From: Arthrobacter stackebrandtii
Lineage (GTDB): Bacteria; Actinomycetota; Actinomycetes; Actinomycetales; Micrococcaceae
Assembly (NCBI RefSeq): GCF_017876675.1
Contig: NZ_JAGIOI010000001.1
Coordinates: forward strand, 1,116,001-1,180,000
Length of the DNA: 64,000 nt
Direction of reading: 5' to 3'
Below the pieces are notes generated by a model. The model made no database searches. It was not told where the DNA came from and worked only from the letters and a program-made list of their open reading frames with translations. Below, piece by piece: positions 1-64,000 of the stretch; within the stretch, counting starts at the first letter, position 1, and each line of letters starts with the position of its first letter. The position numbers were made by a program, and so were the translations under genes.

Positions 1-452
1 GCGGCGACCATCATCATGGCCAGGGTGGCGATGAAGGAGGGGATCTTCATGACCGCCACCAGGAAGCCGTTGATGCCGCCCATGAGTGCACCGAACAGCA
101 CACCGCAGAGGACTCCCACGATCATGGGCATGCCCATCTGCGTCATGAACACCGCCGTCATGACCGAGCACAGGGTCATGCCCGTGCCAATGGACAGGTC
201 AATGCCGCCGGTGATGATGACAAACGTGGTGCCCAGCGCCAGCAGCCCCGTCACCACGGTGGAGAGCAGGATGTTGGAGAGGTTGGCGGCCTGGTAGAAG
301 TTGGAGCTGGCCACGGAGAAGAACAGGACCAGCGCCAGAAGGCTGGCAAACGCCAGCAGCTGCTGGAAGCTGGCGCGGATTCGCGTGTTGAGTTCTGATT
401 TCTTGTGGCTGGCAGCCTTGGCAGCTTGCGCAGCTTCCTTGGTCAAGGTCAT
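1..452 (-). CDS. Ribose-type sugar ABC transporter permease (C-terminal part off window)
   Basis: Membrane permease of a carbohydrate ABC importer of the RbsC/AraH family. The reading frame starts at the ATG whose complement lies at 450-452 and runs off the left edge, so about 150 N-terminal residues are visible. After a basic N-terminus come hydrophobic helices and the family motif GGIDLSIGTGMT, typical of RbsC-like permeases. It follows the ATPase gene with an 18-bp gap, so the two are co-transcribed leftwards, and a substrate-binding protein may lie further left. Next to a fucose pathway the cargo is probably L-fucose or a fucosylated glycan; that is inference, because the family is not substrate-specific by sequence. 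Confidence 0.9.
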   Translation of the reverse strand, partial: MTLTKEAAQAAKAASHKKSELNTRIRASFQQLLAFASLLALVLFFSVASSNFYQAANLSNILLSTVVTGLLALGTTFVIITGGIDLSIGTGMTLCSVMTAVFMTQMGMPMIVGVLCGVLFGALMGGINGFLVAVMKIPSFIATLAMMMVA

Positions 453-470
453 CTGAATGCCTTTTCTTTC

Positions 471-2018
471 TTAGTTCGGGACGCGCTGCGCGCTGGATGA
501 CGGGAGGGGTGCCAGGACGGCGCCGGCGATGTTTTGGGTGGCCAGTTCCATGATCTTTTCCTGGCTGGCTTCCTCGTTGCTGAGGAAGCCGGTGAGCCGG
601 CCTTCGCTCATGACCGCGATGCGGTGGGACAGGCGCAGCACTTCCGGAAGCTCCGAGGAGATCATGATGATGGACTTGCCCTGGGCGAGCAGTTCGTTCA
701 GGAGTGAGTAGATCTCTTCCTTGGCCCCGACGTCGATGCCGCGGGTGGGTTCGTCAAAGATCAGGATGTCGCAGTCCTTGACGAGCCACTTGGCAATGAC
801 GATCTTCTGCTGGTTTCCGCCGGAGAGGTTCTTGGCGATCTGAGCACTGGAAGGGGTCTTGATCCGCAGCTTTTCGATGTATGTGGCTGCGGAGGACTTC
901 ATGGCCTTGTCGTTGAGGACACCCATGCGGGAGAACATCTTCAGCGAGCTCAGCGCAATGTTGTCCTTGACGTCGCGCTCCAGCAGCAGGCCCAGGTGCT
1001 TGCGGTCCTCCGACAGGTAGCCCACGCCCAGTGCCGCGGCAGCGGCGGGGTTGGCGATGGTGACGTCCCGGCCGTTGAGCTCAATGGTTCCAGCGGACAG
1101 CTTGTCGGCGCCAACAATGGCGCGGGCCACTTCCGTGCGCCCGGCGCCCATCAGGCCGGCGAAGCCAAGAATTTCGCCCTTGTGCAGCTCAAAGTTGATG
1201 TCCTTGAGGAAGTCCCTGGTTTCCAGGCCCGTGACCTTCAGGACCACTTCGTCCGAGGGCTGGTGGGGCTCGGGCCGCTGGTTGCCGGAGATTTCACGGC
1301 CGACCATGAGGTTGATGACCTCGCCCATGGTGGTGTCCTCGGTGTTGACCGTGTCGATGTATTCGCCGTCGCGAATCACGGTGATGCGGTTGGAGATGGC
1401 CTTGAGCTCATCCATGCGGTGTGAAATGTAGATGACGCCGGTTTCTTCATTGGTGAAGTTGCGGATCAAGTCGTGCAGTGTGGCGACCTCGGCGTCATTG
1501 AGTGCCGCCGTGGGCTCGTCCATGATCAGGATGCGCGACTTGTAGGAGAGCGCCTTGGCGATCTCAACCATCTGCTGCTTGGCCACCGTCAGGTCGCCGA
1601 CCCGGGCCTTGGGGTCCAGGTCGATGTTGATCTGGTCGAACAGCAGCCGGGCCTTGCGGTTCAGGGCGCGTTCACTGAGGAAGAGGCCCCCGAAGCGGGG
1701 TTCGCGGCCGATGTAGATGTTTTGCGCCACCGTCAGGTCCTGCATCAGGTTGAATTCCTGGTGGATGATGCTGATGCCCAGCTCCTGGGCGTGCTTGGTG
1801 CCGTTGATGGCCACTTCCGTGCCGTCAATTTCAAAGGTGCCAGAGTCCGGCACGTAGATGCCGGAAAGGAGCTTCATGAGCGTGGACTTGCCGGCGCCGT
1901 TTTCACCCACGAGGGCCAGCACCTCGTTGTGGTCCAGGTCCAGCTGCATGTCGGACAGCGCCTTGACGCCGGGGAAGCTCTTGTTCACCCCGGTTATCCG
2001 AAGAAGTTTTTTACTCAT
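471..2018 (-). CDS. Sugar ABC transporter ATP-binding protein, RbsA type (two ATPase domains)
   Basis: Energises uptake of a monosaccharide together with the downstream RbsC-like permease. The 515-residue protein has the tandem ABC-domain layout of RbsA/MglA/AraG. The first domain has Walker A GENGAGKST at residues 38-46, a degenerate signature TVAKQQMVEIAKAL and Walker B ILIMDEPTAAL. The second domain has signature LSGGNQQK near residue 400 and Walker B ILIFDEPTRGIDVGAK; it lacks a good Walker A, which is normal for this family. Length is typical. It has its own upstream region with candidate operators matching those of the fucose genes, supporting a role in fucose import. The exact sugar is not proven. 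Confidence 0.93.
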   Translation of the reverse strand: MSKKLLRITGVNKSFPGVKALSDMQLDLDHNEVLALVGENGAGKSTLMKLLSGIYVPDSGTFEIDGTEVAINGTKHAQELGISIIHQEFNLMQDLTVAQNIYIGREPRFGGLFLSERALNRKARLLFDQINIDLDPKARVGDLTVAKQQMVEIAKALSYKSRILIMDEPTAALNDAEVATLHDLIRNFTNEETGVIYISHRMDELKAISNRITVIRDGEYIDTVNTEDTTMGEVINLMVGREISGNQRPEPHQPSDEVVLKVTGLETRDFLKDINFELHKGEILGFAGLMGAGRTEVARAIVGADKLSAGTIELNGRDVTIANPAAAAALGVGYLSEDRKHLGLLLERDVKDNIALSSLKMFSRMGVLNDKAMKSSAATYIEKLRIKTPSSAQIAKNLSGGNQQKIVIAKWLVKDCDILIFDEPTRGIDVGAKEEIYSLLNELLAQGKSIIMISSELPEVLRLSHRIAVMSEGRLTGFLSNEEASQEKIMELATQNIAGAVLAPLPSSSAQRVPN

Positions 2019-2043
2019 ACTGCCCTCTCAAGCTTCAGATCCG

Positions 2044-2219
2044 ACATCAGACCTCTGTTGAAGCCCACATCGTTGACAACGTTTGCCCGCATTCTGGTTG
2101 GAACCCGCCCGGAGCGGCCTGCCCGCATCAGATGTTCACCCTGCGGAGCAAGTCAACATCAGTCATCGTACGTTAGCTGGAACACACATGGGTGTTTTTG
2201 ACCACAATACATCCGATGT
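2044..2219 (-). promoter_or_regulatory. Control region of sugar ABC transporter with ACATCSGATGT operator
   Basis: The 321-bp gap between the ABC transporter and the lactonase gene has no gene. A perfect copy of the palindrome ACATCCGATGT lies at 2209-2219. Weaker copies are GCATCAGATGT at 2125-2135 (9 of 11) and ACATCAGACCT at 2044-2054 (8 of 11). The same motif sits between the divergent fucose operons and near the sialic-acid promoter. A FadR-type GntR repressor is the likely binder. AACAC/GTGTT arms at 2181-2196 form another possible site. No promoter boxes are called with confidence. Confidence 0.6.
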
Positions 2220-2279
2220 TTACGCAATTGTTACCCAGGCCACAAAGTGTGTGGACGGGACTGCATTGGGGCAAAAAAT

Positions 2280-2311
2280 ATCCGGCCCGCAGCTGCAGCT
2301 GCGGGCCGGAT
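2280..2311 (-). terminator. Intrinsic terminator of the fucose operon
   Basis: A perfect 32-bp palindrome (arms 2280-2295 and 2296-2311) lies 29 bp past the lactonase stop. On the minus strand it is followed by a run of six T (plus-strand A-run at 2273-2279). This is a GC-rich stem plus T-tract as expected for a Rho-independent terminator separating the fucose operon from the ABC transporter unit. Confidence 0.8.
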
Positions 2312-2339
2312 GGAGGCGCCAAGATGTGTCCAGTGGAGA

Positions 2340-3215
2340 CTAGAATCCATAGGCCCTGCGGGCCGTGCCGGCCCAGACGGCCTGCGCCTCGGCCCGGCTC
2401 AGCGAACCGATGAGCCCGGCAATCACGCTGACGGTCTCCGCGTAGGTTCCGCCCAGCAGGCTCACGGGCCAGTCGCCGCCGAACATGAGGCGTTCCGGCC
2501 CGAAGGCGGACAGCGCCACGTCCCAGGTGCGGGCCAGGGCCGCCGCGGAAAAGTCCACGCCACCCTCAAACAGGCCGGACACCTTCGCGACGGTGTTGGG
2601 CACGGCGGCAACGTCACGCAGCTGCCGCTCCCACTCGGCCATGGAGGCATCTCCGGCTGCACGCGGCGGCTTGCCCAGGTGGTCCACCACCACAGTCAGT
2701 TCCGGGAAGTCTCGCGCAATGGCCGCGGTCTGGCCCAGGTGGCGCGGATAGGCGTTGGGCACGTCGAAGGCCAACCCCGCCTTTTCAATCAGCGCCAGCG
2801 TTGACCGCACCGGGCCAAGGTCCAGTACGTTGGCCCGGGGGTCGTCGTGGATCAGCGTCCGCACGCCGCGGAACTTGGGGTTGGAGCCCCACGTTTCCAG
2901 CAGCGCTGCAGACGCCGTCGGGTCCTCCAGCGGCAGCCAGCCGACCACCCCGACGATCCAGTCGTTGGCGTCGGCCGCTGCGAGCATGGCCTCGTTGTCT
3001 TCAGCGGTGTCGTCGGCCTGAACCAGGATGGCCTGTTCGATGCCGGCGGCGGACAGCGCCTCCCGGGCCTGTTCGGCGGTAAACGAGTCGTACAGGACAC
3101 CGTGCGTGGGCTGCAGCCACGAGTAGCGCCCCTCCCCCAGTTCCCACAGGTGAAGGTGGGAATCCAGGCGGGCCGGAGTGCCGCCGTCGGGCATGGAGAC
3201 AGTGCCGCTAGCCAT
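2340..3215 (-). CDS. Amidohydrolase-2 family L-fucono-lactonase
   Basis: Metal-dependent hydrolase of the amidohydrolase-2 family, probably opening L-fucono-lactone to L-fuconate after the dehydrogenase step. The HxH metal motif is at H20 and H22 in RLDSHLHLWE. Conserved VVDHLGKP and MFGGDWPV segments match the lactonase branch of COG3618. I start it at 3215 rather than the longer 3230 because GAAGG lies 8 nt upstream of that ATG; it then overlaps the aldo/keto reductase gene by 8 bp (291 aa). Last gene of a five-gene leftward operon and directly followed by a terminator. The substrate is assigned from context. Confidence 0.85.
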   Translation of the reverse strand: MASGTVSMPDGGTPARLDSHLHLWELGEGRYSWLQPTHGVLYDSFTAEQAREALSAAGIEQAILVQADDTAEDNEAMLAAADANDWIVGVVGWLPLEDPTASAALLETWGSNPKFRGVRTLIHDDPRANVLDLGPVRSTLALIEKAGLAFDVPNAYPRHLGQTAAIARDFPELTVVVDHLGKPPRAAGDASMAEWERQLRDVAAVPNTVAKVSGLFEGGVDFSAAALARTWDVALSAFGPERLMFGGDWPVSLLGGTYAETVSVIAGLIGSLSRAEAQAVWAGTARRAYGF

Positions 3216-4188
3216 GGAAAAGACCTTCATCCAGCAGGCCGCGCGAAACCATCGCGGTCCACATTTCCGTGGGGATGTCGGCCGTCATGCGCTGGGCCGT
3301 CTCAACGATCTGCCCCGGCTTGGAAGCGCCCACCACCACGGAACTCACGGACGGGTGTGCCGCGGCAAACTGCAGTGCGGCGGCCGGCAGCTCGACGCCG
3401 AACTCGTCGCAGCAGGCGGCCAGGGCCTTGGCACGGGCCAGGATGTCCGCCGGGGCCGGTGCGTAGTTGTAGTTTGCGTCGTCGGGCACCACCGGACGGG
3501 CCAGCAGGCCGGAGTTGTAGACGCCCACGTTGACAATGCCCACACCGCGCTCCAGGCACAACGGCATCAGGTCGGTCGCGGCGGGCTGTTCCAGCAGAGA
3601 GTAGCGCCCGGCCAGCATGATGATGTCCAGGTCCGCCGCCTGAACGCAGTCGCGCAGCGCGTCCGAGGAGTTGGCGCCGACGCCGATGGCCGAGACGAGC
3701 CCCTCCGCGCGCAGCTTCTCCAAGGCGGGCAGTGCCTGGTTGATGCCGGCTTCGAGGTCATAGACATCCGGGTCATGCAGGAACGCAATGTCGATCCGGT
3801 CCAAGCCGGTGCGTTCCAGGGAGTCCTCGATGCTGCGGCGGATGCCCGCTTCGGAGGGATCCCAGCGGCGGACGGTGTCAGCCGGGACGTCAAAGCCCTG
3901 GGTGTCCCGCGCCCCGGAGGGGTTGTCCACCGGGTCCAGGACGCGTCCCACCTTCGTGGAAATGACAAACTCGTCGCGCGGCTTGGTGGAGAGAAAGGCT
4001 CCCACGCGGCGCTCGGACAGGCCCAGCCCGTAGTGCGGTGCCGTGTCAAAGTAGCGCAGGCCCGCGTCCCAGCCGGCCTCCAAGGTGGCGGCAGCAACGT
4101 CGTCGGACATGGCCTTGTACAGGTTGCCGATGCCCGCGGCGCCAAAGCCCAAACGGCCCAATTCCGGAACACTCACGGCAGCTCCCAC
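3208..4188 (-). CDS. Aldo/keto reductase, L-fucose (D-threo-aldose) 1-dehydrogenase type
   Basis: NAD(P)-dependent oxidation of L-fucose to the lactone, the first committed step of the oxidative pathway. The AKR fold is evident, with the full catalytic tetrad visible: D48 and Y53 in YFDTAPHYG, K79 in STKVGR and H138 in FLHDPD. The C-terminal SSVVVGASKPGQI is the cofactor phosphate-binding segment. At 326 residues it resembles D-threo-aldose 1-dehydrogenases and pyridoxal-type AKRs. It overlaps the mutarotase gene by 16 bp and the lactonase gene by 8 bp, implying coupled translation. L-galactose or D-arabinose could also be substrates of such enzymes. Confidence 0.88.
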   Translation of the reverse strand: MGAAVSVPELGRLGFGAAGIGNLYKAMSDDVAAATLEAGWDAGLRYFDTAPHYGLGLSERRVGAFLSTKPRDEFVISTKVGRVLDPVDNPSGARDTQGFDVPADTVRRWDPSEAGIRRSIEDSLERTGLDRIDIAFLHDPDVYDLEAGINQALPALEKLRAEGLVSAIGVGANSSDALRDCVQAADLDIIMLAGRYSLLEQPAATDLMPLCLERGVGIVNVGVYNSGLLARPVVPDDANYNYAPAPADILARAKALAACCDEFGVELPAAALQFAAAHPSVSSVVVGASKPGQIVETAQRMTADIPTEMWTAMVSRGLLDEGLFHG

Positions 4189-4487
4189 ACCTTCGCCAGG
4201 CCCATGTCGTCGCCCGAGTAGTCGTCCTCAACTTCCAGCAGTTCCGCCATCACGGCCTGCCACTCGATGTTGACCGGGTCCGTCGCGAGCTCCTTGCGCA
4301 TGGCCTGGTAGTTGGCCACTTCCACCACGTGGAACAGGTCCCGGCCGCTGCGCCAAATGTTCCAGCTTGTGACGCCGGAGCGGCGCAGTGCAGCGTCCAG
4401 CTCGTCGCTGATGCGGGCGTGGACGCGGTCGTACTCGGCTTCCTTGCCGGGCTTGAGCCGTGTGTGCAGGGCAATCTTCTGGGTCAT
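4173..4487 (-). CDS. L-rhamnose/L-fucose mutarotase family protein
   Basis: Small 104-residue alpha/beta-barrel protein of the RhaM (DUF718) family, which interconverts the alpha and beta anomers of 6-deoxyhexoses. The family features visible are the N-terminal IALHTRLKPGKEAEYDRVH, the central SWNIWRSGRDLFHVVEV and the C-terminal AKVWELP. It presumably supplies the anomer preferred by the neighbouring dehydrogenase after fucose release by the fucosidase. It overlaps the fucosidase gene by 4 bp (ATGA) and the dehydrogenase gene by 16 bp. Confidence 0.88.
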   Translation of the reverse strand: MTQKIALHTRLKPGKEAEYDRVHARISDELDAALRRSGVTSWNIWRSGRDLFHVVEVANYQAMRKELATDPVNIEWQAVMAELLEVEDDYSGDDMGLAKVWELP

Positions 4488-5812
4488 GCGAGTTCGCTTT
4501 CTTCAGTGAGGAATAGTTCGATGACGGGCACCGCAACGTTGGGGCGCTGCACTGGAAGCCTCAGGGTCAGGGTCCCGGCTGCTTGCCCGGCAGGGGTCAT
4601 GTGGCCGGCTTCCTGGCCTTCTTCGAGGATCATCATGGCGACCTCAGAGGCATCATTGAGCAACTGTGCATACCGCACCTTGCCGGCCAGTCCTGGCAGG
4701 TGCAGGAACTGGAACGGCCAGGCGAAGGCGTGCACGTAGACACGGTTGCCGCGCTGGGTGTAGCGCACGTCAGTGGGTGGCTGGAAACTGGATGCCCCGG
4801 CGCCGTAGATGGACCGGCCGTGGACACGCATCCACTCCCCCATCGCGGCGAGGGCATCGGCGGCCCTCGAATCAATCTCGCCACGCGCCGTGGGGCCGAC
4901 GTTCAGCAGCAGGTTTCCACCCTTGGCAACCCCGTCAATGAGCATCCGTACCAAAAGGTCCGGCGTCTTGTAGTCCAGGTTGTCGCGGTCATAGCCCCAT
5001 GAGCCGTTCAGGGTTTGGCAGGCTTCCCAGGGCACCAGCTTGTCGCCGCTGACCATGGCACCGTCCGGCTGGTACTGCTCTGGTGTGACAAAGTCCCCGG
5101 GGATGTCCAGGCGGTCGTTGACGACGATGCCGGGCTGGAGTTCACGGATCATCTCCATGAGCGCTTCGGAGCCCCACGCCTCGCGGCCCTTGCCAGGGAA
5201 CCGACTGCCGGCCGATGCCGTGCCGCCCTCGTTGGGGTAGGAGAAATCAAAGAAGAGGTAGTCGATCGTGCCGTAGTTGCTGAGCAATTCGCGGACCTGT
5301 CCGTGCAGGTATTCGCGGTACCGCTCACCCGTCCGGGTGGCGTTGATGGCATCGGCATCGGGGTTGTTGCGGTCCGCATGGTTGCCGTCAATGGCGAAAT
5401 CCGGGTGATGCCAGTCAATGACGGAGTGGTAGAAGCCGACTTTCAAGCCGGCTTCGCGCAATGCTTCGACGTAGGGCGTCAACAGGTCCCTGCCGCAGGG
5501 GGTGTTGGTGGACTTGTAGTCCGTCAGCGCCGAATCCCACAGGCAGAAACCGTCGTGGTGCTTGGTGGTCAGCACCACGTATTTCATGCCGGCGGACTTG
5601 GCAGCCGCCGCCCACTCACGGGGGTCATAGAGATCCGGGTCGAAGTGCTCGAAGTACTTGCGGTACTCGGCCACCGGAATTTCTTCCCGGAACATGACCC
5701 ACTCGTGGCGGGCGGCCAGCGAATACAGCCCCCAATGCACAAACATGCCCAGTCGGGCTTCGGTGAACCACGGCGCATGGTCAATGTGGACTTGGGCGGT
5801 ATTCGGCTGCAT
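4484..5812 (-). CDS. Alpha-L-fucosidase, GH29, cytoplasmic
   Basis: Glycoside hydrolase family 29 retaining alpha-L-fucosidase releasing L-fucose from glycans. Family blocks: WFTEARLGMFVHWGLYS near residues 15-31, TTKHHDGFCLW at 82-92, and YLFFDFSYP with D189 as the probable nucleophile. The 442-residue protein has no signal peptide or membrane segment, so it should act inside the cell on imported fucosylated oligosaccharides or glycosides. It lies in the middle of the catabolic operon, 4 bp overlapped with the mutarotase gene, so released fucose feeds straight into the pathway. The acid/base residue is poorly conserved in GH29 and was not assigned. Confidence 0.93.
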   Translation of the reverse strand: MQPNTAQVHIDHAPWFTEARLGMFVHWGLYSLAARHEWVMFREEIPVAEYRKYFEHFDPDLYDPREWAAAAKSAGMKYVVLTTKHHDGFCLWDSALTDYKSTNTPCGRDLLTPYVEALREAGLKVGFYHSVIDWHHPDFAIDGNHADRNNPDADAINATRTGERYREYLHGQVRELLSNYGTIDYLFFDFSYPNEGGTASAGSRFPGKGREAWGSEALMEMIRELQPGIVVNDRLDIPGDFVTPEQYQPDGAMVSGDKLVPWEACQTLNGSWGYDRDNLDYKTPDLLVRMLIDGVAKGGNLLLNVGPTARGEIDSRAADALAAMGEWMRVHGRSIYGAGASSFQPPTDVRYTQRGNRVYVHAFAWPFQFLHLPGLAGKVRYAQLLNDASEVAMMILEEGQEAGHMTPAGQAAGTLTLRLPVQRPNVAVPVIELFLTEESELA

Positions 5813-5845
5813 CTTTGTCAGACCTGTTTCATTGCTAGTGGTTGG

Positions 5846-7171
5846 CTAGTGGACGGCGGCGTTCGTCAGGGCGTCGGCAACCCAGAATGCACCATCGGGG
5901 AAAGTGTACTCAGCAACGGACGCGGCATGCATTTCGCTGCCACCGCCCGGGGCAACGGGCGGCCAGTAGCAGCCGTCGTGGACGTCAATCGGCGTGATGA
6001 AGTGCTCGTGGAGGTGGTCCACGAACTCAATCATGCGGTCTTCCTTCTGGCCGGAGACGGCCACGAAGTCGAACATGGACAGGTGCTGGACGGCCTCGCA
6101 CAGGCCAACGCCGCCGGCATGCGGGCAGACGCGGACGCCGAACTTGGCGGCCAGGAGCAGGATCGCGATGTTCTCGTTGACACCGGCCACACGGGCGGCA
6201 TCGATCTGCAGGACCTGCAGCGAGTCGGCCTGCAGCATCTGCTTGAAGACCACGCGGTTCTGCACGTGCTCACCGGTGGCCACCGGAATCGGCGCCACGC
6301 CGCGGGCAATGGCGGCGTGGCCCAGGATGTCGTCGGGGCTGGTGGGCTCCTCGATCCAGGCGATGTCGAACGGTGCCAGGTGCTTCATCCACTCGATGGC
6401 TTCCGCCACGTCCCAGCGCTGGTTGGCGTCCACGGCAATCTTGATGTCGGGCCCGACGGCGGCACGTGCGGCGCGCAGGCGGCGCACGTCGTCCTCGAGG
6501 TCGGCACCGACCTTGAGCTTGATCTGCTTGAATCCGTCGGCGACGGCCTCGTGGGCCAGGCGGGTCAGCTTCTCATCGGAGTAGCCCAGCCAGCCGGGGG
6601 TGGTGGTGTAGCCCGGGTAGCCCTCGGCCAGCAGCGTGGCGGTGCGCTCTTCGCGGCCGGGCTCCGCCTTGCGCAGGATCTCGAGGGCTTCCTCTGGGGT
6701 GAGTGCGTCGCTGAGGTAGCGGAAGTCAACCAGGTTGACCAGCTCTTCGGGGCTCATGGTTCCCAGCAGCTGCCACAGCGGCAGGCCGGCGCGCTTGGCC
6801 TTCAGGTCCCACAGTGCGTTGGTCACGGCGCCGATGGCCATGTGCATGACGCCCTTTTCGGGGCCCAGCCAGCGCAGCTGCGAGTCGTTGATGAACTCCT
6901 TGTAGGTGGCGCCCATGTCGCCCAGCAGCTCTTCAACGTTGCGGCCCAGCAGGTACGGGGTCAGCGCCTTGATGGCGGCCGTTTCAACGTCGTTGCCGCG
7001 GCCAATGGTGAAGACAAAGCCGTGGCCTTCGTGGCCGTCGCCGCTGTCCGTGACCACTCGCAGGTAGGCGGCCGAGTAGTCAGGATCCGGGTTCATGGCG
7101 TCGGAACCGTCCAGGTCCCGGGACGTTGGAAAGCGTACGTCGCTGGTTTCAACGGCGATGATGGTGCTCAC
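5846..7171 (-). CDS. fucD: L-fuconate dehydratase (enolase superfamily)
   Basis: Dehydrates L-fuconate to 2-keto-3-deoxy-L-fuconate. The 441-residue protein has the mandelate-racemase-type signatures: KxK general base pair K218/K220 in IKLKVG, metal ligands D248 (VDAN), E274 (IEEP) and E301 (TGEH), and H351 in CPHAGGVGL. The N-terminal [20 protein letters not shown] is characteristic of the fuconate dehydratase group rather than of galactonate or rhamnonate dehydratases. First gene of the leftward fucose operon, 33 bp ahead of the fucosidase gene. The shared operator region lies just upstream. Confidence 0.94.
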
Positions 7172-7222
7172 AGGCGCTCCCTATAAGAGGTGTCAAAAGT
7201 GGTGGAAGTTACCTCAAGCTAA

Positions 7223-7233
7223 ACATCCGATGT
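7223..7233. promoter_or_regulatory. Operator ACATCCGATGT between divergent fucose operons
   Basis: Perfect copy of the 11-bp palindrome, 52 bp upstream of the fuconate dehydratase start and about 143 bp upstream of the divergent hydrolase gene. A weaker copy, AGCTCAGATGT (8 of 11), is at 7297-7307, closer to the rightward gene. Location and palindromic symmetry fit a GntR-family repressor controlling both directions. The binder is inferred. Confidence 0.65.
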
Positions 7234-7375
7234 TTTGCATGTCAATATCAGACTTAATGCTGGAAACACGGCCACCTATGGGTAAAGTTGCCTTAAAGCT
7301 CAGATGTTAAGGTCCGGCAAGGGCCACCGACAACAAGAACCGCGCACTAAAGCGGTTGCAGAGGAAATGAATTTC

Positions 7376-8257
7376 ATGAAGATTGCACGCCTTGGCGAGC
7401 AGGGGCGGGAAATTCCCGTCGTCATTGCCGCCGACTCCAACGGTGCCGAGCAGCACTTCGACGCACGCCCCGTCACAGCCGAGATCGACGGCGTATTCCT
7501 GGCCAATGGCGGCCTGGCTACGCTCCGCGCCGCCCTCGACGCCGGCACCCTTCCCGTGCTGGAAAATGCGGCCGAGCTGCGCATCGGCTCCCCCGTGGCA
7601 CGGCCCAACAACGTCATCTGCATCGGCATGAACTACGCCGCGCACGCAGCCGAGTCCGGCGCCGAGCCACCCACCATCCCGGTGGTCTTCCTCAAGCCGA
7701 ACAACACCGTGGCCGGCCCCTACGACGCCTCCCCCATTCCGCCGCTGGCGGCAAAGTATGACTGGGAAGTTGAACTGGGCGTCGTCGTCGGCCGCGAGGT
7801 CAGCTACCTCTCCTCGGTTGAGGAAGCCGCCTCTGCGGTGGCTGGCTACGTTGCAGCCAACGACCTCTCCGAACGTGAATACCAGCTCCCCGGCGCAGCC
7901 GGCCAGTGGACGAAGGGCAAGTCGCTGCCCAAGTCCACCCCGCTGGGCCCGTGGCTCATCCCGGCATCCGAGGTCGATGCCAACAAGCTCCAGCTCAAGA
8001 GCTGGGTCAACGGCGAGATCCGCCAGGACTCCAACACGGCAGACCTGATCTTTGATGTCCCCACCGTCATCCACCACCTGAGCCAGTACATGGTCCTGGA
8101 ACCGGGCGATGTCATCCTCACCGGAACGCCCGAGGGCGTGGCCCTCTCCGGCCGCTTCCCCTACATCCAGGACGGCGACGTCGTGGAACTTGAAATCGAA
8201 GGGCTTGGCCGCCAGCGCCAGGAGTTCTTCCGCGCCGGCACCACCAAGGAGGCCTAG
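7376..8257 (+). CDS. Fumarylacetoacetate hydrolase family, 2,4-diketo-3-deoxy-L-fuconate hydrolase
   Basis: Probably cleaves 2,4-diketo-3-deoxy-L-fuconate to pyruvate and lactate, the last step of the oxidative fucose route. FAH-fold markers: GMNYAAHAAESG, FLKPNNTVAGPYD, the metal ligands E131 and E133 in DWEVELGVVVG and D163 in AANDLSER, and the C-terminal ILTGTPEGV. I start it at the ATG at 7376 (293 aa) because the MKIARLGE start matches the family and GAGG lies about 11 nt upstream; an in-frame ATG at 7367 and an upstream extension to 7304 look less likely. Divergent from the fuconate dehydratase operon and 2 bp before the next gene. Confidence 0.88.
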   Translation: MKIARLGEQGREIPVVIAADSNGAEQHFDARPVTAEIDGVFLANGGLATLRAALDAGTLPVLENAAELRIGSPVARPNNVICIGMNYAAHAAESGAEPPTIPVVFLKPNNTVAGPYDASPIPPLAAKYDWEVELGVVVGREVSYLSSVEEAASAVAGYVAANDLSEREYQLPGAAGQWTKGKSLPKSTPLGPWLIPASEVDANKLQLKSWVNGEIRQDSNTADLIFDVPTVIHHLSQYMVLEPGDVILTGTPEGVALSGRFPYIQDGDVVELEIEGLGRQRQEFFRAGTTKEA

Positions 8258-8259
8258 AT

Positions 8260-9018
8260 ATGAGCCAGGAACTGTCAAACCTCACAGCTGTCATCACAGG
8301 CGGCGCCTCCGGCATCGGTGCCGCGATCGCCACAAAGCTGCAGGCCATGGGCGCCAACATTGCCGTCCTTGACCTGAACCCGGAGAACCTGCCCGAGGGC
8401 CAGCTCGGATTCAAGTGCAACGTCTCCGACGACGCCTCCGTCAAGGCTGCCATCGATGGCACCGTTGCGGCATTCGGCGGCGTGGACATCGTGGTGAACA
8501 ACGCCGGCATCGGCGCCATCGGCACTGTCGAAGACAACGACGACGCCGAATGGGCCCGCGTCTGGGACATCAACGTCGTGGGCATGGTCCGCGTTTCCCG
8601 CGCAGCGATGCCCCACCTGCGCAAGTCAACGGCCGCCGCGATCGTGAACACCTGCTCCATCGCCGCCACGGCCGGACTCCCCGCCCGGGCACTGTACTCG
8701 GCCACCAAGGGTGCCGTGTTGTCGCTGACCCAGGCCATGGCTGCCGACCACCTGCGTGAAGGCATCCGCGTCAACTGCGTCAACCCCGGCACCGCCGACA
8801 CCCCCTGGATTGGCCGCCTCATGGACCAGGCCGACGATCCCGTGGCCGAGCGTGCGGCACTGAACGCCCGCCAGCCGCACGGCCGCCTGGTGTCTGCCGA
8901 CGAGGTGGCCGGCGCAGTTGCATACCTGGCAAGCCCGCTGTCCGGCTCCACCACGGGCACGTCCATCGCGGTCGACGGCGGCATGCAGGCCCTGCGCCTG
9001 CGCCCCGCAGGCCAGTAG
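8260..9018 (+). CDS. Short-chain dehydrogenase, 2-keto-3-deoxy-L-fuconate dehydrogenase
   Basis: Classical SDR of 252 residues with cofactor motif TGGASGIG at 13-20, NNAG at 80-83, and catalytic S133, Y146 and K150 (YSATK). It likely oxidises C4 of 2-keto-3-deoxy-L-fuconate with NAD+, making the substrate of the hydrolase encoded 2 bp upstream. The aspartate in VLDLN near residue 38 favours NAD over NADP. Its pairing with fuconate dehydratase and the FAH hydrolase is the basis for the specific name. Confidence 0.88.
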   Translation: MSQELSNLTAVITGGASGIGAAIATKLQAMGANIAVLDLNPENLPEGQLGFKCNVSDDASVKAAIDGTVAAFGGVDIVVNNAGIGAIGTVEDNDDAEWARVWDINVVGMVRVSRAAMPHLRKSTAAAIVNTCSIAATAGLPARALYSATKGAVLSLTQAMAADHLREGIRVNCVNPGTADTPWIGRLMDQADDPVAERAALNARQPHGRLVSADEVAGAVAYLASPLSGSTTGTSIAVDGGMQALRLRPAGQ

Positions 9019-9062
9019 CCCCGCCCCACCAACGCTGCATCACCTTTGGCCCCTTAACGGCC

Positions 9063-9152
9063 GACGCTGTCGCAGCATTGGCCGGTTTTTCTCGAACGCC
9101 GTCGCACCCCGGTGCGGCGGCGTTCGCGGTCTCTGGCCCTTGCTGCGACAAG
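9063..9152. repeat. Nested inverted repeat, copy 1 of an intergenic family
   Basis: Outer arms GACGCTGTCGCAGCATTGG (9063-9081) and the complement ending in TGCTGCGACA (9135-9150) enclose inner arms CGAACGCCGTCGCACC (9093-9108) and GGTGCGGCGGCGTTCG (9111-9126). The same outer consensus and layout recur at 15170-15262 and, degenerately, at 17612-17756. It lies directly downstream of a stop codon. The rest of the 9019-9245 gap shows no gene. Confidence 0.7.
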
Positions 9153-9245
9153 GATCGTGGGGGCGCCGGGACGCTGATGGAGCTTCGGTGAAAATGGCCC
9201 GGAAGGTGACAGAGCGTCCGGGCGGTGCGTGAGCGCGCGGGCCGG

Positions 9246-11396
9246 TTAGCCGGCCTGGGCAAGCACCAGCGGCAGGACCTGGCCGGCGCCGGCCTGGCGC
9301 AGGGCGCGCCCCGCCACGGTCAGCGACCAGCGGCTTTCCACCAGGTCGTCCAGCAGCAGGACAGGCCCGCCGCCGTAGCTTTCAAGCCCCTGCTGCAGCT
9401 CCGGCCCCACGGCAAAGCGGTCCCAGACGCCGGCGAGCCGGTAGGCGCTGTTGCCTCCCCGCTCCCCCGTGGGCCCGCCAAATGCCAGCGACATGGCACC
9501 AAGGTACGGCAGCCTGCCAATCTCACAGATGGCCTGGGCAAAGGACTCCAGCAGCTGCGGCTTGGTCCGTGAAGGCATGGCAACCACGGCCACGGGGCGC
9601 CCGGATCCTTCCCAGCCGCCCTGGCCCCACTCCCGCAGCACCGCCACCACGGCCTGTGCCATGGCGGGATCGAGAGGGGCATCCGGTGCGCCGGAGGCAA
9701 ACATGGCACGCAGCGCGTTGCCCCAGCCAAGGTCCGTCATGCGGGCCAGGATGCGGCCGGAGGCGGACAGTTCCTCCGCCTTGAGCTTGCCCTTGACGGG
9801 CACCCCCAGCCTGTCCATGCCAGTGGGCCACATCGCCCGCGGGTCCAGGGGCAGGCCGGCGTGGCGCAGCGCGTCCCCGGCAGCCTCAGCCGCGCTCGAG
9901 ACGACGTCGGCGGCAAACCAGCGCCCGGCACAATTGTCACAGCGCCCGCACGGCGCCGCGGTCTCGTCGTCGAGGGCGGCGGCGAGGTACTCCATGCGGC
10001 ATCCGGACATGCGCTCGTACTCCACCATGGACTGCTGTTCGTCCACCCTGGCCTGGGCGATCCTGCGGTAGCGTTCCTCGTCGTACGCCCACGGCTGGCC
10101 CGTTGACTCCCAACCGCCGGACACGCGGCGCACGGCGCCGTCCACGGCCAACACCTTCAGCAGCAGTTCCAGCGGCGTGCGGCGCAGGTCCACCCGGGCC
10201 TCCAGCGCGGGGGTTGACATGGGCCTGGGCGACTCGCCGAGCGCCTCGAGGACGGCCATGGCCTTGTCCTGTGCCGGCATGGACGCCGTGGCAAAGTAGC
10301 GCCAGATCTCGGCATCCTCCGTGCCCGGCAGCAACAGGACATCCGCGTTGGCGCTGCCGCGGCCGGCACGGCCCACTTGCTGGTAGTAGGCCACGGGCGA
10401 CGACGGCGCGCCGAGGTGGACGACGAACCCCAGGTCGGGCTTGTCGAACCCCATGCCGAGTGCACTGGTGGCCACGAGCGCCTTGACCTGGTTGTTTTTC
10501 AACGCATCTTCAAGCGCCTCGCGGTCCTGGGTGTCGGTGCGGCCTGTGTAGGCCTTGACCACGTGGCCGGCCTCGGCCAGCAGCCGTGCGGTGTCTTCCG
10601 CGGCGGAAACAGTCAGGGTGTAGATGATGCCGCTGCCGGGGAGCTCGGCCAGGTGCGTCAGCAGCCAGCCCAGCCGGTCGCGGGAGTCGGCCAGCCGCAG
10701 CACGCCCAGTCGCAGCGATTCGCGGGCCAGGGGGCCACGGATGGTGAACACGCCGGCGCCCAGCTGTTCCTCAATGTCGGCCACCACCCGGGAGTTGGCC
10801 GTGGCGGTGGTGGCCAGCACCGGAACGGAGGCGGGCAGCTGTGCGATCAGGTCGGCGATGCGCCGGTAGTCGGGGCGGAAGTCGTGCCCCCAGTCGGAGA
10901 TGCAGTGTGCCTCGTCCACCACCAGCAGTCCCGTGCGCTGCACCAGGGAAGGCAGCTGGTTTTCCCGGAACGACGGGTTGGTCAGCCGTTCGGGCGAGAC
11001 CAGCAGCACGTCCACCTCGTCGGCGGCCAGCGCTGCTGAAACCTGGCCCCATTCGGTGGCGTTGGCCGAGTTGATGGCCATGGCCCGCACACCCGCACGC
11101 TCGGCGGCGGCCACCTGGTCGCGCATCAGCGCCAGCAGGGGCGAAACAATCAGCGTGGGGCCGGCACCTCGGGCCCGCAGCAGCAGCGAGGCCACGAAGT
11201 ACACGGCTGACTTCCCCCAGCCCGTGCGCTGGACGACCAAGGCGCGCCGTCCGCCGTCGACCAAGGCCTCAATGGCCTCAAACTGGCCCTCATGGAAGAC
11301 AGCATCCGGGCGCCCCACCAGGGCCCGCAGCACCTCCAGTGCCTGCTCGCGCGTGCTGGACGGGATGGCTTGGGAGGGTGCTGCGGGGAATGTCAT
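9246..11396 (-). CDS. recQ: RecQ-family ATP-dependent DNA helicase with phosphoribosyltransferase-like C-terminus
   Basis: 3'-5' DNA helicase of superfamily 2 acting in recombination and repair. Motifs from the N-terminus: Q-motif glutamine near residue 38, Walker A QRTGWGKS at 56-63, DEAHCISDWGHDFRP from residue 161, and the RecQ motif VI segment YYQQVGRAGRG. Further on is a four-cysteine zinc cluster CRMEYLAAAL... CGRCDNC. The last ~120 residues look like a phosphoribosyltransferase fold, with VLLLDDLVESRWSLT near residue 679 resembling a PRPP loop. I start at 11396 (716 aa); a far longer open frame to 13310 is antisense to two real genes and is rejected. Divergent from the phosphomannomutase gene. 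Confidence 0.9.
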   Translation of the reverse strand: MTFPAAPSQAIPSSTREQALEVLRALVGRPDAVFHEGQFEAIEALVDGGRRALVVQRTGWGKSAVYFVASLLLRARGAGPTLIVSPLLALMRDQVAAAERAGVRAMAINSANATEWGQVSAALAADEVDVLLVSPERLTNPSFRENQLPSLVQRTGLLVVDEAHCISDWGHDFRPDYRRIADLIAQLPASVPVLATTATANSRVVADIEEQLGAGVFTIRGPLARESLRLGVLRLADSRDRLGWLLTHLAELPGSGIIYTLTVSAAEDTARLLAEAGHVVKAYTGRTDTQDREALEDALKNNQVKALVATSALGMGFDKPDLGFVVHLGAPSSPVAYYQQVGRAGRGSANADVLLLPGTEDAEIWRYFATASMPAQDKAMAVLEALGESPRPMSTPALEARVDLRRTPLELLLKVLAVDGAVRRVSGGWESTGQPWAYDEERYRRIAQARVDEQQSMVEYERMSGCRMEYLAAALDDETAAPCGRCDNCAGRWFAADVVSSAAEAAGDALRHAGLPLDPRAMWPTGMDRLGVPVKGKLKAEELSASGRILARMTDLGWGNALRAMFASGAPDAPLDPAMAQAVVAVLREWGQGGWEGSGRPVAVVAMPSRTKPQLLESFAQAICEIGRLPYLGAMSLAFGGPTGERGGNSAYRLAGVWDRFAVGPELQQGLESYGGGPVLLLDDLVESRWSLTVAGRALRQAGAGQVLPLVLAQAG

Positions 11397-11489
11397 GCCC
11401 CCAGTATTCCAGCGCGCACCGACAAACGGCCCAACGGGCGCACCGCCCTGTGGATAACCGTCCAGCTTGGCCCCCGGCGGTAGGATGGC

Positions 11490-12908
11490 ATGGTGACTAC
11501 TGAAGATAATTTGCCGGTTGACCTGTCCAGCTCGTTCAAGGCCTACGATGTGCGCGGGATCGTGGGTGAGACTATCACCACCGAGTCTGTGCGTGCCGTG
11601 GGCGCCGCATTCGTGGACGTGCTGGAGCTGAACGGCCAGTCCGTCCTGGTAGGCGGGGACATGCGCCCGTCCTCCGCCGGCTTCTCGCAGGCCTTCGCCG
11701 AGGGTGCCGCCGGCCGCGGCGCCAACGTGCGGCTGCTGGGGCTCGTCTCCACCGACGAGCTCTACTTCGCCTCGGGTGCGCTGAAGGCCGCCGGCGTGGT
11801 CTTCACCGCCAGCCACAACCCCTCCGAATACAACGGCATGAAAATGACCCGGGCCGGCGCCGTTCCCGTGTCCTCGGAGACCGGCATGACCGAGATCCGC
11901 GATCTCGCGCAGCAGTACCTCTCCAGCGGGATTCCTGCGGCGGAGGCCACGGGCACCATCGGCAGCGAAGACGTCCTGAAGGCGTACGCCGAGTACCTGC
12001 GCTCCCTCGTGGACCTCTCCGGGTCCCGCCCGCTGAAGATCGTGGTCGACGCCGGAAACGGCATGGCGGGCATGACCACCCCCGCGGTCCTCGGCAATGC
12101 GATCCTGCCGGGCCTGCCCTTTGACATTGTCCCGCTGTACTTTGAGCTGGACGGCACCTTCCCGAACCACCCCGCCAACCCGCTGGAGCCGGCCAACTTG
12201 CTGGACCTGCAGGCGGCCGTGGTCAAGCATGGGGCGGACATCGGCCTGGCGTTCGACGGCGATGCGGACCGCTGCTTTGTCATCGACGAGCTCGGGGCGC
12301 CCGTGTCGCCGTCGGCCGTCACCGCCCTGGTGGCCCGGCGCGAGATCGCCCGTGCCAAGCTCGGCGGCGAAGCCGAGCCCACCGTCATCCACAACCTCAT
12401 CACCTCCCGTGCGGTGCCCGAACTGATCAAGCACGACGGCGGCCGGGCCGTCCGCACGCGGGTGGGCCACTCCTTCATCAAGGCCACCATGGCGGAGGAA
12501 GGTGCCGTGTTTGGCGGGGAGCACTCCGCGCACTACTACTTCCGCGACTTCTTCAACGCCGACACCGGCATGCTCGCCGCCATGCACGTGCTCGCGGCGC
12601 TGGGCGAGCAGGACGGCCCGCTGTCCGAGCTGGGCCGCGAATACGAACCCTACGTCTCCAGCGGCGAAATCAACTCCCAGCTGGCCGACGTCCCCGCCGC
12701 CGTGGCCCGCGTCCGCGAGGCCTACACCCGCGACGACGTCGTGGTCGACGAACTCGACGGCATCACCTTTACCGCCAAGGACGGCACGTGGTGGTTCAAC
12801 CTGCGCGCCTCCAACACCGAGCCCTTCCTGCGCCTGAACGCCGAGGCCGTGGACGCCGTCACCATGGCAGACATCCGCGACGACGTCCTGGCGCTCGTGC
12901 GCCGCTAA
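11490..12908 (+). CDS. manB: Phosphomannomutase/phosphoglucomutase
   Basis: Interconverts mannose-6-phosphate and mannose-1-phosphate (and probably the glucose pair), feeding GDP-mannose and cell-envelope glycan synthesis. Alpha-D-phosphohexomutase motifs: phosphoserine S108 in TASHNP, metal loop FDGDADRC near residue 256, sugar loop GEHSAHYYF and phosphate loop RASNTEPFLR near the C-terminus. The 472-residue length is typical. The start is preceded only by a weak GGATGG ribosome site. It leads a rightward unit with the hypothetical protein gene 30 bp downstream. Confidence 0.93.
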   Translation: MVTTEDNLPVDLSSSFKAYDVRGIVGETITTESVRAVGAAFVDVLELNGQSVLVGGDMRPSSAGFSQAFAEGAAGRGANVRLLGLVSTDELYFASGALKAAGVVFTASHNPSEYNGMKMTRAGAVPVSSETGMTEIRDLAQQYLSSGIPAAEATGTIGSEDVLKAYAEYLRSLVDLSGSRPLKIVVDAGNGMAGMTTPAVLGNAILPGLPFDIVPLYFELDGTFPNHPANPLEPANLLDLQAAVVKHGADIGLAFDGDADRCFVIDELGAPVSPSAVTALVARREIARAKLGGEAEPTVIHNLITSRAVPELIKHDGGRAVRTRVGHSFIKATMAEEGAVFGGEHSAHYYFRDFFNADTGMLAAMHVLAALGEQDGPLSELGREYEPYVSSGEINSQLADVPAAVARVREAYTRDDVVVDELDGITFTAKDGTWWFNLRASNTEPFLRLNAEAVDAVTMADIRDDVLALVRR

Positions 12909-12938
12909 GCGGCCCCAACACCCCATAAAGGAAACACC

Positions 12939-13418
12939 ATGGAGCACACCACAACCGAACAGAACACGCCGGAGACGTCCGCCCCCGCCGAGCTGGCCCC
13001 CGAGGTGCAGGATGACCTGAACAAGCTCATCGGCACCGCCCTGGGCGTTGCCGGCGAGCAGCTCGAGGAGCACGGCGCCTTCCTGCCCGTGGGCATCGTC
13101 CTGGCCCACAACGGCGAACTCAGCCTCGTGGCCGTCTCGCCGACGGAGGTGGACGGCGGGGAGGAAAGCGAACTCGACGCCGACGCGATGGTGGCGGACC
13201 TGTTCGCGGCACTCGCGCAACAGCGCGAACAAAACCGGGCAGCCGCCGTCGTCTGTGACATCCACCTGCCCGACGACGTCACGGACGCCATCCATGTCAT
13301 GGCCGAACACAGCTCCGGCGTGGGAGTCTCAGCCGTGCGCCCGTACCGCCAGGCGCCCACCGGCTGGGAGTTCGGCAACCCCTTCCTCGAAGTCGGCGAG
13401 ATCCAGATCTGGGCCTAA
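12939..13418 (+). CDS. Conserved hypothetical protein, 159 aa
   Basis: I do not recognise a family. The protein is acidic and soluble, with no signal peptide or membrane helix. It starts with a Thr/Glu-rich tail (MEHTTTEQNTPETS), then a helical segment and a beta-rich domain with ILAHNGELSLVAVSP, AAVVCDIHLP and WEFGNPFLEVGEIQIW. A ribosome site AAAGGAAA precedes the ATG. It sits between the phosphomannomutase and NsrR-like genes, 3 bp before the latter, so it could be co-transcribed with either. Confidence 0.8.
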   Translation: MEHTTTEQNTPETSAPAELAPEVQDDLNKLIGTALGVAGEQLEEHGAFLPVGIVLAHNGELSLVAVSPTEVDGGEESELDADAMVADLFAALAQQREQNRAAAVVCDIHLPDDVTDAIHVMAEHSSGVGVSAVRPYRQAPTGWEFGNPFLEVGEIQIWA

Positions 13419-13421
13419 GCC

Positions 13422-13871
13422 ATGCGCATCAACTCCTTTTCCGACGTCAGCCTGCGCCTGTTGATGGTGCTGTGCTCGGCGCCGGAGGGCGAACTGTCCA
13501 CCACCCGCGATCTCGCGGAGCAGGTGGGCACGCCGTACAACCATGTGAGCAAGGCCGTGCTGAAGCTGCGGCAGATGGGGCTCGTGGAAGCCATCCGCGG
13601 CCGCACCGGCGGGGTCCGCATCTCCCCCGCAGGGAAGGCCACCACGGTGGGCCAGGTGCTGCGCGTGCTGGACGACCACCAGGACGCGGCCGAATGCCGC
13701 ACCGAGATGGGTGAATGCCCGCTGGCCCACAACTGCGGGCTGCGCGGCGTGCTAAACCACGCCCGGGAATCGTTCTACGTATCGCTGGACAACGTGACCA
13801 TCTACAGCCTGGCCAGGAAGACCAATGACGGGCCGGTGCCTGTGATGTTAAGCACAACCCGCCCTGGCTGA
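13422..13871 (+). CDS. nsrR: Rrf2-family transcription regulator, NsrR-like
   Basis: Nitric-oxide sensing repressor of the Rrf2 family, 149 aa. The N-terminal winged helix (LAEQVGTPYNHVSKAVLKLR) is followed by the RGRTGGVRIS wing and three cysteines, C92, C99 and C105, with the spacing used by NsrR to hold an iron-sulfur cluster. It is immediately upstream of flavohemoglobin, the classic NsrR target, and the gap between them contains an NsrR-like palindrome. It ends 111 bp before that gene. Confidence 0.9.
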   Translation: MRINSFSDVSLRLLMVLCSAPEGELSTTRDLAEQVGTPYNHVSKAVLKLRQMGLVEAIRGRTGGVRISPAGKATTVGQVLRVLDDHQDAAECRTEMGECPLAHNCGLRGVLNHARESFYVSLDNVTIYSLARKTNDGPVPVMLSTTRPG

Positions 13872-13886
13872 TCCGCACCAAATCAG

Positions 13887-13938
13887 CATTTTTCTACGAC
13901 TTGTAGAAAATGGGAATTTAAACTCGCATTTTAAATGC
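13887..13938 (+). promoter_or_regulatory. Candidate NsrR operator region upstream of hmp
   Basis: Two palindromes precede hmp. CATTTTTCTAC (13887-13897) and GTAGAAAATG (13903-13912) are near-perfect arms around GACTT. GCATTTTAAATGC at 13926-13938 is a perfect odd palindrome and matches the A/T-rich core known for NsrR sites in other bacteria (ATGCATTT half-sites). The second lies 45 bp upstream of the hmp start, fitting repression near the promoter. Confidence 0.65.
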
Positions 13939-13982
13939 TACTTTGGGTTTGTCATCCCGACTTTCACCCAAGGAGTACCAAG

Positions 13983-15155
13983 ATGCTTTCGGAAAAATCG
14001 CGCCCCATCATTGAAGCCACCCTGCCCCTGGTGGGTTCACGGCTGGGCGCCATCACCCCGAACTTCTACGGCCGCATGTTCGCCGCACACCCGGAGCTCC
14101 TCGACGGCCTGTTCAGCCGCGCCAACCAAAACAACGGCGAGCAGCAGAAGGCCCTGGCCGGTTCCATCGCCGGATTCGCGTCCGCCCTGGTGGCCAACCC
14201 GGACCTGATCCCCGAGACCATGCTCAGCCGCATCGCCCACAAGCACACCGCCCTGGGCATCACCGAGGACCAGTACGACATCGTCTACAAGTACCTCTTT
14301 GAGGCCATCGCGGAAGAGCTCGCCGACGTCATCACGGCCGAGATCGCCGAAGCCTGGACCGAGGTCTACTGGCTCATGGCCAACGCGCTCATCAAGATCG
14401 AAAAGGGCCTCTACGCCGCCCAGGCCAACGACAAGATGTGGATGCCCTGGACCGTCGTGGCAAAGACGCCCGCCGGCACCGACTCCATGACCTTCGTCCT
14501 GGCCCCTGCCGACGACACCCCCGTCACCGCGGCCCGCCCCGGCCAGTTCGTCTCCGTCAAGATTGCCCTGCCGGACGGCCTGCTGCAGGTCCGCCAGTAC
14601 TCGCTCAGCGCCGACGTCGAGTCCACCACCCGCCGCGTGTTCACCACCAAGCGTGACGACGGCGGCGAGGTCTCGCCCGTGCTGCACAACAATGTGAAGG
14701 TGGGGGACGTCGTCGAACTTTCCAACCCCTACGGCGATGTGACGCTCGACGGCGAGGGCCCGGTTGTGTTTGCGACCGCCGGCATCGGCTGCACCCCCTC
14801 TGCGTCGGCGCTGCGGTCGCTGGCCAATGCGGGCGGGGACCGCGAGGTGCTGGTGCTGCACGCCGAGAAGAACCTCGAGGCCTGGGCGCTGCGCGAGCAG
14901 ATGACCACCGATGTGGACGCCATTGACGGCGCCACCCTGCAGCTCTGGCTGGAGGAGCCCACCGAGGGATTCCACAAGGGCTTCATGTCCCTCGAGGGCC
15001 TTGACCTGCCGGCTGACGCGTCGATGTATGTGTGCGGGCCGCTGCCGTTCATGAAGGCGATCCGCAGCCAGGCGATCGATGCCGGCATCCCGTCGACGAA
15101 GATCCACTACGAGGTCTTCGGCCCGGACGTCTGGCTCACCGGCGCCGCCAACTAG
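13983..15155 (+). CDS. hmp: Flavohemoglobin, nitric oxide dioxygenase
   Basis: Detoxifies NO to nitrate with O2 and NAD(P)H. The N-terminal globin domain (about residues 1-140) has the proximal histidine, probably H88, in AHKHTALGI. A ferredoxin-reductase-like FAD domain has RQYSLS and a C-terminal NAD domain has GIGCTPSASAL and CGPLPFMKAI. I start at 13983 (390 aa) because AAGGAG lies 7 nt upstream; the longer frame from 13935 starts inside the operator. It follows the nsrR-like gene and is likely its main target. Confidence 0.95.
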   Translation: MLSEKSRPIIEATLPLVGSRLGAITPNFYGRMFAAHPELLDGLFSRANQNNGEQQKALAGSIAGFASALVANPDLIPETMLSRIAHKHTALGITEDQYDIVYKYLFEAIAEELADVITAEIAEAWTEVYWLMANALIKIEKGLYAAQANDKMWMPWTVVAKTPAGTDSMTFVLAPADDTPVTAARPGQFVSVKIALPDGLLQVRQYSLSADVESTTRRVFTTKRDDGGEVSPVLHNNVKVGDVVELSNPYGDVTLDGEGPVVFATAGIGCTPSASALRSLANAGGDREVLVLHAEKNLEAWALREQMTTDVDAIDGATLQLWLEEPTEGFHKGFMSLEGLDLPADASMYVCGPLPFMKAIRSQAIDAGIPSTKIHYEVFGPDVWLTGAAN

Positions 15156-15169
15156 CCGCTCCCCATCCC

Positions 15170-15262
15170 GACGCTGTCGCACCAATGACGGGTTTTTCGG
15201 CAACGCTATCGCACCGACTGCGATGGCGTTGCCGAATTTCCTGCCATTGCTGCGATGGCGTC
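15170..15262. repeat. Nested inverted repeat, copy 2
   Basis: Outer arms GACGCTGTCGCACCAATG (15170-15187) and CATTGCTGCGATGGCGTC (15245-15262) pair with three differences. Inner arms CGGCAACGCTATCGCA and TGCGATGGCGTTGCCG pair with one difference. It has the same consensus, GACGCYRTCGCAGCAATGG, and the same two-tier geometry as the copy at 9063-9152, again just after a gene end, between convergent hmp and pckG. Confidence 0.72.
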
Positions 15263-15324
15263 ATTGGGCCAGGGACGGCAAAGGGCCGCGGTTCCCGTTT
15301 CGGGAGCCGCGGCCCTTTGGTTTG

Positions 15325-17154
15325 TCAGGCTGCGAAGCGCTGCTTCAGACCCTCAAGCTCGGCGGCCATTTCCGCAGGGAGGGAATCGCCGAAGCGGGCG
15401 TACCACTCGTCGATGCCGGCGAGCTCGGCCTGCCACTCGGCCGGGTCCACCTTCAGTGCATCCTCGATGTCCGAGGCCGGAACCTCCAGGCCGGCCAGAT
15501 CCAGCGAACCGTCCGCAGGGACAAAGCCGATCGGCGTCTCGACTGCATCGGCGGTGCCTTCGATGCGCTCGATGGCCCACTTGAGCACGCGGGTGTTCTC
15601 ACCAAAGCCCGGCCACGCGAAGCCTCCGTCGGCGTTGCGGCGGAACCAGTTCACGAGGAAGATCTTCGGCAGGCGGTCCTGGTTGCCGCCGGCAGACAGG
15701 TCAATCCAGTGTTTGAGGTAGTCGCCGGCGTCGTAGCCGATGAACGGCAGCATGGCCATGGGGTCGCGTCGGACCACGCCGACTGCGCCAGTGGCTGCGG
15801 CCGTGGTTTCGGAGGACAGCGTGGAGCCCATGAAGATGCCGTGGGTCCAGTCGCGGGACTGGGTGACAAGGGGAACCGTGGTCTTGCGGCGTCCGCCGAA
15901 CAGGATGGCGTTGATCTCAACACCGGCGGCGTCGAAGTAGTCCTTGGACAGCATGTCCACCTGGTCGATCGGCGTGCAGAACCGCGAGTTGGGATGGGCG
16001 GCGGGGCTCCCCGCATCGGGGGTCCAGTCCTGGCCGCGCCAATCCGTCAGGTGAGCGGGCACTTCCTCGGTCATGCCTTCCCACCACACACCGCCGTCGT
16101 CCGTCAGGGCAACATTGGTGAAGATGGAGTTGCCCTTGACGATCGCGGCCATGGCGTTGGGGTTCGTGGACCAGCCGGTGCCCGGGGCGACGCCGAACAG
16201 GCCGGCTTCGGGGTTGACGGCGCGCAGCTCGCCCTCCTTGCCGAAGCGCATCCAGTTGATGTCATCCCCCAGGGTCTCGGCCTTCCAGCCGGGAATGGTG
16301 GGCTCGAGCAGGGCCAGGTTCGTCTTGCCGCAGGCCGAGGGGAAGGCGGCAGCCACGTGGTAGGTCTTCTCCTCGGGGCTGGTGAGCTTCAGGATCAGCA
16401 TGTGCTCGGCGAGCCAGCCCTCGTCCCGGGCCATGACAGAGGCGATGCGCAGGGCGAAGCACTTCTTGCCGAGCAGCGCGTTGCCGCCGTAGCCGGAGCC
16501 GTAGGAGAAGATGGAGCGCTCCTCAGGGAAGTGCACAATCCACTTCTCCTCGTTGCAGGGCCACGGGGTGTCGGCCTGGCCGGGCTCCAGCGGGGCACCG
16601 ACCGAGTGCAGCGCAGGCACGAAGAAGGCGTTGGTGGACTCAATCTTGTGCAGCACCTCGGAGCCGATGTTGGCCATGATGCGCATGGAGGCCACCACGT
16701 AGGCGGAGTCGGTGATCTCCACACCGAACTTGGGGTCCTCGGCATCGAGCGGGCCCATGACGAACGGAATGACGTACATTGTGCGTCCGCGCATGCTGCC
16801 GGCGAAGCGGTCGTTGAGGATCTCCTTCATGGCGGCCGGTTCCATCCAGTTGTTGGTGAAGCCGGCGTCGCGCTCCTTTTCGGAGCAAATGAAGGTGCGG
16901 CCTTCAACCCGGGCCACGTCCTTGGGGTCCGAGAAGGCTGCGAAGGAATTGGGGAACAGCTCCGGGTTCAGCCGCGTGAGCGTGCCCTCTTCCACCAGCT
17001 GGTCCGTGAGCTGCGCATATTCCTGTGCAGAGCCGTCCACCCAGCGGATGTTCTCCGGCAAGGTCAGAGCTGCAACTTCCGACACCCAGGCGGCGAGGCC
17101 CTTGTGGGTGGTCATTGCCTGCTCAACGGATTCCTGCACTGGCGCGTGGACCAT
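15325..17154 (-). CDS. pckG: Phosphoenolpyruvate carboxykinase (GTP)
   Basis: Converts oxaloacetate and GTP to PEP, the first gluconeogenic step needed when growing on pyruvate- or lactate-yielding substrates such as fucose. The GTP-type signature [13 protein letters not shown] (kinase-1a loop with the reactive cysteine) and GDDINWM (kinase-2) are present. I use the ATG at 17154 (609 aa) because AAGGGA is 7 nt upstream; an ATG at 17169 would add five residues. Convergent with hmp. A candidate cAMP-receptor-type site lies about 150 bp upstream. Confidence 0.96.
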
Positions 17155-17305
17155 TATGTTTCCCTTCATTGGGTTTTTAGGTGGTGTCTAAATGCTATGA
17201 CCCGGCTTTCCCGACTTTTGGGCATTGGATGTGGGATGTATCCACCTCCCCTTGGGGCGATTTCGCGCGTTTCCGCGGTTTTCATTCTCTTTCCCAGCTC
17301 AGTTT

Positions 17306-17334
17306 TGTGACTCACATCACCTAGACCGGTCTAG
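17306..17334. promoter_or_regulatory. CRP/GlxR-like site overlapping a second palindrome
   Basis: TGTGACTCACATCACC at 17306-17321 matches the CRP/GlxR consensus TGTGA-N6-TCACA at 9 of 10 positions. It abuts CTAGACCGGTCTAG at 17321-17334, a perfect 14-bp palindrome of operator type. Both lie in the 290-bp gap between the pckG start and tRNA-Arg. Carbon-source control of pckG is the natural reading. The rest of the gap shows no gene. Confidence 0.5.
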
Positions 17335-17444
17335 TGCTGGGGAACACTGTCCCAACAGGGCTTTCCGATTTGGACTCTCCGGCCAAGGTGGGTTAGAGTT
17401 ATTCACGGCCCGAGGGTCAACAAAGAAACAAAGAAACAAAATAT

Positions 17445-17517
17445 GCGTGCGTAGCTCAACGGATAGAGCATCTGACTACGGATCAGAAGGTTGGGGGTTC
17501 GAATCCCTTCGCGCGCA
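17445..17517 (+). tRNA. tRNA-Arg (anticodon ACG)
   Basis: A 73-nt cloverleaf. Acceptor arm GCGTGCG pairs with CGCGCGC with one G-U, followed by discriminator A. The anticodon arm TCTGA-CTACGGA-TCAGA gives anticodon ACG, and the T-loop is GTTCGAAT. CCA is not encoded. The A34 of this tRNA is the usual substrate of TadA, whose gene lies at 38990-39487. Confidence 0.95.
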
Positions 17518-17523
17518 CTTCAA

Positions 17524-17557
17524 GAAAGAGTCCCAAGCTTCGGCTTGGGACTCTTTC
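17524..17557 (+). terminator. Terminator after tRNA-Arg
   Basis: Perfect 15-bp arms (17524-17538 and 17543-17557) around a TTCG tetraloop, starting 7 nt past the tRNA end and followed by GTTT. It is a very stable hairpin. Confidence 0.8.
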
Positions 17558-17611
17558 GTTTAAGGCGATTGTCTCGCATGGCCTTGGCGATTTCCAGCGA
17601 TCGGTGTGACC

Positions 17612-17756
17612 GCCTCATGGATGCTCTCGCAGCAATGGCTGGATTGCGCGGATCGCCGTCCACTTTGAAGTGCGATGGCGTTTCAAATTATCCAGCCATT
17701 GCTGCGACAGCGTTTCAAAGAATCGAACCATTGCTGCGATGGCGTTGCCCGGAAAG
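17612..17756. repeat. Degenerate nested inverted repeat, copy 3
   Basis: Contains CTCTCGCAGCAATGGCTGGA (17616-17635), its near complement TCCAGCCATTGCTGCGACAG (17692-17711), and a further CCATTGCTGCGATGGCG near 17728-17744. It looks like one family copy plus a partial second copy, matching the consensus at 9063 and 15170. It fills most of the 216-bp space between the tRNA terminator and a hydrolase gene. Confidence 0.6.
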
Positions 17757-17773
17757 CCTGGATTGCTGCGCCG

Positions 17774-18547
17774 TCAGGCCTCCGCCGCCAGTTGTGCCAC
17801 GGCATGGCCGACGGCGGCCAGCACCGTTTCATCGGACAGCGTGCGGAAGTGTCCGGAGACGGGCAGTTCAATGTTGGCGGCACCGGCCAGGGCACTGCCC
17901 CCGGGAATGTGCGGATCAAATTCCGGGTAGATCGAGACAACCTTGTGGTTCAGGGCAGCCTGTTCCTGCAACGCCAGGAGCGCCCCGTCCGCGGGCGAAA
18001 AGTCGCGCATGGTCCGGGACATCAGATATCGGGCGTAGGGCGAGCCGGCAAACGGGGTGGCCACGGCCACCATCCCCAGCACCTCTACCCCGGCGGCGGG
18101 GGCTGGGAGGGGCGATCCGCCGTCGCGCGTCAGGTCGGTGCGGTGCAGCCGGACGCCTTTGGCACGGTCGGCGTCCAGCATGAGATGCTTGCCGATCAGC
18201 CCGCCCTTGCTGTGGGCCAGCAAAATGCACCGGGTGACGCCATGGCCGGCGTGCAGCGCGGCGAGCCTGGCCGTGGCGAGTGCGGCGGAATCCGGCACGG
18301 GCAGGCGGTTGAAGCCAAGCGCCGGAACCGTGAAAACCCTGTACCCCAGGGCGCTCAGGCGGGCGGCGGCAGGATCCAGGAAGAACCATGATTCGTACAC
18401 GCCTGGCAGCAGCACGACGGCCGGCAAGGCGGGGTCGCCCTGTGCGTAGTGGGCCGGGGCCCCGCGGCGGAACACCGACTCGAGCTGGCGCCAGCCCGCG
18501 TACAGGTAGTCCAGCGACCACCAGCCCAGGCGCTTGAGCATCTTCAT
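17774..18547 (-). CDS. Alpha/beta hydrolase (lipase/esterase-like)
   Basis: 257-residue protein with an alpha/beta hydrolase fold. VVLLPGVYESWFFLDP forms the oxyanion region and LLAHSKGGLIG gives the nucleophile serine (AHSKGG variant of GxSxG). A late GHFRTL segment holds the likely histidine, and VVSIYPEFDPHIP may hold the acid. No signal peptide. It overlaps the neighbouring hydrolase gene by 4 bp, so the two are co-expressed. The substrate is unknown. Confidence 0.82.
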   Translation of the reverse strand: MKMLKRLGWWSLDYLYAGWRQLESVFRRGAPAHYAQGDPALPAVVLLPGVYESWFFLDPAAARLSALGYRVFTVPALGFNRLPVPDSAALATARLAALHAGHGVTRCILLAHSKGGLIGKHLMLDADRAKGVRLHRTDLTRDGGSPLPAPAAGVEVLGMVAVATPFAGSPYARYLMSRTMRDFSPADGALLALQEQAALNHKVVSIYPEFDPHIPGGSALAGAANIELPVSGHFRTLSDETVLAAVGHAVAQLAAEA

Positions 18548-19281
18548 GCGGCGCCCACATGGGCCAGGATGTATTCGGCAACGCAGTGCCCGTCCTTGAC
18601 CATGGTCTCGTGGCCGCGCCCGGCGACCTCCACCATGGTTGCGTTCGGGATCATCGCCGTGACCCCCTCAACCCAGCCGTGCGGGCAGACGCGGTCCCGG
18701 CCGCCGCGGATCACAAGCGTCTGGGCCTGGATGCGCGGCAGCGTGTCCTCGATGCTGTGCTCCATCATGCTGTGCAGCTTCTTGATGAACCAGCGAGGAC
18801 CGGTTTTCGCATAGTTCCGCACGCCGACGGCAACGACCTTGGGGCTTTCGCCGAACAGGTCCTGCGCCATGCGCCAGGCTTGTTTGCCGATGGTGCGTTC
18901 ATGGCTGTTGACCGTGGGTGCCACCAGCACCAGCTCCGGGAACAGGTCCGGGCGCTGGGCTGCAGCCTCGGCCACCACCTGGGTGCCCATGGAATGGCCC
19001 ACCAGGATGGGCCGGTCCAGCTGTTCGGCCCGCACAAAGTCTATTAACAGCGCCCCCATTTGGGCCATGGTGAGTGCCTGTTCGGGTTCGCGTGCGTCGC
19101 CAAAACCGGGCAGGTCAATGGCCACCACGCGGCCGTGGCCCTCCAGCGCTGTGCTGAGCTGCGCAAAATAGGAGATTCCCATGCCAATGCCGTGCACCAG
19201 CAGGAACGTCCGGGCCGCCACAGTGCCGGTGTCGGTCATGACGATCTCATGCTCACCGAAGACTACTTTGCGCACGCTCAT
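18544..19281 (-). CDS. Alpha/beta hydrolase
   Basis: 245-residue alpha/beta hydrolase with oxyanion-loop LLVHGIGMGISYFAQL, nucleophile VGHSMG, acid in RGGRDRVCP and histidine in GRGHETMV, so the full Ser-Asp-His triad is visible. Similar to small esterases and C-C hydrolases. First gene of the two-gene unit (ATGA overlap with the next). A GTGAAG site precedes the ATG. No clue to substrate. Confidence 0.85.
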   Translation of the reverse strand: MSVRKVVFGEHEIVMTDTGTVAARTFLLVHGIGMGISYFAQLSTALEGHGRVVAIDLPGFGDAREPEQALTMAQMGALLIDFVRAEQLDRPILVGHSMGTQVVAEAAAQRPDLFPELVLVAPTVNSHERTIGKQAWRMAQDLFGESPKVVAVGVRNYAKTGPRWFIKKLHSMMEHSIEDTLPRIQAQTLVIRGGRDRVCPHGWVEGVTAMIPNATMVEVAGRGHETMVKDGHCVAEYILAHVGAA

Positions 19282-19358
19282 GCTTCACAGTATCGCCGAG
19301 TTTCGCCAACCCGGGTGAGACGGGCGCCCGGGTAGTTCACCAGGGCGACCGGCAATGG

Positions 19359-20090
19359 TCAGTCAACTTCGACGAAGAGCCTGATTTTGGTGCGGATGCC
19401 GTCGAAGTGGCGGCTGAGGAGTTCGGCAGCGGCCGCGGCGTCCTTGGCTGAGACTGCGTTGTAGATGTCTCGGTGTTCGGCCGCCGTGTTGACCAGGTTC
19501 ACGCTGTCCGTGCCGATCTCAACATGGATCTTTCGGTAGACCTTCCAGAACACGCTCATGAGGTTCATGAGCAGGTCGTTGCCAAGCGGCTCAAACAGCA
19601 GGCGGTGGAACTCTGCGTCGGCTTCGGAAAATTGTTCACCGCTGGCGGCGAGTGTCTCCATCTTCACCACGGCTGCTTCAATCTCCACCAGGTGTTCCGG
19701 GCTGACCACGCTGATGCACCCTCCGATGAGGCCCGATTCGAGAGCCTGGCGGATGTCAACGAGCTGCAGCGCCTCAAGACCTTCGTGGCGCAGTGACAGG
19801 CGCCCCCGGAAGGTCAGCCCGTCCGCCAGGGCATCAAAGTTGCTGGGTGCCACAAACATGCCGAACCCATGACGGATCTCAATGACGCCCAGCGCCTGCA
19901 GGACTTTCAACGATTCGCGCAGGGTGTTGCGGCCAACGCCGAGAACTTCACACAGTTCGCTCTCGGTGGGCATGGGGTCCCCGGCATCGAGGTCCCGCTC
20001 GAGGATGAGTTCCATGATGTCTGCCTGAAGCGCACGAAGCCGTGCCTGGGCACTGAACCTGGCCTTCGGCACTGCGGTTGAAATGGACAA
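19359..20090 (-). CDS. GntR-family transcription regulator, FadR subfamily
   Basis: 243-residue repressor: an N-terminal winged helix with TESELCEVLGVGRNTLRESL (about residues 42-61) and a C-terminal FCD domain with likely metal ligands in DAEFHRLLF and AAEHRDIYN. It is divergent from the sialic-acid transporter operon, with a 433-bp spacer holding several near-copies of ACATCSGATGT, so it probably represses that operon and itself. Because identical sites control the fucose genes, it may also act there, or a close paralogue outside the window may do so. The ligand is unknown; NanR-like by context. Confidence 0.88.
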   Translation of the reverse strand: MSISTAVPKARFSAQARLRALQADIMELILERDLDAGDPMPTESELCEVLGVGRNTLRESLKVLQALGVIEIRHGFGMFVAPSNFDALADGLTFRGRLSLRHEGLEALQLVDIRQALESGLIGGCISVVSPEHLVEIEAAVVKMETLAASGEQFSEADAEFHRLLFEPLGNDLLMNLMSVFWKVYRKIHVEIGTDSVNLVNTAAEHRDIYNAVSAKDAAAAAELLSRHFDGIRTKIRLFVEVD

Positions 20091-20254
20091 CTAAACTCCT
20101 CAGTTAGATAGGTGCTGCACGGTCCACACAGATTTTCACTTCAATGGCGAAATCAGGCGAACCGTCCCCGAGTACCATTGTTTCCAAGGCACGTGATCAC
20201 CGCGGCTCGTGAGCCGGGCACCCGCAAGGGCGCCAAGGTGACCTAAGACATACA

Positions 20255-20495
20255 ATATCGGATGTCCGACGTCTTGCCTATCCCCGCCACGCAGAGGGCC
20301 CCCGCCAGGCTTCACCACCCATTCGGGGAGGCTTGACCCGCGGACCCCTTCCGGAACCGGCGTCGCAACCGCCGTCGCGCCCTGGAACTCACGGACGCAG
20401 TCCGTGACCAAACCGAGACCACATTGCCACTTGACCTATCTTAGTGATGGCAATTACAGTTTCATCATAAGCATCGGACGTCCTACATCCGATAA
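20255..20495 (+). promoter_or_regulatory. Sialic-acid operon control region with GntR operators
   Basis: Within the gene-free spacer 20091-20523: ATATCGGATGT at 20255-20265 (10 of 11 matches), GCATCGGACGT at 20471-20481 and ACATCCGATAA at 20485-20495 (9 of 11 each). A plausible promoter TTGACC (20431-20436) with TACAGT (20455-20460), 18 bp apart, would start transcription near 20467, right before the last two sites, where a bound repressor would block it. The rest of the spacer shows nothing else clear. Confidence 0.6.
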
Positions 20496-20523
20496 CTAAT
20501 AAACGAAATGGTGAGTCCACAGA

Positions 20524-22143
20524 ATGAGCAATACTCTTCAGAACCTACCTGCGACACCGGCGTCGCGTCGCACCTTCCTCAAGGCCGCTGGCGTCCTTGG
20601 TGCTGCAACAGCTTTCACCGCCACCCTGGCCGCCTGTGGCTCCAGTGATTCCAAGCCGGAGACCTCTGGCCCCGCGGGCGCAATCAACAAGGATGGCAGC
20701 ATCGAAGCTGGCATCTCCTACTCGCTGTCAACTGGTTTTGACCCGATGAGCTCCTCGGGCGCAACCCCGATGGCAGCCAACCTGCACATCTTCGAAGGCC
20801 TGGTGGAACTTCACCCGGCAACGCGTGAGCCCTACAACGCCCTCGCCAAGGAAGACCCCAAGCAGATCGACGACCTCACCTGGCAGGTCACGATCCGCGA
20901 CGGCGCCAAGTTCCACGACGGCACCCCCGTCACCACCGAGGACGTTGCCTACTCCTTCGAGCGCGTGCTGGACCCGGCCAACGCCGCCCTGTTCGCACAG
21001 TTCATCTTCTTCATCGACTCCGTCAAGGCCCTCGATGACAAGACGGTTGAGTTCAAGCTCAAGACCGCGTTCGCCGGCTTCGGCCCGCGCATCTCCGTGG
21101 TCAAGGTTGTTCCCAAGGCCATCGCCTCCAAGGACCAGAAGTCCTTCGACGCCAACCCCGTCGGCACCGGCCCGTACAAGTTCGTCTCCGCAGCCAAGGA
21201 CGACAAGATCGTCTTCGCCCGCAACGACGACTACAACGGCTCGAAGCCGGCACTGGCCAAGGACATGACCTGGTTCCTGCTCTCCGATGCATCGGCCCGC
21301 GTCACGGCCATGCAGTCCGGCCGCGTCCAGGCCATCGAGGACGTCCCGTACCTGGACGTCGATGCCCTGAAGTCCAAGGTTGACGTTGAGTCCGTGCAGT
21401 CCTTCGGTCTCATGTTCCTCATGTTCAACCTGTCCAAGGCCCCCTTCGACAAGAAGGAAGTCCGCCAGGCACTGCACTACGCCATCGACAAGGACGCCCT
21501 CATCAAGACCGCCCTCCTGGGCAACGCCGCGGCCGCCACGTCCTACTTCCAGGATGGCGGCGCCAACTACCAGAAGGCTTCCACGGTTTACACCTACGAC
21601 GCCGAGAAGGCCAAGTCGCTGCTCGCTGACGCCGGCGTTTCGGGCCTGAAGCTGACCCTGACCAGCACGGACACCGCCTGGGTCAAGGACGTCACCCCGC
21701 TCATCAAGTCCAACTGGGATGCGATCGGCGTGCAGACCACGCTGGAGCCCCTGGCCTCCGCAGCCGTCTACGCTCCTGACAAGGTTGGCGGACTGAACTA
21801 CGACGTCCTGGCAGCCCCCGGCGACCCGTCGGTGTTCGGCAACGACGCAGACATCCTGCTGAGCTGGTTCTACCGCGGCGACACCTGGGCCAAGAACCGC
21901 TTCGCATGGAGCGACTCGGCAGAGTACAAGGAAGTCCAGACCAAGCTCGATGCAGCCCTGGCCGCTTCCGAGGCCGACGCCAAGAAGCTCTACAGCGAGA
22001 TCATCAACATCGTGGCCGAGCAGGCTCCGCTGTACCCGATCTTCCACCGCAAGCTGCCCACCGCCTGGAACCCGAAGGAACTTGACGGCTTCACGCCGCT
22101 GCCCACCACGGGCATCTCCTTCATCGGAGTCGGGCGCGTCTAG
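20524..22143 (+). CDS. Peptide-type ABC transporter substrate-binding lipoprotein (family 5)
   Basis: Extracellular solute receptor, 539 aa, SBP_bac_5 family. The twin-arginine motif SRRTFLK (R15, R16) and lipobox LAAC with C38 show Tat export and lipid anchoring. Family blocks include [25 protein letters not shown] (shown in two parts: [11 protein letters not shown] and [14 protein letters not shown]) and later [12 protein letters not shown]. Although annotated classically as dipeptide receptors, such proteins can bind sialic acid (Sat-type systems), which fits the nan genes downstream. Binding specificity is inferred from context only. Confidence 0.9.
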
Positions 22144-22164
22144 CAACACCGTTTCACACAGACC

Positions 22165-22201
22165 GGAGGGGCTGTGGCCTACCACTGGCCACGGCCCCTC
22201 C
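22165..22201 (+). terminator. Intercistronic stem-loop between receptor and permease genes
   Basis: Arms 22165-22179 and 22187-22201 pair over 15 bp with one wobble and a 7-nt loop. It has no T-tract. Hairpins here in ABC importers usually attenuate transcription or protect the receptor mRNA 3' end, giving more receptor than membrane parts. Confidence 0.6.
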
Positions 22202-22278
22202 GCTCTGACACCATCTTTCCTATGACGCAGCGCACAGTCCCCGCTGGCGCCTGCAAAATAGAACCGGAGTAAAGTACA

Positions 22279-23235
22279 TTGGCAAACTTTTTGCGACTGC
22301 TGGGACGCCGGCTCGCAGCCCTACCGTTGATGATCCTGGGTGTAACCCTGCTCGTCTTCGTGGTGCTGCAGTTCGCTCCTGGTGACCGTGCCGTTGCAGC
22401 CCTGGGCGAAGGTGCCTCACAGCAGGCCCTCGAACAGTACCGCGAGGCAAACGGTCTCAACGACCCCCTATTCATTCAATACTTCAACTACCTCGGCAAG
22501 CTGCTCACGGGTGACTTCGGCACGACACTGCCTCCGGCAAAGCCGATCACCGAGGTCATCGCCAGCGCCTTCCCCGTAACGTTGCAGTTGACCTTCCTCG
22601 GCGTCTTGATTGCAGTCGTCATCTCCCTGATCTTCGGCGTTCTTGCAGCCCTGTACCGCGACACCTGGGTTGACCAGGTCATCCGCATCTTCTCCGTTGC
22701 AGCCATCGCCACCCCGTCCTTCTGGCTGGGCATCCTGCTGATCCAGTGGTTTGCACTCGGGGACAACTCCTGGTTCCCCTCCGGCGGCCTGGCCGATCCC
22801 GATGAAGGGTTCGTGGGCTGGCTGCAGTCGATGACGCTGCCGGCCATCGCCCTGGCCATCCCGGTCTCCGCATCGCTGATCCGCGTTGTCCGCACCTCAA
22901 TGGTTGAGGAGCTGGACCGCGACTACGTGCGCACCGCGATCGGCAACGGCGTCCCGTACACCACAGTCGTTTCCAAAAACGTCCTCCGCAACGCCCTTGT
23001 CACCCCGGTGACCGTGCTGGGCCTGCGCATCGGCTACCTGCTGGGCGGCGCCGTCGTCATTGAAATGATCTTCTCCCTGCCCGGCATGGGCCAGCAGATC
23101 CTCAACGGCATCACCAACGTCGACACGAACCTGGTCCAGGGCGTTGTCCTCGTCATCGCCGTGACCTTCGTCATCGTGAACATCCTGGTGGACCTGCTCT
23201 ACCTGCTCATCAACCCCCGAATCAGGACGGTCTAA
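22279..23235 (+). CDS. Peptide-type ABC transporter permease (DppB-like)
   Basis: 318-residue permease of the DppB/OppB family with six membrane helices. The N-terminal LRLLGRRLAALPLMILGVTL is typical, and the EAA-type loop is in VSKNVLRNALVTPVTVLG. The start is a TTG at 22279 with GGAGTAAAG upstream; no ATG fits. Second gene of the transporter operon, 3 bp before the fused permease-ATPase gene. Confidence 0.9.
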   Translation: MANFLRLLGRRLAALPLMILGVTLLVFVVLQFAPGDRAVAALGEGASQQALEQYREANGLNDPLFIQYFNYLGKLLTGDFGTTLPPAKPITEVIASAFPVTLQLTFLGVLIAVVISLIFGVLAALYRDTWVDQVIRIFSVAAIATPSFWLGILLIQWFALGDNSWFPSGGLADPDEGFVGWLQSMTLPAIALAIPVSASLIRVVRTSMVEELDRDYVRTAIGNGVPYTTVVSKNVLRNALVTPVTVLGLRIGYLLGGAVVIEMIFSLPGMGQQILNGITNVDTNLVQGVVLVIAVTFVIVNILVDLLYLLINPRIRTV

Positions 23236-23238
23236 GTC

Positions 23239-25278
23239 ATGCGTAGCAAACTTGCCGAACGGCTCAGCGCGCCTGGCCTGCGCTTCAAGGCCCTGACACT
23301 GGGTTCCAAGCTGTCCCTGCTGTTCCTGGTCTTCATCACCCTCGTGGCGATCTTCGCCCCGCTCATCGCCCCGCACGACCCGCTGCAGACCGGCACCCCG
23401 GCCCAGCCGCCGAGCAGCGAGAACTGGTTCGGCACCGACCGCATCGGCCGCGACATCCTCTCCCGCCTCATGTACGGTGCCCAGGCATCGCTCATGATCG
23501 GCATCGGCGCCGTCGCCCTGGCCATCGTGCTCGGTGCAACCCTTGGCGCACTGGCCGCGACGTCCTCGAAGGGCGTCAACGAAGTCATCATGCGCATCAT
23601 GGACATCCTGATGGCGTTCCCGGGCATCGCCCTGGCCGCCGTGCTGCTGACCTCGTTCGGCAACTCGGTGCCCACCATCATCATCTCCATCGCCATCATC
23701 TACACCCCGCAGCTGGCCCGCGTGGTCCGCGCCAACGTGCTCTCCCAGTACGGCGAGGACTATGTCCGTGCCGAGCGTGTGATCGGTGCAGGCCGCGCCT
23801 ACATCATGGTCAAGCACATCGTGCGCAACACCGCCGCCCCCGTGCTGGTGTTCGCCACGGTCATGGTGGCTGACGCCATCATCCTGGAAGCCTCCCTGTC
23901 CTTCCTGGGCGCAGGCATCCAGGACCCCGACCCCAGCTGGGGCAACGTCATCTCCTACGGCCGAAACCTGGTCCTCTCGGGCGGCTGGTGGGCCACCACG
24001 TTCGCCGGCCTGGTCATCCTGATGACCGTGCTCTCGCTGAACATCCTGGCCGAAGGCCTCACCGACGCCATGGTGAACCCGCGCATCAAGCGCGCTGCGC
24101 CGGTGAAGGACGACGACGGTTCGGCAGCTGCCGCTCTCGAGCTCGCCAAGGCTGACGCGGCGGCACGCGCGGCGATTGAAGATCCCTTTGCGGCCCTGAA
24201 CGAAGAGCTGCTGCAGCTTCGGGCCGTGGAACTCTCCCGAGGAGACCGCCTCCCGCAGGTTCCGGAGACGGCCCGCGTGATCCTCGAGGTCAAGAACCTC
24301 TCGATCCGCTTCCCCGGCCGCTACGGCGACACCGCCATTGTGGACAACGTCTCCTTCAGCGTCCGCGAAGGCGAAACCATGGGCCTGGTGGGCGAGTCCG
24401 GCTGCGGCAAGTCCATCACCTCCCTCGCCGTCATGGGCCTGCTGCCCAAGACCGCCGAGATCACCGGCTCCATCACGTTCGACGGCAAGGAACTGCTGGA
24501 CCCCGCCACCAAGCACGCCTCCACGAAGGCCTATGAGGGCCTGCGCGGCGAGCAGATCGCCATGGTCTACCAGGATGCGCTGAGCTCGCTCAACCCGTCC
24601 ATGCTGATCAAGGACCAGATGCTGCAGCTGACCCGCCGCAACGGCCGCAAGACCCCGGCCGAGCTGCTGGAACTGGTGAAGCTGGATCCGGAGCGCACGC
24701 TCAAGAGCTACCCGCACGAGCTTTCCGGCGGCCAGCGCCAGCGCGTGCTGATCGCCATGGCCCTGTCCCGCTCGCCCAAGATCGTGGTGGCCGACGAGCC
24801 CACCACAGCCCTGGACGTCACGGTGCAAAAGCAGGTCGTGGACCTGCTGAACGAACTGCGCGAGCAGCTCGGCTTCGCCATGGTCTTCGTCAGCCACGAC
24901 CTTGCCCTTGTCGCCTCCCTGGCGCACAAGATCACCGTCATGTACGCCGGCCAGGTGGTGGAATCCGGCCAGGCTTCGGAGCTGCTGGCGCACCCCACCC
25001 ACGAATACACCCGTGGCCTGCTGGGCGCCGTGCTCTCCATCGAATCCGACGCCGTCCGGCTCCACCAGATCCCGGGCACGGTTCCCTCGCCCCGCGAGTT
25101 CGCCGTCGGCGACCGGTTTGCCAGCCGTTCACAACGTCCCGACGCCGACCCGAACCAGAAGCTGGCCTTTGTGCCGATCGTCCGGGACGGCGAGACCCTT
25201 GAACACTTCTGGGCAAGCCACAAGAAGGAAGATGCACTGGCGGTTTCCGCCGGGGCAGATACGGAAGGTGCCTCATGA
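23239..25278 (+). CDS. Fused ABC permease-ATPase (DppC-DppD type)
   Basis: 679-residue fusion. Residues 1-285 are a DppC-like permease with motif NWFGTDRIGRDILSR and six helices. Residues 286-345 are an Ala/Glu-rich linker. Residues 346-620 are an ATPase with Walker A GESGCGKS at 385-392, signature LSGGQRQRV near 495, Walker B IVVADEPTTALD and the oligopeptide C-terminal extension. Such fusions occur in actinobacterial peptide-type importers and keep a 1:1 permease:ATPase ratio. The 3' end overlaps the next ATPase gene by 4 bp. Confidence 0.92.
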   Translation: MRSKLAERLSAPGLRFKALTLGSKLSLLFLVFITLVAIFAPLIAPHDPLQTGTPAQPPSSENWFGTDRIGRDILSRLMYGAQASLMIGIGAVALAIVLGATLGALAATSSKGVNEVIMRIMDILMAFPGIALAAVLLTSFGNSVPTIIISIAIIYTPQLARVVRANVLSQYGEDYVRAERVIGAGRAYIMVKHIVRNTAAPVLVFATVMVADAIILEASLSFLGAGIQDPDPSWGNVISYGRNLVLSGGWWATTFAGLVILMTVLSLNILAEGLTDAMVNPRIKRAAPVKDDDGSAAAALELAKADAAARAAIEDPFAALNEELLQLRAVELSRGDRLPQVPETARVILEVKNLSIRFPGRYGDTAIVDNVSFSVREGETMGLVGESGCGKSITSLAVMGLLPKTAEITGSITFDGKELLDPATKHASTKAYEGLRGEQIAMVYQDALSSLNPSMLIKDQMLQLTRRNGRKTPAELLELVKLDPERTLKSYPHELSGGQRQRVLIAMALSRSPKIVVADEPTTALDVTVQKQVVDLLNELREQLGFAMVFVSHDLALVASLAHKITVMYAGQVVESGQASELLAHPTHEYTRGLLGAVLSIESDAVRLHQIPGTVPSPREFAVGDRFASRSQRPDADPNQKLAFVPIVRDGETLEHFWASHKKEDALAVSAGADTEGAS

Positions 25279-26102
25279 GCAAGCATGCAACAGCTGAAGC
25301 CGGGACGGGCGCAACGCCCGTCATCGAGCTGAAGGACCTCCACGTCCACCACCGCACCCGCTCCGGCGGGCTGTTCAAGCCCAGCTACGTGAAGGCCGTC
25401 AACGGCGTGAACTTCTCCATCAGCCGCGGTGAAACCGTGGGCATCGTGGGCGAGTCCGGCTGTGGCAAGTCCACGCTGGCCTCCGTGCTGGTCGGCCTGC
25501 AGACCCCCACCTCCGGAGAGGTGCTGTTCCACGGCAAGCCGGCCATCAAGCGCAACGCAGCGATGCGCAAGGAGTTTGGCCGCTCGGTTGCGGTCGTTTT
25601 CCAGGATCCGTCCACCGCGTTGAACCCGCGCATGACCATCCAGGACATCCTCGTTGACCCGCTGGCCGTCCACGGCATTGGCAACAACGCCTCGCGCCTG
25701 GCCAAGGTCTCCGAACTGTTGTCGCTGGTCGGTCTGCCGCAGTCGGCAGCCGAGGTCACGCCGTCGCAGGTTTCCGGCGGACAGCGCCAGCGTGTGGCCA
25801 TTGCCCGCGCACTGGCACTGGACCCGGACATCATCGTGGCGGACGAGCCCACCTCGGCACTGGATGTTTCCGTCCGCGCACAGGTGCTCAACCTGCTCTC
25901 TGACCTGAAGAAGGAGCTGAACCTGGGCATGGTCTTCATCAGCCACGACATCCAGACGGTCCGCTACGTTTCAGACCGCATCGCCGTCATGTACTACGGG
26001 GAGATTGTGGAAGAAGGCTCGGCCGAGCAGATCTTCGACAACCCCTCGAACGACTACACGAAGAAGCTCCTCGGCGCCGCGCCGTCACTCCTTCACATCT
26101 AA
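25275..26102 (+). CDS. Peptide-type ABC transporter ATP-binding protein (DppF-like)
   Basis: 275-residue second ATPase of the importer: Walker A GESGCGKS near residue 60, Q-loop VFQDPSTALNPRM, signature VSGGQRQRV, Walker B IIVADEPTSALD and H-loop SHDIQTVRYV. DppF-like ATPases pair with DppD to form the heterodimeric motor. ATGA overlap with the upstream fusion gene. A GC-rich stem-loop (about 26106-26153) follows in the gap to the aldolase gene. Confidence 0.92.
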   Translation: MSKHATAEAGTGATPVIELKDLHVHHRTRSGGLFKPSYVKAVNGVNFSISRGETVGIVGESGCGKSTLASVLVGLQTPTSGEVLFHGKPAIKRNAAMRKEFGRSVAVVFQDPSTALNPRMTIQDILVDPLAVHGIGNNASRLAKVSELLSLVGLPQSAAEVTPSQVSGGQRQRVAIARALALDPDIIVADEPTSALDVSVRAQVLNLLSDLKKELNLGMVFISHDIQTVRYVSDRIAVMYYGEIVEEGSAEQIFDNPSNDYTKKLLGAAPSLLHI

Positions 26103-26254
26103 TGCCCGTGCCCTCCCGCCTTGGTGCTCCGCACCGGGGGCGGGTCCGGGCACGTGGACCCAACGAGCGGCGGGTATCAACATCTCCCGTTCGTCGAATG
26201 GGCCCGAAACACCCATAAATTTCCACCCATCAACACAATTTTGGAGCAATTAAC

Positions 26255-27184
26255 GTGACTACCGTCGCATCCCGTTTCCAGGGCGTCATCCCGCCCGTCT
26301 GCACCCCCCGCACCGCCGAGGGCGCCATTGATGTCCCCTCGCTGGAAAACCTCACCCGCCACCTGCTCGAAGGCGGCGTCACCGGCCTGTTCGTCAACGG
26401 CTCCTCCGGCGAAGTCACCCACATGACCAACGCAGAGCGCGACACCGTGCTGACCACCATTGCCGGCGTCAACGCCGGACAGGTCCCCCTGCTGGTTGGT
26501 GCCGTTGAGCAGACCACCAACCGCGTCGTTGAAGAAGCACAGCGCATGGTGTCCCTCGGTGCCGACGGCATCGTGGCCACCAGCCAGTACTACGCCATCA
26601 GCAACGCCGAGGAGACCGGCCGCCACATCCGCACCGTTGCAGCCTCGGTTGACGTGCCGCTGTTCGTCTACGACGTGCCGGTCCGCACCCACTTCAAGAT
26701 GCCCACCGACCTGCTGCTCGACCTCGGCCGCGAAGGCGTCATCGCCGGAGTCAAGGACTCCTCGGGCGACGACGTCTCCTTCCGCCAGCTGCTCATCGGC
26801 GCCAAGGACATCCCCAACTTCGACATCTTCACCGGCCACGAAGTGGTTGTTGACGGTGCACTGCTGGGCGGCGCACAGGGTGTCGTCCCGGGCCTGGGCA
26901 ACGTTGACCCCAAGGGCTACCGCCGCCTGTACGACGCCGCCGTTGCCGGCGACTGGGCCGGCGCCGCTGCCGAGCAGGACCGCCTGGCAGACGTCTTCAA
27001 CATCGTCTACACGCCCAAGGCCGGCCGGGTTTCCGGCAACGCCGCGGGCCTGGGCGCATTCAAGACCGCGCTGGTGCTCATGGGCATCATCAAGACCAAC
27101 GTCATGAGCGCCCCGATGCTGGCACTGGACGAGGACGAGACCGCAGCCATCAAGGTCGTCCTTGAGCGCACGGGCTTGATCTAG
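26255..27184 (+). CDS. nanA: N-acetylneuraminate lyase-like aldolase (DHDPS family)
   Basis: Class I aldolase of the DapA/NanA family, 309 aa, expected to cleave N-acetylneuraminate to N-acetylmannosamine and pyruvate. It has GSSGEVTHM for carboxylate binding, FVYDVP with the catalytic tyrosine, and GVKDSSGD with the Schiff-base lysine. Start is a GTG with GGAG 7-9 nt upstream. The sialate assignment rests mainly on the following ROK kinase and NanE-like epimerase; on sequence alone another keto-acid aldolase is possible. Confidence 0.82.
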   Translation: MTTVASRFQGVIPPVCTPRTAEGAIDVPSLENLTRHLLEGGVTGLFVNGSSGEVTHMTNAERDTVLTTIAGVNAGQVPLLVGAVEQTTNRVVEEAQRMVSLGADGIVATSQYYAISNAEETGRHIRTVAASVDVPLFVYDVPVRTHFKMPTDLLLDLGREGVIAGVKDSSGDDVSFRQLLIGAKDIPNFDIFTGHEVVVDGALLGGAQGVVPGLGNVDPKGYRRLYDAAVAGDWAGAAAEQDRLADVFNIVYTPKAGRVSGNAAGLGAFKTALVLMGIIKTNVMSAPMLALDEDETAAIKVVLERTGLI

Positions 27185-27196
27185 TCCCCACGCCCT

Positions 27197-27232
27197 CCCC
27201 AACCGAATCCGCTGGCGCGAATTCGGTTGGGG
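27197..27232 (+). terminator. Stem-loop after the aldolase gene
   Basis: Perfect 12-bp arms CCCCAACCGAAT (27197-27208) and ATTCGGTTGGGG (27221-27232). A second hairpin CGTGGGCC/GGCCCACG follows at 27243-27266. No T-tract, so read-through into the kinase gene is likely partial. Confidence 0.5.
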
Positions 27233-27319
27233 CCCTCGGGCGCGTGGGCCCAAATCGTGGCCCACGAACGATGCTGGGGCGCACGTGTTTTTGTTTGATT
27301 TGAATTTGAAGGATTCCTC

Positions 27320-28252
27320 ATGCGGTATGTAGTTGGCGTTGACCTCGGCGGAACCAAGACGGCGGCCGGTGTCGTGGCCGAGGACGGCTCGGTCCTGCTG
27401 ACGGACCAGATCCCCACCCTGAACCGCGACGGCGGCGAGGCCATCCTGGACGCCACCGCAGCGATGGTGCGCTCCCTGATGGAACGCGCCGCCGCGCAGG
27501 GCGCCACGGTCGATGCCATCGGCGTGGGCTCCGCCGGCGTCATCAACGCCGCCGAAGGCACCGTCATCTCCGCCACCGACGCCATCCTCGGGTGGACCGG
27601 CACCGCCATCACCGCGGGACTCTCGGCAAGGCTGGGACTGCCGTCCGCCGTCGTCAATGATGTGCATGCGCACGCACTCGGCGAGGCCTGGAAGGGTGCC
27701 GGCCACGGCGCCGAAACAGCACTCATGGTGGCGTTCGGCACCGGCGTCGGCGGCAGTTTTGTGGTGGACGGCAAGCCGTTGCTGGGCCACCGCTTTGTGG
27801 GCGGGCATGTGGGGCACTTTGCCTCGCCCCTTGCCGTGCACGACGGCGTTCCCCTCGCCTGCTCCTGTGGGCACGCGGGCCATGTGGAGGCCGTCGCCTC
27901 GGGCCCGGCCATCCACGCCGCCTATGTCCGCAACGGCGGAAACCCCGCACTGGCAGACACGCGGGCCGTATTTGACGCAGCCCGTGCAGGTGATTCACTG
28001 GCTTTGTCCGTGATTGCCACGGCCTCGGCCGCCGCCGGACAGGCTGTGGGCGGGCTCATCAACATCCTGGACCCGGCCGTGGTGGTCGTCTCCGGCGGGC
28101 TGGCAGACGCCGGTGAGCTATGGTGGTCCGGCATGGATACCGCCATGCGTGCCGAGCTTCTGGCACCGCTGGCCGATGTCCCCGTGGTGCGCGCCAGCCT
28201 GGGCAACACCGCAGCCATGGTGGGCGCCGCCTCCCTCGTTCTTCACCGCTAA
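27320..28252 (+). CDS. nanK: ROK-family kinase, probable N-acetylmannosamine kinase
   Basis: 310-residue sugar kinase of the ROK family: ATP loop GVDLGGTKTAAG at residues 6-17, LVAFGTGVGG-type phosphate loop (MVAFGTGVGGSF) and the zinc motif region. The usual CxCGxxGCxE is here CSCGHAGHVE (about residues 181-190), so the third cysteine is a histidine. Placed between NanA-like and NanE-like enzymes, it should phosphorylate ManNAc. A TTGAAGGA ribosome site lies upstream of the ATG. Confidence 0.85.
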   Translation: MRYVVGVDLGGTKTAAGVVAEDGSVLLTDQIPTLNRDGGEAILDATAAMVRSLMERAAAQGATVDAIGVGSAGVINAAEGTVISATDAILGWTGTAITAGLSARLGLPSAVVNDVHAHALGEAWKGAGHGAETALMVAFGTGVGGSFVVDGKPLLGHRFVGGHVGHFASPLAVHDGVPLACSCGHAGHVEAVASGPAIHAAYVRNGGNPALADTRAVFDAARAGDSLALSVIATASAAAGQAVGGLINILDPAVVVVSGGLADAGELWWSGMDTAMRAELLAPLADVPVVRASLGNTAAMVGAASLVLHR

Positions 28253-28275
28253 TCCCGTTTTATCTAGGAGTCACT

Positions 28276-28962
28276 GTGACGCTGAAAATGACCAACTTCG
28301 ATGCACTCAAGGGACAGCTCGTGGTCTCGGCGCAGGCCTACCCGGGCGAGCCCATGCGGGATCCCCGCACCATGGCCCAGATCGCGGCAGCAGCCGTGAC
28401 CGGGGGCGCCGCTGCGATCCGCGTCCAGGGCATAGCCGACATCCAGTTTGCCCGCGCCGCTGTTGAGGTTCCCGTCATTGGTCTCTGGAAGGACGGGCAC
28501 GACGGCGTCTTCATCACCCCCACGCTGCGCCATGCCCTGTCCTGTGCGAGCGCCGGTGCCGACATCGTCGCGATCGACGGCACCCGCCGCCCCCGTCCGG
28601 ACGGCCTGACCCTGGCTGAGACCATCGAGGGCATCCACGCCAACTCCAATTCCCTGGTCATGGCCGACTGCGGCTCCTTGGACGACGCCGTTGCCGCCGC
28701 CGAGGCCGGTGCGGACCTGATCGGGACCACCCTGGCCGGCTATTCGGGCGAGCGCCCCAAGACCGACGGCCCCGACCTGGAGCTCATCGCCGAGATCGCC
28801 GCCGCCAACCTGGGCAAGCCGCTCATCGCCGAGGGCCGGATCCACTCCCCTGCGCAGGCGCGCGCCGCCATGGACGCCGGCGCCTTCGCCGTGGTGGTTG
28901 GCACCGCCATCACGCACCCGAGCACCATCACGGGCTGGTTCAAGGCCGCCCTGGACGCCTGA
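28276..28962 (+). CDS. nanE: N-acetylmannosamine-6-phosphate 2-epimerase
   Basis: TIM-barrel epimerase turning ManNAc-6-P into GlcNAc-6-P. NanE hallmarks: VSAQAYPGEPMRDP, GGAAAIRVQG, VIGLWKDGHDGVFITP, DIVAIDGTRRPRP and IAEGRIHSP. I start at the GTG at 28276 (228 aa) with TAGGAG about 7 nt upstream; an open frame from 28120 overlaps the kinase gene and is not family-like. GlcNAc-6-P would go to NagA/NagB encoded elsewhere; neither is in this window. Confidence 0.9.
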   Translation: MTLKMTNFDALKGQLVVSAQAYPGEPMRDPRTMAQIAAAAVTGGAAAIRVQGIADIQFARAAVEVPVIGLWKDGHDGVFITPTLRHALSCASAGADIVAIDGTRRPRPDGLTLAETIEGIHANSNSLVMADCGSLDDAVAAAEAGADLIGTTLAGYSGERPKTDGPDLELIAEIAAANLGKPLIAEGRIHSPAQARAAMDAGAFAVVVGTAITHPSTITGWFKAALDA

Positions 28963-28988
28963 CGACTGACGACTGACAGCCTGCCCTG

Positions 28989-29033
28989 AAAGGCGGTTTC
29001 CTCGCTTGACACGCGAGGGAACCGCCTTTTCCG
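28989..29033 (+). terminator. Terminator of the sialic-acid operon
   Basis: Arms 28990-29005 and 29013-29028 form a 15-bp GC-rich stem (one mismatch) with a TTTT tail, just after the epimerase gene. The following gap to 29217 shows no gene. Confidence 0.8.
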
Positions 29034-29233
29034 TGCCCGGTGCGGCCCGCCGTTTCCGGGCCGTGGCAGGCGCAGAACTCCGCGATTCCCCGTCTGCAGG
29101 CCGCAGCCGCAGCGGTCCACGTGGCGCGGCTGCCGGATCAGCTCCGATATTCATCTCGCCCACAGTTTGCGCGCCGTCCTTGGGATGGAACAGTCGGTGT
29201 GGAAAGCTGGCAGGTGATTGACCCTACGATTTC

Positions 29234-29260
29234 TTGTACTGACTGGTCAGTTTCTGATAT
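29234..29260 (+). promoter_or_regulatory. Promoter with TetR-type palindrome
   Basis: ACTGACTGGTCAGT at 29238-29251 is a perfect palindrome with a 2-nt centre. It lies between possible TTGTAC (29234-29239) and TGATAT (29255-29260) promoter boxes, so binding would occlude RNA polymerase. YhgE/Pip genes are often TetR-controlled; no TetR gene is in the window. Confidence 0.5.
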
Positions 29261-29295
29261 TTTGGGTCGGCTCCCCTCCGGACGAAGGAATGCCC

Positions 29296-30387
29296 ATGCT
29301 CAGCACCAACCAACTGCACATCATCGGGCGCAGGCACACCCTGCTGCCGGCCACGACAGTGGAAGCCCACAAGGGCGAGGTGCTGCTCATCCAGGCCGAC
29401 GGGCAGGAACGCCGCACCGCACTGTCACTGGCGCTGACGGGCCGCATGAAGCCCAGCTCCGGAACCGTGGCGCTGGGCCGCGACGCCTCAATGGCGGCGC
29501 TGCGCCGGCGGAGCACCATTGTGGACGCCCCGGACGTCAACGCCCCGGAACACCATTTGACTGTCCACTCCCTGGCCTCCGAGGACCTGGCACTGGTCCC
29601 GTACAAATTCCGGGACCGCACCCGGCCCACGGAATGGCTGGTCACGCGCGGCTTCCGGGACCTCCTGGGCAAGTGGGTTGAGGAACTTGAACCTGCCAGG
29701 CTGCTTCACCTGCAGCTCGAACTCGCCCTGGCCGACCACGGCGTGGAGCTGGTGGTGGTGGATTCCCCGGACAGGCACAGCGCGGACGCCGGAACCTGGC
29801 TGCCGCTCCTGGAACTGGCCGCCGCCGGCCGGATGGGGCTTGGCCCCGAGGCGACTGCCCAAACCCCGCCGCGCCCACTGCTGGTTGTCGGCGTGGTGGG
29901 CCGGCTGCCCGACGGCTGGGAAGGGCCGTCCGCCGTGGCCGGCAATGCCGACCATCCGGTCGCACATCCCTCCGCGCAGTCGGCCGCACAGTCGGATGGC
30001 ACCCAGAACCCCGCCCCGGCGGATGAACTGGTCGAGGCGTCCGATGCAGAGGAAGCCGCCATTGCCAATGTCCCGGCTGGGGTGAATGGCCCGGCCGAAG
30101 GGGACAAGCCGGCAGCGGTGGCCGACGCAGCAGAGGCGAAAGACCCGGCTTCGGCGGACGGCACTGCTCCCGACACTGGTGCCGCGGGGGCCGTGGCCGG
30201 GGAGGCGGGAGACCCACCCGCCGCACCCGCGGACGCTGGAGGGGAACCCGCCCCACCCGCCGCACCCGCCGCACCCGCCGCACCCGCAGAAAGCACAGCG
30301 GAAGCCGGGATGGCGGCGCAACCCGGCCCGGCCGACGTCGAACTTTCCGATGCAGAACACCAAGGTATCCAAAAGGACAAGCAATGA
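29296..30387 (+). CDS. Degenerate ABC-ATPase-like protein with low-complexity tail
   Basis: 363-residue partner of the following membrane protein. Residues 1-195 follow an ABC-ATPase plan, but the motifs have decayed: where Walker A belongs there is QADGQERRTALSLAL, the signature area is VEELEPARLLHLQLELAL and the Walker B area VELVVVDSPDRH. It is therefore unlikely to hydrolyse ATP. The C-terminal ~140 residues are Ala/Pro/Glu-rich, ending in APAAPAAPAAPAE encoded by tandem CCCGCCGCA units near 30250-30290. I start at 29296, where AAGG is 7 nt upstream. ATGA overlap with the YhgE/Pip gene. Confidence 0.8.
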   Translation: MLSTNQLHIIGRRHTLLPATTVEAHKGEVLLIQADGQERRTALSLALTGRMKPSSGTVALGRDASMAALRRRSTIVDAPDVNAPEHHLTVHSLASEDLALVPYKFRDRTRPTEWLVTRGFRDLLGKWVEELEPARLLHLQLELALADHGVELVVVDSPDRHSADAGTWLPLLELAAAGRMGLGPEATAQTPPRPLLVVGVVGRLPDGWEGPSAVAGNADHPVAHPSAQSAAQSDGTQNPAPADELVEASDAEEAAIANVPAGVNGPAEGDKPAAVADAAEAKDPASADGTAPDTGAAGAVAGEAGDPPAAPADAGGEPAPPAAPAAPAAPAESTAEAGMAAQPGPADVELSDAEHQGIQKDKQ

Positions 30388-32420
30388 CAGTCTTCAGGCT
30401 CGCACTGTCCGAGCTCAAGCGCATGACAGGTGGCATCCTGCCGAAACTGACCATCGTGGCCATGGTCATGGTGCCGCTGCTCTACGGGGCCGTGTACCTC
30501 TACGCCAACTGGGATCCGTACGGAAACCTTGACCAGCTCAAGGCTGCCGTCGTGGTTGAGGATGAGGGCGCCGTCACGAAGGACGGCAAGGAACTGCACG
30601 TGGGGCGCGATGTCGCCGAGAACCTGGTGGAGGGGCACAAGTTCGACTGGCAGCTGGCCGACACGCCGGATGAGGCGAACAACGGGGTCAAGAACGGCAA
30701 TTTCGCCTTTGCCCTCATCATCCCCAAGGACTTCTCCGCCAATCTCGCATCGCCGGAGAACTTTGATTCCGCCACGCAGGCCATGATGAGCGTGACCACC
30801 AATGACGCCAACAACTACCTGCTGACCTCGATCGTCGACAAGGTGACCACACAGGTCCACGCGTCGGTCGCCCAACAGGTGGGCGAGCAAACAGCCAACT
30901 CGCTGCTGACAGGCTACGGGACCATCCACGCCCAGCTGGTCAAGGCTGCCGACGGGGCCCAACAGCTGGCCGACGGGGCAGCAACGCTTGATACCGGGGT
31001 GGGAACGTTGAAAACCGGAACGGCGGAGTTGCTCACCGGCGCGAATACACTCGCCGCCGGGCAGGCCACGCTGCTCAGCGGGGCCCAGTCACTGCAGGCC
31101 GGGGCCGGTGCCTTGAATACCGGCCTGGACCAGTTGAACACCCAGACCGCAACCTTGCCGGCTGACACCCAGGCGCTGTCCGACGGGGCTGCCGCCGTGG
31201 CCCAGGGCAATGCCACGCTGAACGGCAAGGTCCAGAGTGCCATTGGCACCGTGGACAAACTGGACAGCGCCGCGTCGGAGGCGATCAGCGGAAGACTCGA
31301 CCAGCTGGTGGCGGACAAGGTCCTCACCGCGGACCAGTCTGCGAAAATCCGGGAAAGGCTGGGTGAGTCGACCACCACCCCGGCCGTCACCGATCTCAAG
31401 GACCAGCTGGCCGCCGACGCCGCTGACATCCAGAAGCTCGCTGACGGCTCCGCCGCCGTGGCGGCCGGCGCCTCCAAACTTGCCGGCGCAACCCCCGCCC
31501 TGACATCCGCGATAGGCCAGCTGGCCGCCGGTTCCGCCGAGTTGTCCACCGGGTCCGGGACCCTGGTCGAGGGCCAGGATTCCGCCCTCGCCGGGGCAAA
31601 CCAGCTGGCTGCCGGCGCCCTGAGCCTGGACACGGGTGCCGGTGAACTGAAGGAAGGTTCCGCAAAGCTGTCCACCGGGGCCGCCGAGCTCGCAGACCAA
31701 CTGCGCAGAGGGGCAGGCGACGTGCCCGACCCCAACGACAAGGACAAGGACAATGCCGCCGGGGTCATTGCAGATCCCATCCGCGTGGACTCGGTGTCCC
31801 AGGCCCAGGCAGCCAACTACGGCTCGGGCCTGGCGCCGTTCTTCCTGGTCCTGGCCCTGTGGATTGGCGCCTTCATGCTGGTGCAGGTCATGCGTCCGTT
31901 GACGGTGCGTGCGCTCGCGTCCAACGCCCCGTCCTGGAAGATAGCCCTTGGCGGCTGGCTGCCCTTTGCCACCGTCGCCTCAGGGCAGGCGCTGCTTCTG
32001 TATGCGGTGGTGAAGTTCGGGCTCGGCCTGGACCCCAGCCATCCCTGGCTGACCTTGGGCCTGCTGCTGCTGGCGTCGTTGGCGTTCACTGCCCTGATCC
32101 AGGGGATCGTGGCCCTGCTCGGCACCCCCGGAAAGTTTGTGGTGCTGATCCTGCTGGTGCTGCAGCTTGTCTCCTCCGGCGGCACGTTCCCGTGGCAGAC
32201 CACGCCGGAGCCCCTGCACATCATGCACCAAATCCTGCCCATGGGGCATGTGGTGGAGGGGATGCGGCACCTGATCTACGGGGCCGACCTTGCCCCGCTT
32301 GTCTCCGTTCTCCTTGGCCTGCTCGGCTACACGCTGCTGGGCCTGCTGATGGCGTGGGCTGCCGTGGCCAAGAAAAAGACGTGGACGCTGAAGACGCTCA
32401 TGCCGGAAATCGAGGCCTGA
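30384..32420 (+). CDS. YhgE/Pip family membrane protein
   Basis: 678-residue membrane protein of the YhgE/Pip (ABC-2-like) superfamily, linked in other actinobacteria and firmicutes to surface export and phage-infection receptors. One N-terminal helix (about residues 21-41) is followed by a ~440-residue extracellular region and five C-terminal helices (about 488-668). The middle is built of repeats of the form GAxxLxxG (for example ATLDTGVGTLKTGTAELLTG), predicted to form long helices. The transported substrate is unknown. It is co-translated with the ATPase-like protein. Confidence 0.88.
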   Translation: MTVFRLALSELKRMTGGILPKLTIVAMVMVPLLYGAVYLYANWDPYGNLDQLKAAVVVEDEGAVTKDGKELHVGRDVAENLVEGHKFDWQLADTPDEANNGVKNGNFAFALIIPKDFSANLASPENFDSATQAMMSVTTNDANNYLLTSIVDKVTTQVHASVAQQVGEQTANSLLTGYGTIHAQLVKAADGAQQLADGAATLDTGVGTLKTGTAELLTGANTLAAGQATLLSGAQSLQAGAGALNTGLDQLNTQTATLPADTQALSDGAAAVAQGNATLNGKVQSAIGTVDKLDSAASEAISGRLDQLVADKVLTADQSAKIRERLGESTTTPAVTDLKDQLAADAADIQKLADGSAAVAAGASKLAGATPALTSAIGQLAAGSAELSTGSGTLVEGQDSALAGANQLAAGALSLDTGAGELKEGSAKLSTGAAELADQLRRGAGDVPDPNDKDKDNAAGVIADPIRVDSVSQAQAANYGSGLAPFFLVLALWIGAFMLVQVMRPLTVRALASNAPSWKIALGGWLPFATVASGQALLLYAVVKFGLGLDPSHPWLTLGLLLLASLAFTALIQGIVALLGTPGKFVVLILLVLQLVSSGGTFPWQTTPEPLHIMHQILPMGHVVEGMRHLIYGADLAPLVSVLLGLLGYTLLGLLMAWAAVAKKKTWTLKTLMPEIEA

Positions 32421-32429
32421 GCCGGCGCC

Positions 32430-32951
32430 CTACCGTGGCACCACGAAGTTCTTCAGTTCGGCATCCTGCCCGTCCAGGGTGGCCCAGTCGCCGGTGTGCT
32501 CAAACACGGCGAAGGCGCTGGTGGGAAACCCGGAGGCCAGGTCCATGTAGGCGTCCTGGTCCGAGTCCCGCGAGGCCAGCCGCAGCGCCAGCGACTGGAT
32601 TCCCGGCATGTGGCTGATGACCATGAGCGTGTTGACGGTCTCCGGAACATGGTTCACAACGGAGAGCATCTGGGTGGCACCTGCCTCATACAGGCCGCGT
32701 TCCAGCTTGGGGGTGGGCGCCTTGTCCGCCAGCTGCTGGCAGACCCAGGTGCAGGTCTGCCGGGTGCGCAGCGCCGAGGAACACAGGATGAAGTCGGGCA
32801 CCACGGCGTTCTCCACCAGCCATTTGCCGGCCAGCGGCGCCTCGGTGTGGCCGCGCTGTGCCAGCGGGCGGTCGTGGTCCTCCACGCCCAGCGGGAATGC
32901 GGCCTTGGCGTGGCGCATCAGGATCAGCCGTTTGATGTGGTGTTCGCTCAT
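32430..32951 (-). CDS. Histidine phosphatase, SixA-like
   Basis: 173-residue protein of the histidine phosphatase superfamily with the RHA motif (R13-H14) in LILMRHAKAA, the second arginine in SALRTRQT and the second histidine in ISHMPG. SixA-type proteins dephosphorylate phosphohistidine domains; small-molecule phosphatases share this fold. Convergent with the YhgE/Pip gene with a 9-bp gap. Confidence 0.88.
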   Translation of the reverse strand: MSEHHIKRLILMRHAKAAFPLGVEDHDRPLAQRGHTEAPLAGKWLVENAVVPDFILCSSALRTRQTCTWVCQQLADKAPTPKLERGLYEAGATQMLSVVNHVPETVNTLMVISHMPGIQSLALRLASRDSDQDAYMDLASGFPTSAFAVFEHTGDWATLDGQDAELKNFVVPR

Positions 32952-32977
32952 GCCCCCAGTTTAGTGAGTAATAAAAA

Positions 32978-33024
32978 GTCCGACGGCGTTCGGCCCACCT
33001 GGGGTGGGCCGAACGCCGTCGGAC
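32978..33024 (-). terminator. Intrinsic terminator of the winged-helix regulator gene
   Basis: Perfect 22-bp arms (32978-32999 and 33003-33024) around a TGG loop, followed on the minus strand by TTTTT. It lies between the regulator stop and the SixA-like gene and separates their transcription. Confidence 0.85.
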
Positions 33025-33083
33025 GCTGTCAATGCATGGCCGCAGCTTACGAGAAGTGGGCGCGGCCGGGGCTGGGCCTGGGG

Positions 33084-33914
33084 CTAGATGGAGTATTCCG
33101 GGGCGGCCCAGATGACGACTTCGGGGTGCTCGTAGAAGCGGTAGCCTTCGCCGCGGACCGTGCGGACCGTGTTGGCCAGGCGGCCCAGCTTGGAGCGCAG
33201 CCGGCGGACATGGACGTCGATGGTGCGCTCGTTGGGGGCTTCCTCGCCGCCGCCCCACAGGTTTTCCAGGAGCTCGTCGCGGCAGACGGTGCGGGCACCG
33301 TTTTCCACGAGGTAGTTCAGCAGTTCAAACTCCTTGAAAGTCAGGTTCAGGGTGTCCCCGTCCAGGTGGACTTCGCGGCGGGCCAGGTCGATGAGGACGC
33401 CGGAGGGGCGCTGGTCGGCGGGCGGGGCCGGGATGGCCTCCGGGCGCGGGCGGACCGGGACGGTGGGGTCGCCGAACGTGGAGCGCACGACGTCGAGCGG
33501 GGTGCCCACGGCGTCGGCCGGGGCGATGGCGACTGCCGCGTAGCTCTGTGCCTGCGGGACGAGGCTCTGGGCATAGGTGCGGATGTCCTGGGCGAGCTTG
33601 GCCAGGGAGGTTCCGGCAGCCGCGGCCGTGTCTTCATCAACGCCGACATACAGCACAAAGCCGCGGGCGACGTTGTCGGGGCTGACGCCGCGCAAGCGGT
33701 CCGAACCGGCTCCGGCAATAACGGGCGTGGGTGCTGTCATGGGGCTGCTCTCGGCATGGGGCACCGCGCGAAGGCGGTCTGCGGCGGTGGCGGTTTCAGC
33801 GCGGGCACTGTAGCCGGTGTGCTCAAGGTGGGCGGTGCGTGCGCCGGACGTGCGGGCGCCTGCCTTGGCGGCATTTCTTACAGAGATGTGGACGTATCCG
33901 GATGCTACTGACAT
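33084..33914 (-). CDS. Orphan winged-helix transcription regulator (OmpR/PhoB-type DNA-binding domain)
   Basis: 276-residue protein whose C-terminal ~100 residues are a complete OmpR/PhoB effector domain: LTFKEFELLNYLVEN, RDELLENLWG, TIDVHVRRLRSKLG and VRGEGYRFYE. The N-terminal part is not a receiver domain; it has no phosphoacceptor pocket but a segment FVLYVGVDEDTAAAAG, of unknown role. I start at 33914 because GAGGT sits 7 nt upstream; a longer frame to 33977 adds a poor leader. It has its own terminator and a long AT-rich upstream region, so it is transcribed alone. Targets unknown. Confidence 0.82.
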   Translation of the reverse strand: MSVASGYVHISVRNAAKAGARTSGARTAHLEHTGYSARAETATAADRLRAVPHAESSPMTAPTPVIAGAGSDRLRGVSPDNVARGFVLYVGVDEDTAAAAGTSLAKLAQDIRTYAQSLVPQAQSYAAVAIAPADAVGTPLDVVRSTFGDPTVPVRPRPEAIPAPPADQRPSGVLIDLARREVHLDGDTLNLTFKEFELLNYLVENGARTVCRDELLENLWGGGEEAPNERTIDVHVRRLRSKLGRLANTVRTVRGEGYRFYEHPEVVIWAAPEYSI

Positions 33915-34555
33915 TGAACTACCTCGGTGTATGGCCGTACTCAACGGCGCGAATGCTTCCATCGGTCCACGTGGCATGGTGAACCTTTGATGTCCTTTGG
34001 CACAAGGACCGGCCCTGGGGCCAAAGACTGGTGCCGCACCGTTGCGGTTGTTGCTGGCGGTGTGACTCCCAGTGCCTGTGAGCTAGGCCTGCATTCGGCA
34101 ACCGCAACGAGACTGTCCGGTGGTTGCAAAGGGGACAGTTGCTGCGGCTGCAGAAATCACTGAGTGGGTGTTCACATGTGACAGTCTGCTACGTAACATT
34201 CACATCCTGCAAGTAATAAACGGCCCAAACGTCCACCATATGAGATTTTGCATTAATTTGTGATCAAGCGGACTCTGTTGCTTTGCTCTCATTTGGAGCG
34301 AACTTTGCCCAAAATATCGAAGATATGGGACGTTGCTTGCCGCACTTCAATAATTCATTCGGTCAGAAAGGCATACGCCACGAAATAATTCACCAGCATT
34401 CAATGCATGCAAGTGACGCCCCTGGCAAGTTTGTTTCCATGCACAGCATATTCACAGACAATCACGCTAGGTAAACAGCTGTTTACTGGGCGTAACTCCG
34501 CCCGGGTCCGCCCGCCCAGTGCCCCCTGCCTGGCCTGCCTTCGGCAGCTCCCAGT
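33915..34555. other. Gene-free, AT-richer 641-bp spacer with palindromes
   Basis: No credible gene. Base composition drops clearly between about 34190 and 34480 compared with neighbours. Two perfect palindromes are seen: TCACATGTGA at 34172-34181 and GTAAACAGCTGTTTAC at 34471-34486, the latter about 70 bp past the MFS gene stop. The region should contain the regulator's promoter and possibly binding sites or a small RNA, but I cannot point to one. Confidence 0.5.
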
Positions 34556-35836
34556 TCAGGCTCCGGGACCCGCGCGGTGCAGGCCGTGGACCATGAACGA
34601 GGGCCGCAGCTGCCGGACCTGGTCGCGGAACCGGACGTTGTTCCGCCGGTTCATCAGGAGCAGGGCAAGCATCCCCGCCGCCATGGCGGCCACGGCACCC
34701 ATGCCAAGGGACCAGCGCGCACCGAACTCGGTGGCGATCCACCCCACCAGCGGCGCCCCGATCGGCGTGCCGCCCTGCAGCACCACCATGTACACGGCGA
34801 GCACCCGCCCGCGCATGGCCGCGTCCGTGGTCAGCTGGACGGTGGTGTTGCAGGCGTTCATGAACGTCAGCGACGCCAGCCCCACGGGCACCAGCGCCAG
34901 CGCGTACCAGCCAAACGTGGGCATGAATGCGGCCACCGCCACCGTGACGCCAAAGGCCAGCGCGCCGCCCACAACATAAAGCATCCGCATGGTCCTGCGC
35001 CGCGCGGCGAGCAGCGCCGCTGCGAGGGTGCCCACGGCCATGACCGAACCCAGCAGCCCGTATTCCCCCGGCCCCAGGTGGAACACGGTGGTGGCCATGA
35101 GCGCGTTTGTGATCTGGAAGTTCATGCCAAAGGTGCCCACCACAAACACCAGCACCATGATCATCAGCAGGTCGGGGCGCTGGCGGATGTACACCAGCCC
35201 CTCCCGGATCTGCCCCTTGGCGCGCGGCACGTGCACGGCCGGCACCAGCTCGCTGGTGCGCATCCGCAGCAGCGAAAGGATGACGGCGCCGAAGCTCGCC
35301 GCGTTGATGAGGAACGCCGGCCCCGTCCCCACCAGGGCAATCACGATCCCTGCCACGCCCGGTCCGGCCAGCCGCGCCAGGTTGAAGGACGCACTGTTGA
35401 GTGCGACGGCGTTGGGCACGTCCTCCTTTTCGACGACTTCGGAGACAAACGCCTGCCGCGACGGGGCGTCAAAGGCGCTGGCCACGCCCAGCAGGAAGGC
35501 CAGCACGTACACATGCCACAGCTCGACGGCCCCGGTCACCACCAGGACTCCCAGCACAAGCGCACAGAACCCCATGGCCGTCTGGGTGAGCAGCAGCAGC
35601 CGGCGCTTGTTGACGCGGTCGCCCAGCAGCCCGGCGTAGGGGCCAAGGAAGACGATGGGCAGGAACTGCAGGCCCGTGACAATGCCGGCGGCCGTGCCGG
35701 AATTGTTGGTCAGCACCGTCAGCACCAGCCAGTCCTGGGCAACGCGCTGCATCCACGTGCCGATGTTGGACACCAGCGCTCCCGTCACCCACAGCCGGTA
35801 GTTGAACACTTTCAGGGCACGGAACATGGAATTCAT
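34556..35836 (-). CDS. MFS drug/siderophore exporter
   Basis: 426-residue major facilitator with about 12 helices, of the EntS/enterobactin-exporter-like MFS_3 group. Markers: GTWMQRVAQDWLVLTLT-like start (NIGTWMQRVAQDWLVL), motif A-like LLGDRVNKRRLL and FDAPSRQAFVSEVV. It follows the MarR gene with the stop TGA directly adjacent to its ATG, so the two are coupled and the exporter is probably induced by the MarR ligand. Confidence 0.9.
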   Translation of the reverse strand: MNSMFRALKVFNYRLWVTGALVSNIGTWMQRVAQDWLVLTVLTNNSGTAAGIVTGLQFLPIVFLGPYAGLLGDRVNKRRLLLLTQTAMGFCALVLGVLVVTGAVELWHVYVLAFLLGVASAFDAPSRQAFVSEVVEKEDVPNAVALNSASFNLARLAGPGVAGIVIALVGTGPAFLINAASFGAVILSLLRMRTSELVPAVHVPRAKGQIREGLVYIRQRPDLLMIMVLVFVVGTFGMNFQITNALMATTVFHLGPGEYGLLGSVMAVGTLAAALLAARRRTMRMLYVVGGALAFGVTVAVAAFMPTFGWYALALVPVGLASLTFMNACNTTVQLTTDAAMRGRVLAVYMVVLQGGTPIGAPLVGWIATEFGARWSLGMGAVAAMAAGMLALLLMNRRNNVRFRDQVRQLRPSFMVHGLHRAGPGA

Positions 35837-36349
35837 TCAGGAGCTCATCTCCTGCAGGATCACGGCCGCCTCATGGAGCGTGGCCCGCTGCTGCGGGGTC
35901 AGCGCCGCCACCTGCTTCGCCAGCCACGCCGTCCGCTTGGAGCGCGCCCGCAGCAGGGCGGCCGAGCCCGTCTCCGTGATCCGCACCAGCACCTGGCGCC
36001 GGTCCTCCGGATTCTCCTCCCGGCTGACCAGCTCCGCCGCGGCCAGGGCGTTCACGATCCGGGTCATGGACGGCGCCTGGACCTGTTCCCGGGCGGCCAG
36101 CTGCCCCACCGTCAGCGGGCTGTGCAGGATGCCTGCCAGCACCGAGTACTGGCCGGGGCTGATTTCCCGGGTGGCAGCCTCGGCCCGGAGCCGCCGCGAC
36201 GTGCGCATGACCGCAACCCGCAGCTCGGCCGCGAGAGCGCCGGCACCGATGGGCTTGCCGGTTTTCCTCCCGCCCACCCCCTGCGCAACGGGGGCCGGGG
36301 CACCCGGGGAAGGGTCCGGCGTCGTGCCTGCAGGGGAAAAGTCAGTCAT
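35837..36349 (-). CDS. MarR-family transcription regulator
   Basis: 170-residue MarR regulator with winged-helix segment LTVGQLAAREQVQAPSMTRIV, the wing ENPEDRRQVLVRIT and a long proline-rich N-terminal extension of about 35 residues. It likely represses its own operon with the MFS exporter through the palindrome at 36408-36420. The start at 36349 is kept although later ATGs exist (for example MRTSRRL), so the extension is uncertain. Confidence 0.9.
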   Translation of the reverse strand: MTDFSPAGTTPDPSPGAPAPVAQGVGGRKTGKPIGAGALAAELRVAVMRTSRRLRAEAATREISPGQYSVLAGILHSPLTVGQLAAREQVQAPSMTRIVNALAAAELVSREENPEDRRQVLVRITETGSAALLRARSKRTAWLAKQVAALTPQQRATLHEAAVILQEMSS

Positions 36350-36407
36350 GGGTGCTCAGCTGCCTCAAGGAATTGGTTTCGTATCGTCAAACATCCACTT
36401 TAGATCG

Positions 36408-36420
36408 TTAGCATTGCTAA
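36408..36420. promoter_or_regulatory. MarR-type operator
   Basis: TTAGCATTGCTAA is a perfect palindrome with a 1-nt centre, 59 bp upstream of the MarR start. Its size and symmetry are typical for MarR boxes. Confidence 0.6.
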
Positions 36421-36545
36421 GTAAATGACGGTTTCGTCACGTAGCTGTGAAAGTGTTACCAAAATGTGACACGCGGCACGGATTCCGTTAAGCTGGCAGA
36501 AGTGCCGCTTGGACCACTTCCGGTCCGGCACCAGTGGACGGTTCG

Positions 36546-36720
36546 CCGAGCTCTGCCGCCGCCCACTCCCGTTCCCGAATAACCAGGCAGAGACGGGGGA
36601 CCCAATTTTTGCGGGTCTCTTGGTAGTGGAGACCCTTGGGGTTAAGCCGTGCAGCGTTTCTGGCCGCACAGCCGGACGCTCTAGTCCGTTCCCGACAGCT
36701 CACCTCGCAGGCGTAGAGAG
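36546..36720 (+). promoter_or_regulatory. Cyclic-di-AMP riboswitch (ydaO-yuaA class)
   Basis: Consensus elements in order: GCCGAGCTCTGCC (36545-36557) with pairing GGCAGAG (36586-36592), then CGGGGGACCCAA near 36594, GGGGTTAAGCC near 36638, and the diagnostic 3' end CCCGACAGCTCACCTCGCAG followed by GCGT (36691-36714). The RNA ends 10 bp before the start of a secreted transglycosylase, the classic actinobacterial target. Binding of c-di-AMP would turn expression down. Confidence 0.85.
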
Positions 36721-36729
36721 GCTTCCCAC

Positions 36730-37434
36730 ATGTCTGCTGCACCGCAGCGCGGCCGCCGCCGCGCCGAACCCCAGCGCCAACGCACCCTTTTGGGGCTGCC
36801 GGCCCAGCACCGGGGCACTCATTCCAACAGCCGTTCCATGCATCCCGCCCTCGCCGCAACCGTGCGCGGCGTCGCCACGCTGGCCGTGGTCGGCGCCCTG
36901 GTTGGCGCCGGCGTCGTGGCCAAGCAGCTCGATGTCCCGACCGTCACCAGCGCCGTGGCCAACGGCCACTCCCTCGCCAGCATCGCCTCGATGCTTGAGG
37001 GACCGCCCGTTGCCGCCGCCACCAACGCCACGATCAAGTTTCCGGGCTTGGAGGTCTCCTCCAGTGCCCGGCCCACCGTTGACCCCATGAAGGCCGAGGC
37101 CGAGCGCATCGCAGCCCTGGCCGTTGACGACGCCGCGGCGGCCCAGGCCTACGCGGCCGGACAGATGGCCTCGTTCGGCTGGGGCGCCGACCAGATGAGC
37201 TGCCTCATTCCACTGTGGGAACGCGAATCGGGCTGGCGCACCTCCGCGGCCAACCCCTCCAGCGGCGCGTACGGCATCCCTCAGTCGCTTCCTGCCGGCA
37301 AGATGTCCAGCGCCGGCGCCGACTGGGCCACCAACTACGAAACCCAGGTCCGCTGGGGGCTGGGCTACATCCAGGGCCGGTACGGTTCGCCGTGCGGGGC
37401 CATGGACCACTCCAACTCGGTGGGCTGGTACTGA
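36730..37434 (+). CDS. Secreted lytic transglycosylase-like cell-wall protein
   Basis: 234-residue protein with a basic N-terminus, one membrane/signal helix (about residues 43-64) and a C-terminal lysozyme-like domain with probable catalytic E166 in WERESGW. Further family features are the SGAYGIPQSLPAGKM block and WGLGYIQGRYGSP near the end. It should cleave peptidoglycan outside the membrane. Its control by a c-di-AMP riboswitch ties it to envelope and osmotic homeostasis, as for Rpf genes in relatives. Confidence 0.9.
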   Translation: MSAAPQRGRRRAEPQRQRTLLGLPAQHRGTHSNSRSMHPALAATVRGVATLAVVGALVGAGVVAKQLDVPTVTSAVANGHSLASIASMLEGPPVAAATNATIKFPGLEVSSSARPTVDPMKAEAERIAALAVDDAAAAQAYAAGQMASFGWGADQMSCLIPLWERESGWRTSAANPSSGAYGIPQSLPAGKMSSAGADWATNYETQVRWGLGYIQGRYGSPCGAMDHSNSVGWY

Positions 37435-38195
37435 CCCTGCCTGCACTGGCGGCCATTCCCGGCGGTGCCATCACCCTGCGCGACGCCCGCGCCGGCACCG
37501 TCCGCGAGGCGGTGCTGGCCCCGTTTTCCCTGGGCCGCACGCAGCTCACCCGAGCCGAGTGGCACCTGGTGACGGCCGACGGCGGGAGCCCGCCTGCCGC
37601 CGTCGGCCTCCCCGCGCATCCGGTCACCTGGTTTCAGGCGGTGGAGTTTTGCAACGCGGCCTCCCAACGCGCCGGCCTTGCCCCGGCGTACCGGATCGAC
37701 GGGCGGTCTGTGGACTGGGATGTTGCCTCGGACGGCTTCCGGCTGCCCACCGAGGCCGAATGGGAGTGGGCCGCGCGGGCCGGGAGCACCGCGCCGGTCT
37801 ACGGGGAGCTGGCTCAGATTGCGTGGACGGCCGCCGATTCCGTGGCCGGCCCGCAGCCCGTGGGCCTGAAGCGCGCGAACAGCTTCGGCTTGTTCGACAT
37901 GATCGGCAACGTCTGGGAGTGGTGCTGGGACTACGCCGACACGGCGCGTTACGGCGACTACCGAAGCCTGCGCGGCGGCGGCTGGGATGACCCGCAGTGG
38001 AGGGCCCGCGCGTCTGTCCGGCGGGGCAGTGCGCCCGACGCCGTGCTGGAAGACGTCGGGTTCCGTGTGGCTCGCGGGCCGGTTGGCCTGCCCGGGGCCG
38101 GAGCCGCACAGGGCTGGTCTGCCGCGGCGGACCGCGAACGTGCCGCCGTCAAGGGCCCGCGGCCGGTGGGCTGGACGCCGCTGCGCGGACTGTAG
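37392..38195 (+). CDS. SUMF1/FGE-sulfatase domain protein lacking FGE cysteines
   Basis: About 250-residue protein of the formylglycine-generating-enzyme fold: IPGGAITLRDAR, LGRTQLTRAEWHLV, HPVTWFQAVEFCNAAS, RLPTEAEWEWAARAG, NVWEWCWDY, LRGGGWDD and VGFRVAR. The copper-binding cysteine pair of true FGE, expected in the RSA.R segment, is absent (RARASVRRGSAP), so it is probably not a sulfatase activator. The start is uncertain: GTG at 37392 overlaps the previous gene by 43 bp, while the domain itself begins near a CTG at 37437 just after that gene's stop. Translational coupling and riboswitch co-control are likely. Confidence 0.75.
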   Translation: MRGHGPLQLGGLVLTLPALAAIPGGAITLRDARAGTVREAVLAPFSLGRTQLTRAEWHLVTADGGSPPAAVGLPAHPVTWFQAVEFCNAASQRAGLAPAYRIDGRSVDWDVASDGFRLPTEAEWEWAARAGSTAPVYGELAQIAWTAADSVAGPQPVGLKRANSFGLFDMIGNVWEWCWDYADTARYGDYRSLRGGGWDDPQWRARASVRRGSAPDAVLEDVGFRVARGPVGLPGAGAAQGWSAAADRERAAVKGPRPVGWTPLRGL

Positions 38196-38249
38196 CCCGC
38201 CGAACGTCCAGTCCGCCCCACCCATTCGCCCTCCCGCCAGCCCATTCGC

Positions 38250-38306
38250 CGAACGTACAGATGATGCCGATGTTCCACGGGAACATCGGCATCATCTGTA
38301 CGTTCG
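38250..38306. terminator. 27-bp perfect inverted repeat between convergent genes
   Basis: Arms 38250-38276 and 38280-38306 are exact complements around a 3-nt ACG loop. It lies between the convergent SUMF1-like and upp genes, so it can serve as a terminator in both directions, though it has no T-tract. Its length and the CGAACGT end suggest a repeat element; a related CCGAACGTCCAG lies at 38199-38211. Confidence 0.65.
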
Positions 38307-38328
38307 AGGTAGGTGGAGGAGGTGGGGG

Positions 38329-38967
38329 CTAGTCCACGACGCCGTAGAGGCGGTCGCCGGCGTCGCCGAGGCCGGGGACAATGTAGGAGTTCTCATCCAG
38401 GCCCTCGTCGATCGAGGCCAGGACCACGTGGACGTTGTCGCGTCCGCCGTGGGCGGCTTCCAGCTTGGCCAGTCCCTCGGGGGCGGCGAGCAGGCAGATG
38501 CAGGTGATGTCCGCGGCGCCGCGGTCAAAGAGGAACTTGAACGCCTCGATCAGGGTTCCGCCGGTGGCCAGCATCGGGTCGAGGACGTAGACCTGGCGGC
38601 CCGTGAGGTCTTCGGGCAGGCGCTCGGCGTAGGTGATGGCCTCGAGGGTTTCCTCGTTTCGGGCCATGCCCAGGAAGCCCACTTCGGCGGTGGGAAGCAG
38701 GCGGGTCATGCCCTCGAGCATGCCCAGGCCGGCGCGCAGGATCGGCACCACCAGGGGTGTGGGCTTGACCAGTCCGGTGCCAATGGCCTTGGTCACGGGG
38801 GTTTCAATGTCCACGGGCTCGACGCGTACGCCGCGGGTCGCCTCGTAGGCCAACAGGGTCACCAATTCCTCGGTGAGCTGGCGGAAAACAGGTGACGGGG
38901 TGGTCTTGTCCCGCAGGACTGTCAACTTGTGGGCAATAAGCGGATGATCCGCAACCAGTACGCGCAT
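38329..38967 (-). CDS. upp: Uracil phosphoribosyltransferase
   Basis: Pyrimidine salvage enzyme making UMP from uracil and PRPP. The 212-residue protein has the Upp marks: N-terminal [35 protein letters not shown] loop [11 protein letters not shown] and uracil-binding [12 protein letters not shown]. Its start codon is only 22 bp from that of the divergent tadA gene. Confidence 0.97.
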
Positions 38968-38989
38968 GAATAAAAGCTACCATTGAGCC

Positions 38990-39487
38990 GTGCCCAACAC
39001 ATCGAATTTTCTGCCTTTGGAGACCACCACCACGGCCCGCCACGCCGAATGGATGGGTCTTGCCCTGACGGAGGCACGGCGCGCCTTGGCCACGGCGGAT
39101 GTGCCAATCGGTGCCGTGGTGCTTGGCCCGGACGGGGAAATCCTGGGCCTGGGCAGCAACGAGCGCGAGGCGCACGGGGACCCCACGGCGCATGCGGAGG
39201 TGGTGGCGATCCGGGAGGCGGCGGCAAAGCTGGGCACGTGGCGTCTGGCGGACTGCACCCTGGTGGTGACCCTGGAGCCGTGCACCATGTGTGCCGGGGC
39301 GATTGTGCTGGCCCGCGTGCCGCGCGTCGTTTTTGGTGCCTGGGACGAGAAGGCCGGGGCGGCGGGGTCCGTGTTTGACGTGCTGCGTGAACGGCGGCTC
39401 AACCACTGGGTCGAGGTGTTTCCCGGGGTCCGCGAGGACGAATGCGCCGCCCTGCTGCGGGATTTCTTCGGCGGCCACCGCAGCTAG
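38990..39487 (+). CDS. tadA: tRNA-specific adenosine deaminase
   Basis: Zinc deaminase of 165 aa making inosine at A34 of tRNA-Arg(ACG). Zinc site: H and catalytic E in DPTAHAEVVAI and the cysteines of PCTMCAGAI. RVVFGAWDEKAGAAGS follows as in TadA. Start is a GTG. With upp only 22 bp away, its promoter must lie within upp or its message be leaderless. Its tRNA substrate is encoded at 17445-17517. Confidence 0.93.
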   Translation: MPNTSNFLPLETTTTARHAEWMGLALTEARRALATADVPIGAVVLGPDGEILGLGSNEREAHGDPTAHAEVVAIREAAAKLGTWRLADCTLVVTLEPCTMCAGAIVLARVPRVVFGAWDEKAGAAGSVFDVLRERRLNHWVEVFPGVREDECAALLRDFFGGHRS

Positions 39488-39572
39488 ACAGCGCCCCTGC
39501 GGCGCCGGGTCTGTGCCGTGACACGTGTGCGCCCCGGCCATGCCCGCCGCGACGCGGCATGCGAGTGGCCTG

Positions 39573-40079
39573 TCAGGGCTCGATGGTGAGCGCTTCCATG
39601 GGAATCTCGCACGAGGCCCGCTGAAGATCCCCCGCACCCGTCCCGGCGGATCCGTTCCCGGTGTCGCCGGAACCCTTCAGACGGTTGTTCTGTCCTGTGT
39701 CGTCGCACCAGTCAAGGTCGTAAGGGTACGCCACCACGGCGCCTAGGCCGGGGACGGCAGAAGCGGGGATGGTGACAACGGCACTGAACCCGCCGGCGTC
39801 GTTCATGGGTGCAAGGGTGTCAACAACTTTTGCCCCGGAACCGTCCATGATTTCCAGCTGGACCTGCGCGCCGTCGCCGTAAGCCGGATTGCAGTCGGCA
39901 TCTTTCGCACTGACCGTGACATGAGATCCCGGTGCGGCCGCATCGGCGCTGACCGTGAACGGCGGCGGCATGCAGCCCGTTCCCATCGGGTCCTCCTCGG
40001 CGGTGCCGCAGCCGCCGCTGGCCAGCACCACGGCCGCCACAACACCGGACACCACCCAATTCAATCCGCCCATGGCCAT
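39573..40079 (-). CDS. Hypothetical lipoprotein
   Basis: 168-residue protein with a signal peptide (hydrophobic residues 7-20) and lipobox ASGGC (cysteine at 24), so probably membrane-anchored outside the cell. The mature part looks like one beta-sandwich domain (FTVSADAAAPGSHVTVSAKD, GGFSAVVTIPASAVPG) with several cysteines (GC, DC, WC, SC) that could form disulfides. No family recognised. Convergent with tadA; 18 bp downstream of the winged-helix gene's stop. Confidence 0.78.
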   Translation of the reverse strand: MAMGGLNWVVSGVVAAVVLASGGCGTAEEDPMGTGCMPPPFTVSADAAAPGSHVTVSAKDADCNPAYGDGAQVQLEIMDGSGAKVVDTLAPMNDAGGFSAVVTIPASAVPGLGAVVAYPYDLDWCDDTGQNNRLKGSGDTGNGSAGTGAGDLQRASCEIPMEALTIEP

Positions 40080-40097
40080 GCCTGTCCCCCGTCCTGT

Positions 40098-41291
40098 CTA
40101 CCGCGATGCGGCATTGAGTGCATCGATCCGTTTTTGGCGGCTCGCCGGCGAGTCGAGGCTGAAGGAGCGGAAGTCGCCGAGATCCTCGCGGATCCAGTTC
40201 TCCACTTCCTGGATCCTGCCCTGAACGGCGTCCGTGGGTTCGTGGAAGAGCCAGTGGGCAATGCGTTCGTTGCCGGGGTCGTACTGCCAGAGCCCGATGA
40301 TCCGGCCCCGGTCCACGATGGGGTGGTCGGGGAGGTCAGCCGTGAGCGCGAGCTTTTCCCGGCCCACAGCGAGGCCGCGGTCCTCCTCCGCCACGTGGTC
40401 GGCCGAGTTGCGGCGCAGCAGGAACAGGGCGTCGGAGCCGGCCAGCAACTGGATCTGCTCCTCCGCGGGGGCCGCAAAGGTCGCGGCAGCCTCGGCGTCG
40501 GCCGGCAGCATCCAGAGCCCGTCCGGGTCCACCACGGTGGATTCCACGGCGTCCACGGCGGCGAGCGCGGCCTTGGTCTGCGCCACCGTGAAGGCAGTGA
40601 ACCACTGGGTCTGCTTGAGCGTGGCCCCGCCCGTCCAGCGCAGGTACCTTTCCATCAGCTTGGCCCGGGCCTGTTCCGGCGATTGCTGCGGAGCGGGCAG
40701 CCCCCACGCGGTGTAGGCGTACCGCTGCATGTCGAGCCGGCCGTTGACCGGGACGCGGCGGATGCGGCCGTCGGCCTGCAAGAGCCCCAAGACGGTGGGA
40801 AGCGTGGTGGAGGCGCCCTTCTTCTTGCCTTCCTCGCCGAGGCTGCGGACGGCGGCGCCCAGCTTCTCCCGCAGCTCCTTCGGGTCCAGCGGGCCGGTGC
40901 CGTTGGCGGCCGCTTCCTGCAGCAGGGCGAGCGTCCGGTCCTCGAGGTCCTTGATCTCCCGGCGTTCGACGCCGAGCTTGTCGAGCACTTTCACCGTCGC
41001 CTCCGCTGCCCCCTGGCCAAGCGACAATCCCCAGGCGAAGTCGTCTGCGCCGAGCACATAGGTGCAGCCGCGCGCCGTCGGAAGTTCATGGATCTTCAGG
41101 GCTGCCACATCTGAATCGATTTGTTTCCTGCGGATGCCGGCACGGGAGAACAGCGTCAAGTAGGGGTTGGCGCCGCCGATCGAGCGCGCCCAGCCCGTCT
41201 TGGTGAGGAGCTCGGCGGCGCTGGTGCCTGCCAGGGATCCGTCCAGGCCTTGTTTGTGCCAGCTCCAGGCCCGGCGCGTTCCATTGTCCAT
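40098..41291 (-). CDS. Winged-helix DNA-binding protein (HTH_42/AlkZ-like)
   Basis: About 397-residue protein of the winged-helix family that includes the AlkZ/AlkX DNA glycosylases. Typical features: N-terminal ARSIGGANPYLTLFSRAG, helix-rich middle, RVPVNGRLDMQRYAYTAW, YLRWTGGATLKQTQWF and C-terminal HPIVDRGRIIGLWQYDP. Members act on DNA crosslinks or are of unknown function. I use the ATG at 41291; an ATG at 41321 is also possible. Confidence 0.8.
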   Translation of the reverse strand: MDNGTRRAWSWHKQGLDGSLAGTSAAELLTKTGWARSIGGANPYLTLFSRAGIRRKQIDSDVAALKIHELPTARGCTYVLGADDFAWGLSLGQGAAEATVKVLDKLGVERREIKDLEDRTLALLQEAAANGTGPLDPKELREKLGAAVRSLGEEGKKKGASTTLPTVLGLLQADGRIRRVPVNGRLDMQRYAYTAWGLPAPQQSPEQARAKLMERYLRWTGGATLKQTQWFTAFTVAQTKAALAAVDAVESTVVDPDGLWMLPADAEAAATFAAPAEEQIQLLAGSDALFLLRRNSADHVAEEDRGLAVGREKLALTADLPDHPIVDRGRIIGLWQYDPGNERIAHWLFHEPTDAVQGRIQEVENWIREDLGDFRSFSLDSPASRQKRIDALNAASR

Positions 41292-41373
41292 ACCGCTTAT
41301 CTTGCCCCATCTGTCCAGCACAGTACTGGCTCATTTTTGTTGTGACGCTTTGAGCCGGTAAGGTTGTCACGTT

Positions 41374-41463
41374 GGCGATGTGTCCGAGCGGCCGAAGGTG
41401 CAACACTCGAAATGTTGTTCAGGTGAAAGCCTGACGTGGGTTCAAATCCCACCGTCGCCGCCA
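41374..41463 (+). tRNA. tRNA-Ser (anticodon CGA)
   Basis: 90-nt class II tRNA with the long variable arm of serine tRNAs. Acceptor GGCGATG pairs with CGTCGCC, discriminator G, and CCA is encoded. The anticodon arm CAACA-CTCGAAA-TGTTG gives CGA, reading UCG. Confidence 0.95.
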
Positions 41464-41468
41464 ATTGG

Positions 41469-41516
41469 AAGGCGCTTGTTTCGTTGAATTTTCAACGGAG
41501 CAGGCGCCTTTCTTCT
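41469..41516 (+). terminator. Terminator after tRNA-Ser
   Basis: AAGGCGC (41469-41475) and GCGCCTT (41504-41510) close a long imperfect hairpin with inner CGTTGAA/TTCAACG pairing. It is followed by TCTTCTTT. Confidence 0.7.
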
Positions 41517-41652
41517 TTAAAGGATCCGCCCTATTGTGCCGCCCTCTGTGCCATCCGAACCCCACGGACAAACGTGTCAGCCCCCTGTGGCAGACTAATC
41601 ATCGACATCTAGAGGGAGCAATTCCTGCAGGCATTCAGGGGGCATTGGATTC

Positions 41653-42534
41653 ATGACCGTTTGGCTGGACACTGGCATCGACTACAAGGTGGGTGTGCGC
41701 GATGGCAAGGTCATTGCGCTCAACAAAGCCGGCAAGGAACTCAAAACCGTTCCTGCCAAACTCAAGGACAACGAGGTCACCGCGAATCTGCGTGACCTCC
41801 TCGAATGGTTGGCAGGCCACGAACGTGAAGTCGGCGCCCAAATCAATGACTGGATGGTCCAATCCCTGCCGGTCACCACAGAACTTCTGCGCCAAGTGTG
41901 GGCTGATGAAAGCTGGCGCACAGCGCTCACGGATCTTGTCATTGTCCCGTGCTCCTCAACCGGTGTCCCGGCCCCGGGCGATGGACCGTCGGGATTCCTC
42001 CGCAGCGCGGATACCACCGTTGGCATCGGCCTGGTCACCTTGGATGGCGAAAGCGAAGTCCTCGAATCCGAGCATTTCCTCATTGCCCACCCCATTGACC
42101 TCGGCGAGGACCTCGATGACTACCGCGCTTTTGCCGCCGAACTCGGAATCGTCCAAAACACCGCCCAACTCATGCGCGAAACGTTCACCGCCGGCGAGCG
42201 CGACCCCGAGTCAACCAGCATCGCTGACTATGCCGACGGCGAGTTCGAAGCCCTTCAACATGCGACCTCCCGTGCCCGCACGCTGGGCTACGTGGTCAAG
42301 GGCGGATTCGCCGTCTGCAACCTAACCTCCCAGGGCGCACCTGTTCAGGCAAGCTACTGGGTTGGCTCCGGAGATCCTCAATACGAGACCTCCACAGGCG
42401 ATCTCAACTGGGTCAGCGGCGGAACCACCTTGGCGCTCAAAGATGTTGGGGCAGCAGCATTCAGTGAAGGCATGAGGATGGCCGCGGCCATCTATGCAGG
42501 ACGCAAGGTTGAAGCAGGAGACGATGCAGCGTGA
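41653..42534 (+). CDS. DUF4132-type (MolR C-terminal) domain protein
   Basis: 293-residue first gene of a five-gene operon. It has no known catalytic motif. The core matches the C-terminal part of DUF4132/MolR (E. coli YehI) proteins: AGHEREVGAQINDWMV, LRQVWADESWRTALTD and especially EHFLIAHPIDLGEDLDDY followed by GIVQNTAQLMRETF. That domain here stands alone rather than at the end of a ~1200-residue MolR protein. No signal peptide or membrane helix. The 3' end overlaps the next gene by 4 bp. The start ATG has a G-run about 10 nt upstream. Function unknown. Confidence 0.75.
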   Translation: MTVWLDTGIDYKVGVRDGKVIALNKAGKELKTVPAKLKDNEVTANLRDLLEWLAGHEREVGAQINDWMVQSLPVTTELLRQVWADESWRTALTDLVIVPCSSTGVPAPGDGPSGFLRSADTTVGIGLVTLDGESEVLESEHFLIAHPIDLGEDLDDYRAFAAELGIVQNTAQLMRETFTAGERDPESTSIADYADGEFEALQHATSRARTLGYVVKGGFAVCNLTSQGAPVQASYWVGSGDPQYETSTGDLNWVSGGTTLALKDVGAAAFSEGMRMAAAIYAGRKVEAGDDAA

Positions 42535-45500
42535 GCACCACCATGGAGGCTAAGTTGAGTGCGGCGGGTGCCATCGTCGCAACTGATCCGGGAACTGAGA
42601 AAGTAGTGCCTTACGTAGCGTGCAGCTACTCCCACCCAGCTCTTGCAGGTCGCACTGTGGTGCGGGTCCTGCCCCAGGGGCTGCAGGAAGCAGAGGACCT
42701 GGCTCTTTCCACCATGGGGCTGGAAGCAGATTCTTCCGCCACGGTTGGTTTTAGCCGTCGCATCGCCCTCGGCTTCCCGGCCTGGCCGCTGATCCACGAC
42801 CCCTCCAACGCCCGCCATGCGCTGGCGCTCGTCAAGGACCTGGAACGCGCCGCCCGCATGGCCAAGGCCAAGCCCGGCGCCGCCAAGGACGACATCGATG
42901 CCCTTGCCGTCCGGCTCGGATCCAGCGCACCCCATTTTCTGCCCACCTTCTTGGAAGAAGTGGGCCGCATATTCGTGGGCCTCGGCAACCGGCCCATGGC
43001 TGGCCAGTTTTTTGGCCGTGCCCGCACGGCAGAACGCGTCCACAGCCTGGCCATCGATGAAAACCGCCATCGGGAAGTCTTCCTTGAATTCGCCTTCGCC
43101 GGTGCCCTGACGGTCAAGGCCTTGACCGAGGAAGCCAAGGACCTCCCCTCCCGCGTCTCCGCCGAGGAAGCCTACAAGCTCTTCCGCCACCTCAGCGTGG
43201 AACGGGTCGAGGGCGGTCTGCCACCTTACGCGGCCATGGCCAAGGATCTTCGCAGCATGGCCAAGGCAGCCAAACTGGATGCCGTGGCTGAGGACATCTC
43301 CGTCGTCGCCGAGCTCCTTACCGCCCCGTCCACCAAGAGGGCCGTCAAGGGCTTCTGGACCACCTATGCCAAGGCCATCGCTGCGGCAGCCAAGGACGAC
43401 GCCGGTCTCAAGTTAGCGCTGTTAACGTTGTTTCCCAGCGAAGTCGACAGCGCAACGTGGGTCAAGATCCTGCGTGCGGCAGGCGCCGTCGACCTTGCCA
43501 AGGAAGGGGCGGTTGAGCTTTCCACATGGCTGGGGCAGCTCATGGACCACCATCACGGGTCAGGGTGGGGATATCCCGCCGCCAGTCCTGAGCTTGAGGC
43601 GCTGATTGCAGAAATTGGTGCCCTAATTCTCGCCCAGGCGCCGAGCCAGGAGGGCGCCAGGGTGATCGCGCTTACCGCGTGGCGCAATCTCGACCTGGAT
43701 CTTCTGGACGTACTGGCGGAACTGAACCTTGAAGTCTCCTACGGCGATCGTGACCGTGTACCGATCGATGTCAGTGACCACCTCAAGCGGGCCAACAACT
43801 CCCGCAGCTTGGAACATTTGGCCGCATCAGCGCAATGGAAGCCCATCTTGGAACGCGATGTGGTTCATGCCATGGGCCGCTCCACGCGCCCCAACCCACA
43901 CACCAAGCGCGGCGTCACCACTGATGAACTCATGGCACAGCTGGATGCCTACCCTGGTTTGCGCACCGCATTGCGCTCCCACCTCAGCGGGGCCATGGCC
44001 AGGGCGGAGTCCTCACTCTACGAGTTCGGCCGGCTCATGGACCTTGCCGAAAGCCTTGCCTCCCCCACCGCCATGACCATGGTGGGAGACCTGCTAGCCG
44101 ACCTCCCAGCGCCCGACATCGCCGCCCAAGTAGCCGCAGTTTTCAACACTGGGATCATGGATGAGCTGGGTTGGGAAAGCCTGGAAACAACAGTTGCAGA
44201 GTACGAATCACGGGCAAAGGACCGCTCGGTCAGCGTCACTTCTGCATGGCCTAATGCAGTGGTTTTCGATGATGTCCGCGCCACTGTCGTGGGCCGTGAG
44301 GGCATAGTCATTGAGCACACTGCTGTGATTCCCAAGGGCTATGAGCCAGGTAAGTACAGCAGCATTAACTTCACATCCGTTGCGGATGACCTCCTGGTTG
44401 ATTGGTCCCCGGAGAATCACTCCGGTGATTACGCCTATTGGGCCAGCAACCCGCAAGATATTTTCAAAGTTGATGGGGACTGGGTCCCTTCCTGGATCCG
44501 TTCACTGCCCGTGGGTGAGACGGGACGAACCTTTGGGCACCGCCAACTGCAGGTGGGAGAGCGCGCAAAGTTGAAGTACAGGACGGATCCCTTGGCCGGT
44601 GACGGGAAACATTTTTGGCTGGCCAAGAACTACCACCGCCATGAGAAGAAGAAATCGGTCTGGCTGGAATTGGATGTCGCCACCGGTGAAGTGGGCCGGG
44701 AGTCATTCCCTGCCTTCATTTCCACCATTGCCGCACGCCGCGGTGTCACGGTCCAGCCGGAATCCAGCACCTTGCGGCCATTGCCGACCGAATACGCAGA
44801 CAATCCCCTGGGCTGGGCCAACGGTGCGGTGGGACATTGCTGGTACGTCAACGAGTCCGGTGACAGCTGCATTGAACGCCTTGACGGCGTACAGGCGGGA
44901 GGGTTCGTGGAGCTCTCCCGCCGCCGCGATGAACGATACGCCTTCAGTGACAGCCACCTGATGGCATGGCCCGGCGGTTCCCTGGTGCTGGCAATGAGGA
45001 GTCGCCTTGCCAACGCGGGCACGGGCGCAATTGTTTCCGCCTCCGACGGCACCAACCGCTTCCACTATTCAGCGGGGACGACTCATTTGGTAGAGCCGGA
45101 ACACCGGCACAACCTGCGTCCGCGCCACACCCCCACCAGTGAACGGCTACGTACCGTCACTGGTGCGGATCTGGCCGTGTTGGTGTCCGCCACGCAAACA
45201 GCCCCGGCCCGCGACGGTAAACGAGCCGAGTTCACCGCCGCGGAGCAAGCCTCAGTGAACAAGCTTTTCCCAGGCATCCCGTACCCGCTCATGGCTGGCA
45301 TCATGGGCATTCTGCACGGTGCCAAGGCGGATGCTGCCATTGCAGGACACCTGCGCGGCACCGCCATCGGAAGCCTGGGCGGCAGTGGCCAGGGCACCGC
45401 TGAAGAAGCGCGTTCTGCGACAACTGAACTCAGCCGCGCCCAGATTCTTTTCCAAAGGGTGCCTGCCGGGTTCACTTCTCTGACGGGCAGCAGCTACCGC

Positions 45501-47516
45501 GGCAATTACTACTTCAGCGACGACTCGCAGGACGTCTCCCTGACGGGGATGTTCGCCAACATGTCCGCCACGGCAGCCGTCTTGGACAATGCCGCCACCG
45601 CAGGCGGGTTGCAGACAACCACTGATGCCAAGCCCGTAGCTTTCTTCAAGAAGCTGCTGGGCAGGAAATCACCGGAACCCACCGCTCCGGGCGCAACGGC
45701 TGCCGCGGAGTGGGTCAACACCGACGGCTCATGGGTGGAAGTGTTCCAATCCCCTGCCGCCATGATCGCCCAAGGCATGGCCGCCCATACCTCCGCTGAT
45801 GACAAGGACCGCTATGCACTGATTCTGCAAGCCGTCGCCGAATCCGGCCTGGCCAACAGTTCAGGTGAACTGGGCGGTGTTCGCGTCAGGGCAGAAGCAA
45901 GCCGAAATCTGCAGCCCGGGCAGTTGCTCGAAAGCGGCGCCGGAAAGGTACTGCTCGTTGCGAAAGTACCCCAGTCCTACCCCATCGATGAGAGCAAGAA
46001 CTTGTTCGCCGCCGTCGTACACGGGGCACCGTCCTACGAGAAGCTCGGACTGGATCTATTGTTCAGTGTTCCGGCGGAAGCCAGCACCTTAAGTGCTGCG
46101 GACCTGCAGACGGCAGCTGGCCTGCTTGGCTCCGCCCCGGCCGCCACCGACCGGGCGGCTGCCAATGGGGCGCAGGTGCAGGCGTTGGTCGAGGCCACCG
46201 GCATGCTGGAAGAGGAAGCCATTTTCTTGCTGGCAGGCATCCCCGTCCCCGAGCATTCCTGGCACAACTTGGAGAGCGACTTCGTCAAAACCCTGGGCCT
46301 GACCGCCAGCAGCGCAAAGTTGGCCCGGGATACTTTTGATGTCCTGGACCGCTATGAGAAGCGGACCCTTTTGGCCTCCCTTGTGCCAAATAGGGCCAGC
46401 GACTACTTCACGGCCGGTGTGGACGCGGGAAAGGTGGCCACGTGCTGGACGGCACTTTTCGGCCCCAAGATTGAAGTGGAGCCGGAAATTCTGCGGGCTG
46501 CTTTCGCCGGCCTGAAAGGCGTTTCGCACAGCATGGCCCTGATCCGCTGGGCGTTGTCACCAAATACTGACGCCGTGCTCCATCACGGCAGCGTGCTGGA
46601 TTATCTGCAGGCGTGCCTGTGGCTGGCATACAACCTGCCAGCCCGGCATCCCTCTCGCGCCCTGCTGCCGCACAAAATCATGGCCATCCGCGGCAGCCTG
46701 GCCAATTGGACTGAACCTTTACTGGTTGGCACGGACACCAGCAACTCCTTCCGGACCAGCCACGGCCTGCCCAGCAAGCCGCACGGCGCCAAGGCGCACG
46801 CCAAGGAAAACCCGCCGGTGGGCAGCGATTCAATGGGAATCTTCACGGCCAACTACGACATACACAACAGGTGGGAAGAGATTGCCTTTGACCAGATCAC
46901 GGTGAATGCCGCCAAGTTCACGGCTGCGGACCTGCCCGTTTTGGCAACCATAGAGACCCAAGACAGCAGTGCAAACACCTTGCGCACGCTCTTCGATGGA
47001 TCACTGGATGAGTTCTGCGCAGCGCTGTCCGCGGAAAACTTCGCTGCCCCCGGCGCGTTGACCAACCCGCTGGTCAGCGCCCCGGACACGGTTGCCCAGG
47101 CCGTCACGTCCCTGGGTGTTTCGGAGGAGGCCGCCGCGTTGTTCCTGCAATATCTGGCTATGCCTGACCCCACCAATCCCCGGGTACAAAAATGGAACGG
47201 GTGGACCCCGGCCAAACGCACCAAGGCCGGGGCAGAGCTGGAGAAGGCAAAGCTCGTGGTCCGTGCCAAGCGGGCCCGTGCCGGCCGGGAACTGTTCCTG
47301 GACGGCGGCTGGGTTACGCTCACCGGCAGCAACTTGCCAGTGGAGGCCTGGAAAACAGCGCTCTATGGCCTCCCCGTTGGCGACAAACCGCAACTCCCGC
47401 TGGAGAACCTGCTATTGAGTGAAACCCTCCCACAACTCTTTGAGCGTGCCTGGGCCCGTTACGAATCCGGCGACAAACCCCAGTACTCGCAGCTCAAGAC
47501 AGGACGTGGAGCATGA
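42531..47516 (+). CDS. 1661-residue protein of unknown function in MoxR-VWA operon
   Basis: Giant soluble protein without signal peptide or clear catalytic motif. Residues 1-550 look helical and Ala/Lys-rich. Residues about 560-870 are beta-rich with repeated Trp/Gly/Asp-turn segments (VDWSPENHSGDYAYW, GAVGHCWYVNESGDSCIE, DSHLMAWPGGSLVLAM), suggestive of a propeller-like fold. Residues 900-1661 are mixed, ending in KRARAGRELFLDGGWVTL and LYGLPVG, segments I associate with large actinobacterial MoxR-linked proteins. It starts GTG, overlapping the previous stop by 4 bp, and overlaps the MoxR gene by 4 bp. It may be a scaffold or client adaptor for the ATPase; that is a guess. Confidence 0.75.
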   Translation: MSTTMEAKLSAAGAIVATDPGTEKVVPYVACSYSHPALAGRTVVRVLPQGLQEAEDLALSTMGLEADSSATVGFSRRIALGFPAWPLIHDPSNARHALALVKDLERAARMAKAKPGAAKDDIDALAVRLGSSAPHFLPTFLEEVGRIFVGLGNRPMAGQFFGRARTAERVHSLAIDENRHREVFLEFAFAGALTVKALTEEAKDLPSRVSAEEAYKLFRHLSVERVEGGLPPYAAMAKDLRSMAKAAKLDAVAEDISVVAELLTAPSTKRAVKGFWTTYAKAIAAAAKDDAGLKLALLTLFPSEVDSATWVKILRAAGAVDLAKEGAVELSTWLGQLMDHHHGSGWGYPAASPELEALIAEIGALILAQAPSQEGARVIALTAWRNLDLDLLDVLAELNLEVSYGDRDRVPIDVSDHLKRANNSRSLEHLAASAQWKPILERDVVHAMGRSTRPNPHTKRGVTTDELMAQLDAYPGLRTALRSHLSGAMARAESSLYEFGRLMDLAESLASPTAMTMVGDLLADLPAPDIAAQVAAVFNTGIMDELGWESLETTVAEYESRAKDRSVSVTSAWPNAVVFDDVRATVVGREGIVIEHTAVIPKGYEPGKYSSINFTSVADDLLVDWSPENHSGDYAYWASNPQDIFKVDGDWVPSWIRSLPVGETGRTFGHRQLQVGERAKLKYRTDPLAGDGKHFWLAKNYHRHEKKKSVWLELDVATGEVGRESFPAFISTIAARRGVTVQPESSTLRPLPTEYADNPLGWANGAVGHCWYVNESGDSCIERLDGVQAGGFVELSRRRDERYAFSDSHLMAWPGGSLVLAMRSRLANAGTGAIVSASDGTNRFHYSAGTTHLVEPEHRHNLRPRHTPTSERLRTVTGADLAVLVSATQTAPARDGKRAEFTAAEQASVNKLFPGIPYPLMAGIMGILHGAKADAAIAGHLRGTAIGSLGGSGQGTAEEARSATTELSRAQILFQRVPAGFTSLTGSSYRGNYYFSDDSQDVSLTGMFANMSATAAVLDNAATAGGLQTTTDAKPVAFFKKLLGRKSPEPTAPGATAAAEWVNTDGSWVEVFQSPAAMIAQGMAAHTSADDKDRYALILQAVAESGLANSSGELGGVRVRAEASRNLQPGQLLESGAGKVLLVAKVPQSYPIDESKNLFAAVVHGAPSYEKLGLDLLFSVPAEASTLSAADLQTAAGLLGSAPAATDRAAANGAQVQALVEATGMLEEEAIFLLAGIPVPEHSWHNLESDFVKTLGLTASSAKLARDTFDVLDRYEKRTLLASLVPNRASDYFTAGVDAGKVATCWTALFGPKIEVEPEILRAAFAGLKGVSHSMALIRWALSPNTDAVLHHGSVLDYLQACLWLAYNLPARHPSRALLPHKIMAIRGSLANWTEPLLVGTDTSNSFRTSHGLPSKPHGAKAHAKENPPVGSDSMGIFTANYDIHNRWEEIAFDQITVNAAKFTAADLPVLATIETQDSSANTLRTLFDGSLDEFCAALSAENFAAPGALTNPLVSAPDTVAQAVTSLGVSEEAAALFLQYLAMPDPTNPRVQKWNGWTPAKRTKAGAELEKAKLVVRAKRARAGRELFLDGGWVTLTGSNLPVEAWKTALYGLPVGDKPQLPLENLLLSETLPQLFERAWARYESGDKPQYSQLKTGRGA

Positions 47517-48673
47517 ACCAGGTGACGGCGCAGCGCCAAATCAATCCTCCCGAGGCTAGCTACGCTACGGAGCTGGCGTTTCTCAAGGCGTACGACGGCG
47601 GTCCCCGGCCTCCCGGCTGGCAGCTGACACCTGCCGCCGTGGTCACCTTCATCCTCGGCAGCAGCAGCGCGCTGAGCCTGCCCAAGACGGCCCTCACCCA
47701 GGCTGAGGTGAGCTCCGGTGCGGTTCCACAGCGGCTGGCCATCACGCCCAAGTATGTGGGCAGCGCATCGCTGGTGGAGCGGTGCGTTGTGACCCTGGCC
47801 GGCGAGCGCGGACTCATGCTGGTGGGTGAACCAGGCACCGCCAAGTCCATGCTGTCCGAGCTCCTGGCGGCGGCGGTGTGCGGCACCTCCCAGCTCACGG
47901 TGCAGGGCACGGCGGGCACCACCGAGGACCAACTGCGTTACGGCTGGAACTACGCCCTCCTGCTAGCCAAGGGTCCCAGCCCCGAGGCCCTGGTTCCGAG
48001 CCCCGTCATGACCGCCATGACTACCGGGGCGGTGGCTCGCATTGAGGAGATCACCCGCTGCCAGCCCGAAGTGCAGGACGCCCTGGTCTCGCTGCTCTCC
48101 GAACGCCGCATCTTTGTCCCCGAGCTGGGCGAAGCCACGTACGCCGTGCCCGGATTCGCACTGATCGCCACCGCCAACCTGCGTGACCGCGGCGTCAGCG
48201 ACATGAGCGCCGCGCTTAAGCGCCGCTTCAACTTCGAGGTGGTGGACCCCATTGCCGAGCTGGCGCACGAGATCGCCCTGGTCTCGGCGCAAACCACACA
48301 GGCGCTGCGACGGGCCGGTTCCACGCTGACCCCGGACGCTGTCGTCATTGAAACACTGGTCACTGCCTTCCGGGACCTGCGCCAGGGCCGCACCGTGGAG
48401 GGTTGGCCCGTGGAGAAACCCTCCACCGTGCTCAGCACCGCGGAGGCTGTTTCCGTATCCACCTCCATCGCGCTCATGGGCGGCTACTTCGGTGCCGGGC
48501 GGGACCCCTTGGATCTCATCCCCGGCCACCTTCTGGGCGTGGTCCGCAAGGACGACGAGAACGACGCCGTCAGGCTCCTGGGCTACTGGGATGCGGCCGT
48601 GCGCCGGCGCGCCGAGTCAGGCACCCGAACCTGGGCGCGTATGTGGGAGCTGAGGGACGAGCTGCAGGCGTGA
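47513..48673 (+). CDS. MoxR-family AAA+ ATPase
   Basis: 386-residue AAA+ ATPase of the MoxR type, related to E. coli YehL. Walker A GEPGTAKS at 105-112, Walker B VARIEEITR (175-182; glutamates in place of the more usual D-E), sensor-1 asparagine in IATANLRDRG (N222), arginine finger in LKRRFNF (R237/R238). MoxR ATPases act as chaperones with VWA-domain partners, here encoded by the next gene. The C-terminal lid continues to residue 386. GTGA overlap with the next gene; no membrane segment. Confidence 0.92.
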   Translation: MNQVTAQRQINPPEASYATELAFLKAYDGGPRPPGWQLTPAAVVTFILGSSSALSLPKTALTQAEVSSGAVPQRLAITPKYVGSASLVERCVVTLAGERGLMLVGEPGTAKSMLSELLAAAVCGTSQLTVQGTAGTTEDQLRYGWNYALLLAKGPSPEALVPSPVMTAMTTGAVARIEEITRCQPEVQDALVSLLSERRIFVPELGEATYAVPGFALIATANLRDRGVSDMSAALKRRFNFEVVDPIAELAHEIALVSAQTTQALRRAGSTLTPDAVVIETLVTAFRDLRQGRTVEGWPVEKPSTVLSTAEAVSVSTSIALMGGYFGAGRDPLDLIPGHLLGVVRKDDENDAVRLLGYWDAAVRRRAESGTRTWARMWELRDELQA

Positions 48674-51600
48674 GTCCCAAACACGCCCCTGCTTCATACC
48701 GCCAGGAGCCTGCCGACGCGTTGGCCGCTCTGGTGGATTCCCGCGCGCCCTTCCTCATTGGCGTGCGGCACCATTCGGCGGCCCTCGCCGCGTCCATGGA
48801 GGAACTGCTGGACAGCTTTGCCCCGGAGGTCCTGGTCATCGAACTGCCGGCCCAGGCCCAGGATTGGCTGCCGTGGCTAAGCTCGCCGGACACGGTGGCT
48901 CCCCTCGCGTTCGCTGGCGCCGGGGCCGATGGCTACCTGGCCTTCTACCCCTTCGCTGACTTCAGTCCTGAACTCGTGGCCCTCCGCTGGGCCCGCGCGC
49001 ACAATGTACCCGTGCTGTGTGCCGATGCTGCCATGGGCTCGGAACCTCTGGCGTCTACGGATACGTCCGACGCCGGCCACCCCGCCCAGGTGCCCGGCCC
49101 CGCCGTCGAGGGTGAGTCACCCACGGCCTACACCGCTTCTCTCCTGCGGCACACGTCCGCCGACCGGGACGAGCTGTGGGAGGTGCATGTGGAAGCGCCG
49201 GGAGCCGGGGCAGGCGCCGAGGCCATCCGTGTGGCGGGTTTGGGCATTGGCTGGGCACACCGCTGTGATGAGCTGTCGGCGGCCGGATTGGGTCCACAGG
49301 ACGCCTACCGTGAAGCCGTGATGCGCCATGTTCTGCAAGGTGCATTGGAAACGCACCAGCGTGTTGCGGCCGTGGTGGGCAGCTTTCACGCGGCAGCGCT
49401 TCTGGAACCGGCCGCGGATGAGCTGCCTGCTGCGACCACCACGCAGGTGAGCTGTTCTCTGGTGCCTTATGAATTTGCGCACCTGGATTCGCGTTCCGGC
49501 TACCCCTCAGGGGTCAAGGACCCTGCGTGGCAGCAGGGCGTACTGGAAAGCCGCCTGGATGTTGCAGCACTCCGCGAGCACACCATCACCATGGCCACCC
49601 AGGTGGCCCGCGAACTGCGCACTGCAGGACACCCCACGGGCCCGGCCGAGGCCCGCGAGGCCGTGCGGCTCTCGCTGGATTTGGCCGCGCTGCGAGGCAA
49701 CCATGCCGCCGGACGGCGTGAACTCCATGAAGGATTCGCCTCGGTTTTTGCCCAGGGAGATGTTTTGGGCAAGGGCCGGGCCGTGGCACGTGCGGCCCAA
49801 AAGGTGCTGGTGGGCCAACGACGTGGAGCCATCGACCCCTTGGCTCCCCGATCCGGGTTGGTGGTGAGCCTGGCCGAAACCATGACTGCTGCGCGGTTAC
49901 CCTTCGGCCCCGATTTGATGTTGGCGCCGAAGATCTATGACCTTGACCCGTTGCGGACCACCGCTTCCGGAAAGGACGGATTGGACCGGCTCCGCCAACT
50001 GGTGCTGGCCCGCCTGGTCGTAGCAGGAATCCACTACGCCACTGCCCAAGACGTTCAGAGCAGTTTTGGCCCGGCCCTAACCCACCGCTGGAAGGTCCAG
50101 TATGTGGCGGGCACCGTGGCCACAGTGGAACATGCAGCCCTGCGCGGGGTGACCTTGCAACAGGCTGCGGACGGCGCACTCTTGGCAGCGCTGAGCCATC
50201 AAGTGAGAGAACAAGGCCCCACCCCGGCTCAAATCACCGAGGGCTTGAACCGCGCAGCGGGGGCGGACCTGGCAACACCCTTCGCGATGTACCTGTCCGC
50301 GGCGGAGGAGACCTTCCTGGACCGGGCATCGCTGGCAGAGCTCCTGGGACTTCACGATCTTCTGGAGCAACTCAGCGCCGGGCATATTGCCGTCTTTTCG
50401 GCACAGGAGTGGCTGCCGCGAATCACACGGCTGACCCACCTTGTCCTGGCTGCGGCACTCACCCAGGTGGAGGGGCTGCGTGGCAGCAAGGACCCGGAGG
50501 ATGCCACCTCCCTGGGGCGGTTATTCAGGCAACTTCCCACTCCTCCGCTGCGACTGGTCGCCACCATTGGCAGCTTCAAGGACAAGGCCTCACCCCTTAT
50601 CCAAGGCGCGGCCTGGGGCATTCTGGCCTGCTCCGGCCACCTCCCGGAAGACGAGCTCGCCCAGGAACTCAGCGGCTGGATCATCGGATCCAACTCAACA
50701 GAACAACGTGAAAAGCTGGGGCAGCGTCTCACCGGTCTCTGGCTCTGCGCCGGCTCCCTCCTGGAATCCGGCAACGCCGTCATGTCCGGGCTCATCGCCA
50801 CGCTTGAGACACTCAGCGATGCAGCCTTCCTGGAACGCGTTCCGGCCCTGCGCGGCGGTTTTGACGTCCTGAGCCCGGCGGACCGGCAGCGCGTCCTGGA
50901 CTCCGTGCGTTCCCACACGGGGGCAGCTGTGGAAAACAGTTCCGTGGACCCTCAGCTCCTGCTGGCCTGGGCCACGGCCGATCAGCAGGCCTGGGCTTTC
51001 CTGGAATCCAGCGGACTGCGCAACGGCATCACCGCTGTGAACCGTTGGCGTTTGGTGCTGGGTCGTGAGCAGCAGGACCTGGATGGGCCGGGGCGCCGCT
51101 ATGCCCGCAGCCTAGATGAACTGTATGGCCATGGCTCCGGTGAAGGCGCCGAGAGCGACCGGATGGGCCGTGGGGGCGGCCAAGAGGACAGCTTCCCCAG
51201 CGCACGGGTTTGGGCCGATGAGCTGGAGGCGCTCTTCGGCAGCGACGTTCGTGAAGAAGTCCTGGCCCACGCGGTAGCCCGGGGCCGGGCCGATGCTCTA
51301 GGCCAGGTCCGCCCGGATGCCGTGGTGCCTTCCGTTGAGCTGCTGGGCAATGTGCTCAATCTGGTGGGCGCCCTCCCCGAATCCCAGTTGGGCCCGGCTC
51401 GCGCCCTGGTGCGGAGCATCGTGGAGCAGCTTTCCCGCGAGCTGGCCAATGAACTACGCCCCACCCTGCACGGGATAGCCGGGGTACGCACCACCCGGCG
51501 CAAGACCCCGCGAATTGATTTGCCCGGCACCATCCGCGCCAACCTCGCCACAGCCCGGCCACGCGTACTGCATGAACCAGGGAAGGAGCCAGTGGCAGGA

Positions 51601-52158
51601 TGGCAGATCCTCCCGTCCTCCCCCGTGTTCAAAACCCTGTCCAGCAAGTCCTCCACCTGGGACATCATCGTCCTGGTGGATGTCTCCGGCTCCATGGAGC
51701 AGAGCGTTATTTTCGCGGCCCTGACCTCCGCCATCTTGGCTGCTGCGCCCGCATTGCAGGTCCACTTCGTGGCGTTCTCCACCCAGGTACTGGATCTCAG
51801 CGAGCATGTCACGGATCCGTTGGCACTCCTGCTGGAGGTTTCCATCGGCGGAGGGACGGACATCGGCAAGGCACTGGCGTACGCCCGCACACTTATCAGC
51901 CGGCCGCAGAAGACACTGCTCGCCGTCGTCTCTGACTTCGAGGAAGGCGCCTCGGTGCCACGCCTGGTCAATGAATGCGCCGATCTGGCTGCCAGCGGCG
52001 TGCACATGATGGGCTGCGCAGCCCTCGACCGCAGCGGCAACGCAACGTATAACGTCAGCATCGCCTCGCAGTTGGTGGCGGCCGGCATGCCTACTGCTGC
52101 GGTGACACCGCAGGGCCTGACGGCCTGGGTTGCGGAGGTGGTGAAGCGGCATGCCTGA
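48670..52158 (+). CDS. DUF5682-VWA fusion protein
   Basis: 1162-residue protein starting with GTG overlapping the MoxR stop. The N-terminal part is DUF5682 (YehM-like), with IGVRHHSAALAASMEELL, PEVLVIELPAQ, FHAAALLEPAADE and SLVPYEFAHLDSRSGYPSG, resembling the EreA/TraB-type fold with its conserved histidines. The C-terminal ~160 residues are a VWA domain with intact metal site DVSGSM (D1004), GGGTDIG near 1061 and SDFEEG near 1088 (YehP-like). In E. coli these are two proteins. The middle ~200 residues include a Gly/Asp-rich linker (HGSGEGAESDRMGRGGGQED). Expected to be the effector/adaptor of the MoxR ATPase. Confidence 0.85.
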   Translation: MSPKHAPASYRQEPADALAALVDSRAPFLIGVRHHSAALAASMEELLDSFAPEVLVIELPAQAQDWLPWLSSPDTVAPLAFAGAGADGYLAFYPFADFSPELVALRWARAHNVPVLCADAAMGSEPLASTDTSDAGHPAQVPGPAVEGESPTAYTASLLRHTSADRDELWEVHVEAPGAGAGAEAIRVAGLGIGWAHRCDELSAAGLGPQDAYREAVMRHVLQGALETHQRVAAVVGSFHAAALLEPAADELPAATTTQVSCSLVPYEFAHLDSRSGYPSGVKDPAWQQGVLESRLDVAALREHTITMATQVARELRTAGHPTGPAEAREAVRLSLDLAALRGNHAAGRRELHEGFASVFAQGDVLGKGRAVARAAQKVLVGQRRGAIDPLAPRSGLVVSLAETMTAARLPFGPDLMLAPKIYDLDPLRTTASGKDGLDRLRQLVLARLVVAGIHYATAQDVQSSFGPALTHRWKVQYVAGTVATVEHAALRGVTLQQAADGALLAALSHQVREQGPTPAQITEGLNRAAGADLATPFAMYLSAAEETFLDRASLAELLGLHDLLEQLSAGHIAVFSAQEWLPRITRLTHLVLAAALTQVEGLRGSKDPEDATSLGRLFRQLPTPPLRLVATIGSFKDKASPLIQGAAWGILACSGHLPEDELAQELSGWIIGSNSTEQREKLGQRLTGLWLCAGSLLESGNAVMSGLIATLETLSDAAFLERVPALRGGFDVLSPADRQRVLDSVRSHTGAAVENSSVDPQLLLAWATADQQAWAFLESSGLRNGITAVNRWRLVLGREQQDLDGPGRRYARSLDELYGHGSGEGAESDRMGRGGGQEDSFPSARVWADELEALFGSDVREEVLAHAVARGRADALGQVRPDAVVPSVELLGNVLNLVGALPESQLGPARALVRSIVEQLSRELANELRPTLHGIAGVRTTRRKTPRIDLPGTIRANLATARPRVLHEPGKEPVAGWQILPSSPVFKTLSSKSSTWDIIVLVDVSGSMEQSVIFAALTSAILAAAPALQVHFVAFSTQVLDLSEHVTDPLALLLEVSIGGGTDIGKALAYARTLISRPQKTLLAVVSDFEEGASVPRLVNECADLAASGVHMMGCAALDRSGNATYNVSIASQLVAAGMPTAAVTPQGLTAWVAEVVKRHA

Positions 52159-53821
52159 GAACTATCCGCGTGTCAGCGCCCTGCTGCTCGCCGAGGTGTT
52201 GGACTCCCTCCCGGCACGGCTGCGCAAGAAAATCGATCTCGCCCAGAGCGTGGATGCCACCGATCCCGGGCACCTCAGCGACGGCTCGTTCGTGGTCCGG
52301 CAGGGCAGCGCAACGGTCACCTTCACCGCGTCCATTGCGCTGACGCTGGAAGATGTGAGCTGCGACTGCCTCCTTTCCCCGCGCTGCCTTCACCTGGCCC
52401 AGGCGCTGCTGCGCTGCGAAGTTTCCACCGCCCCAGATCCGACGCCGGATGGCTTGGACGGTGCCTCCGTCACCGATTCGGTGGTCACCGTGCCTGCTGC
52501 TGATACTGGTTCCGGCCCCCTGACTCCGGACCAATTGGGGGTGGTGGAACGTTCCCTGGCAGCCTTTGTGAAACTTCTTGGCGCAGGTACGGCGGCGCGG
52601 GATCCCCTGCAACTTGCAACGTTTTTGCGTCTGGCGCACGAGGCCAAGGCCCAACGGCTCTACACCCTCGGTGTGCAGTGCACCGCTGTGTGCGCCGTGT
52701 TGTCCACGCAGGGAACTATTGCCCGAAACTCAGCAGTTACCAACCTCGCGGACGCCTACTTGGCGGCCCACCATTTGGCGCACCGACATGCCCAAGGTGA
52801 GGTTCCGGCGTCGTTCTTGGGGAAGCCGCGCAGAAGCTATGCGGGGAGGGAAGCCCTGTCGCTCCAGGGGATTTTCACGGAACCGATCATTGCCGCAACC
52901 GGGCATGCAGGGGTGGCCACTTATCTGCGGGACAGCGGCGGTGCACTGTGGAGTGTGCATTCCAACATGCCGGTTCTGGGCGGGGACGTCGCAACCGACC
53001 AGGCACGGCAGTACTACCAGCGTGCCCCGCGGCTGGGCGGGATCAGCACCAGCCATCAGGAACTGACGCGGCGCACCCTCCTGGTGAGCAATGCGAAGGC
53101 CAGCGAGGACGGCCGGCTCGGTGCGGCCGCGCAGGTCGCCGCGGTGGCGGGGGCCGTCGGCGACTGGGATCCGCAGTGGTTTGCCGCCGACACCACGGAG
53201 GAGATTGACTTTGTGCGGCTCGAGGTTCGCGGGCTGAGCGGCACTGCGCTGGCGTTGGCCGGGCCGGACGGGAGGATTGTTACGGTACAGCCCAGTGCGG
53301 CGGCCCGTGCGTTGGGGGCCCTGGATGATCTGCTCGAACTGGCCCGGCATCCTGGGACATTGCTGCACTGCGTGCTGCGGCGCACGGTTGACGGCCTGGA
53401 GCTGTTGGCCTTCGCCGTAGACGCCGATCAGATTCGACTGCCGGATTCGTGGCATGGCAGAGTCATGCTGGGATTGGACCGTCTGGCACCGGCATACTTT
53501 AGCTCCCCTTCCCAACAGGCCCGGCAGCTGCCGCCTGTGGCCGCCGGTCCGTGGCCGATCATGATGCAATGGCTGGGCAGGGTCGCCGTGCACGGGCGTG
53601 CCGCGCTGGTGAACGACAGGAGCTCGCTGGCCACCGATGCTGCCCGCCTCCAGGATGCCAATTGTGTTTATGGGGCCCGACTATTGCTCGAATTGCAGGC
53701 CGCTGCTCACCAAAGTTCACGGGCCTTCGACGGAACAATCGTGTATCTTCCTGAGCCCCTGCCCAAAGCGTGGTTGGCCCTGGCGGTGTTTGCGCAGGCC
53801 TGGCTGGCTGCGGCGTCGTGA
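52151..53821 (+). CDS. SWIM zinc-finger protein
   Basis: 556-residue protein related to E. coli YehQ. The SWIM zinc finger is at CDCLLSPRCLH (C71, C73, C79, H81), a CxCx5CxH arrangement. The remaining ~470 residues show no enzyme motif; they include RRSYAGREALSLQGIFTEPI and a beta-rich domain ending in LPKAWLALAVFAQAWLA. SWIM fingers bind DNA or proteins. It overlaps the VWA gene by 8 bp and ends the operon, with a terminator 85 bp on. Confidence 0.85.
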   Translation: MPENYPRVSALLLAEVLDSLPARLRKKIDLAQSVDATDPGHLSDGSFVVRQGSATVTFTASIALTLEDVSCDCLLSPRCLHLAQALLRCEVSTAPDPTPDGLDGASVTDSVVTVPAADTGSGPLTPDQLGVVERSLAAFVKLLGAGTAARDPLQLATFLRLAHEAKAQRLYTLGVQCTAVCAVLSTQGTIARNSAVTNLADAYLAAHHLAHRHAQGEVPASFLGKPRRSYAGREALSLQGIFTEPIIAATGHAGVATYLRDSGGALWSVHSNMPVLGGDVATDQARQYYQRAPRLGGISTSHQELTRRTLLVSNAKASEDGRLGAAAQVAAVAGAVGDWDPQWFAADTTEEIDFVRLEVRGLSGTALALAGPDGRIVTVQPSAAARALGALDDLLELARHPGTLLHCVLRRTVDGLELLAFAVDADQIRLPDSWHGRVMLGLDRLAPAYFSSPSQQARQLPPVAAGPWPIMMQWLGRVAVHGRAALVNDRSSLATDAARLQDANCVYGARLLLELQAAAHQSSRAFDGTIVYLPEPLPKAWLALAVFAQAWLAAAS

Positions 53822-53905
53822 GCCAAAACCACTTGGCGATCTTCACCGTGCCTTGAAAACCTCAACGCAGTACCAATTTGGCGGGAATTGCTAAGCTTGG
53901 ATAAG

Positions 53906-53931
53906 CGCCGATGCCTTCGGCGATCTTTTTT
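53906..53931 (+). terminator. Terminator of the MoxR-VWA operon
   Basis: CGCCGA (53906-53911) and TCGGCG (53917-53922) form a 6-bp GC stem with a TGCCT loop, followed after GATC-type spacing by a run of six T. It closes the operon before the small-protein gene. Confidence 0.7.
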
Positions 53932-54012
53932 CGTTGCGCACCACAGCCTCGTGGAAGCACAGCAACGACTCTCACGGTCCTGTTTCAAACGGCCGCCGAA
54001 CAAAGGAAACCA

Positions 54013-54153
54013 TTGGCTACTCAAGCAAAAGCACAGACCTCAGCACACTCTTCGGAAAGCACCGCCGGCGACCTGGCAGGAAACATCATCGGAGGCGCTG
54101 CAGTGTTCATCGGCGTCGTCGGTTTGGCCCTCTTGATCTTCTTCGGCATGTAA
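54013..54153 (+). CDS. Small single-helix membrane protein, 46 aa
   Basis: A short gene starting with TTG at 54013, preceded by AAAGGAAACCA (ribosome site 5-6 nt upstream), and ending with TAA. The N-terminal 20 residues are polar (Thr/Ser/Ala); residues about 22-44 form one hydrophobic helix with GNIIGGAAVFIGVVGLALLI. It is framed by terminators on both sides, so it is an independent transcript. The longer frame from 53911 would start inside the upstream terminator. No family recognised. Confidence 0.65.
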   Translation: MATQAKAQTSAHSSESTAGDLAGNIIGGAAVFIGVVGLALLIFFGM

Positions 54154-54167
54154 TAACGCCGTTAGCC

Positions 54168-54203
54168 AAAATGCCCGCCGCAATAATGCGGCGGGCATTT
54201 TTG
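54168..54203 (+). terminator. Intrinsic terminator of the small-protein gene
   Basis: Perfect 15-bp arms (54168-54182 and 54187-54201) around an ATAA loop, with a TTTTT tail. One of the clearest terminators in the window; the A-run/T-run symmetry makes it usable in both directions. Confidence 0.88.
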
Positions 54204-54271
54204 TGCCCTGGACCATTGGCCATTTATGACACAGCGAACTTCCAGCAACCGTCCAGCCAACAACGGGAAGC

Positions 54272-55069
54272 ATGTCAGAGAATGGTGGCATGCCCACTAC
54301 CGCAGCGCCCTCAGGCCCGGCCGCCGCAACTCCCCAGCCCGCGCCGGCACACGAACCCCTCCCCAAGCTCACCCGGGCAGACGGCGAGCCCATCCGCGCG
54401 CTGGTGGTGGACGATGAGCCCGAGCTGGCCGACCTCATGCGCCGCGGACTGGAAATGACCGGCTGGGAGGTGCGGACCGCCAATGACGGCTTCGCCGCGC
54501 TGCGCACGGCCCGGGAATTTGTCCCCGACGTGCTCGTCCTTGACGTCATGATGCCCGGAATGGACGGGGTGGAACTGCTGCAAAAGCTCCGCACCATCTA
54601 CCCGGACGTGCCCGCCCTGTTCCTGACTGCGAAGGATGCCGTCACGGACAAGGTGACCGGGCTGGCGGCCGGCGGCGACGACTATGTCACCAAGCCGTTC
54701 AGCATGAAGGAGGTGCTGCTGCGCCTGCACCGAGTGGTCCAACGCTCCGGGATCACTGCCCCGCAGTTCGCCCTGCTGCAGGTGGGGGACCTGACCCTGA
54801 ACAAGGACACCAAGGTGGTCCAGCGCGACGGGACGGACATCCCGCTGACCGGCACCGAGTTCGAGCTGCTGAAGTTCCTCATGGAAAACCCACGGCACGT
54901 GCTGAGCAAGTCTCGCCTGCTGGACCGCGTCTGGAACTACGACTTCGGCGGCCAAAGCAACATCGTGGAACTCTACATCTCCTACCTTCGCAAGAAGGTC
55001 GATGCCGGCCGGCCGCCCATGATCCACACCGTCCGCGGCTCCGGCTACGTGATCAAGCCGGCACCATGA
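54272..55069 (+). CDS. Two-component response regulator, OmpR family
   Basis: 265-residue regulator: a Pro/Ala-rich leader of ~40 residues, receiver domain with VVDDEPE, phosphoacceptor D91 in VLVLDVMMPGMDG and TKPF lysine near 143, then an OmpR winged helix (LTGTEFELLKFLMEN, SKSRLLDRVWNYDFGGQ, VRGSGYVIKP). Pairs with the histidine kinase whose gene overlaps by 4 bp. An ATG at 54290 would shorten the leader by six residues. The signal and targets are unknown; the copper-type genes downstream are candidates. Confidence 0.92.
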   Translation: MSENGGMPTTAAPSGPAAATPQPAPAHEPLPKLTRADGEPIRALVVDDEPELADLMRRGLEMTGWEVRTANDGFAALRTAREFVPDVLVLDVMMPGMDGVELLQKLRTIYPDVPALFLTAKDAVTDKVTGLAAGGDDYVTKPFSMKEVLLRLHRVVQRSGITAPQFALLQVGDLTLNKDTKVVQRDGTDIPLTGTEFELLKFLMENPRHVLSKSRLLDRVWNYDFGGQSNIVELYISYLRKKVDAGRPPMIHTVRGSGYVIKPAP

Positions 55070-56643
55070 CCAACCCGAGCACCGGTGCCGGCCCGGCCGG
55101 AGGCGCCATGGCCGGCAGCGTCGCCGGGACGAGAATCAGCACCAGGCTCCGCCAGCTGTCCCGCCCGAACCGCTGGCACTTGAGCACTCGCCTGGTGGCC
55201 CTCCTGCTTGCCCTGCTCACGGTCATCGCCGTGCTGATCGGCATGGTCAGCTACGCCACCTTGAGCATGACACTGACCAACCAGTTGGACTCCTCCCTGC
55301 AACAAGCCTCGGTGCGCACCGCCGCGTTCTACGCCAGCGCGCCCGGCACCGGCACGCCCGACCCCCTCGAAGCCCGGGCCACCAGTGCCGGCCAGTTGAG
55401 CGCGGTCCTGAGCAACGGCCTCGTGCACTATGCAGGAATCCTCTCCCCCACCGGCGTGCGGCAGCAGCTCACCACATCCGACGCCGACATCCTCGCCGGT
55501 CTCTCCCCCAACGGCGACGTCAGCAGCAAGCGGCTCTCGATTGGCGGATACAGGCTGCAGGCCGTGGCCGTGCCCGGCGGGGACACCCTGATCACCGGCC
55601 TGCCCCTGGCCGCCACGCAGCAGACGCTCTCCACCCTGGTCCTGTCGATCGTGCTGGTCTCGCTGGCCGGCATGCTGGCCCTGGGCTGGGCCGGAACCCT
55701 CATCATCCGCCGCAACCTGCGCCCGCTCGCACAGCTGTCGGCAACGGCCACCAAGGTTTCCACGTTGAGGCTCGACGCCGGTGAGGTCGCCCTGGGCGTG
55801 CGTGTCCCGGAGGCCGCGGCGCATCCGGGCACCGAGGTGGGCAATGTGGGCCACGCGTTCAACGCCATGCTGGACAATGTGCAGCACGCGCTGGAGGCCC
55901 GCCAGCGCAGCGAGACCAAGCTGCGCCGCTTCGTGGCCGATGCCAGCCACGAACTGCGCACCCCGCTGACGGCGATCCGCGGCTATGCCGAGCTGCTGGC
56001 CATGAGCGAACCCCTCAGCGCCGACGGCCAAACCGCGCTGGGCCGGGTCCAGGACCAGTCTGTCCGCATGAGCCGGCTCGTGGAGGACCTGTTGACGCTG
56101 GCCCGGATCGACGAGGCCCAGCAGTCCGTGGGAGGGACGGCCGGGCGGCCCCTGCAGCCGCTGAACCTGAGTCCGCTGGTCATGGAAGCCGTGAGCGACC
56201 TGCAGGTGGCCACGCCGGACCACACGTGGAGCTTTTCCGTGCCCGACGAACCCGTGGACGTCCTGGGCGAGGACGCGGCACTGCGCCAGGTCCTGCTAAA
56301 CCTGCTGGGCAACGCAGCCAAGCACACACCGGCCGGGACCACCGTCCACACCGAACTGACGGTTTCCCAGGTCGGCTCCTGCACCCTGGCGGTCAGCGAC
56401 GACGGCCCCGGGATCGACCCGGCGTTCCAGCGCATCATTTTTGACAGGTTTTCACGTGCCGACCAGGCACGCACCAGCACCACGGGCAGCACCGGCCTGG
56501 GGCTGAGCATTGTGCAGGGCATTGTCGCCGCCCACGGCGGCACGGTCTCCGTGGCGAGCAGGCCCGGGAGCACCGTGTTCACCGTGCAGCTGCCGCTGGC
56601 GCGTGTCGCCTCGGTCGGCGCCCAAGCCGCGCCCGCACAGTAG
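55066..56643 (+). CDS. Sensor histidine kinase
   Basis: 525-residue membrane kinase: cytoplasmic leader, first helix about residues 43-68, extracellular sensor about 70-185 (LARATSAGQLSAVLSNG-like, no recognised fold), second helix about 188-215, HAMP region, H-box ADASHELRTPLTAIRGYAE with phospho-histidine H295, N-box LLNLLGNAAKHTP, G1 VSDDGPGIDP, F-box DRFSRADQAR and G2 GLGLSIV. It partners the preceding regulator (ATGA overlap). The extracellular ligand cannot be told from sequence. Confidence 0.93.
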   Translation: MTNPSTGAGPAGGAMAGSVAGTRISTRLRQLSRPNRWHLSTRLVALLLALLTVIAVLIGMVSYATLSMTLTNQLDSSLQQASVRTAAFYASAPGTGTPDPLEARATSAGQLSAVLSNGLVHYAGILSPTGVRQQLTTSDADILAGLSPNGDVSSKRLSIGGYRLQAVAVPGGDTLITGLPLAATQQTLSTLVLSIVLVSLAGMLALGWAGTLIIRRNLRPLAQLSATATKVSTLRLDAGEVALGVRVPEAAAHPGTEVGNVGHAFNAMLDNVQHALEARQRSETKLRRFVADASHELRTPLTAIRGYAELLAMSEPLSADGQTALGRVQDQSVRMSRLVEDLLTLARIDEAQQSVGGTAGRPLQPLNLSPLVMEAVSDLQVATPDHTWSFSVPDEPVDVLGEDAALRQVLLNLLGNAAKHTPAGTTVHTELTVSQVGSCTLAVSDDGPGIDPAFQRIIFDRFSRADQARTSTTGSTGLGLSIVQGIVAAHGGTVSVASRPGSTVFTVQLPLARVASVGAQAAPAQ

Positions 56644-56717
56644 CCCGCGGGCCCCTTTTCACGGTCGCAGGCCTTCGCCGATAAACTGGCACCCTTGGCC
56701 TGATCGAAGGGAGCACC

Positions 56718-57380
56718 GTGCCGCACGCTCCCTTCAGGCTGCTCCGAACCACGGTTGTGGGTGCCACGGTAATGGGCCTGGCCGCCGGGGCGCACCTGTT
56801 CGCAGGCGGCACGCTTCCCGCAGCCCCCATCATGGCGGCGCTGCTGGCCCTGCACATACTCGGCACCACCGCAGCAACCCAATTCCGGCTTGCCCTCCCG
56901 GCCATGTCCGGACTGCTTGCCGGCAGCCAGATGGTGCTGCACCAGGCGTTTGAGTCCCTCTCCCACGGGGCACACCTGGGCGCCCAGGCCGGCGCACTCT
57001 CCGGCTCCGCGGCCGGAGCGGCCGCCCACCACACCCAGTCCGCGGAGGCTCACGCGGCGGCCATGCTGGCCCAGGCCGCGGCAGACCCCTCGACCCCGAC
57101 GCTGGCCGCCATGGGCCACGGCCCGATGTCCGGTTGGATGCTCGCAGCACACATCGGCGCCACGCTGGCCGCGGCGGTCCTCCTGGCCCACGGGGAAAAC
57201 GCCCTGTGGGCCCTCGCAGGCTGGCTCCGGCCGCTGTACCGCAGCGCCGCCGTCGTGCTGCCTGTTCCCGCGCAGCCGGCCCACACCCGGGTGCTGCCGC
57301 CACCGCTGCCCCGCCCGCCGTGGCGCAACCTGCGGCCGGACACCAGGCGCGGCCCGCCCCGGCTCCCCGCCTTCGCATAA
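56718..57380 (+). CDS. His/Met-containing membrane protein next to YcnI
   Basis: 220-residue protein starting with GTG, with about four to five hydrophobic helices (near residues 10-28, 36-52, 60-75, 140-160). Histidine- and methionine-bearing stretches lie between them (MVLHQAFESLSHGAHLG, AAAHHTQSAEAHAAAM, MGHGPMSGWM), followed by a Pro/Arg-rich cytoplasmic tail. The metal-ligand-rich loops and the YcnI gene 58 bp downstream suggest a role in copper handling. No family is recognised with confidence. Confidence 0.72.
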   Translation: MPHAPFRLLRTTVVGATVMGLAAGAHLFAGGTLPAAPIMAALLALHILGTTAATQFRLALPAMSGLLAGSQMVLHQAFESLSHGAHLGAQAGALSGSAAGAAAHHTQSAEAHAAAMLAQAAADPSTPTLAAMGHGPMSGWMLAAHIGATLAAAVLLAHGENALWALAGWLRPLYRSAAVVLPVPAQPAHTRVLPPPLPRPPWRNLRPDTRRGPPRLPAFA

Positions 57381-57438
57381 CACCCTTCGACACGGTCGCG
57401 GGGTGTCCCCCCGTCATTTCATTCGAAAGGTTTCACCC

Positions 57439-58158
57439 ATGCGATTTTCGCGCACCCTCAAGTCCTCCGCCGCCGTCGGCACCACTGCCGCCCTCATGAT
57501 GCTGGGGCTCGGCGCCGCCTCCGCCCACGTCAACGCCACGCCTTCGGAAACGGCCGCCGGCGCCTATTCGCTGGTCACGTTCTCCGTGGCACACGGCTGC
57601 GACGGCTCGCCCACAACGTCCATGACCATCACGCTGCCGCAGGAACTCACCGACGCCACCCCCACCGTCAACCCGAACTGGACCATCAGCACGGCCATGG
57701 AAAAGCTCGACACGCCGCGCACCCTGGCCAACGGCAGCAAGGTCAGCGAGCGGACCAAGTCCATCACCTACACGGCCAAGACACCTCTCGCCGACCACCA
57801 GCGCGACGCCTTCACCCTCTCCGTCCAGCTGCCGGAAACGGCCGGTACCACCCTGAACTTCCCCACGCTGCAGAGCTGCGAAAAGGGGCAGACGGATTGG
57901 GCCCAGATCCCCGCGGCCGGCGCCGACCACGACTCCGTTGACGCCCCCGCCCCGTCGCTGACCGTCACGGCTGCTGCCGCCGGTGACGGACACGGCGGCC
58001 ACGGCACTGGCACGAATGCTGCGGCCGGTTCCGGCGCGGATGCCTCCGGCACGTCCGACGGCGGCGCCTCCTGGCCGGCATGGCTCGGCCTGGGTGCCGG
58101 GCTGGCCGGGCTGGCCCTGGGCGCTGCGGCGTTCGTGCGCAGCGGCCGCAAGGCCTGA
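57439..58158 (+). CDS. YcnI-family (DUF1775) copper-associated envelope protein
   Basis: 239-residue protein: signal peptide to about residue 30 with cleavage ASA|H, leaving an N-terminal histidine (HVNATPSETAAGAY), the copper-binding position of YcnI. A beta-sandwich follows with HGCDGSPTTSMTITLP, NWTIS and LNFPTLQSCEKGQTDWAQIP. The tail is Gly/His-rich (GDGHGGHGTG) and ends in a single membrane helix (LGLGAGLAGLALGAAAFV). I start at 57439 with GAAAGG upstream; the longer frame from 56890 is antisense-like and overlaps the previous gene. Confidence 0.9.
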   Translation: MRFSRTLKSSAAVGTTAALMMLGLGAASAHVNATPSETAAGAYSLVTFSVAHGCDGSPTTSMTITLPQELTDATPTVNPNWTISTAMEKLDTPRTLANGSKVSERTKSITYTAKTPLADHQRDAFTLSVQLPETAGTTLNFPTLQSCEKGQTDWAQIPAAGADHDSVDAPAPSLTVTAAAAGDGHGGHGTGTNAAAGSGADASGTSDGGASWPAWLGLGAGLAGLALGAAAFVRSGRKA

Positions 58159-58172
58159 CCCTCCACCGTCTA

Positions 58173-58237
58173 TGACGCGGTTGTTGCACTGGAAAGCGCT
58201 TGCTTTCACGTATTTGGTGCAACAACTGCGTCACAGT
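58173..58237. repeat. Nested inverted repeat of a different sequence
   Basis: Outer arms GACGCGGTTGTTGCACT and GGTGCAACAACTGCGTC pair with two differences; inner GAAAGCGCTTGCTTTC folds on itself. The two-tier layout recalls the 9063/15170 family but the sequence differs except for the GACGC/GCGTC ends. It lies just after the YcnI gene. Confidence 0.6.
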
Positions 58238-58305
58238 CGGGACCGGGGCTGGATTGTCGGCGCGTCACCATTGACTCATGCTCCGTGCCCGGCAAAAGTG
58301 GGGTC

Positions 58306-58998
58306 ATGACCACTGACAACAGCAGTCCCGCCACCCCCGGCACTCCCGGGAAAAAGTCGAACACCGGAAAGGTCGTCGCCCTGACCGTGACCATCACGGT
58401 GCTGGCCGTTGCCGTGGTCCTGCTCCTGTGGACCCAGTTCAACGGCAAGGACACGGCCGGGACGGCCCCCACGGAAACGCCCTCCGCCACCGGGGCACCC
58501 ACCACTGAGGCGGCCCCAAGCGAATCCGCAACGGCGCCCACGGAGGAGGCATCGCCGTCGACCGCGCCCGCAGCATCGCCCCTGTGCACGGCGGCGTCAT
58601 TGACCGGCGCCCTGGACGCCAGCAGCGGCGGCGGCGCGGCGGGGAGCGTCTACATGCAACTGGTCCTGACCAACAGCGGCTCCGCCGACTGCATCCTGGA
58701 CGGCTACCCGGGGGTTTCCCTGGTCAAGGCCGGCACGACCGAGCCCATCGGTGCGCCGGCAGAGCGTGATCCGGCGGCACCGTCCAACGGCCCCATCACA
58801 CTTGGACCGGGCCAAAACGCCTCGGCCACCCTGAGGTACACGCAGGCCGGCAACTACCCGGACTGCAAGAGCGAGCAGGCCGATTCGGTGCTCGTCTACC
58901 CGCCGAGCGACACCGGCCACCTGGAAATCGCACACCCTCTGACAGCGTGCAGCAACGCAGACATCAAGCTGCTGACCATCGGGGCGTTCCAGCAGTAG
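58306..58998 (+). CDS. DUF4232-like membrane-anchored protein
   Basis: 230-residue protein: short cytoplasmic tail, one membrane helix (about residues 24-43), a long Thr/Ala/Pro/Glu-rich stalk (about 46-95), then a DUF4232-type beta domain with LVLTNSGSADCILDGYPGVSL, VTLGPGQNASATL-like (ITLGPGQNASATLRY) and cysteines in PLC, DC, DC and AC. Such proteins are exported surface domains of unknown function in actinobacteria. The start at 58306 is chosen over a GTG at 58285 by similarity of the leader; the ribosome site is weak for both. Confidence 0.78.
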   Translation: MTTDNSSPATPGTPGKKSNTGKVVALTVTITVLAVAVVLLLWTQFNGKDTAGTAPTETPSATGAPTTEAAPSESATAPTEEASPSTAPAASPLCTAASLTGALDASSGGGAAGSVYMQLVLTNSGSADCILDGYPGVSLVKAGTTEPIGAPAERDPAAPSNGPITLGPGQNASATLRYTQAGNYPDCKSEQADSVLVYPPSDTGHLEIAHPLTACSNADIKLLTIGAFQQ

Positions 58999-59017
58999 CA
59001 GGCACCAGCCGCGGCGG

Positions 59018-59596
59018 CTACGGCCTCAGCGCCTCGTCGGGGTCGAATTCCTCAAAGGAACCAATGAAGCCGGGGTCGCTGTCCTGTGATTCGCGGCGCC
59101 GGCCGTGGCGCAGTTCGTGCAGCTTGTTGGCGGTGAACGCCAGCACGCCGCAGGCCACCAGCTGCAGCGCCGCACCCCACACGTCGGCGTGGATGAGCAT
59201 CGCCAGGAAGCCGGCAAGGAACACGGCGGCCCCGGCGGTGATGAGCAGCCGGAAGCGTTCGAAGTAGCCGTACACAACAATGGCCGCGCCAATGGCCAGC
59301 CACGGGCCGGTCCCATTGAGAAAAGGCAGCAGCGCGCCCAGCAGCAGGCCCGCCACGGTGCCGCCCAGCAGGTACAGGTAATGGTTTCGCGGGGCAACCC
59401 ACCAGGACGGGTTCTTCCACAGCCACAGCGCACTGGCGCCGCCCACCAGCAGCGAACCGGCCACCAGCAGCCACGCATCGGCGCCCTGCCCACGGTCGGT
59501 CACCATGTTGGCCGCGGCCGCCAGCAGAAACAGCAGGGACAGGCCCAGCAGGGGAACCCAGTTGTTCCCCACATGACGTGTTTGAATAGCCCCCAC
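59018..59596 (-). CDS. Hypothetical membrane protein
   Basis: 192-residue protein with about six hydrophobic helices (near residues 13-32, 40-60, 74-92, 97-108, 115-134, 139-155) and an acidic, charged C-terminal tail (ESQDSDPGFIGSFEEFDPDE). No family recognised. Convergent with the DUF4232-like gene and divergent from the helicase gene. The upstream gap (59597-59791) holds no other gene. Confidence 0.78.
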   Translation of the reverse strand: MGAIQTRHVGNNWVPLLGLSLLFLLAAAANMVTDRGQGADAWLLVAGSLLVGGASALWLWKNPSWWVAPRNHYLYLLGGTVAGLLLGALLPFLNGTGPWLAIGAAIVVYGYFERFRLLITAGAAVFLAGFLAMLIHADVWGAALQLVACGVLAFTANKLHELRHGRRRESQDSDPGFIGSFEEFDPDEALRP

Positions 59597-59791
59597 CTAC
59601 TTTCAAGACCTGCGGAACCCCGCCCGCACCTCCATGGCCCCGGACGGTTGCCGGCAGCTGGTGCCGCATCTATCGCTAGATTACAGCGTGGCCCCGACAC
59701 TCCTTCACCACTGGTGTCCCGCATCACATGCAGGCGCGTGTTTGCGCCGCCTTCCCCACACAATGTCGGTGCGATGCGGCATGATGGAGCC

Positions 59792-62700
59792 GTGCACGCA
59801 ACCACGCCCGCCGCAGGCCACGCGGCCATGAACCAGTTCGCTGCAGCCACGCGCGAATGGTTCCTCGGCGCGTTCGGCTCCCCCACCCCCGCACAGGCCG
59901 GCGCCTGGGAGGCGATCTCCGGCGGCGCCCATTCACTCGTCGTGGCCCCCACCGGATCCGGCAAGACCCTGGCCGCATTCCTGTGGGCCCTGGACGGCCT
60001 CATCGCGAGGGACAGCGCCACCCCTTCAAGCACGACGCCGGATCCCGGCCAATTGCCCCCCGGCACCTTCAGCGGGGCTGCTTCGGGGACGGGCACCGCG
60101 GGTGCGGGCGCTTCCGGTGCGGCGTCCCCGGAGAAGCCGGGCACCCGTGTCCTCTACATCTCCCCGCTGAAGGCCCTGGGCGTGGACGTTGAGCGGAACC
60201 TTCGGGCACCCCTGATCGGCATCACCCAGACCGCCGCGCGGCTGGGTGTTGAGGCCCCGCATGTCAGCGTAGGCGTGCGCTCCGGCGACACCCCCGCCAA
60301 TGAACGCCGCCGCCTGCTCAGCCACCCGCCGGACATCCTGATCACCACGCCCGAATCCCTGTACCTCATGCTGACGTCCAAGGCCCGCGAAACACTCACC
60401 GGCGTCGACACCATCATCATTGACGAGGTCCACGCCGTCGCCGGCACCAAGCGCGGCGCCCACCTGGCCCTCTCGCTGGAACGGCTCGACGCCCTGCTGG
60501 AAACCCCTGCCCAGCGCATCGGCCTCTCCGCAACTGTGGAGCCGCATTCCACGGTTGCCCGCTTCCTGGGCGGCCTGGCACCGGTCACCATCGTGGCCCC
60601 GGCCAGCACCAAGACCTGGAACCTGGCCGTCACCGTCCCCGTGGCTGACATGACCGAACTCCCCGCCCTGGCTGCCGCGCACGACCTCGGCCGCGCCTCC
60701 GGCCTGCAACCCAACGCCTCCATCTGGCCGCATGTGGAGGAGAAGATCGTGGACGCCGTGCTGGCGAAGAATTCCACCATCATCTTCGCCAACTCCCGCC
60801 GCCTGGCCGAACGCCTCACGGGCCGCCTCAACGAGATCTACATGGAGCGGCTCGAGCTTGCCTTGGCTGGGGAGCTGGTGAAGGACGACGCCGTTCCCTC
60901 CGACACTGAACCGTGGCGGACAGCGCCGTCCCCGGCCCGGCTCCCGGCGGAGATGATGGCGCAGGCCGGTGCCGTGGCGGGCGCACCCAACGTGCTGGCG
61001 AAGGCGCATCACGGCTCGGTGTCCAAGGAGCAGCGCGCACTGATCGAGGACGACCTGAAATCCGGCCGGCTGCGCGCCGTGGTGGCCACCTCGAGCCTGG
61101 AACTGGGCATCGACATGGGGGCAGTTGACCTTGTCATCCAGGTGGAGTCGCCGCCGTCGGTGGCCAGCGGCCTGCAGCGCGTGGGGCGTGCCGGGCACCA
61201 GGTCGGTGAGATTTCAGAGGGCCTGCTGTTCCCCAAGCACCGGGCGGACCTGCTGCATTCTGCGGTGACGGTGGAGCAGATGCTGGCGGGTGAGATCGAG
61301 CCGCTCGCCATCCCGGCCAACCCCCTCGATATCCTGGCGCAGCAGACCGTGGCAGCCACCGCACTGGAATCCATCGATGTCGATGAATGGTTTGAGACGG
61401 TCCGACGCAGTGCCCCGTTCACCGCCCTGCCCCGATCGGCCTTCGACGCCACCCTTGACCTGCTGGCCGGGCGCTACCCCTCGGATGAGTTTGCCGAGTT
61501 GCGCCCGCGCATCATCTGGGACCGGACCGCGGGGACCATTACGGGGCGGCCCGGCGCGCAACGGCTGGCAGTCACCTCCGGTGGCACCATCCCGGATCGG
61601 GGGCTGTTCGGCGTCTTCATTGTTGGCTCCGAAGAGGGCGCTCCCGGTACCGCCAACAAGGGCGGGCGCCGCGTAGGCGAACTGGATGAGGAGATGGTCT
61701 ACGAGTCCCGCGTGGGTGACGTCTTTGCCCTGGGCGCAACGAGCTGGAAGATCGAGGACATCACCTTTGACAGGGTCTTGGTCTCCCCCGCGTTTGGCCA
61801 GCCGGGCAAGCTGCCGTTCTGGAAAGGTGATTCCCTGGGCCGTCCCGTGGAGCTGGGCCGGGCACTAGGCGCGTTCATCCGGGAGGTCAGCGCCGCACCT
61901 CGCGCAAAGGCGCTGGATCGCTGCACCGCCACCGGCCTGGATGAATGGGCCGCCAACAACCTCCTCGGCTACCTTGATGAGCAAAAGGCCGCCACCACCC
62001 AGGTCCCCGACGACAAGACGCTCATGGTGGAGCGTTTCCACGACGAGCTCGGCGACTGGCGCGTGGTCCTGCACAGTCCCTTCGGTATGCCAGTCCACGC
62101 GCCGTGGGCACTGGCCGTCGCTGCCCGGTTGCACGAACGCTACGGGCTGGATGGTTCCGCCATGGCCTCCGACGACGGCATTGTGCTGCGCGTGCCCCTC
62201 ATGGACGATGAGCCGCCCGGGGCAGAGCTGTTCATGTTCGACCCCGAGGAACTGGGCGGGATCGTCACAGCGGAGGTGGGCGGTTCCGCCCTGTTCGCCA
62301 GCCGTTTCCGTGAATGCGCCGCCCGCGCCTTGCTTCTTCCGCGCCAGAATCCGGGCAAGCGCTCGCCCCTGTGGCAGCAGCGACAGCGTTCCTCCCAGTT
62401 GCTGGATGTGGCCCGGAAGTACCCGCAGTTCCCCATCGTGTTGGAGACCGTGCGCGAATGCCTGCAGGACGTCTATGACCTCCCCGCGTTGAAGAACATC
62501 GCCGCCTCCATTGAACGGCGCGAGCTGCGCATGGTGGAAACCACCACGAACGAGCCCTCGCCCTTCGCCCGCTCCCTGCTCTTCGGCTACGTGGCCAGCT
62601 TCCTCTACGAGGGCGATTCACCGCTCGCCGAGCGCCGCGCCGCCGCACTGTCACTTGACCCTGCGCTCCTCGATGAGCTGTTGGGCCGGGCTGAGCTGCG

Positions 62701-64000
62701 CGAGCTCCTTGACCCCACCGTCATCGCCCTGACTGAGTCACAGCTGCAGCGTCTCGCCGCCCCCGGCAAGAACAATGATCGCCGCACCCGGGGCCTGGAA
62801 GGTGTGGCGGATCTGTTGCGCCTGCTCGGCCCGCTCACCGTTGCGGAGGTTGCCGCCCGTCTGCTGCCTGCGTTGCAAGAAGCGGACGACGCCGGCCTGC
62901 CGCCTGCCGCTGTCGACTCACCGCTGCACGTGGCACAGGCCGCTTCCCATTTGGAAGAGCTGCTCAGGACCAACCGTGTCCTCCGCGTGAACATGGCCGG
63001 GGAGGAACGCTTTGCCGCCATTGAGGACGCGGCCCGGCTGCGCGACGCCCTCGGCATTCCTCTGCCAATGGGTGTTCCGCTGGCCTTCATCGAGCCCGTG
63101 GCTGATCCCCTCGGCGACCTCATCGCCCGCTATGCCCGCACCCACGGGCCCTTCACCACAGCAGATGTTGCGGTGAGGCTGGGACTCGGTGTCGCTGTCG
63201 TCCATTCAGGGTTGACGCGGCTGGCCGCGGATCGGCGGGTCACGGAGGGCGAGTTTTTACCCACCGGGCTTGGCCGGCAGGATGGCGGCCCCGAATGGTG
63301 CGATGTTCAGGTGCTGCGGCAGTTGCGCAGCCGGTCCCTGGCGGCATTGCGGGCCGAAGTGGAGCCTGTGGATGCGGCCACCTTTGGGCGATTTCTCCCG
63401 GCCTGGCAGCATGTCACTGCCGTGTCCGGTTCCCCTGCCTTGCGTGGTTTGGATGGTGTGCTGACAGTGGTGGACCAGTTGGCGGGATTGCCGATTCCGG
63501 CGTCAGCGTGGGAGCCGTTGGTGCTTGCGGCACGGGTCAGGGACTACTCACCTGCCATGTTGGATGAGCTGATGTCCACTGGCGAGGTACTCGTCTCCGG
63601 CGCAGGTCCCATTGCCGGAAATGACGGTTGGCTGAGCCTGCACGTGGCTGAATCTTCTGAACTCACACTGCACCCGGCCGCCGATTTTGAGCCCACCGAC
63701 TTCCAGCAGCGGGTGCTCGCTGCATTGGGCAACGGCGGCGCGTACTTCTTCCATCAGCTGCGTGAGATGACAGCCGACGGGCCGGATCTGGTGGCCTCGG
63801 ATGACGAGTTGACCGTTGCGTTGTGGGATTTGCTGTGGGCAGGGCGCATCAGTAACGACACCTTCGCCCCAATCCGTGCCCTGCTGGCTGGCGGGCACAC
63901 TGCGCATAAGCAGAAGGCGCCGCCGTCTCGGTTACGGCCTGCGCGCGCTGGGCGGTACGGGCGGCTGCCCGGCCGTGCCGCGGGTGTGCAGCGCGGGGCG
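59792..64000 (+). CDS. lhr: Lhr-family ATP-dependent helicase (C-terminus off window)
   Basis: Large superfamily-2 helicase; about 1403 codons are visible with no stop, consistent with the ~1500-1600-residue Lhr family. Walker A PTGSGKT near residue 53, a ~35-residue Ser/Gly/Thr-rich insertion, SPLKALGVDVERN, DEVHAVAGTKRG near 211, SATVEP, IIFANSRRLAE, KAHHGSVSKEQR, ATSSLELGIDMG and QRVGRAGH follow in order, then the long Lhr C-terminal region. Start is GTG at 59792 (GGAG only 2 nt upstream) or ATG at 59828. Role in DNA repair, probably nick or crosslink processing. Confidence 0.93.
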   Translation, partial: MHATTPAAGHAAMNQFAAATREWFLGAFGSPTPAQAGAWEAISGGAHSLVVAPTGSGKTLAAFLWALDGLIARDSATPSSTTPDPGQLPPGTFSGAASGTGTAGAGASGAASPEKPGTRVLYISPLKALGVDVERNLRAPLIGITQTAARLGVEAPHVSVGVRSGDTPANERRRLLSHPPDILITTPESLYLMLTSKARETLTGVDTIIIDEVHAVAGTKRGAHLALSLERLDALLETPAQRIGLSATVEPHSTVARFLGGLAPVTIVAPASTKTWNLAVTVPVADMTELPALAAAHDLGRASGLQPNASIWPHVEEKIVDAVLAKNSTIIFANSRRLAERLTGRLNEIYMERLELALAGELVKDDAVPSDTEPWRTAPSPARLPAEMMAQAGAVAGAPNVLAKAHHGSVSKEQRALIEDDLKSGRLRAVVATSSLELGIDMGAVDLVIQVESPPSVASGLQRVGRAGHQVGEISEGLLFPKHRADLLHSAVTVEQMLAGEIEPLAIPANPLDILAQQTVAATALESIDVDEWFETVRRSAPFTALPRSAFDATLDLLAGRYPSDEFAELRPRIIWDRTAGTITGRPGAQRLAVTSGGTIPDRGLFGVFIVGSEEGAPGTANKGGRRVGELDEEMVYESRVGDVFALGATSWKIEDITFDRVLVSPAFGQPGKLPFWKGDSLGRPVELGRALGAFIREVSAAPRAKALDRCTATGLDEWAANNLLGYLDEQKAATTQVPDDKTLMVERFHDELGDWRVVLHSPFGMPVHAPWALAVAARLHERYGLDGSAMASDDGIVLRVPLMDDEPPGAELFMFDPEELGGIVTAEVGGSALFASRFRECAARALLLPRQNPGKRSPLWQQRQRSSQLLDVARKYPQFPIVLETVRECLQDVYDLPALKNIAASIERRELRMVETTTNEPSPFARSLLFGYVASFLYEGDSPLAERRAAALSLDPALLDELLGRAELRELLDPTVIALTESQLQRLAAPGKNNDRRTRGLEGVADLLRLLGPLTVAEVAARLLPALQEADDAGLPPAAVDSPLHVAQAASHLEELLRTNRVLRVNMAGEERFAAIEDAARLRDALGIPLPMGVPLAFIEPVADPLGDLIARYARTHGPFTTADVAVRLGLGVAVVHSGLTRLAADRRVTEGEFLPTGLGRQDGGPEWCDVQVLRQLRSRSLAALRAEVEPVDAATFGRFLPAWQHVTAVSGSPALRGLDGVLTVVDQLAGLPIPASAWEPLVLAARVRDYSPAMLDELMSTGEVLVSGAGPIAGNDGWLSLHVAESSELTLHPAADFEPTDFQQRVLAALGNGGAYFFHQLREMTADGPDLVASDDELTVALWDLLWAGRISNDTFAPIRALLAGGHTAHKQKAPPSRLRPARAGRYGRLPGRAAGVQRGA

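What the first reader, a model, noticed from the sequence alone, without database searches (positions are those of the whole stretch)
41653..53821. Five-gene MoxR/DUF5682-VWA/SWIM operon with a giant partner: candidate undescribed system
Five genes overlap by 4, 4, 4 and 8 bp in one direction, which is unusually tight over 12 kb. The parts (DUF4132-type domain, MoxR AAA+, DUF5682, VWA with intact DxSxS metal site, SWIM finger) are those of E. coli yehI/yehL/yehM/yehP/yehQ, whose role is unknown. MoxR-VWA pairs act as chaperones or in conflict systems. Two new features here are the fusion of DUF5682 to VWA and a 1661-residue second component with propeller-like repeats in place of a full MolR.
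Basis: partly seen in the sequence, partly recalled or inferred. Interest (0 to 1): 0.85.

Follow-up and report, generated by a model that had tools for sequence, protein, structure and literature searches.

The report
Mobile ATP-powered hydrolase gene cassette
Five tightly packed bacterial genes form one movable cassette beside a tRNA gene; they seem to encode a protein-remodelling motor joined to a predicted enzyme of unsuspected type and a giant scaffold, a variant of an unexplained E. coli gene cluster whose role can now be tested.

Summary
Five genes at 41653-53821 overlap by 4, 4, 4 and 8 bp: DUF4132 (A), a 1661-aa giant (B), a YehL-type MoxR ATPase (C), a DUF5682::VWA fusion (D) and a SWIM-motif protein (E). 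Of 23 other phylum genomes matching D, 7 have the fusion and all 7 carry the five genes in this order. Fusion and giant are thus not unique here; they define an actinobacterial subtype of the cluster E. coli carries as yehI-L-M-P-Q. The cassette is a 12.4-kb insertion at the end of tRNA-Ser(CGA); B is unmatched in the 22 other genus genomes searched. One relative has a restriction-modification enzyme at that site, another a phage-type integrase. New: the DUF5682 N-domain resembles TIKI/TraB hydrolases (His/Glu motifs invariant in 20 of 20; a TraB protein is the top viral fold match; YbaP profile score reached by 1 of 300 shuffles), though one profile test was negative. YehM shares the motifs. 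B probably holds a beta-propeller. Most likely an accessory conflict or stress module in which the MoxR-VWA ring drives or gates the hydrolase; function is inferred. New variant of a known kind.

The parts
41374..41463 (+). tRNA-Ser(CGA), the insertion site
   Evidence: ARAGORN; flank with the tRNA matched in 23 of 23 genus genomes, own included, one of them (G052) over 182 bases only
41466..53873 (.). 12.4-kb insertion holding exactly the five genes; the left edge is uncertain by about 55 bp because 4 of 22 relatives still match to 41511-41518
   Evidence: empty sites of 256 bp (L155) and 213 bp (L156); left-edge matches
41653..42534 (+). gene A, 293 aa, DUF4132; matches the C-terminal part of YehI
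   Evidence: Pfam 1.5e-23; hhalign 97.7%
42531..47516 (+). gene B, giant 1661 aa, no Pfam family; best conserved at the N-terminus and in the last ~180 residues
44232..45038 (+). predicted beta-propeller-like all-beta region of B (residues about 568-836)
   Evidence: AlphaFold2 model, mean pLDDT 68.1; Foldseek matches to propellers, none below E 0.001
47513..48673 (+). gene C, MoxR AAA+ ATPase of YehL type; Walker A GEPGTAKS at 47825-47848
   Evidence: Pfam AAA_5 3.2e-38; Walker A invariant in 9 of 9 including YehL
48670..52158 (+). gene D, 1162 aa, DUF5682 fused to VWA_CoxE
48742..49569 (+). predicted TIKI/TraB-like hydrolase core of D (H34/H35, E58, E215, H240)
51442..52131 (+). VWA domain of D with complete MIDAS
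52151..53821 (+). gene E, 556 aa, SWIM motif CxCx5CxH at 52361-52393

Best explanation
The five genes are one self-contained, horizontally moving accessory module, an actinobacterial subtype of the YehL-type MoxR-VWA clusters. Shown by sequence: the unit, its insertion, the intact ATPase, MIDAS and SWIM motifs and the invariant His/Glu motifs. Inferred: C forms an AAA+ ring; the VWA part of D plugs into it (as in NorQ/NorD) and couples ATP hydrolysis to a TIKI/TraB-like hydrolase in the same chain. The giant B, a helical and beta-propeller scaffold, together with the SWIM protein E and the DUF4132 protein A, senses or holds the target. On a trigger (phage or other invader, or nucleic-acid stress) the ring remodels the complex so that the hydrolase acts on its target or is released from inhibition.
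For: Unit: A-B-C-D-E in 7 of 7 fused-D loci of the phylum survey, in 4 of 4 loci chosen as complete-looking from the hits (E only partly seen in L104 and L105) and on an S. atratus plasmid. The short flanks of these 11 loci share ORFs only in the close pair L044/L045 and one ORF pair of L039/L040. Identity matrices of all ten gene pairs over 8 genomes correlate at r 0.945-0.983, 0 of 2000 permutations each. Mobile/accessory: B in 1 of 23 genus genomes, the own one; right flank follows the tRNA within 213-805 bp in 6 of 10 relatives; the site holds a type ISP R-M enzyme and a resolvase in G592 and a phage-type integrase in G591. Hydrolase: H34, H35, E58, E215, H240 invariant in 20 of 20; of seven weak Pfam families besides DUF5682, two are TraB (2 of 20 members, 0.079) and ChaN (1 of 20, 0.053); hhalign to YbaP 22.2 vs shuffle mean 12.8, 1 of 300 as high; top BFVD match a TraB family protein, probability 1.00, E 4.1e-3. 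MoxR-VWA coupling: PMC9976466 (abstract).
Against: I found no experiment on these genes. PADLOC has no real match. No conventional effector domain other than the proposed hydrolase. The TIKI lines are individually weak: Pfam E-values 0.05-0.08; hhalign probabilities 2-4%; hmmsearch of the same profile against YbaP gave negative scores and did not align the motifs; the TraB fold match has TM 0.43 by target and rmsd 13.7; the 50 listed PDB matches are, by name, mostly helical-repeat and other large assemblies and no TIKI protein. One relative's cargo at the site is restriction-modification, but others are phage or IS genes, so position does not prove defence. Five loci hold B with no match to A, C, D or E within about 20 kb, so B can work apart. 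GC3 of C overlaps that of neighbours.
Confidence: 0.45

Rival explanations
1. A cofactor or maturation chaperone: the MoxR-VWA pair remodels a metalloenzyme (its own DUF5682 hydrolase or a host enzyme) to let a metal in, like NorQ/NorD or CoxD/CoxE, and has no defence role.
For: Studied MoxR-VWA pairs do this (PMC9976466 abstract; PMC3893208 passages); the VWA is CoxE-like; some TIKI enzymes are metal-dependent, others not (PMC6254334 passages).
Against: No shared neighbour gene beside the cassette: flanks differ among loci (short flanks). Patchy presence (1 of 23 in the genus) and tRNA-site insertion are unlike a maturation factor for a core enzyme.
Confidence: 0.25
2. A stress or envelope proteostasis module of the RavA-ViaA sort: a chaperone for large complexes, occasionally transferred.
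For: MoxR proteins act in stress tolerance (PMC3893208 passages); a DUF4132 protein operon of Deinococcus radiodurans is strongly upregulated on DdrO depletion (PMC8533742 passage).
Against: The Deinococcus operon was not examined here and may be unrelated; an intact hydrolase-like centre and a giant dedicated partner exceed a simple chaperone pair.
Confidence: 0.2
3. Recent passenger DNA with no benefit in this host.
For: One of 23 genus members carries B.
Against: All five frames are open and the catalytic and metal sites are intact at 29-70% identity to homologues, so selection has acted over the family's history.
Confidence: 0.07

Closest known systems
E. coli K-12 yehI-yehL-yehM-yehP-yehQ cluster (YehL subfamily of MoxR)
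   Same: YehL-type MoxR, DUF5682, VWA_CoxE, SWIM motif, a DUF4132 protein; same relative order of MoxR, DUF5682, VWA, SWIM
   Different: DUF5682 and VWA are separate proteins there; YehI is one 1210-aa protein whose C-terminal part matches gene A; no giant; E is not detectably similar to YehQ outside the motif
SWIM-DUF5691-MoxR-DUF5682-VWA clusters, found here in family relatives and on a Methylosinus plasmid
   Same: MoxR, DUF5682, VWA, SWIM
   Different: DUF5691 in place of DUF4132 plus giant; VWA unfused; no detectable similarity of B to DUF5691
Beta-propeller MoxR-vWA systems of Kaur et al. 2020 (PMC7159879; passages seen)
   Same: MoxR and vWA core with a large propeller-bearing partner
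   Different: There the propeller is fused to the vWA protein and the third component has a variable N-terminus; our MoxR scores 22.6 bits to bpMoxR, below its cut-off of 27; SWIM, MolR, WGR and DUF4132 do not occur in that paper's main text
TIKI/TraB/ChaN/erythromycin-esterase superfamily
   Same: Two His motifs in the same order; top viral fold match is a TraB protein
   Different: Divergent, no significant family match, followed by a long helical region and a VWA domain
MoxR-vWA pair of jumbo phages with a metallopeptidase fused to the vWA (PMC7824862, passage seen)
   Same: A hydrolase-type domain fused N-terminal to the VWA co-chaperone
   Different: Not compared by sequence here; proposed role there is virion assembly

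Membership tests
YehL-type MoxR/VWA/DUF5682 cluster (E. coli yeh) | YehL-type MoxR ATPase | tested here: met
   47% identity over 380 columns, E 2e-96 to YehL
YehL-type MoxR/VWA/DUF5682 cluster (E. coli yeh) | DUF5682 protein and CoxE-type VWA | tested here: met
   Pfam 2.8e-129 and 2.6e-51, in one chain
YehL-type MoxR/VWA/DUF5682 cluster (E. coli yeh) | YehQ-like SWIM protein | tested here: inconclusive
   motif invariant in 8 of 8; no Pfam hit; BLAST to YehQ E 4.6
YehL-type MoxR/VWA/DUF5682 cluster (E. coli yeh) | full-length YehI/MolR-type DUF4132 protein | tested here: not met
   only the DUF4132 part is present as A; B does not match the rest of YehI (shallow alignments)
TIKI/TraB superfamily (DUF5682 domain) | two His motifs and catalytic Glu residues (2His/2Glu) | tested here: met
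   H34/H35, E58, E215, H240 in 20 of 20; same motifs in YehM. Which residues would be catalytic is inferred
TIKI/TraB superfamily (DUF5682 domain) | significant sequence-profile match | tested here: not met
   Pfam TraB 0.079 in 2 of 20, ChaN 0.053 in 1 of 20; hmmsearch to YbaP negative score, hhalign 2.1%; hhalign 22.2 reached by 1 of 300 shuffles
TIKI/TraB superfamily (DUF5682 domain) | parallel beta-sheet core fold | tested here: inconclusive
   alternating strands and helices in a model of pLDDT 83.4, strand directions not examined; TraB top in BFVD, E 4.1e-3, rmsd 13.7; none among the 50 listed PDB matches
TIKI/TraB superfamily (DUF5682 domain) | hydrolase activity | not testable with these tools
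   needs protein
Kaur beta-propeller MoxR-vWA systems | propeller fused to the vWA component | tested here: not met
   Pfam finds only DUF5682 and VWA-type domains in D
Kaur beta-propeller MoxR-vWA systems | bpMoxR-type ATPase | tested here: not met
   22.6 bits against a cut-off of 27
Catalogued anti-phage systems | match to PADLOC-DB 2023 models | tested here: not met
   only one weak hit, 0.014, for C

The most novel reading that the evidence does not exclude
A new class of ATP-driven immune machine: a YehL-type MoxR ring with its VWA plug covalently joined to a TIKI-family peptidase or esterase, switched by a 1661-residue solenoid-propeller receptor and a SWIM finger, and carried between actinobacteria as a five-gene cassette; E. 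coli yehLMPQ would be its simpler relative.
Probability: 0.3. Interest if true: 0.87.

Novelty: new variant of a known kind. Interest (0 to 1): 0.62.

Why it matters
YehL names one of the seven MoxR subfamilies (PMC3893208, passage seen), and none of my paper-search listings pointed to a function for yehLMPQ (most listed papers not opened). If DUF5682 is a TIKI-type hydrolase, the whole cluster family gains a testable active site. The five-gene subtype gives a compact mobile unit, with its ends located, that can be moved into a laboratory Streptomyces and challenged.

Tried and rejected
B as a YehI/MolR or DUF5691 homologue: hhalign gave nothing, with shallow alignments. PDB by sequence: nothing for B or E; for the DUF5682 alignment five hits, best E 0.0094 to a designed helical-repeat fusion; for A six weak unrelated hits, best E 0.026. 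PDB Foldseek with the whole DUF5682 model listed no TIKI protein by name. ChaN homologues: 1 of 149 phylum genomes; TraB: 2 of 296; too few for an alignment, so YbaP stood in. hmmsearch of the DUF5682 N-domain against YbaP: negative score, motifs not aligned. Erythromycin-esterase profile: score 27.1, best of seven profiles compared but probability only 4%. The two-segment shuffle test (0 of 300) partly measures how often a second segment is reported at all. A copy of the tRNA 3' end at the right edge: none in the window. NCBIfam: only weak AAA-type hits for C. PHROGs: a 378-position family matches the VWA part (1.5e-52) and another the DUF5682 part (1.7e-12); of 50,697 phage records one, unannotated, matched D. 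The genome-contig scan with D gave one weak locus. The promoter scan found nothing for the operon.

Rows dropped: of the 13 loci L046-L058, the DUF5682 alignment A6 took 12; L051 was left out because its DUF5682 lies in two frames. Of the 16 phylum genomes with unfused D, 9 were examined (8, one); for the other 7 I rely on ORF lengths, where G245 shows only the VWA part. Of the 35 genomes with a B match, 16 regions from 14 genomes were opened (G218, G302 and the G377 main locus had been opened). Flank ORFs were filtered by length (100 aa) and GC3 (0.84).

Full report
What is there. Five same-strand genes fill 41653-53821 with overlaps of 4, 4, 4 and 8 bp. A (293 aa) is DUF4132; B (1661 aa) matches no Pfam, NCBIfam or PADLOC model up to E 1 and no PHROG up to 0.1; C (386 aa) is an AAA_5/MoxR ATPase; D (1162 aa from the GTG at 48670) is DUF5682 followed by VWA_CoxE; E (556 aa) has no family match but a SWIM motif.

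How widespread. DUF5682 is rare in the window's own family: 6 of 197 genomes, own included. With D as query 24 of 396 phylum genomes match, own included. In 7 of the 23 others DUF5682 and VWA lie in one chain, and all 7 carry A, B, C, D and E in that order; 9 of the other 16 were examined and have separate genes. Four more loci that I chose among the B hits match all five families (L103-L106; E only partly seen in L104 and L105), as does a named Streptomyces atratus plasmid by its annotation: DUF4132, 'DNA-binding protein', AAA family ATPase, DUF5682, hypothetical protein. Of 72,556 plasmid records 40 match D, 5 of them, all Streptomyces, over 80% or more of it. B matches in 35 of 81 genomes of the genus of G377, probably Streptomyces by the named hits (inferred). 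Not all B loci are complete: L093-L097 have B alone among the five families, L101 has A and a shortened B, and L098-L100, L102, L107 and L108 hold partial B matches, with an A-like stretch in L098. B therefore also exists outside the cassette.

Three architectures. Type 1, as in E. coli: a YehI-like DUF4132 protein, MoxR, DUF5682, VWA, SWIM (L059, L056, L069, and L046 with a partial DUF4132 ORF at the contig edge). Type 2: SWIM, DUF5691, MoxR, DUF5682, VWA. DUF5691 similarity occurs in 10 of the 13 loci L046-L058, including all five family relatives L047-L051, sometimes on the other strand. A SWIM-like motif was seen in 8 of these 13 loci and not in the ORFs listed for L051, L053, L054, L055 and L058. 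A Methylosinus plasmid has the full type 2 order. Type 3 is the window's. Gene A matches the C-terminal DUF4132 part of YehI (hhalign 97.7%); B matches neither YehI nor DUF5691.

One unit. Identity matrices of A to E over eight genomes correlate at r 0.945-0.983 (0 of 2000 permutations as high for each of ten pairs); shared ancestry of the genomes may add to this. In the flanks of 11 type-3 loci, a few kilobases each, ORFs are shared only in the close pair L044/L045 and in one ORF pair of L039/L040.

A clean insertion. tRNA-Ser(CGA) ends at 41463. The region with the tRNA matches in 23 of 23 genus genomes, own included; in 18 of the 22 others the match stops within 20 bp of the tRNA end and in 4 it runs to 41511-41518. 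The right flank returns at window 53874, 256 bp after the left match in L155 and 213 bp in L156, against 12.4 kb in the window. In four further relatives (L161-L164) it returns at 54358-54364 after 221-805 bp. B is found in 1 of 23 genus genomes, the own one. Cassette GC is 0.641 against 0.664 for the rest of the window; GC3 of the five genes is 0.68-0.85 (C highest) against 0.82-0.91 for five other ORFs. I saw no integrase among the five genes and no second copy of the tRNA end, so the mechanism of insertion is open. Of the ten relatives whose stretch was taken (one, L157, only 3 kb), L159 holds a type ISP restriction-modification enzyme, a resolvase and a transposase between the flanks; L158 a phage-type integrase and a minor-tail-like gene; L160 an IS110-type transposase next to the tRNA (in L158 and L160 the right flank was not reached). 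The site is thus a hotspot for mobile cargo, in one case defence cargo.

DUF5682 as a TIKI-like hydrolase. In 20 DUF5682 sequences of types 1-3 the residues R33, H34, H35, E58, E215, G237 and H240 never vary; YehM has the same motifs. The AlphaFold2 model of D 1-800 (pLDDT 83.4) places the first motif after a strand, E58 in the next strand and the second GxxH after a later strand, followed by a long helical region. Pfam scans of the 20 members give seven weak families besides DUF5682; two are TraB_PrgY_gumN (2 members, best 0.079) and ChaN (1 member, 0.053). Pfam's own line calls ChaN Tiki superfamily, and an abstract writes Tiki/TraB family. hhalign against E. coli YbaP, annotated TraB family, aligns both motifs in the right order; the top score of 22.2 was reached by 1 of 300 shuffles. 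Foldseek against BFVD ranks a TraB family protein first, probability 1.00, E 4.1e-3, TM 0.43 by target length. Against it: hmmsearch with the same profile scored YbaP below zero and did not align the motifs, hhalign probabilities are 2-4%, the TraB superposition has rmsd 13.7, and the listed PDB matches show no TIKI protein. Together I put the assignment at 0.75; on recounting I lowered it from 0.8 for the negative hmmsearch and the rmsd. The 2His/2Glu centre is described in PMC6254334 (passages seen). Which Glu are catalytic here is inferred.

The giant. The AlphaFold2 model of B 475-1661 (31 sequences, mean pLDDT 68.1, pTM 0.57) shows helices, then 23 strands of three or more residues at B 568-836, then helices and smaller sheets. 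Foldseek matches named as propellers or WD40 domains include Vps18 (probability 0.98, E 0.021), PAN2 and WDR91; the best E is 3.9e-3, to a nuclear pore chain, and none is below 0.001. B 1-474 was not modelled. A propeller in B is likely, not proven.

Intact machine parts. Walker A, E178/E179, N222 and R237/R238 of C are invariant in 9 of 9 including YehL; MIDAS in D 8 of 8; SWIM Cys/His in E 8 of 8.

How it most likely works. In NorQ/NorD a MoxR hexamer is plugged by a VWA domain and remodels its target (PMC9976466, abstract seen). By analogy C is the ring and D's VWA the plug, with the hydrolase in the same chain, so that ring movement could open, position or feed the hydrolase. B, A and E would recognise the trigger or hold the target. 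The accessory distribution and the hotspot favour conflict with invaders over housekeeping, but this is inference. Confidence 0.45, with maturation-chaperone and stress models as rivals.

What is known. DUF5682 and DUF5691 occur in no paper of the library. DUF4132 occurs in three: passages of two were seen and the third in the listing only; none of this concerned such a cluster. For the yeh gene names six papers were listed and not opened. Kaur et al. 2020 (PMC7159879, passages) describe other MoxR-vWA conflict systems; this one fails two features of their propeller type. The library holds only open-licence papers, so absence in print is not proven.

Noticed in passing
L159:2790-15310 (G592): The same tRNA-Ser site in a relative holds a 1675-aa type ISP restriction-modification enzyme, a resolvase, a pentapeptide-repeat protein and a transposase.
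   Followed up: partly
L158:2560-19901 (G591): After the same tRNA another relative has a phage-type integrase and a minor-tail-like gene, so the tRNA is a general integration hotspot.
   Followed up: partly
L093-L097: Stand-alone giants (B only) in five genomes of the genus of G377, without match to A, C, D or E.
   Followed up: partly
L098:3841-6609: A protein with Macro and ADP-ribosyltransferase domains lies beside a partial B locus.
   Followed up: no
L167 (Methylosinus trichosporium plasmid NZ_CP119872.1): A type 2 cluster sits near a Phd/VapC toxin-antitoxin pair, a recombinase and transposases.
   Followed up: no
L166 (Escherichia coli plasmid NZ_CP103756.1): A chromosomal yehI-to-mlrA segment sits between IS26 copies on a plasmid typed conjugative; resistance genes lie next to it.
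   Followed up: no
window 54168-54201: Perfect 15-bp inverted repeat with a 4-bp loop right of the insertion.
   Followed up: no
window 54272-56643 and 56890-58158: A response regulator and histidine kinase pair followed by a DUF1775 protein lies right of the insertion; this flank is matched in 7 of the 10 relatives compared.
   Followed up: partly
window 37215-38195: FGE-sulfatase type (formylglycine-generating enzyme-like) gene upstream of the tRNA.
   Followed up: no
MT835988.1 (hit H1): A 14-kb unannotated phage record from human faeces encodes a DUF5682/VWA relative (27% identity over 63% of D).
   Followed up: no
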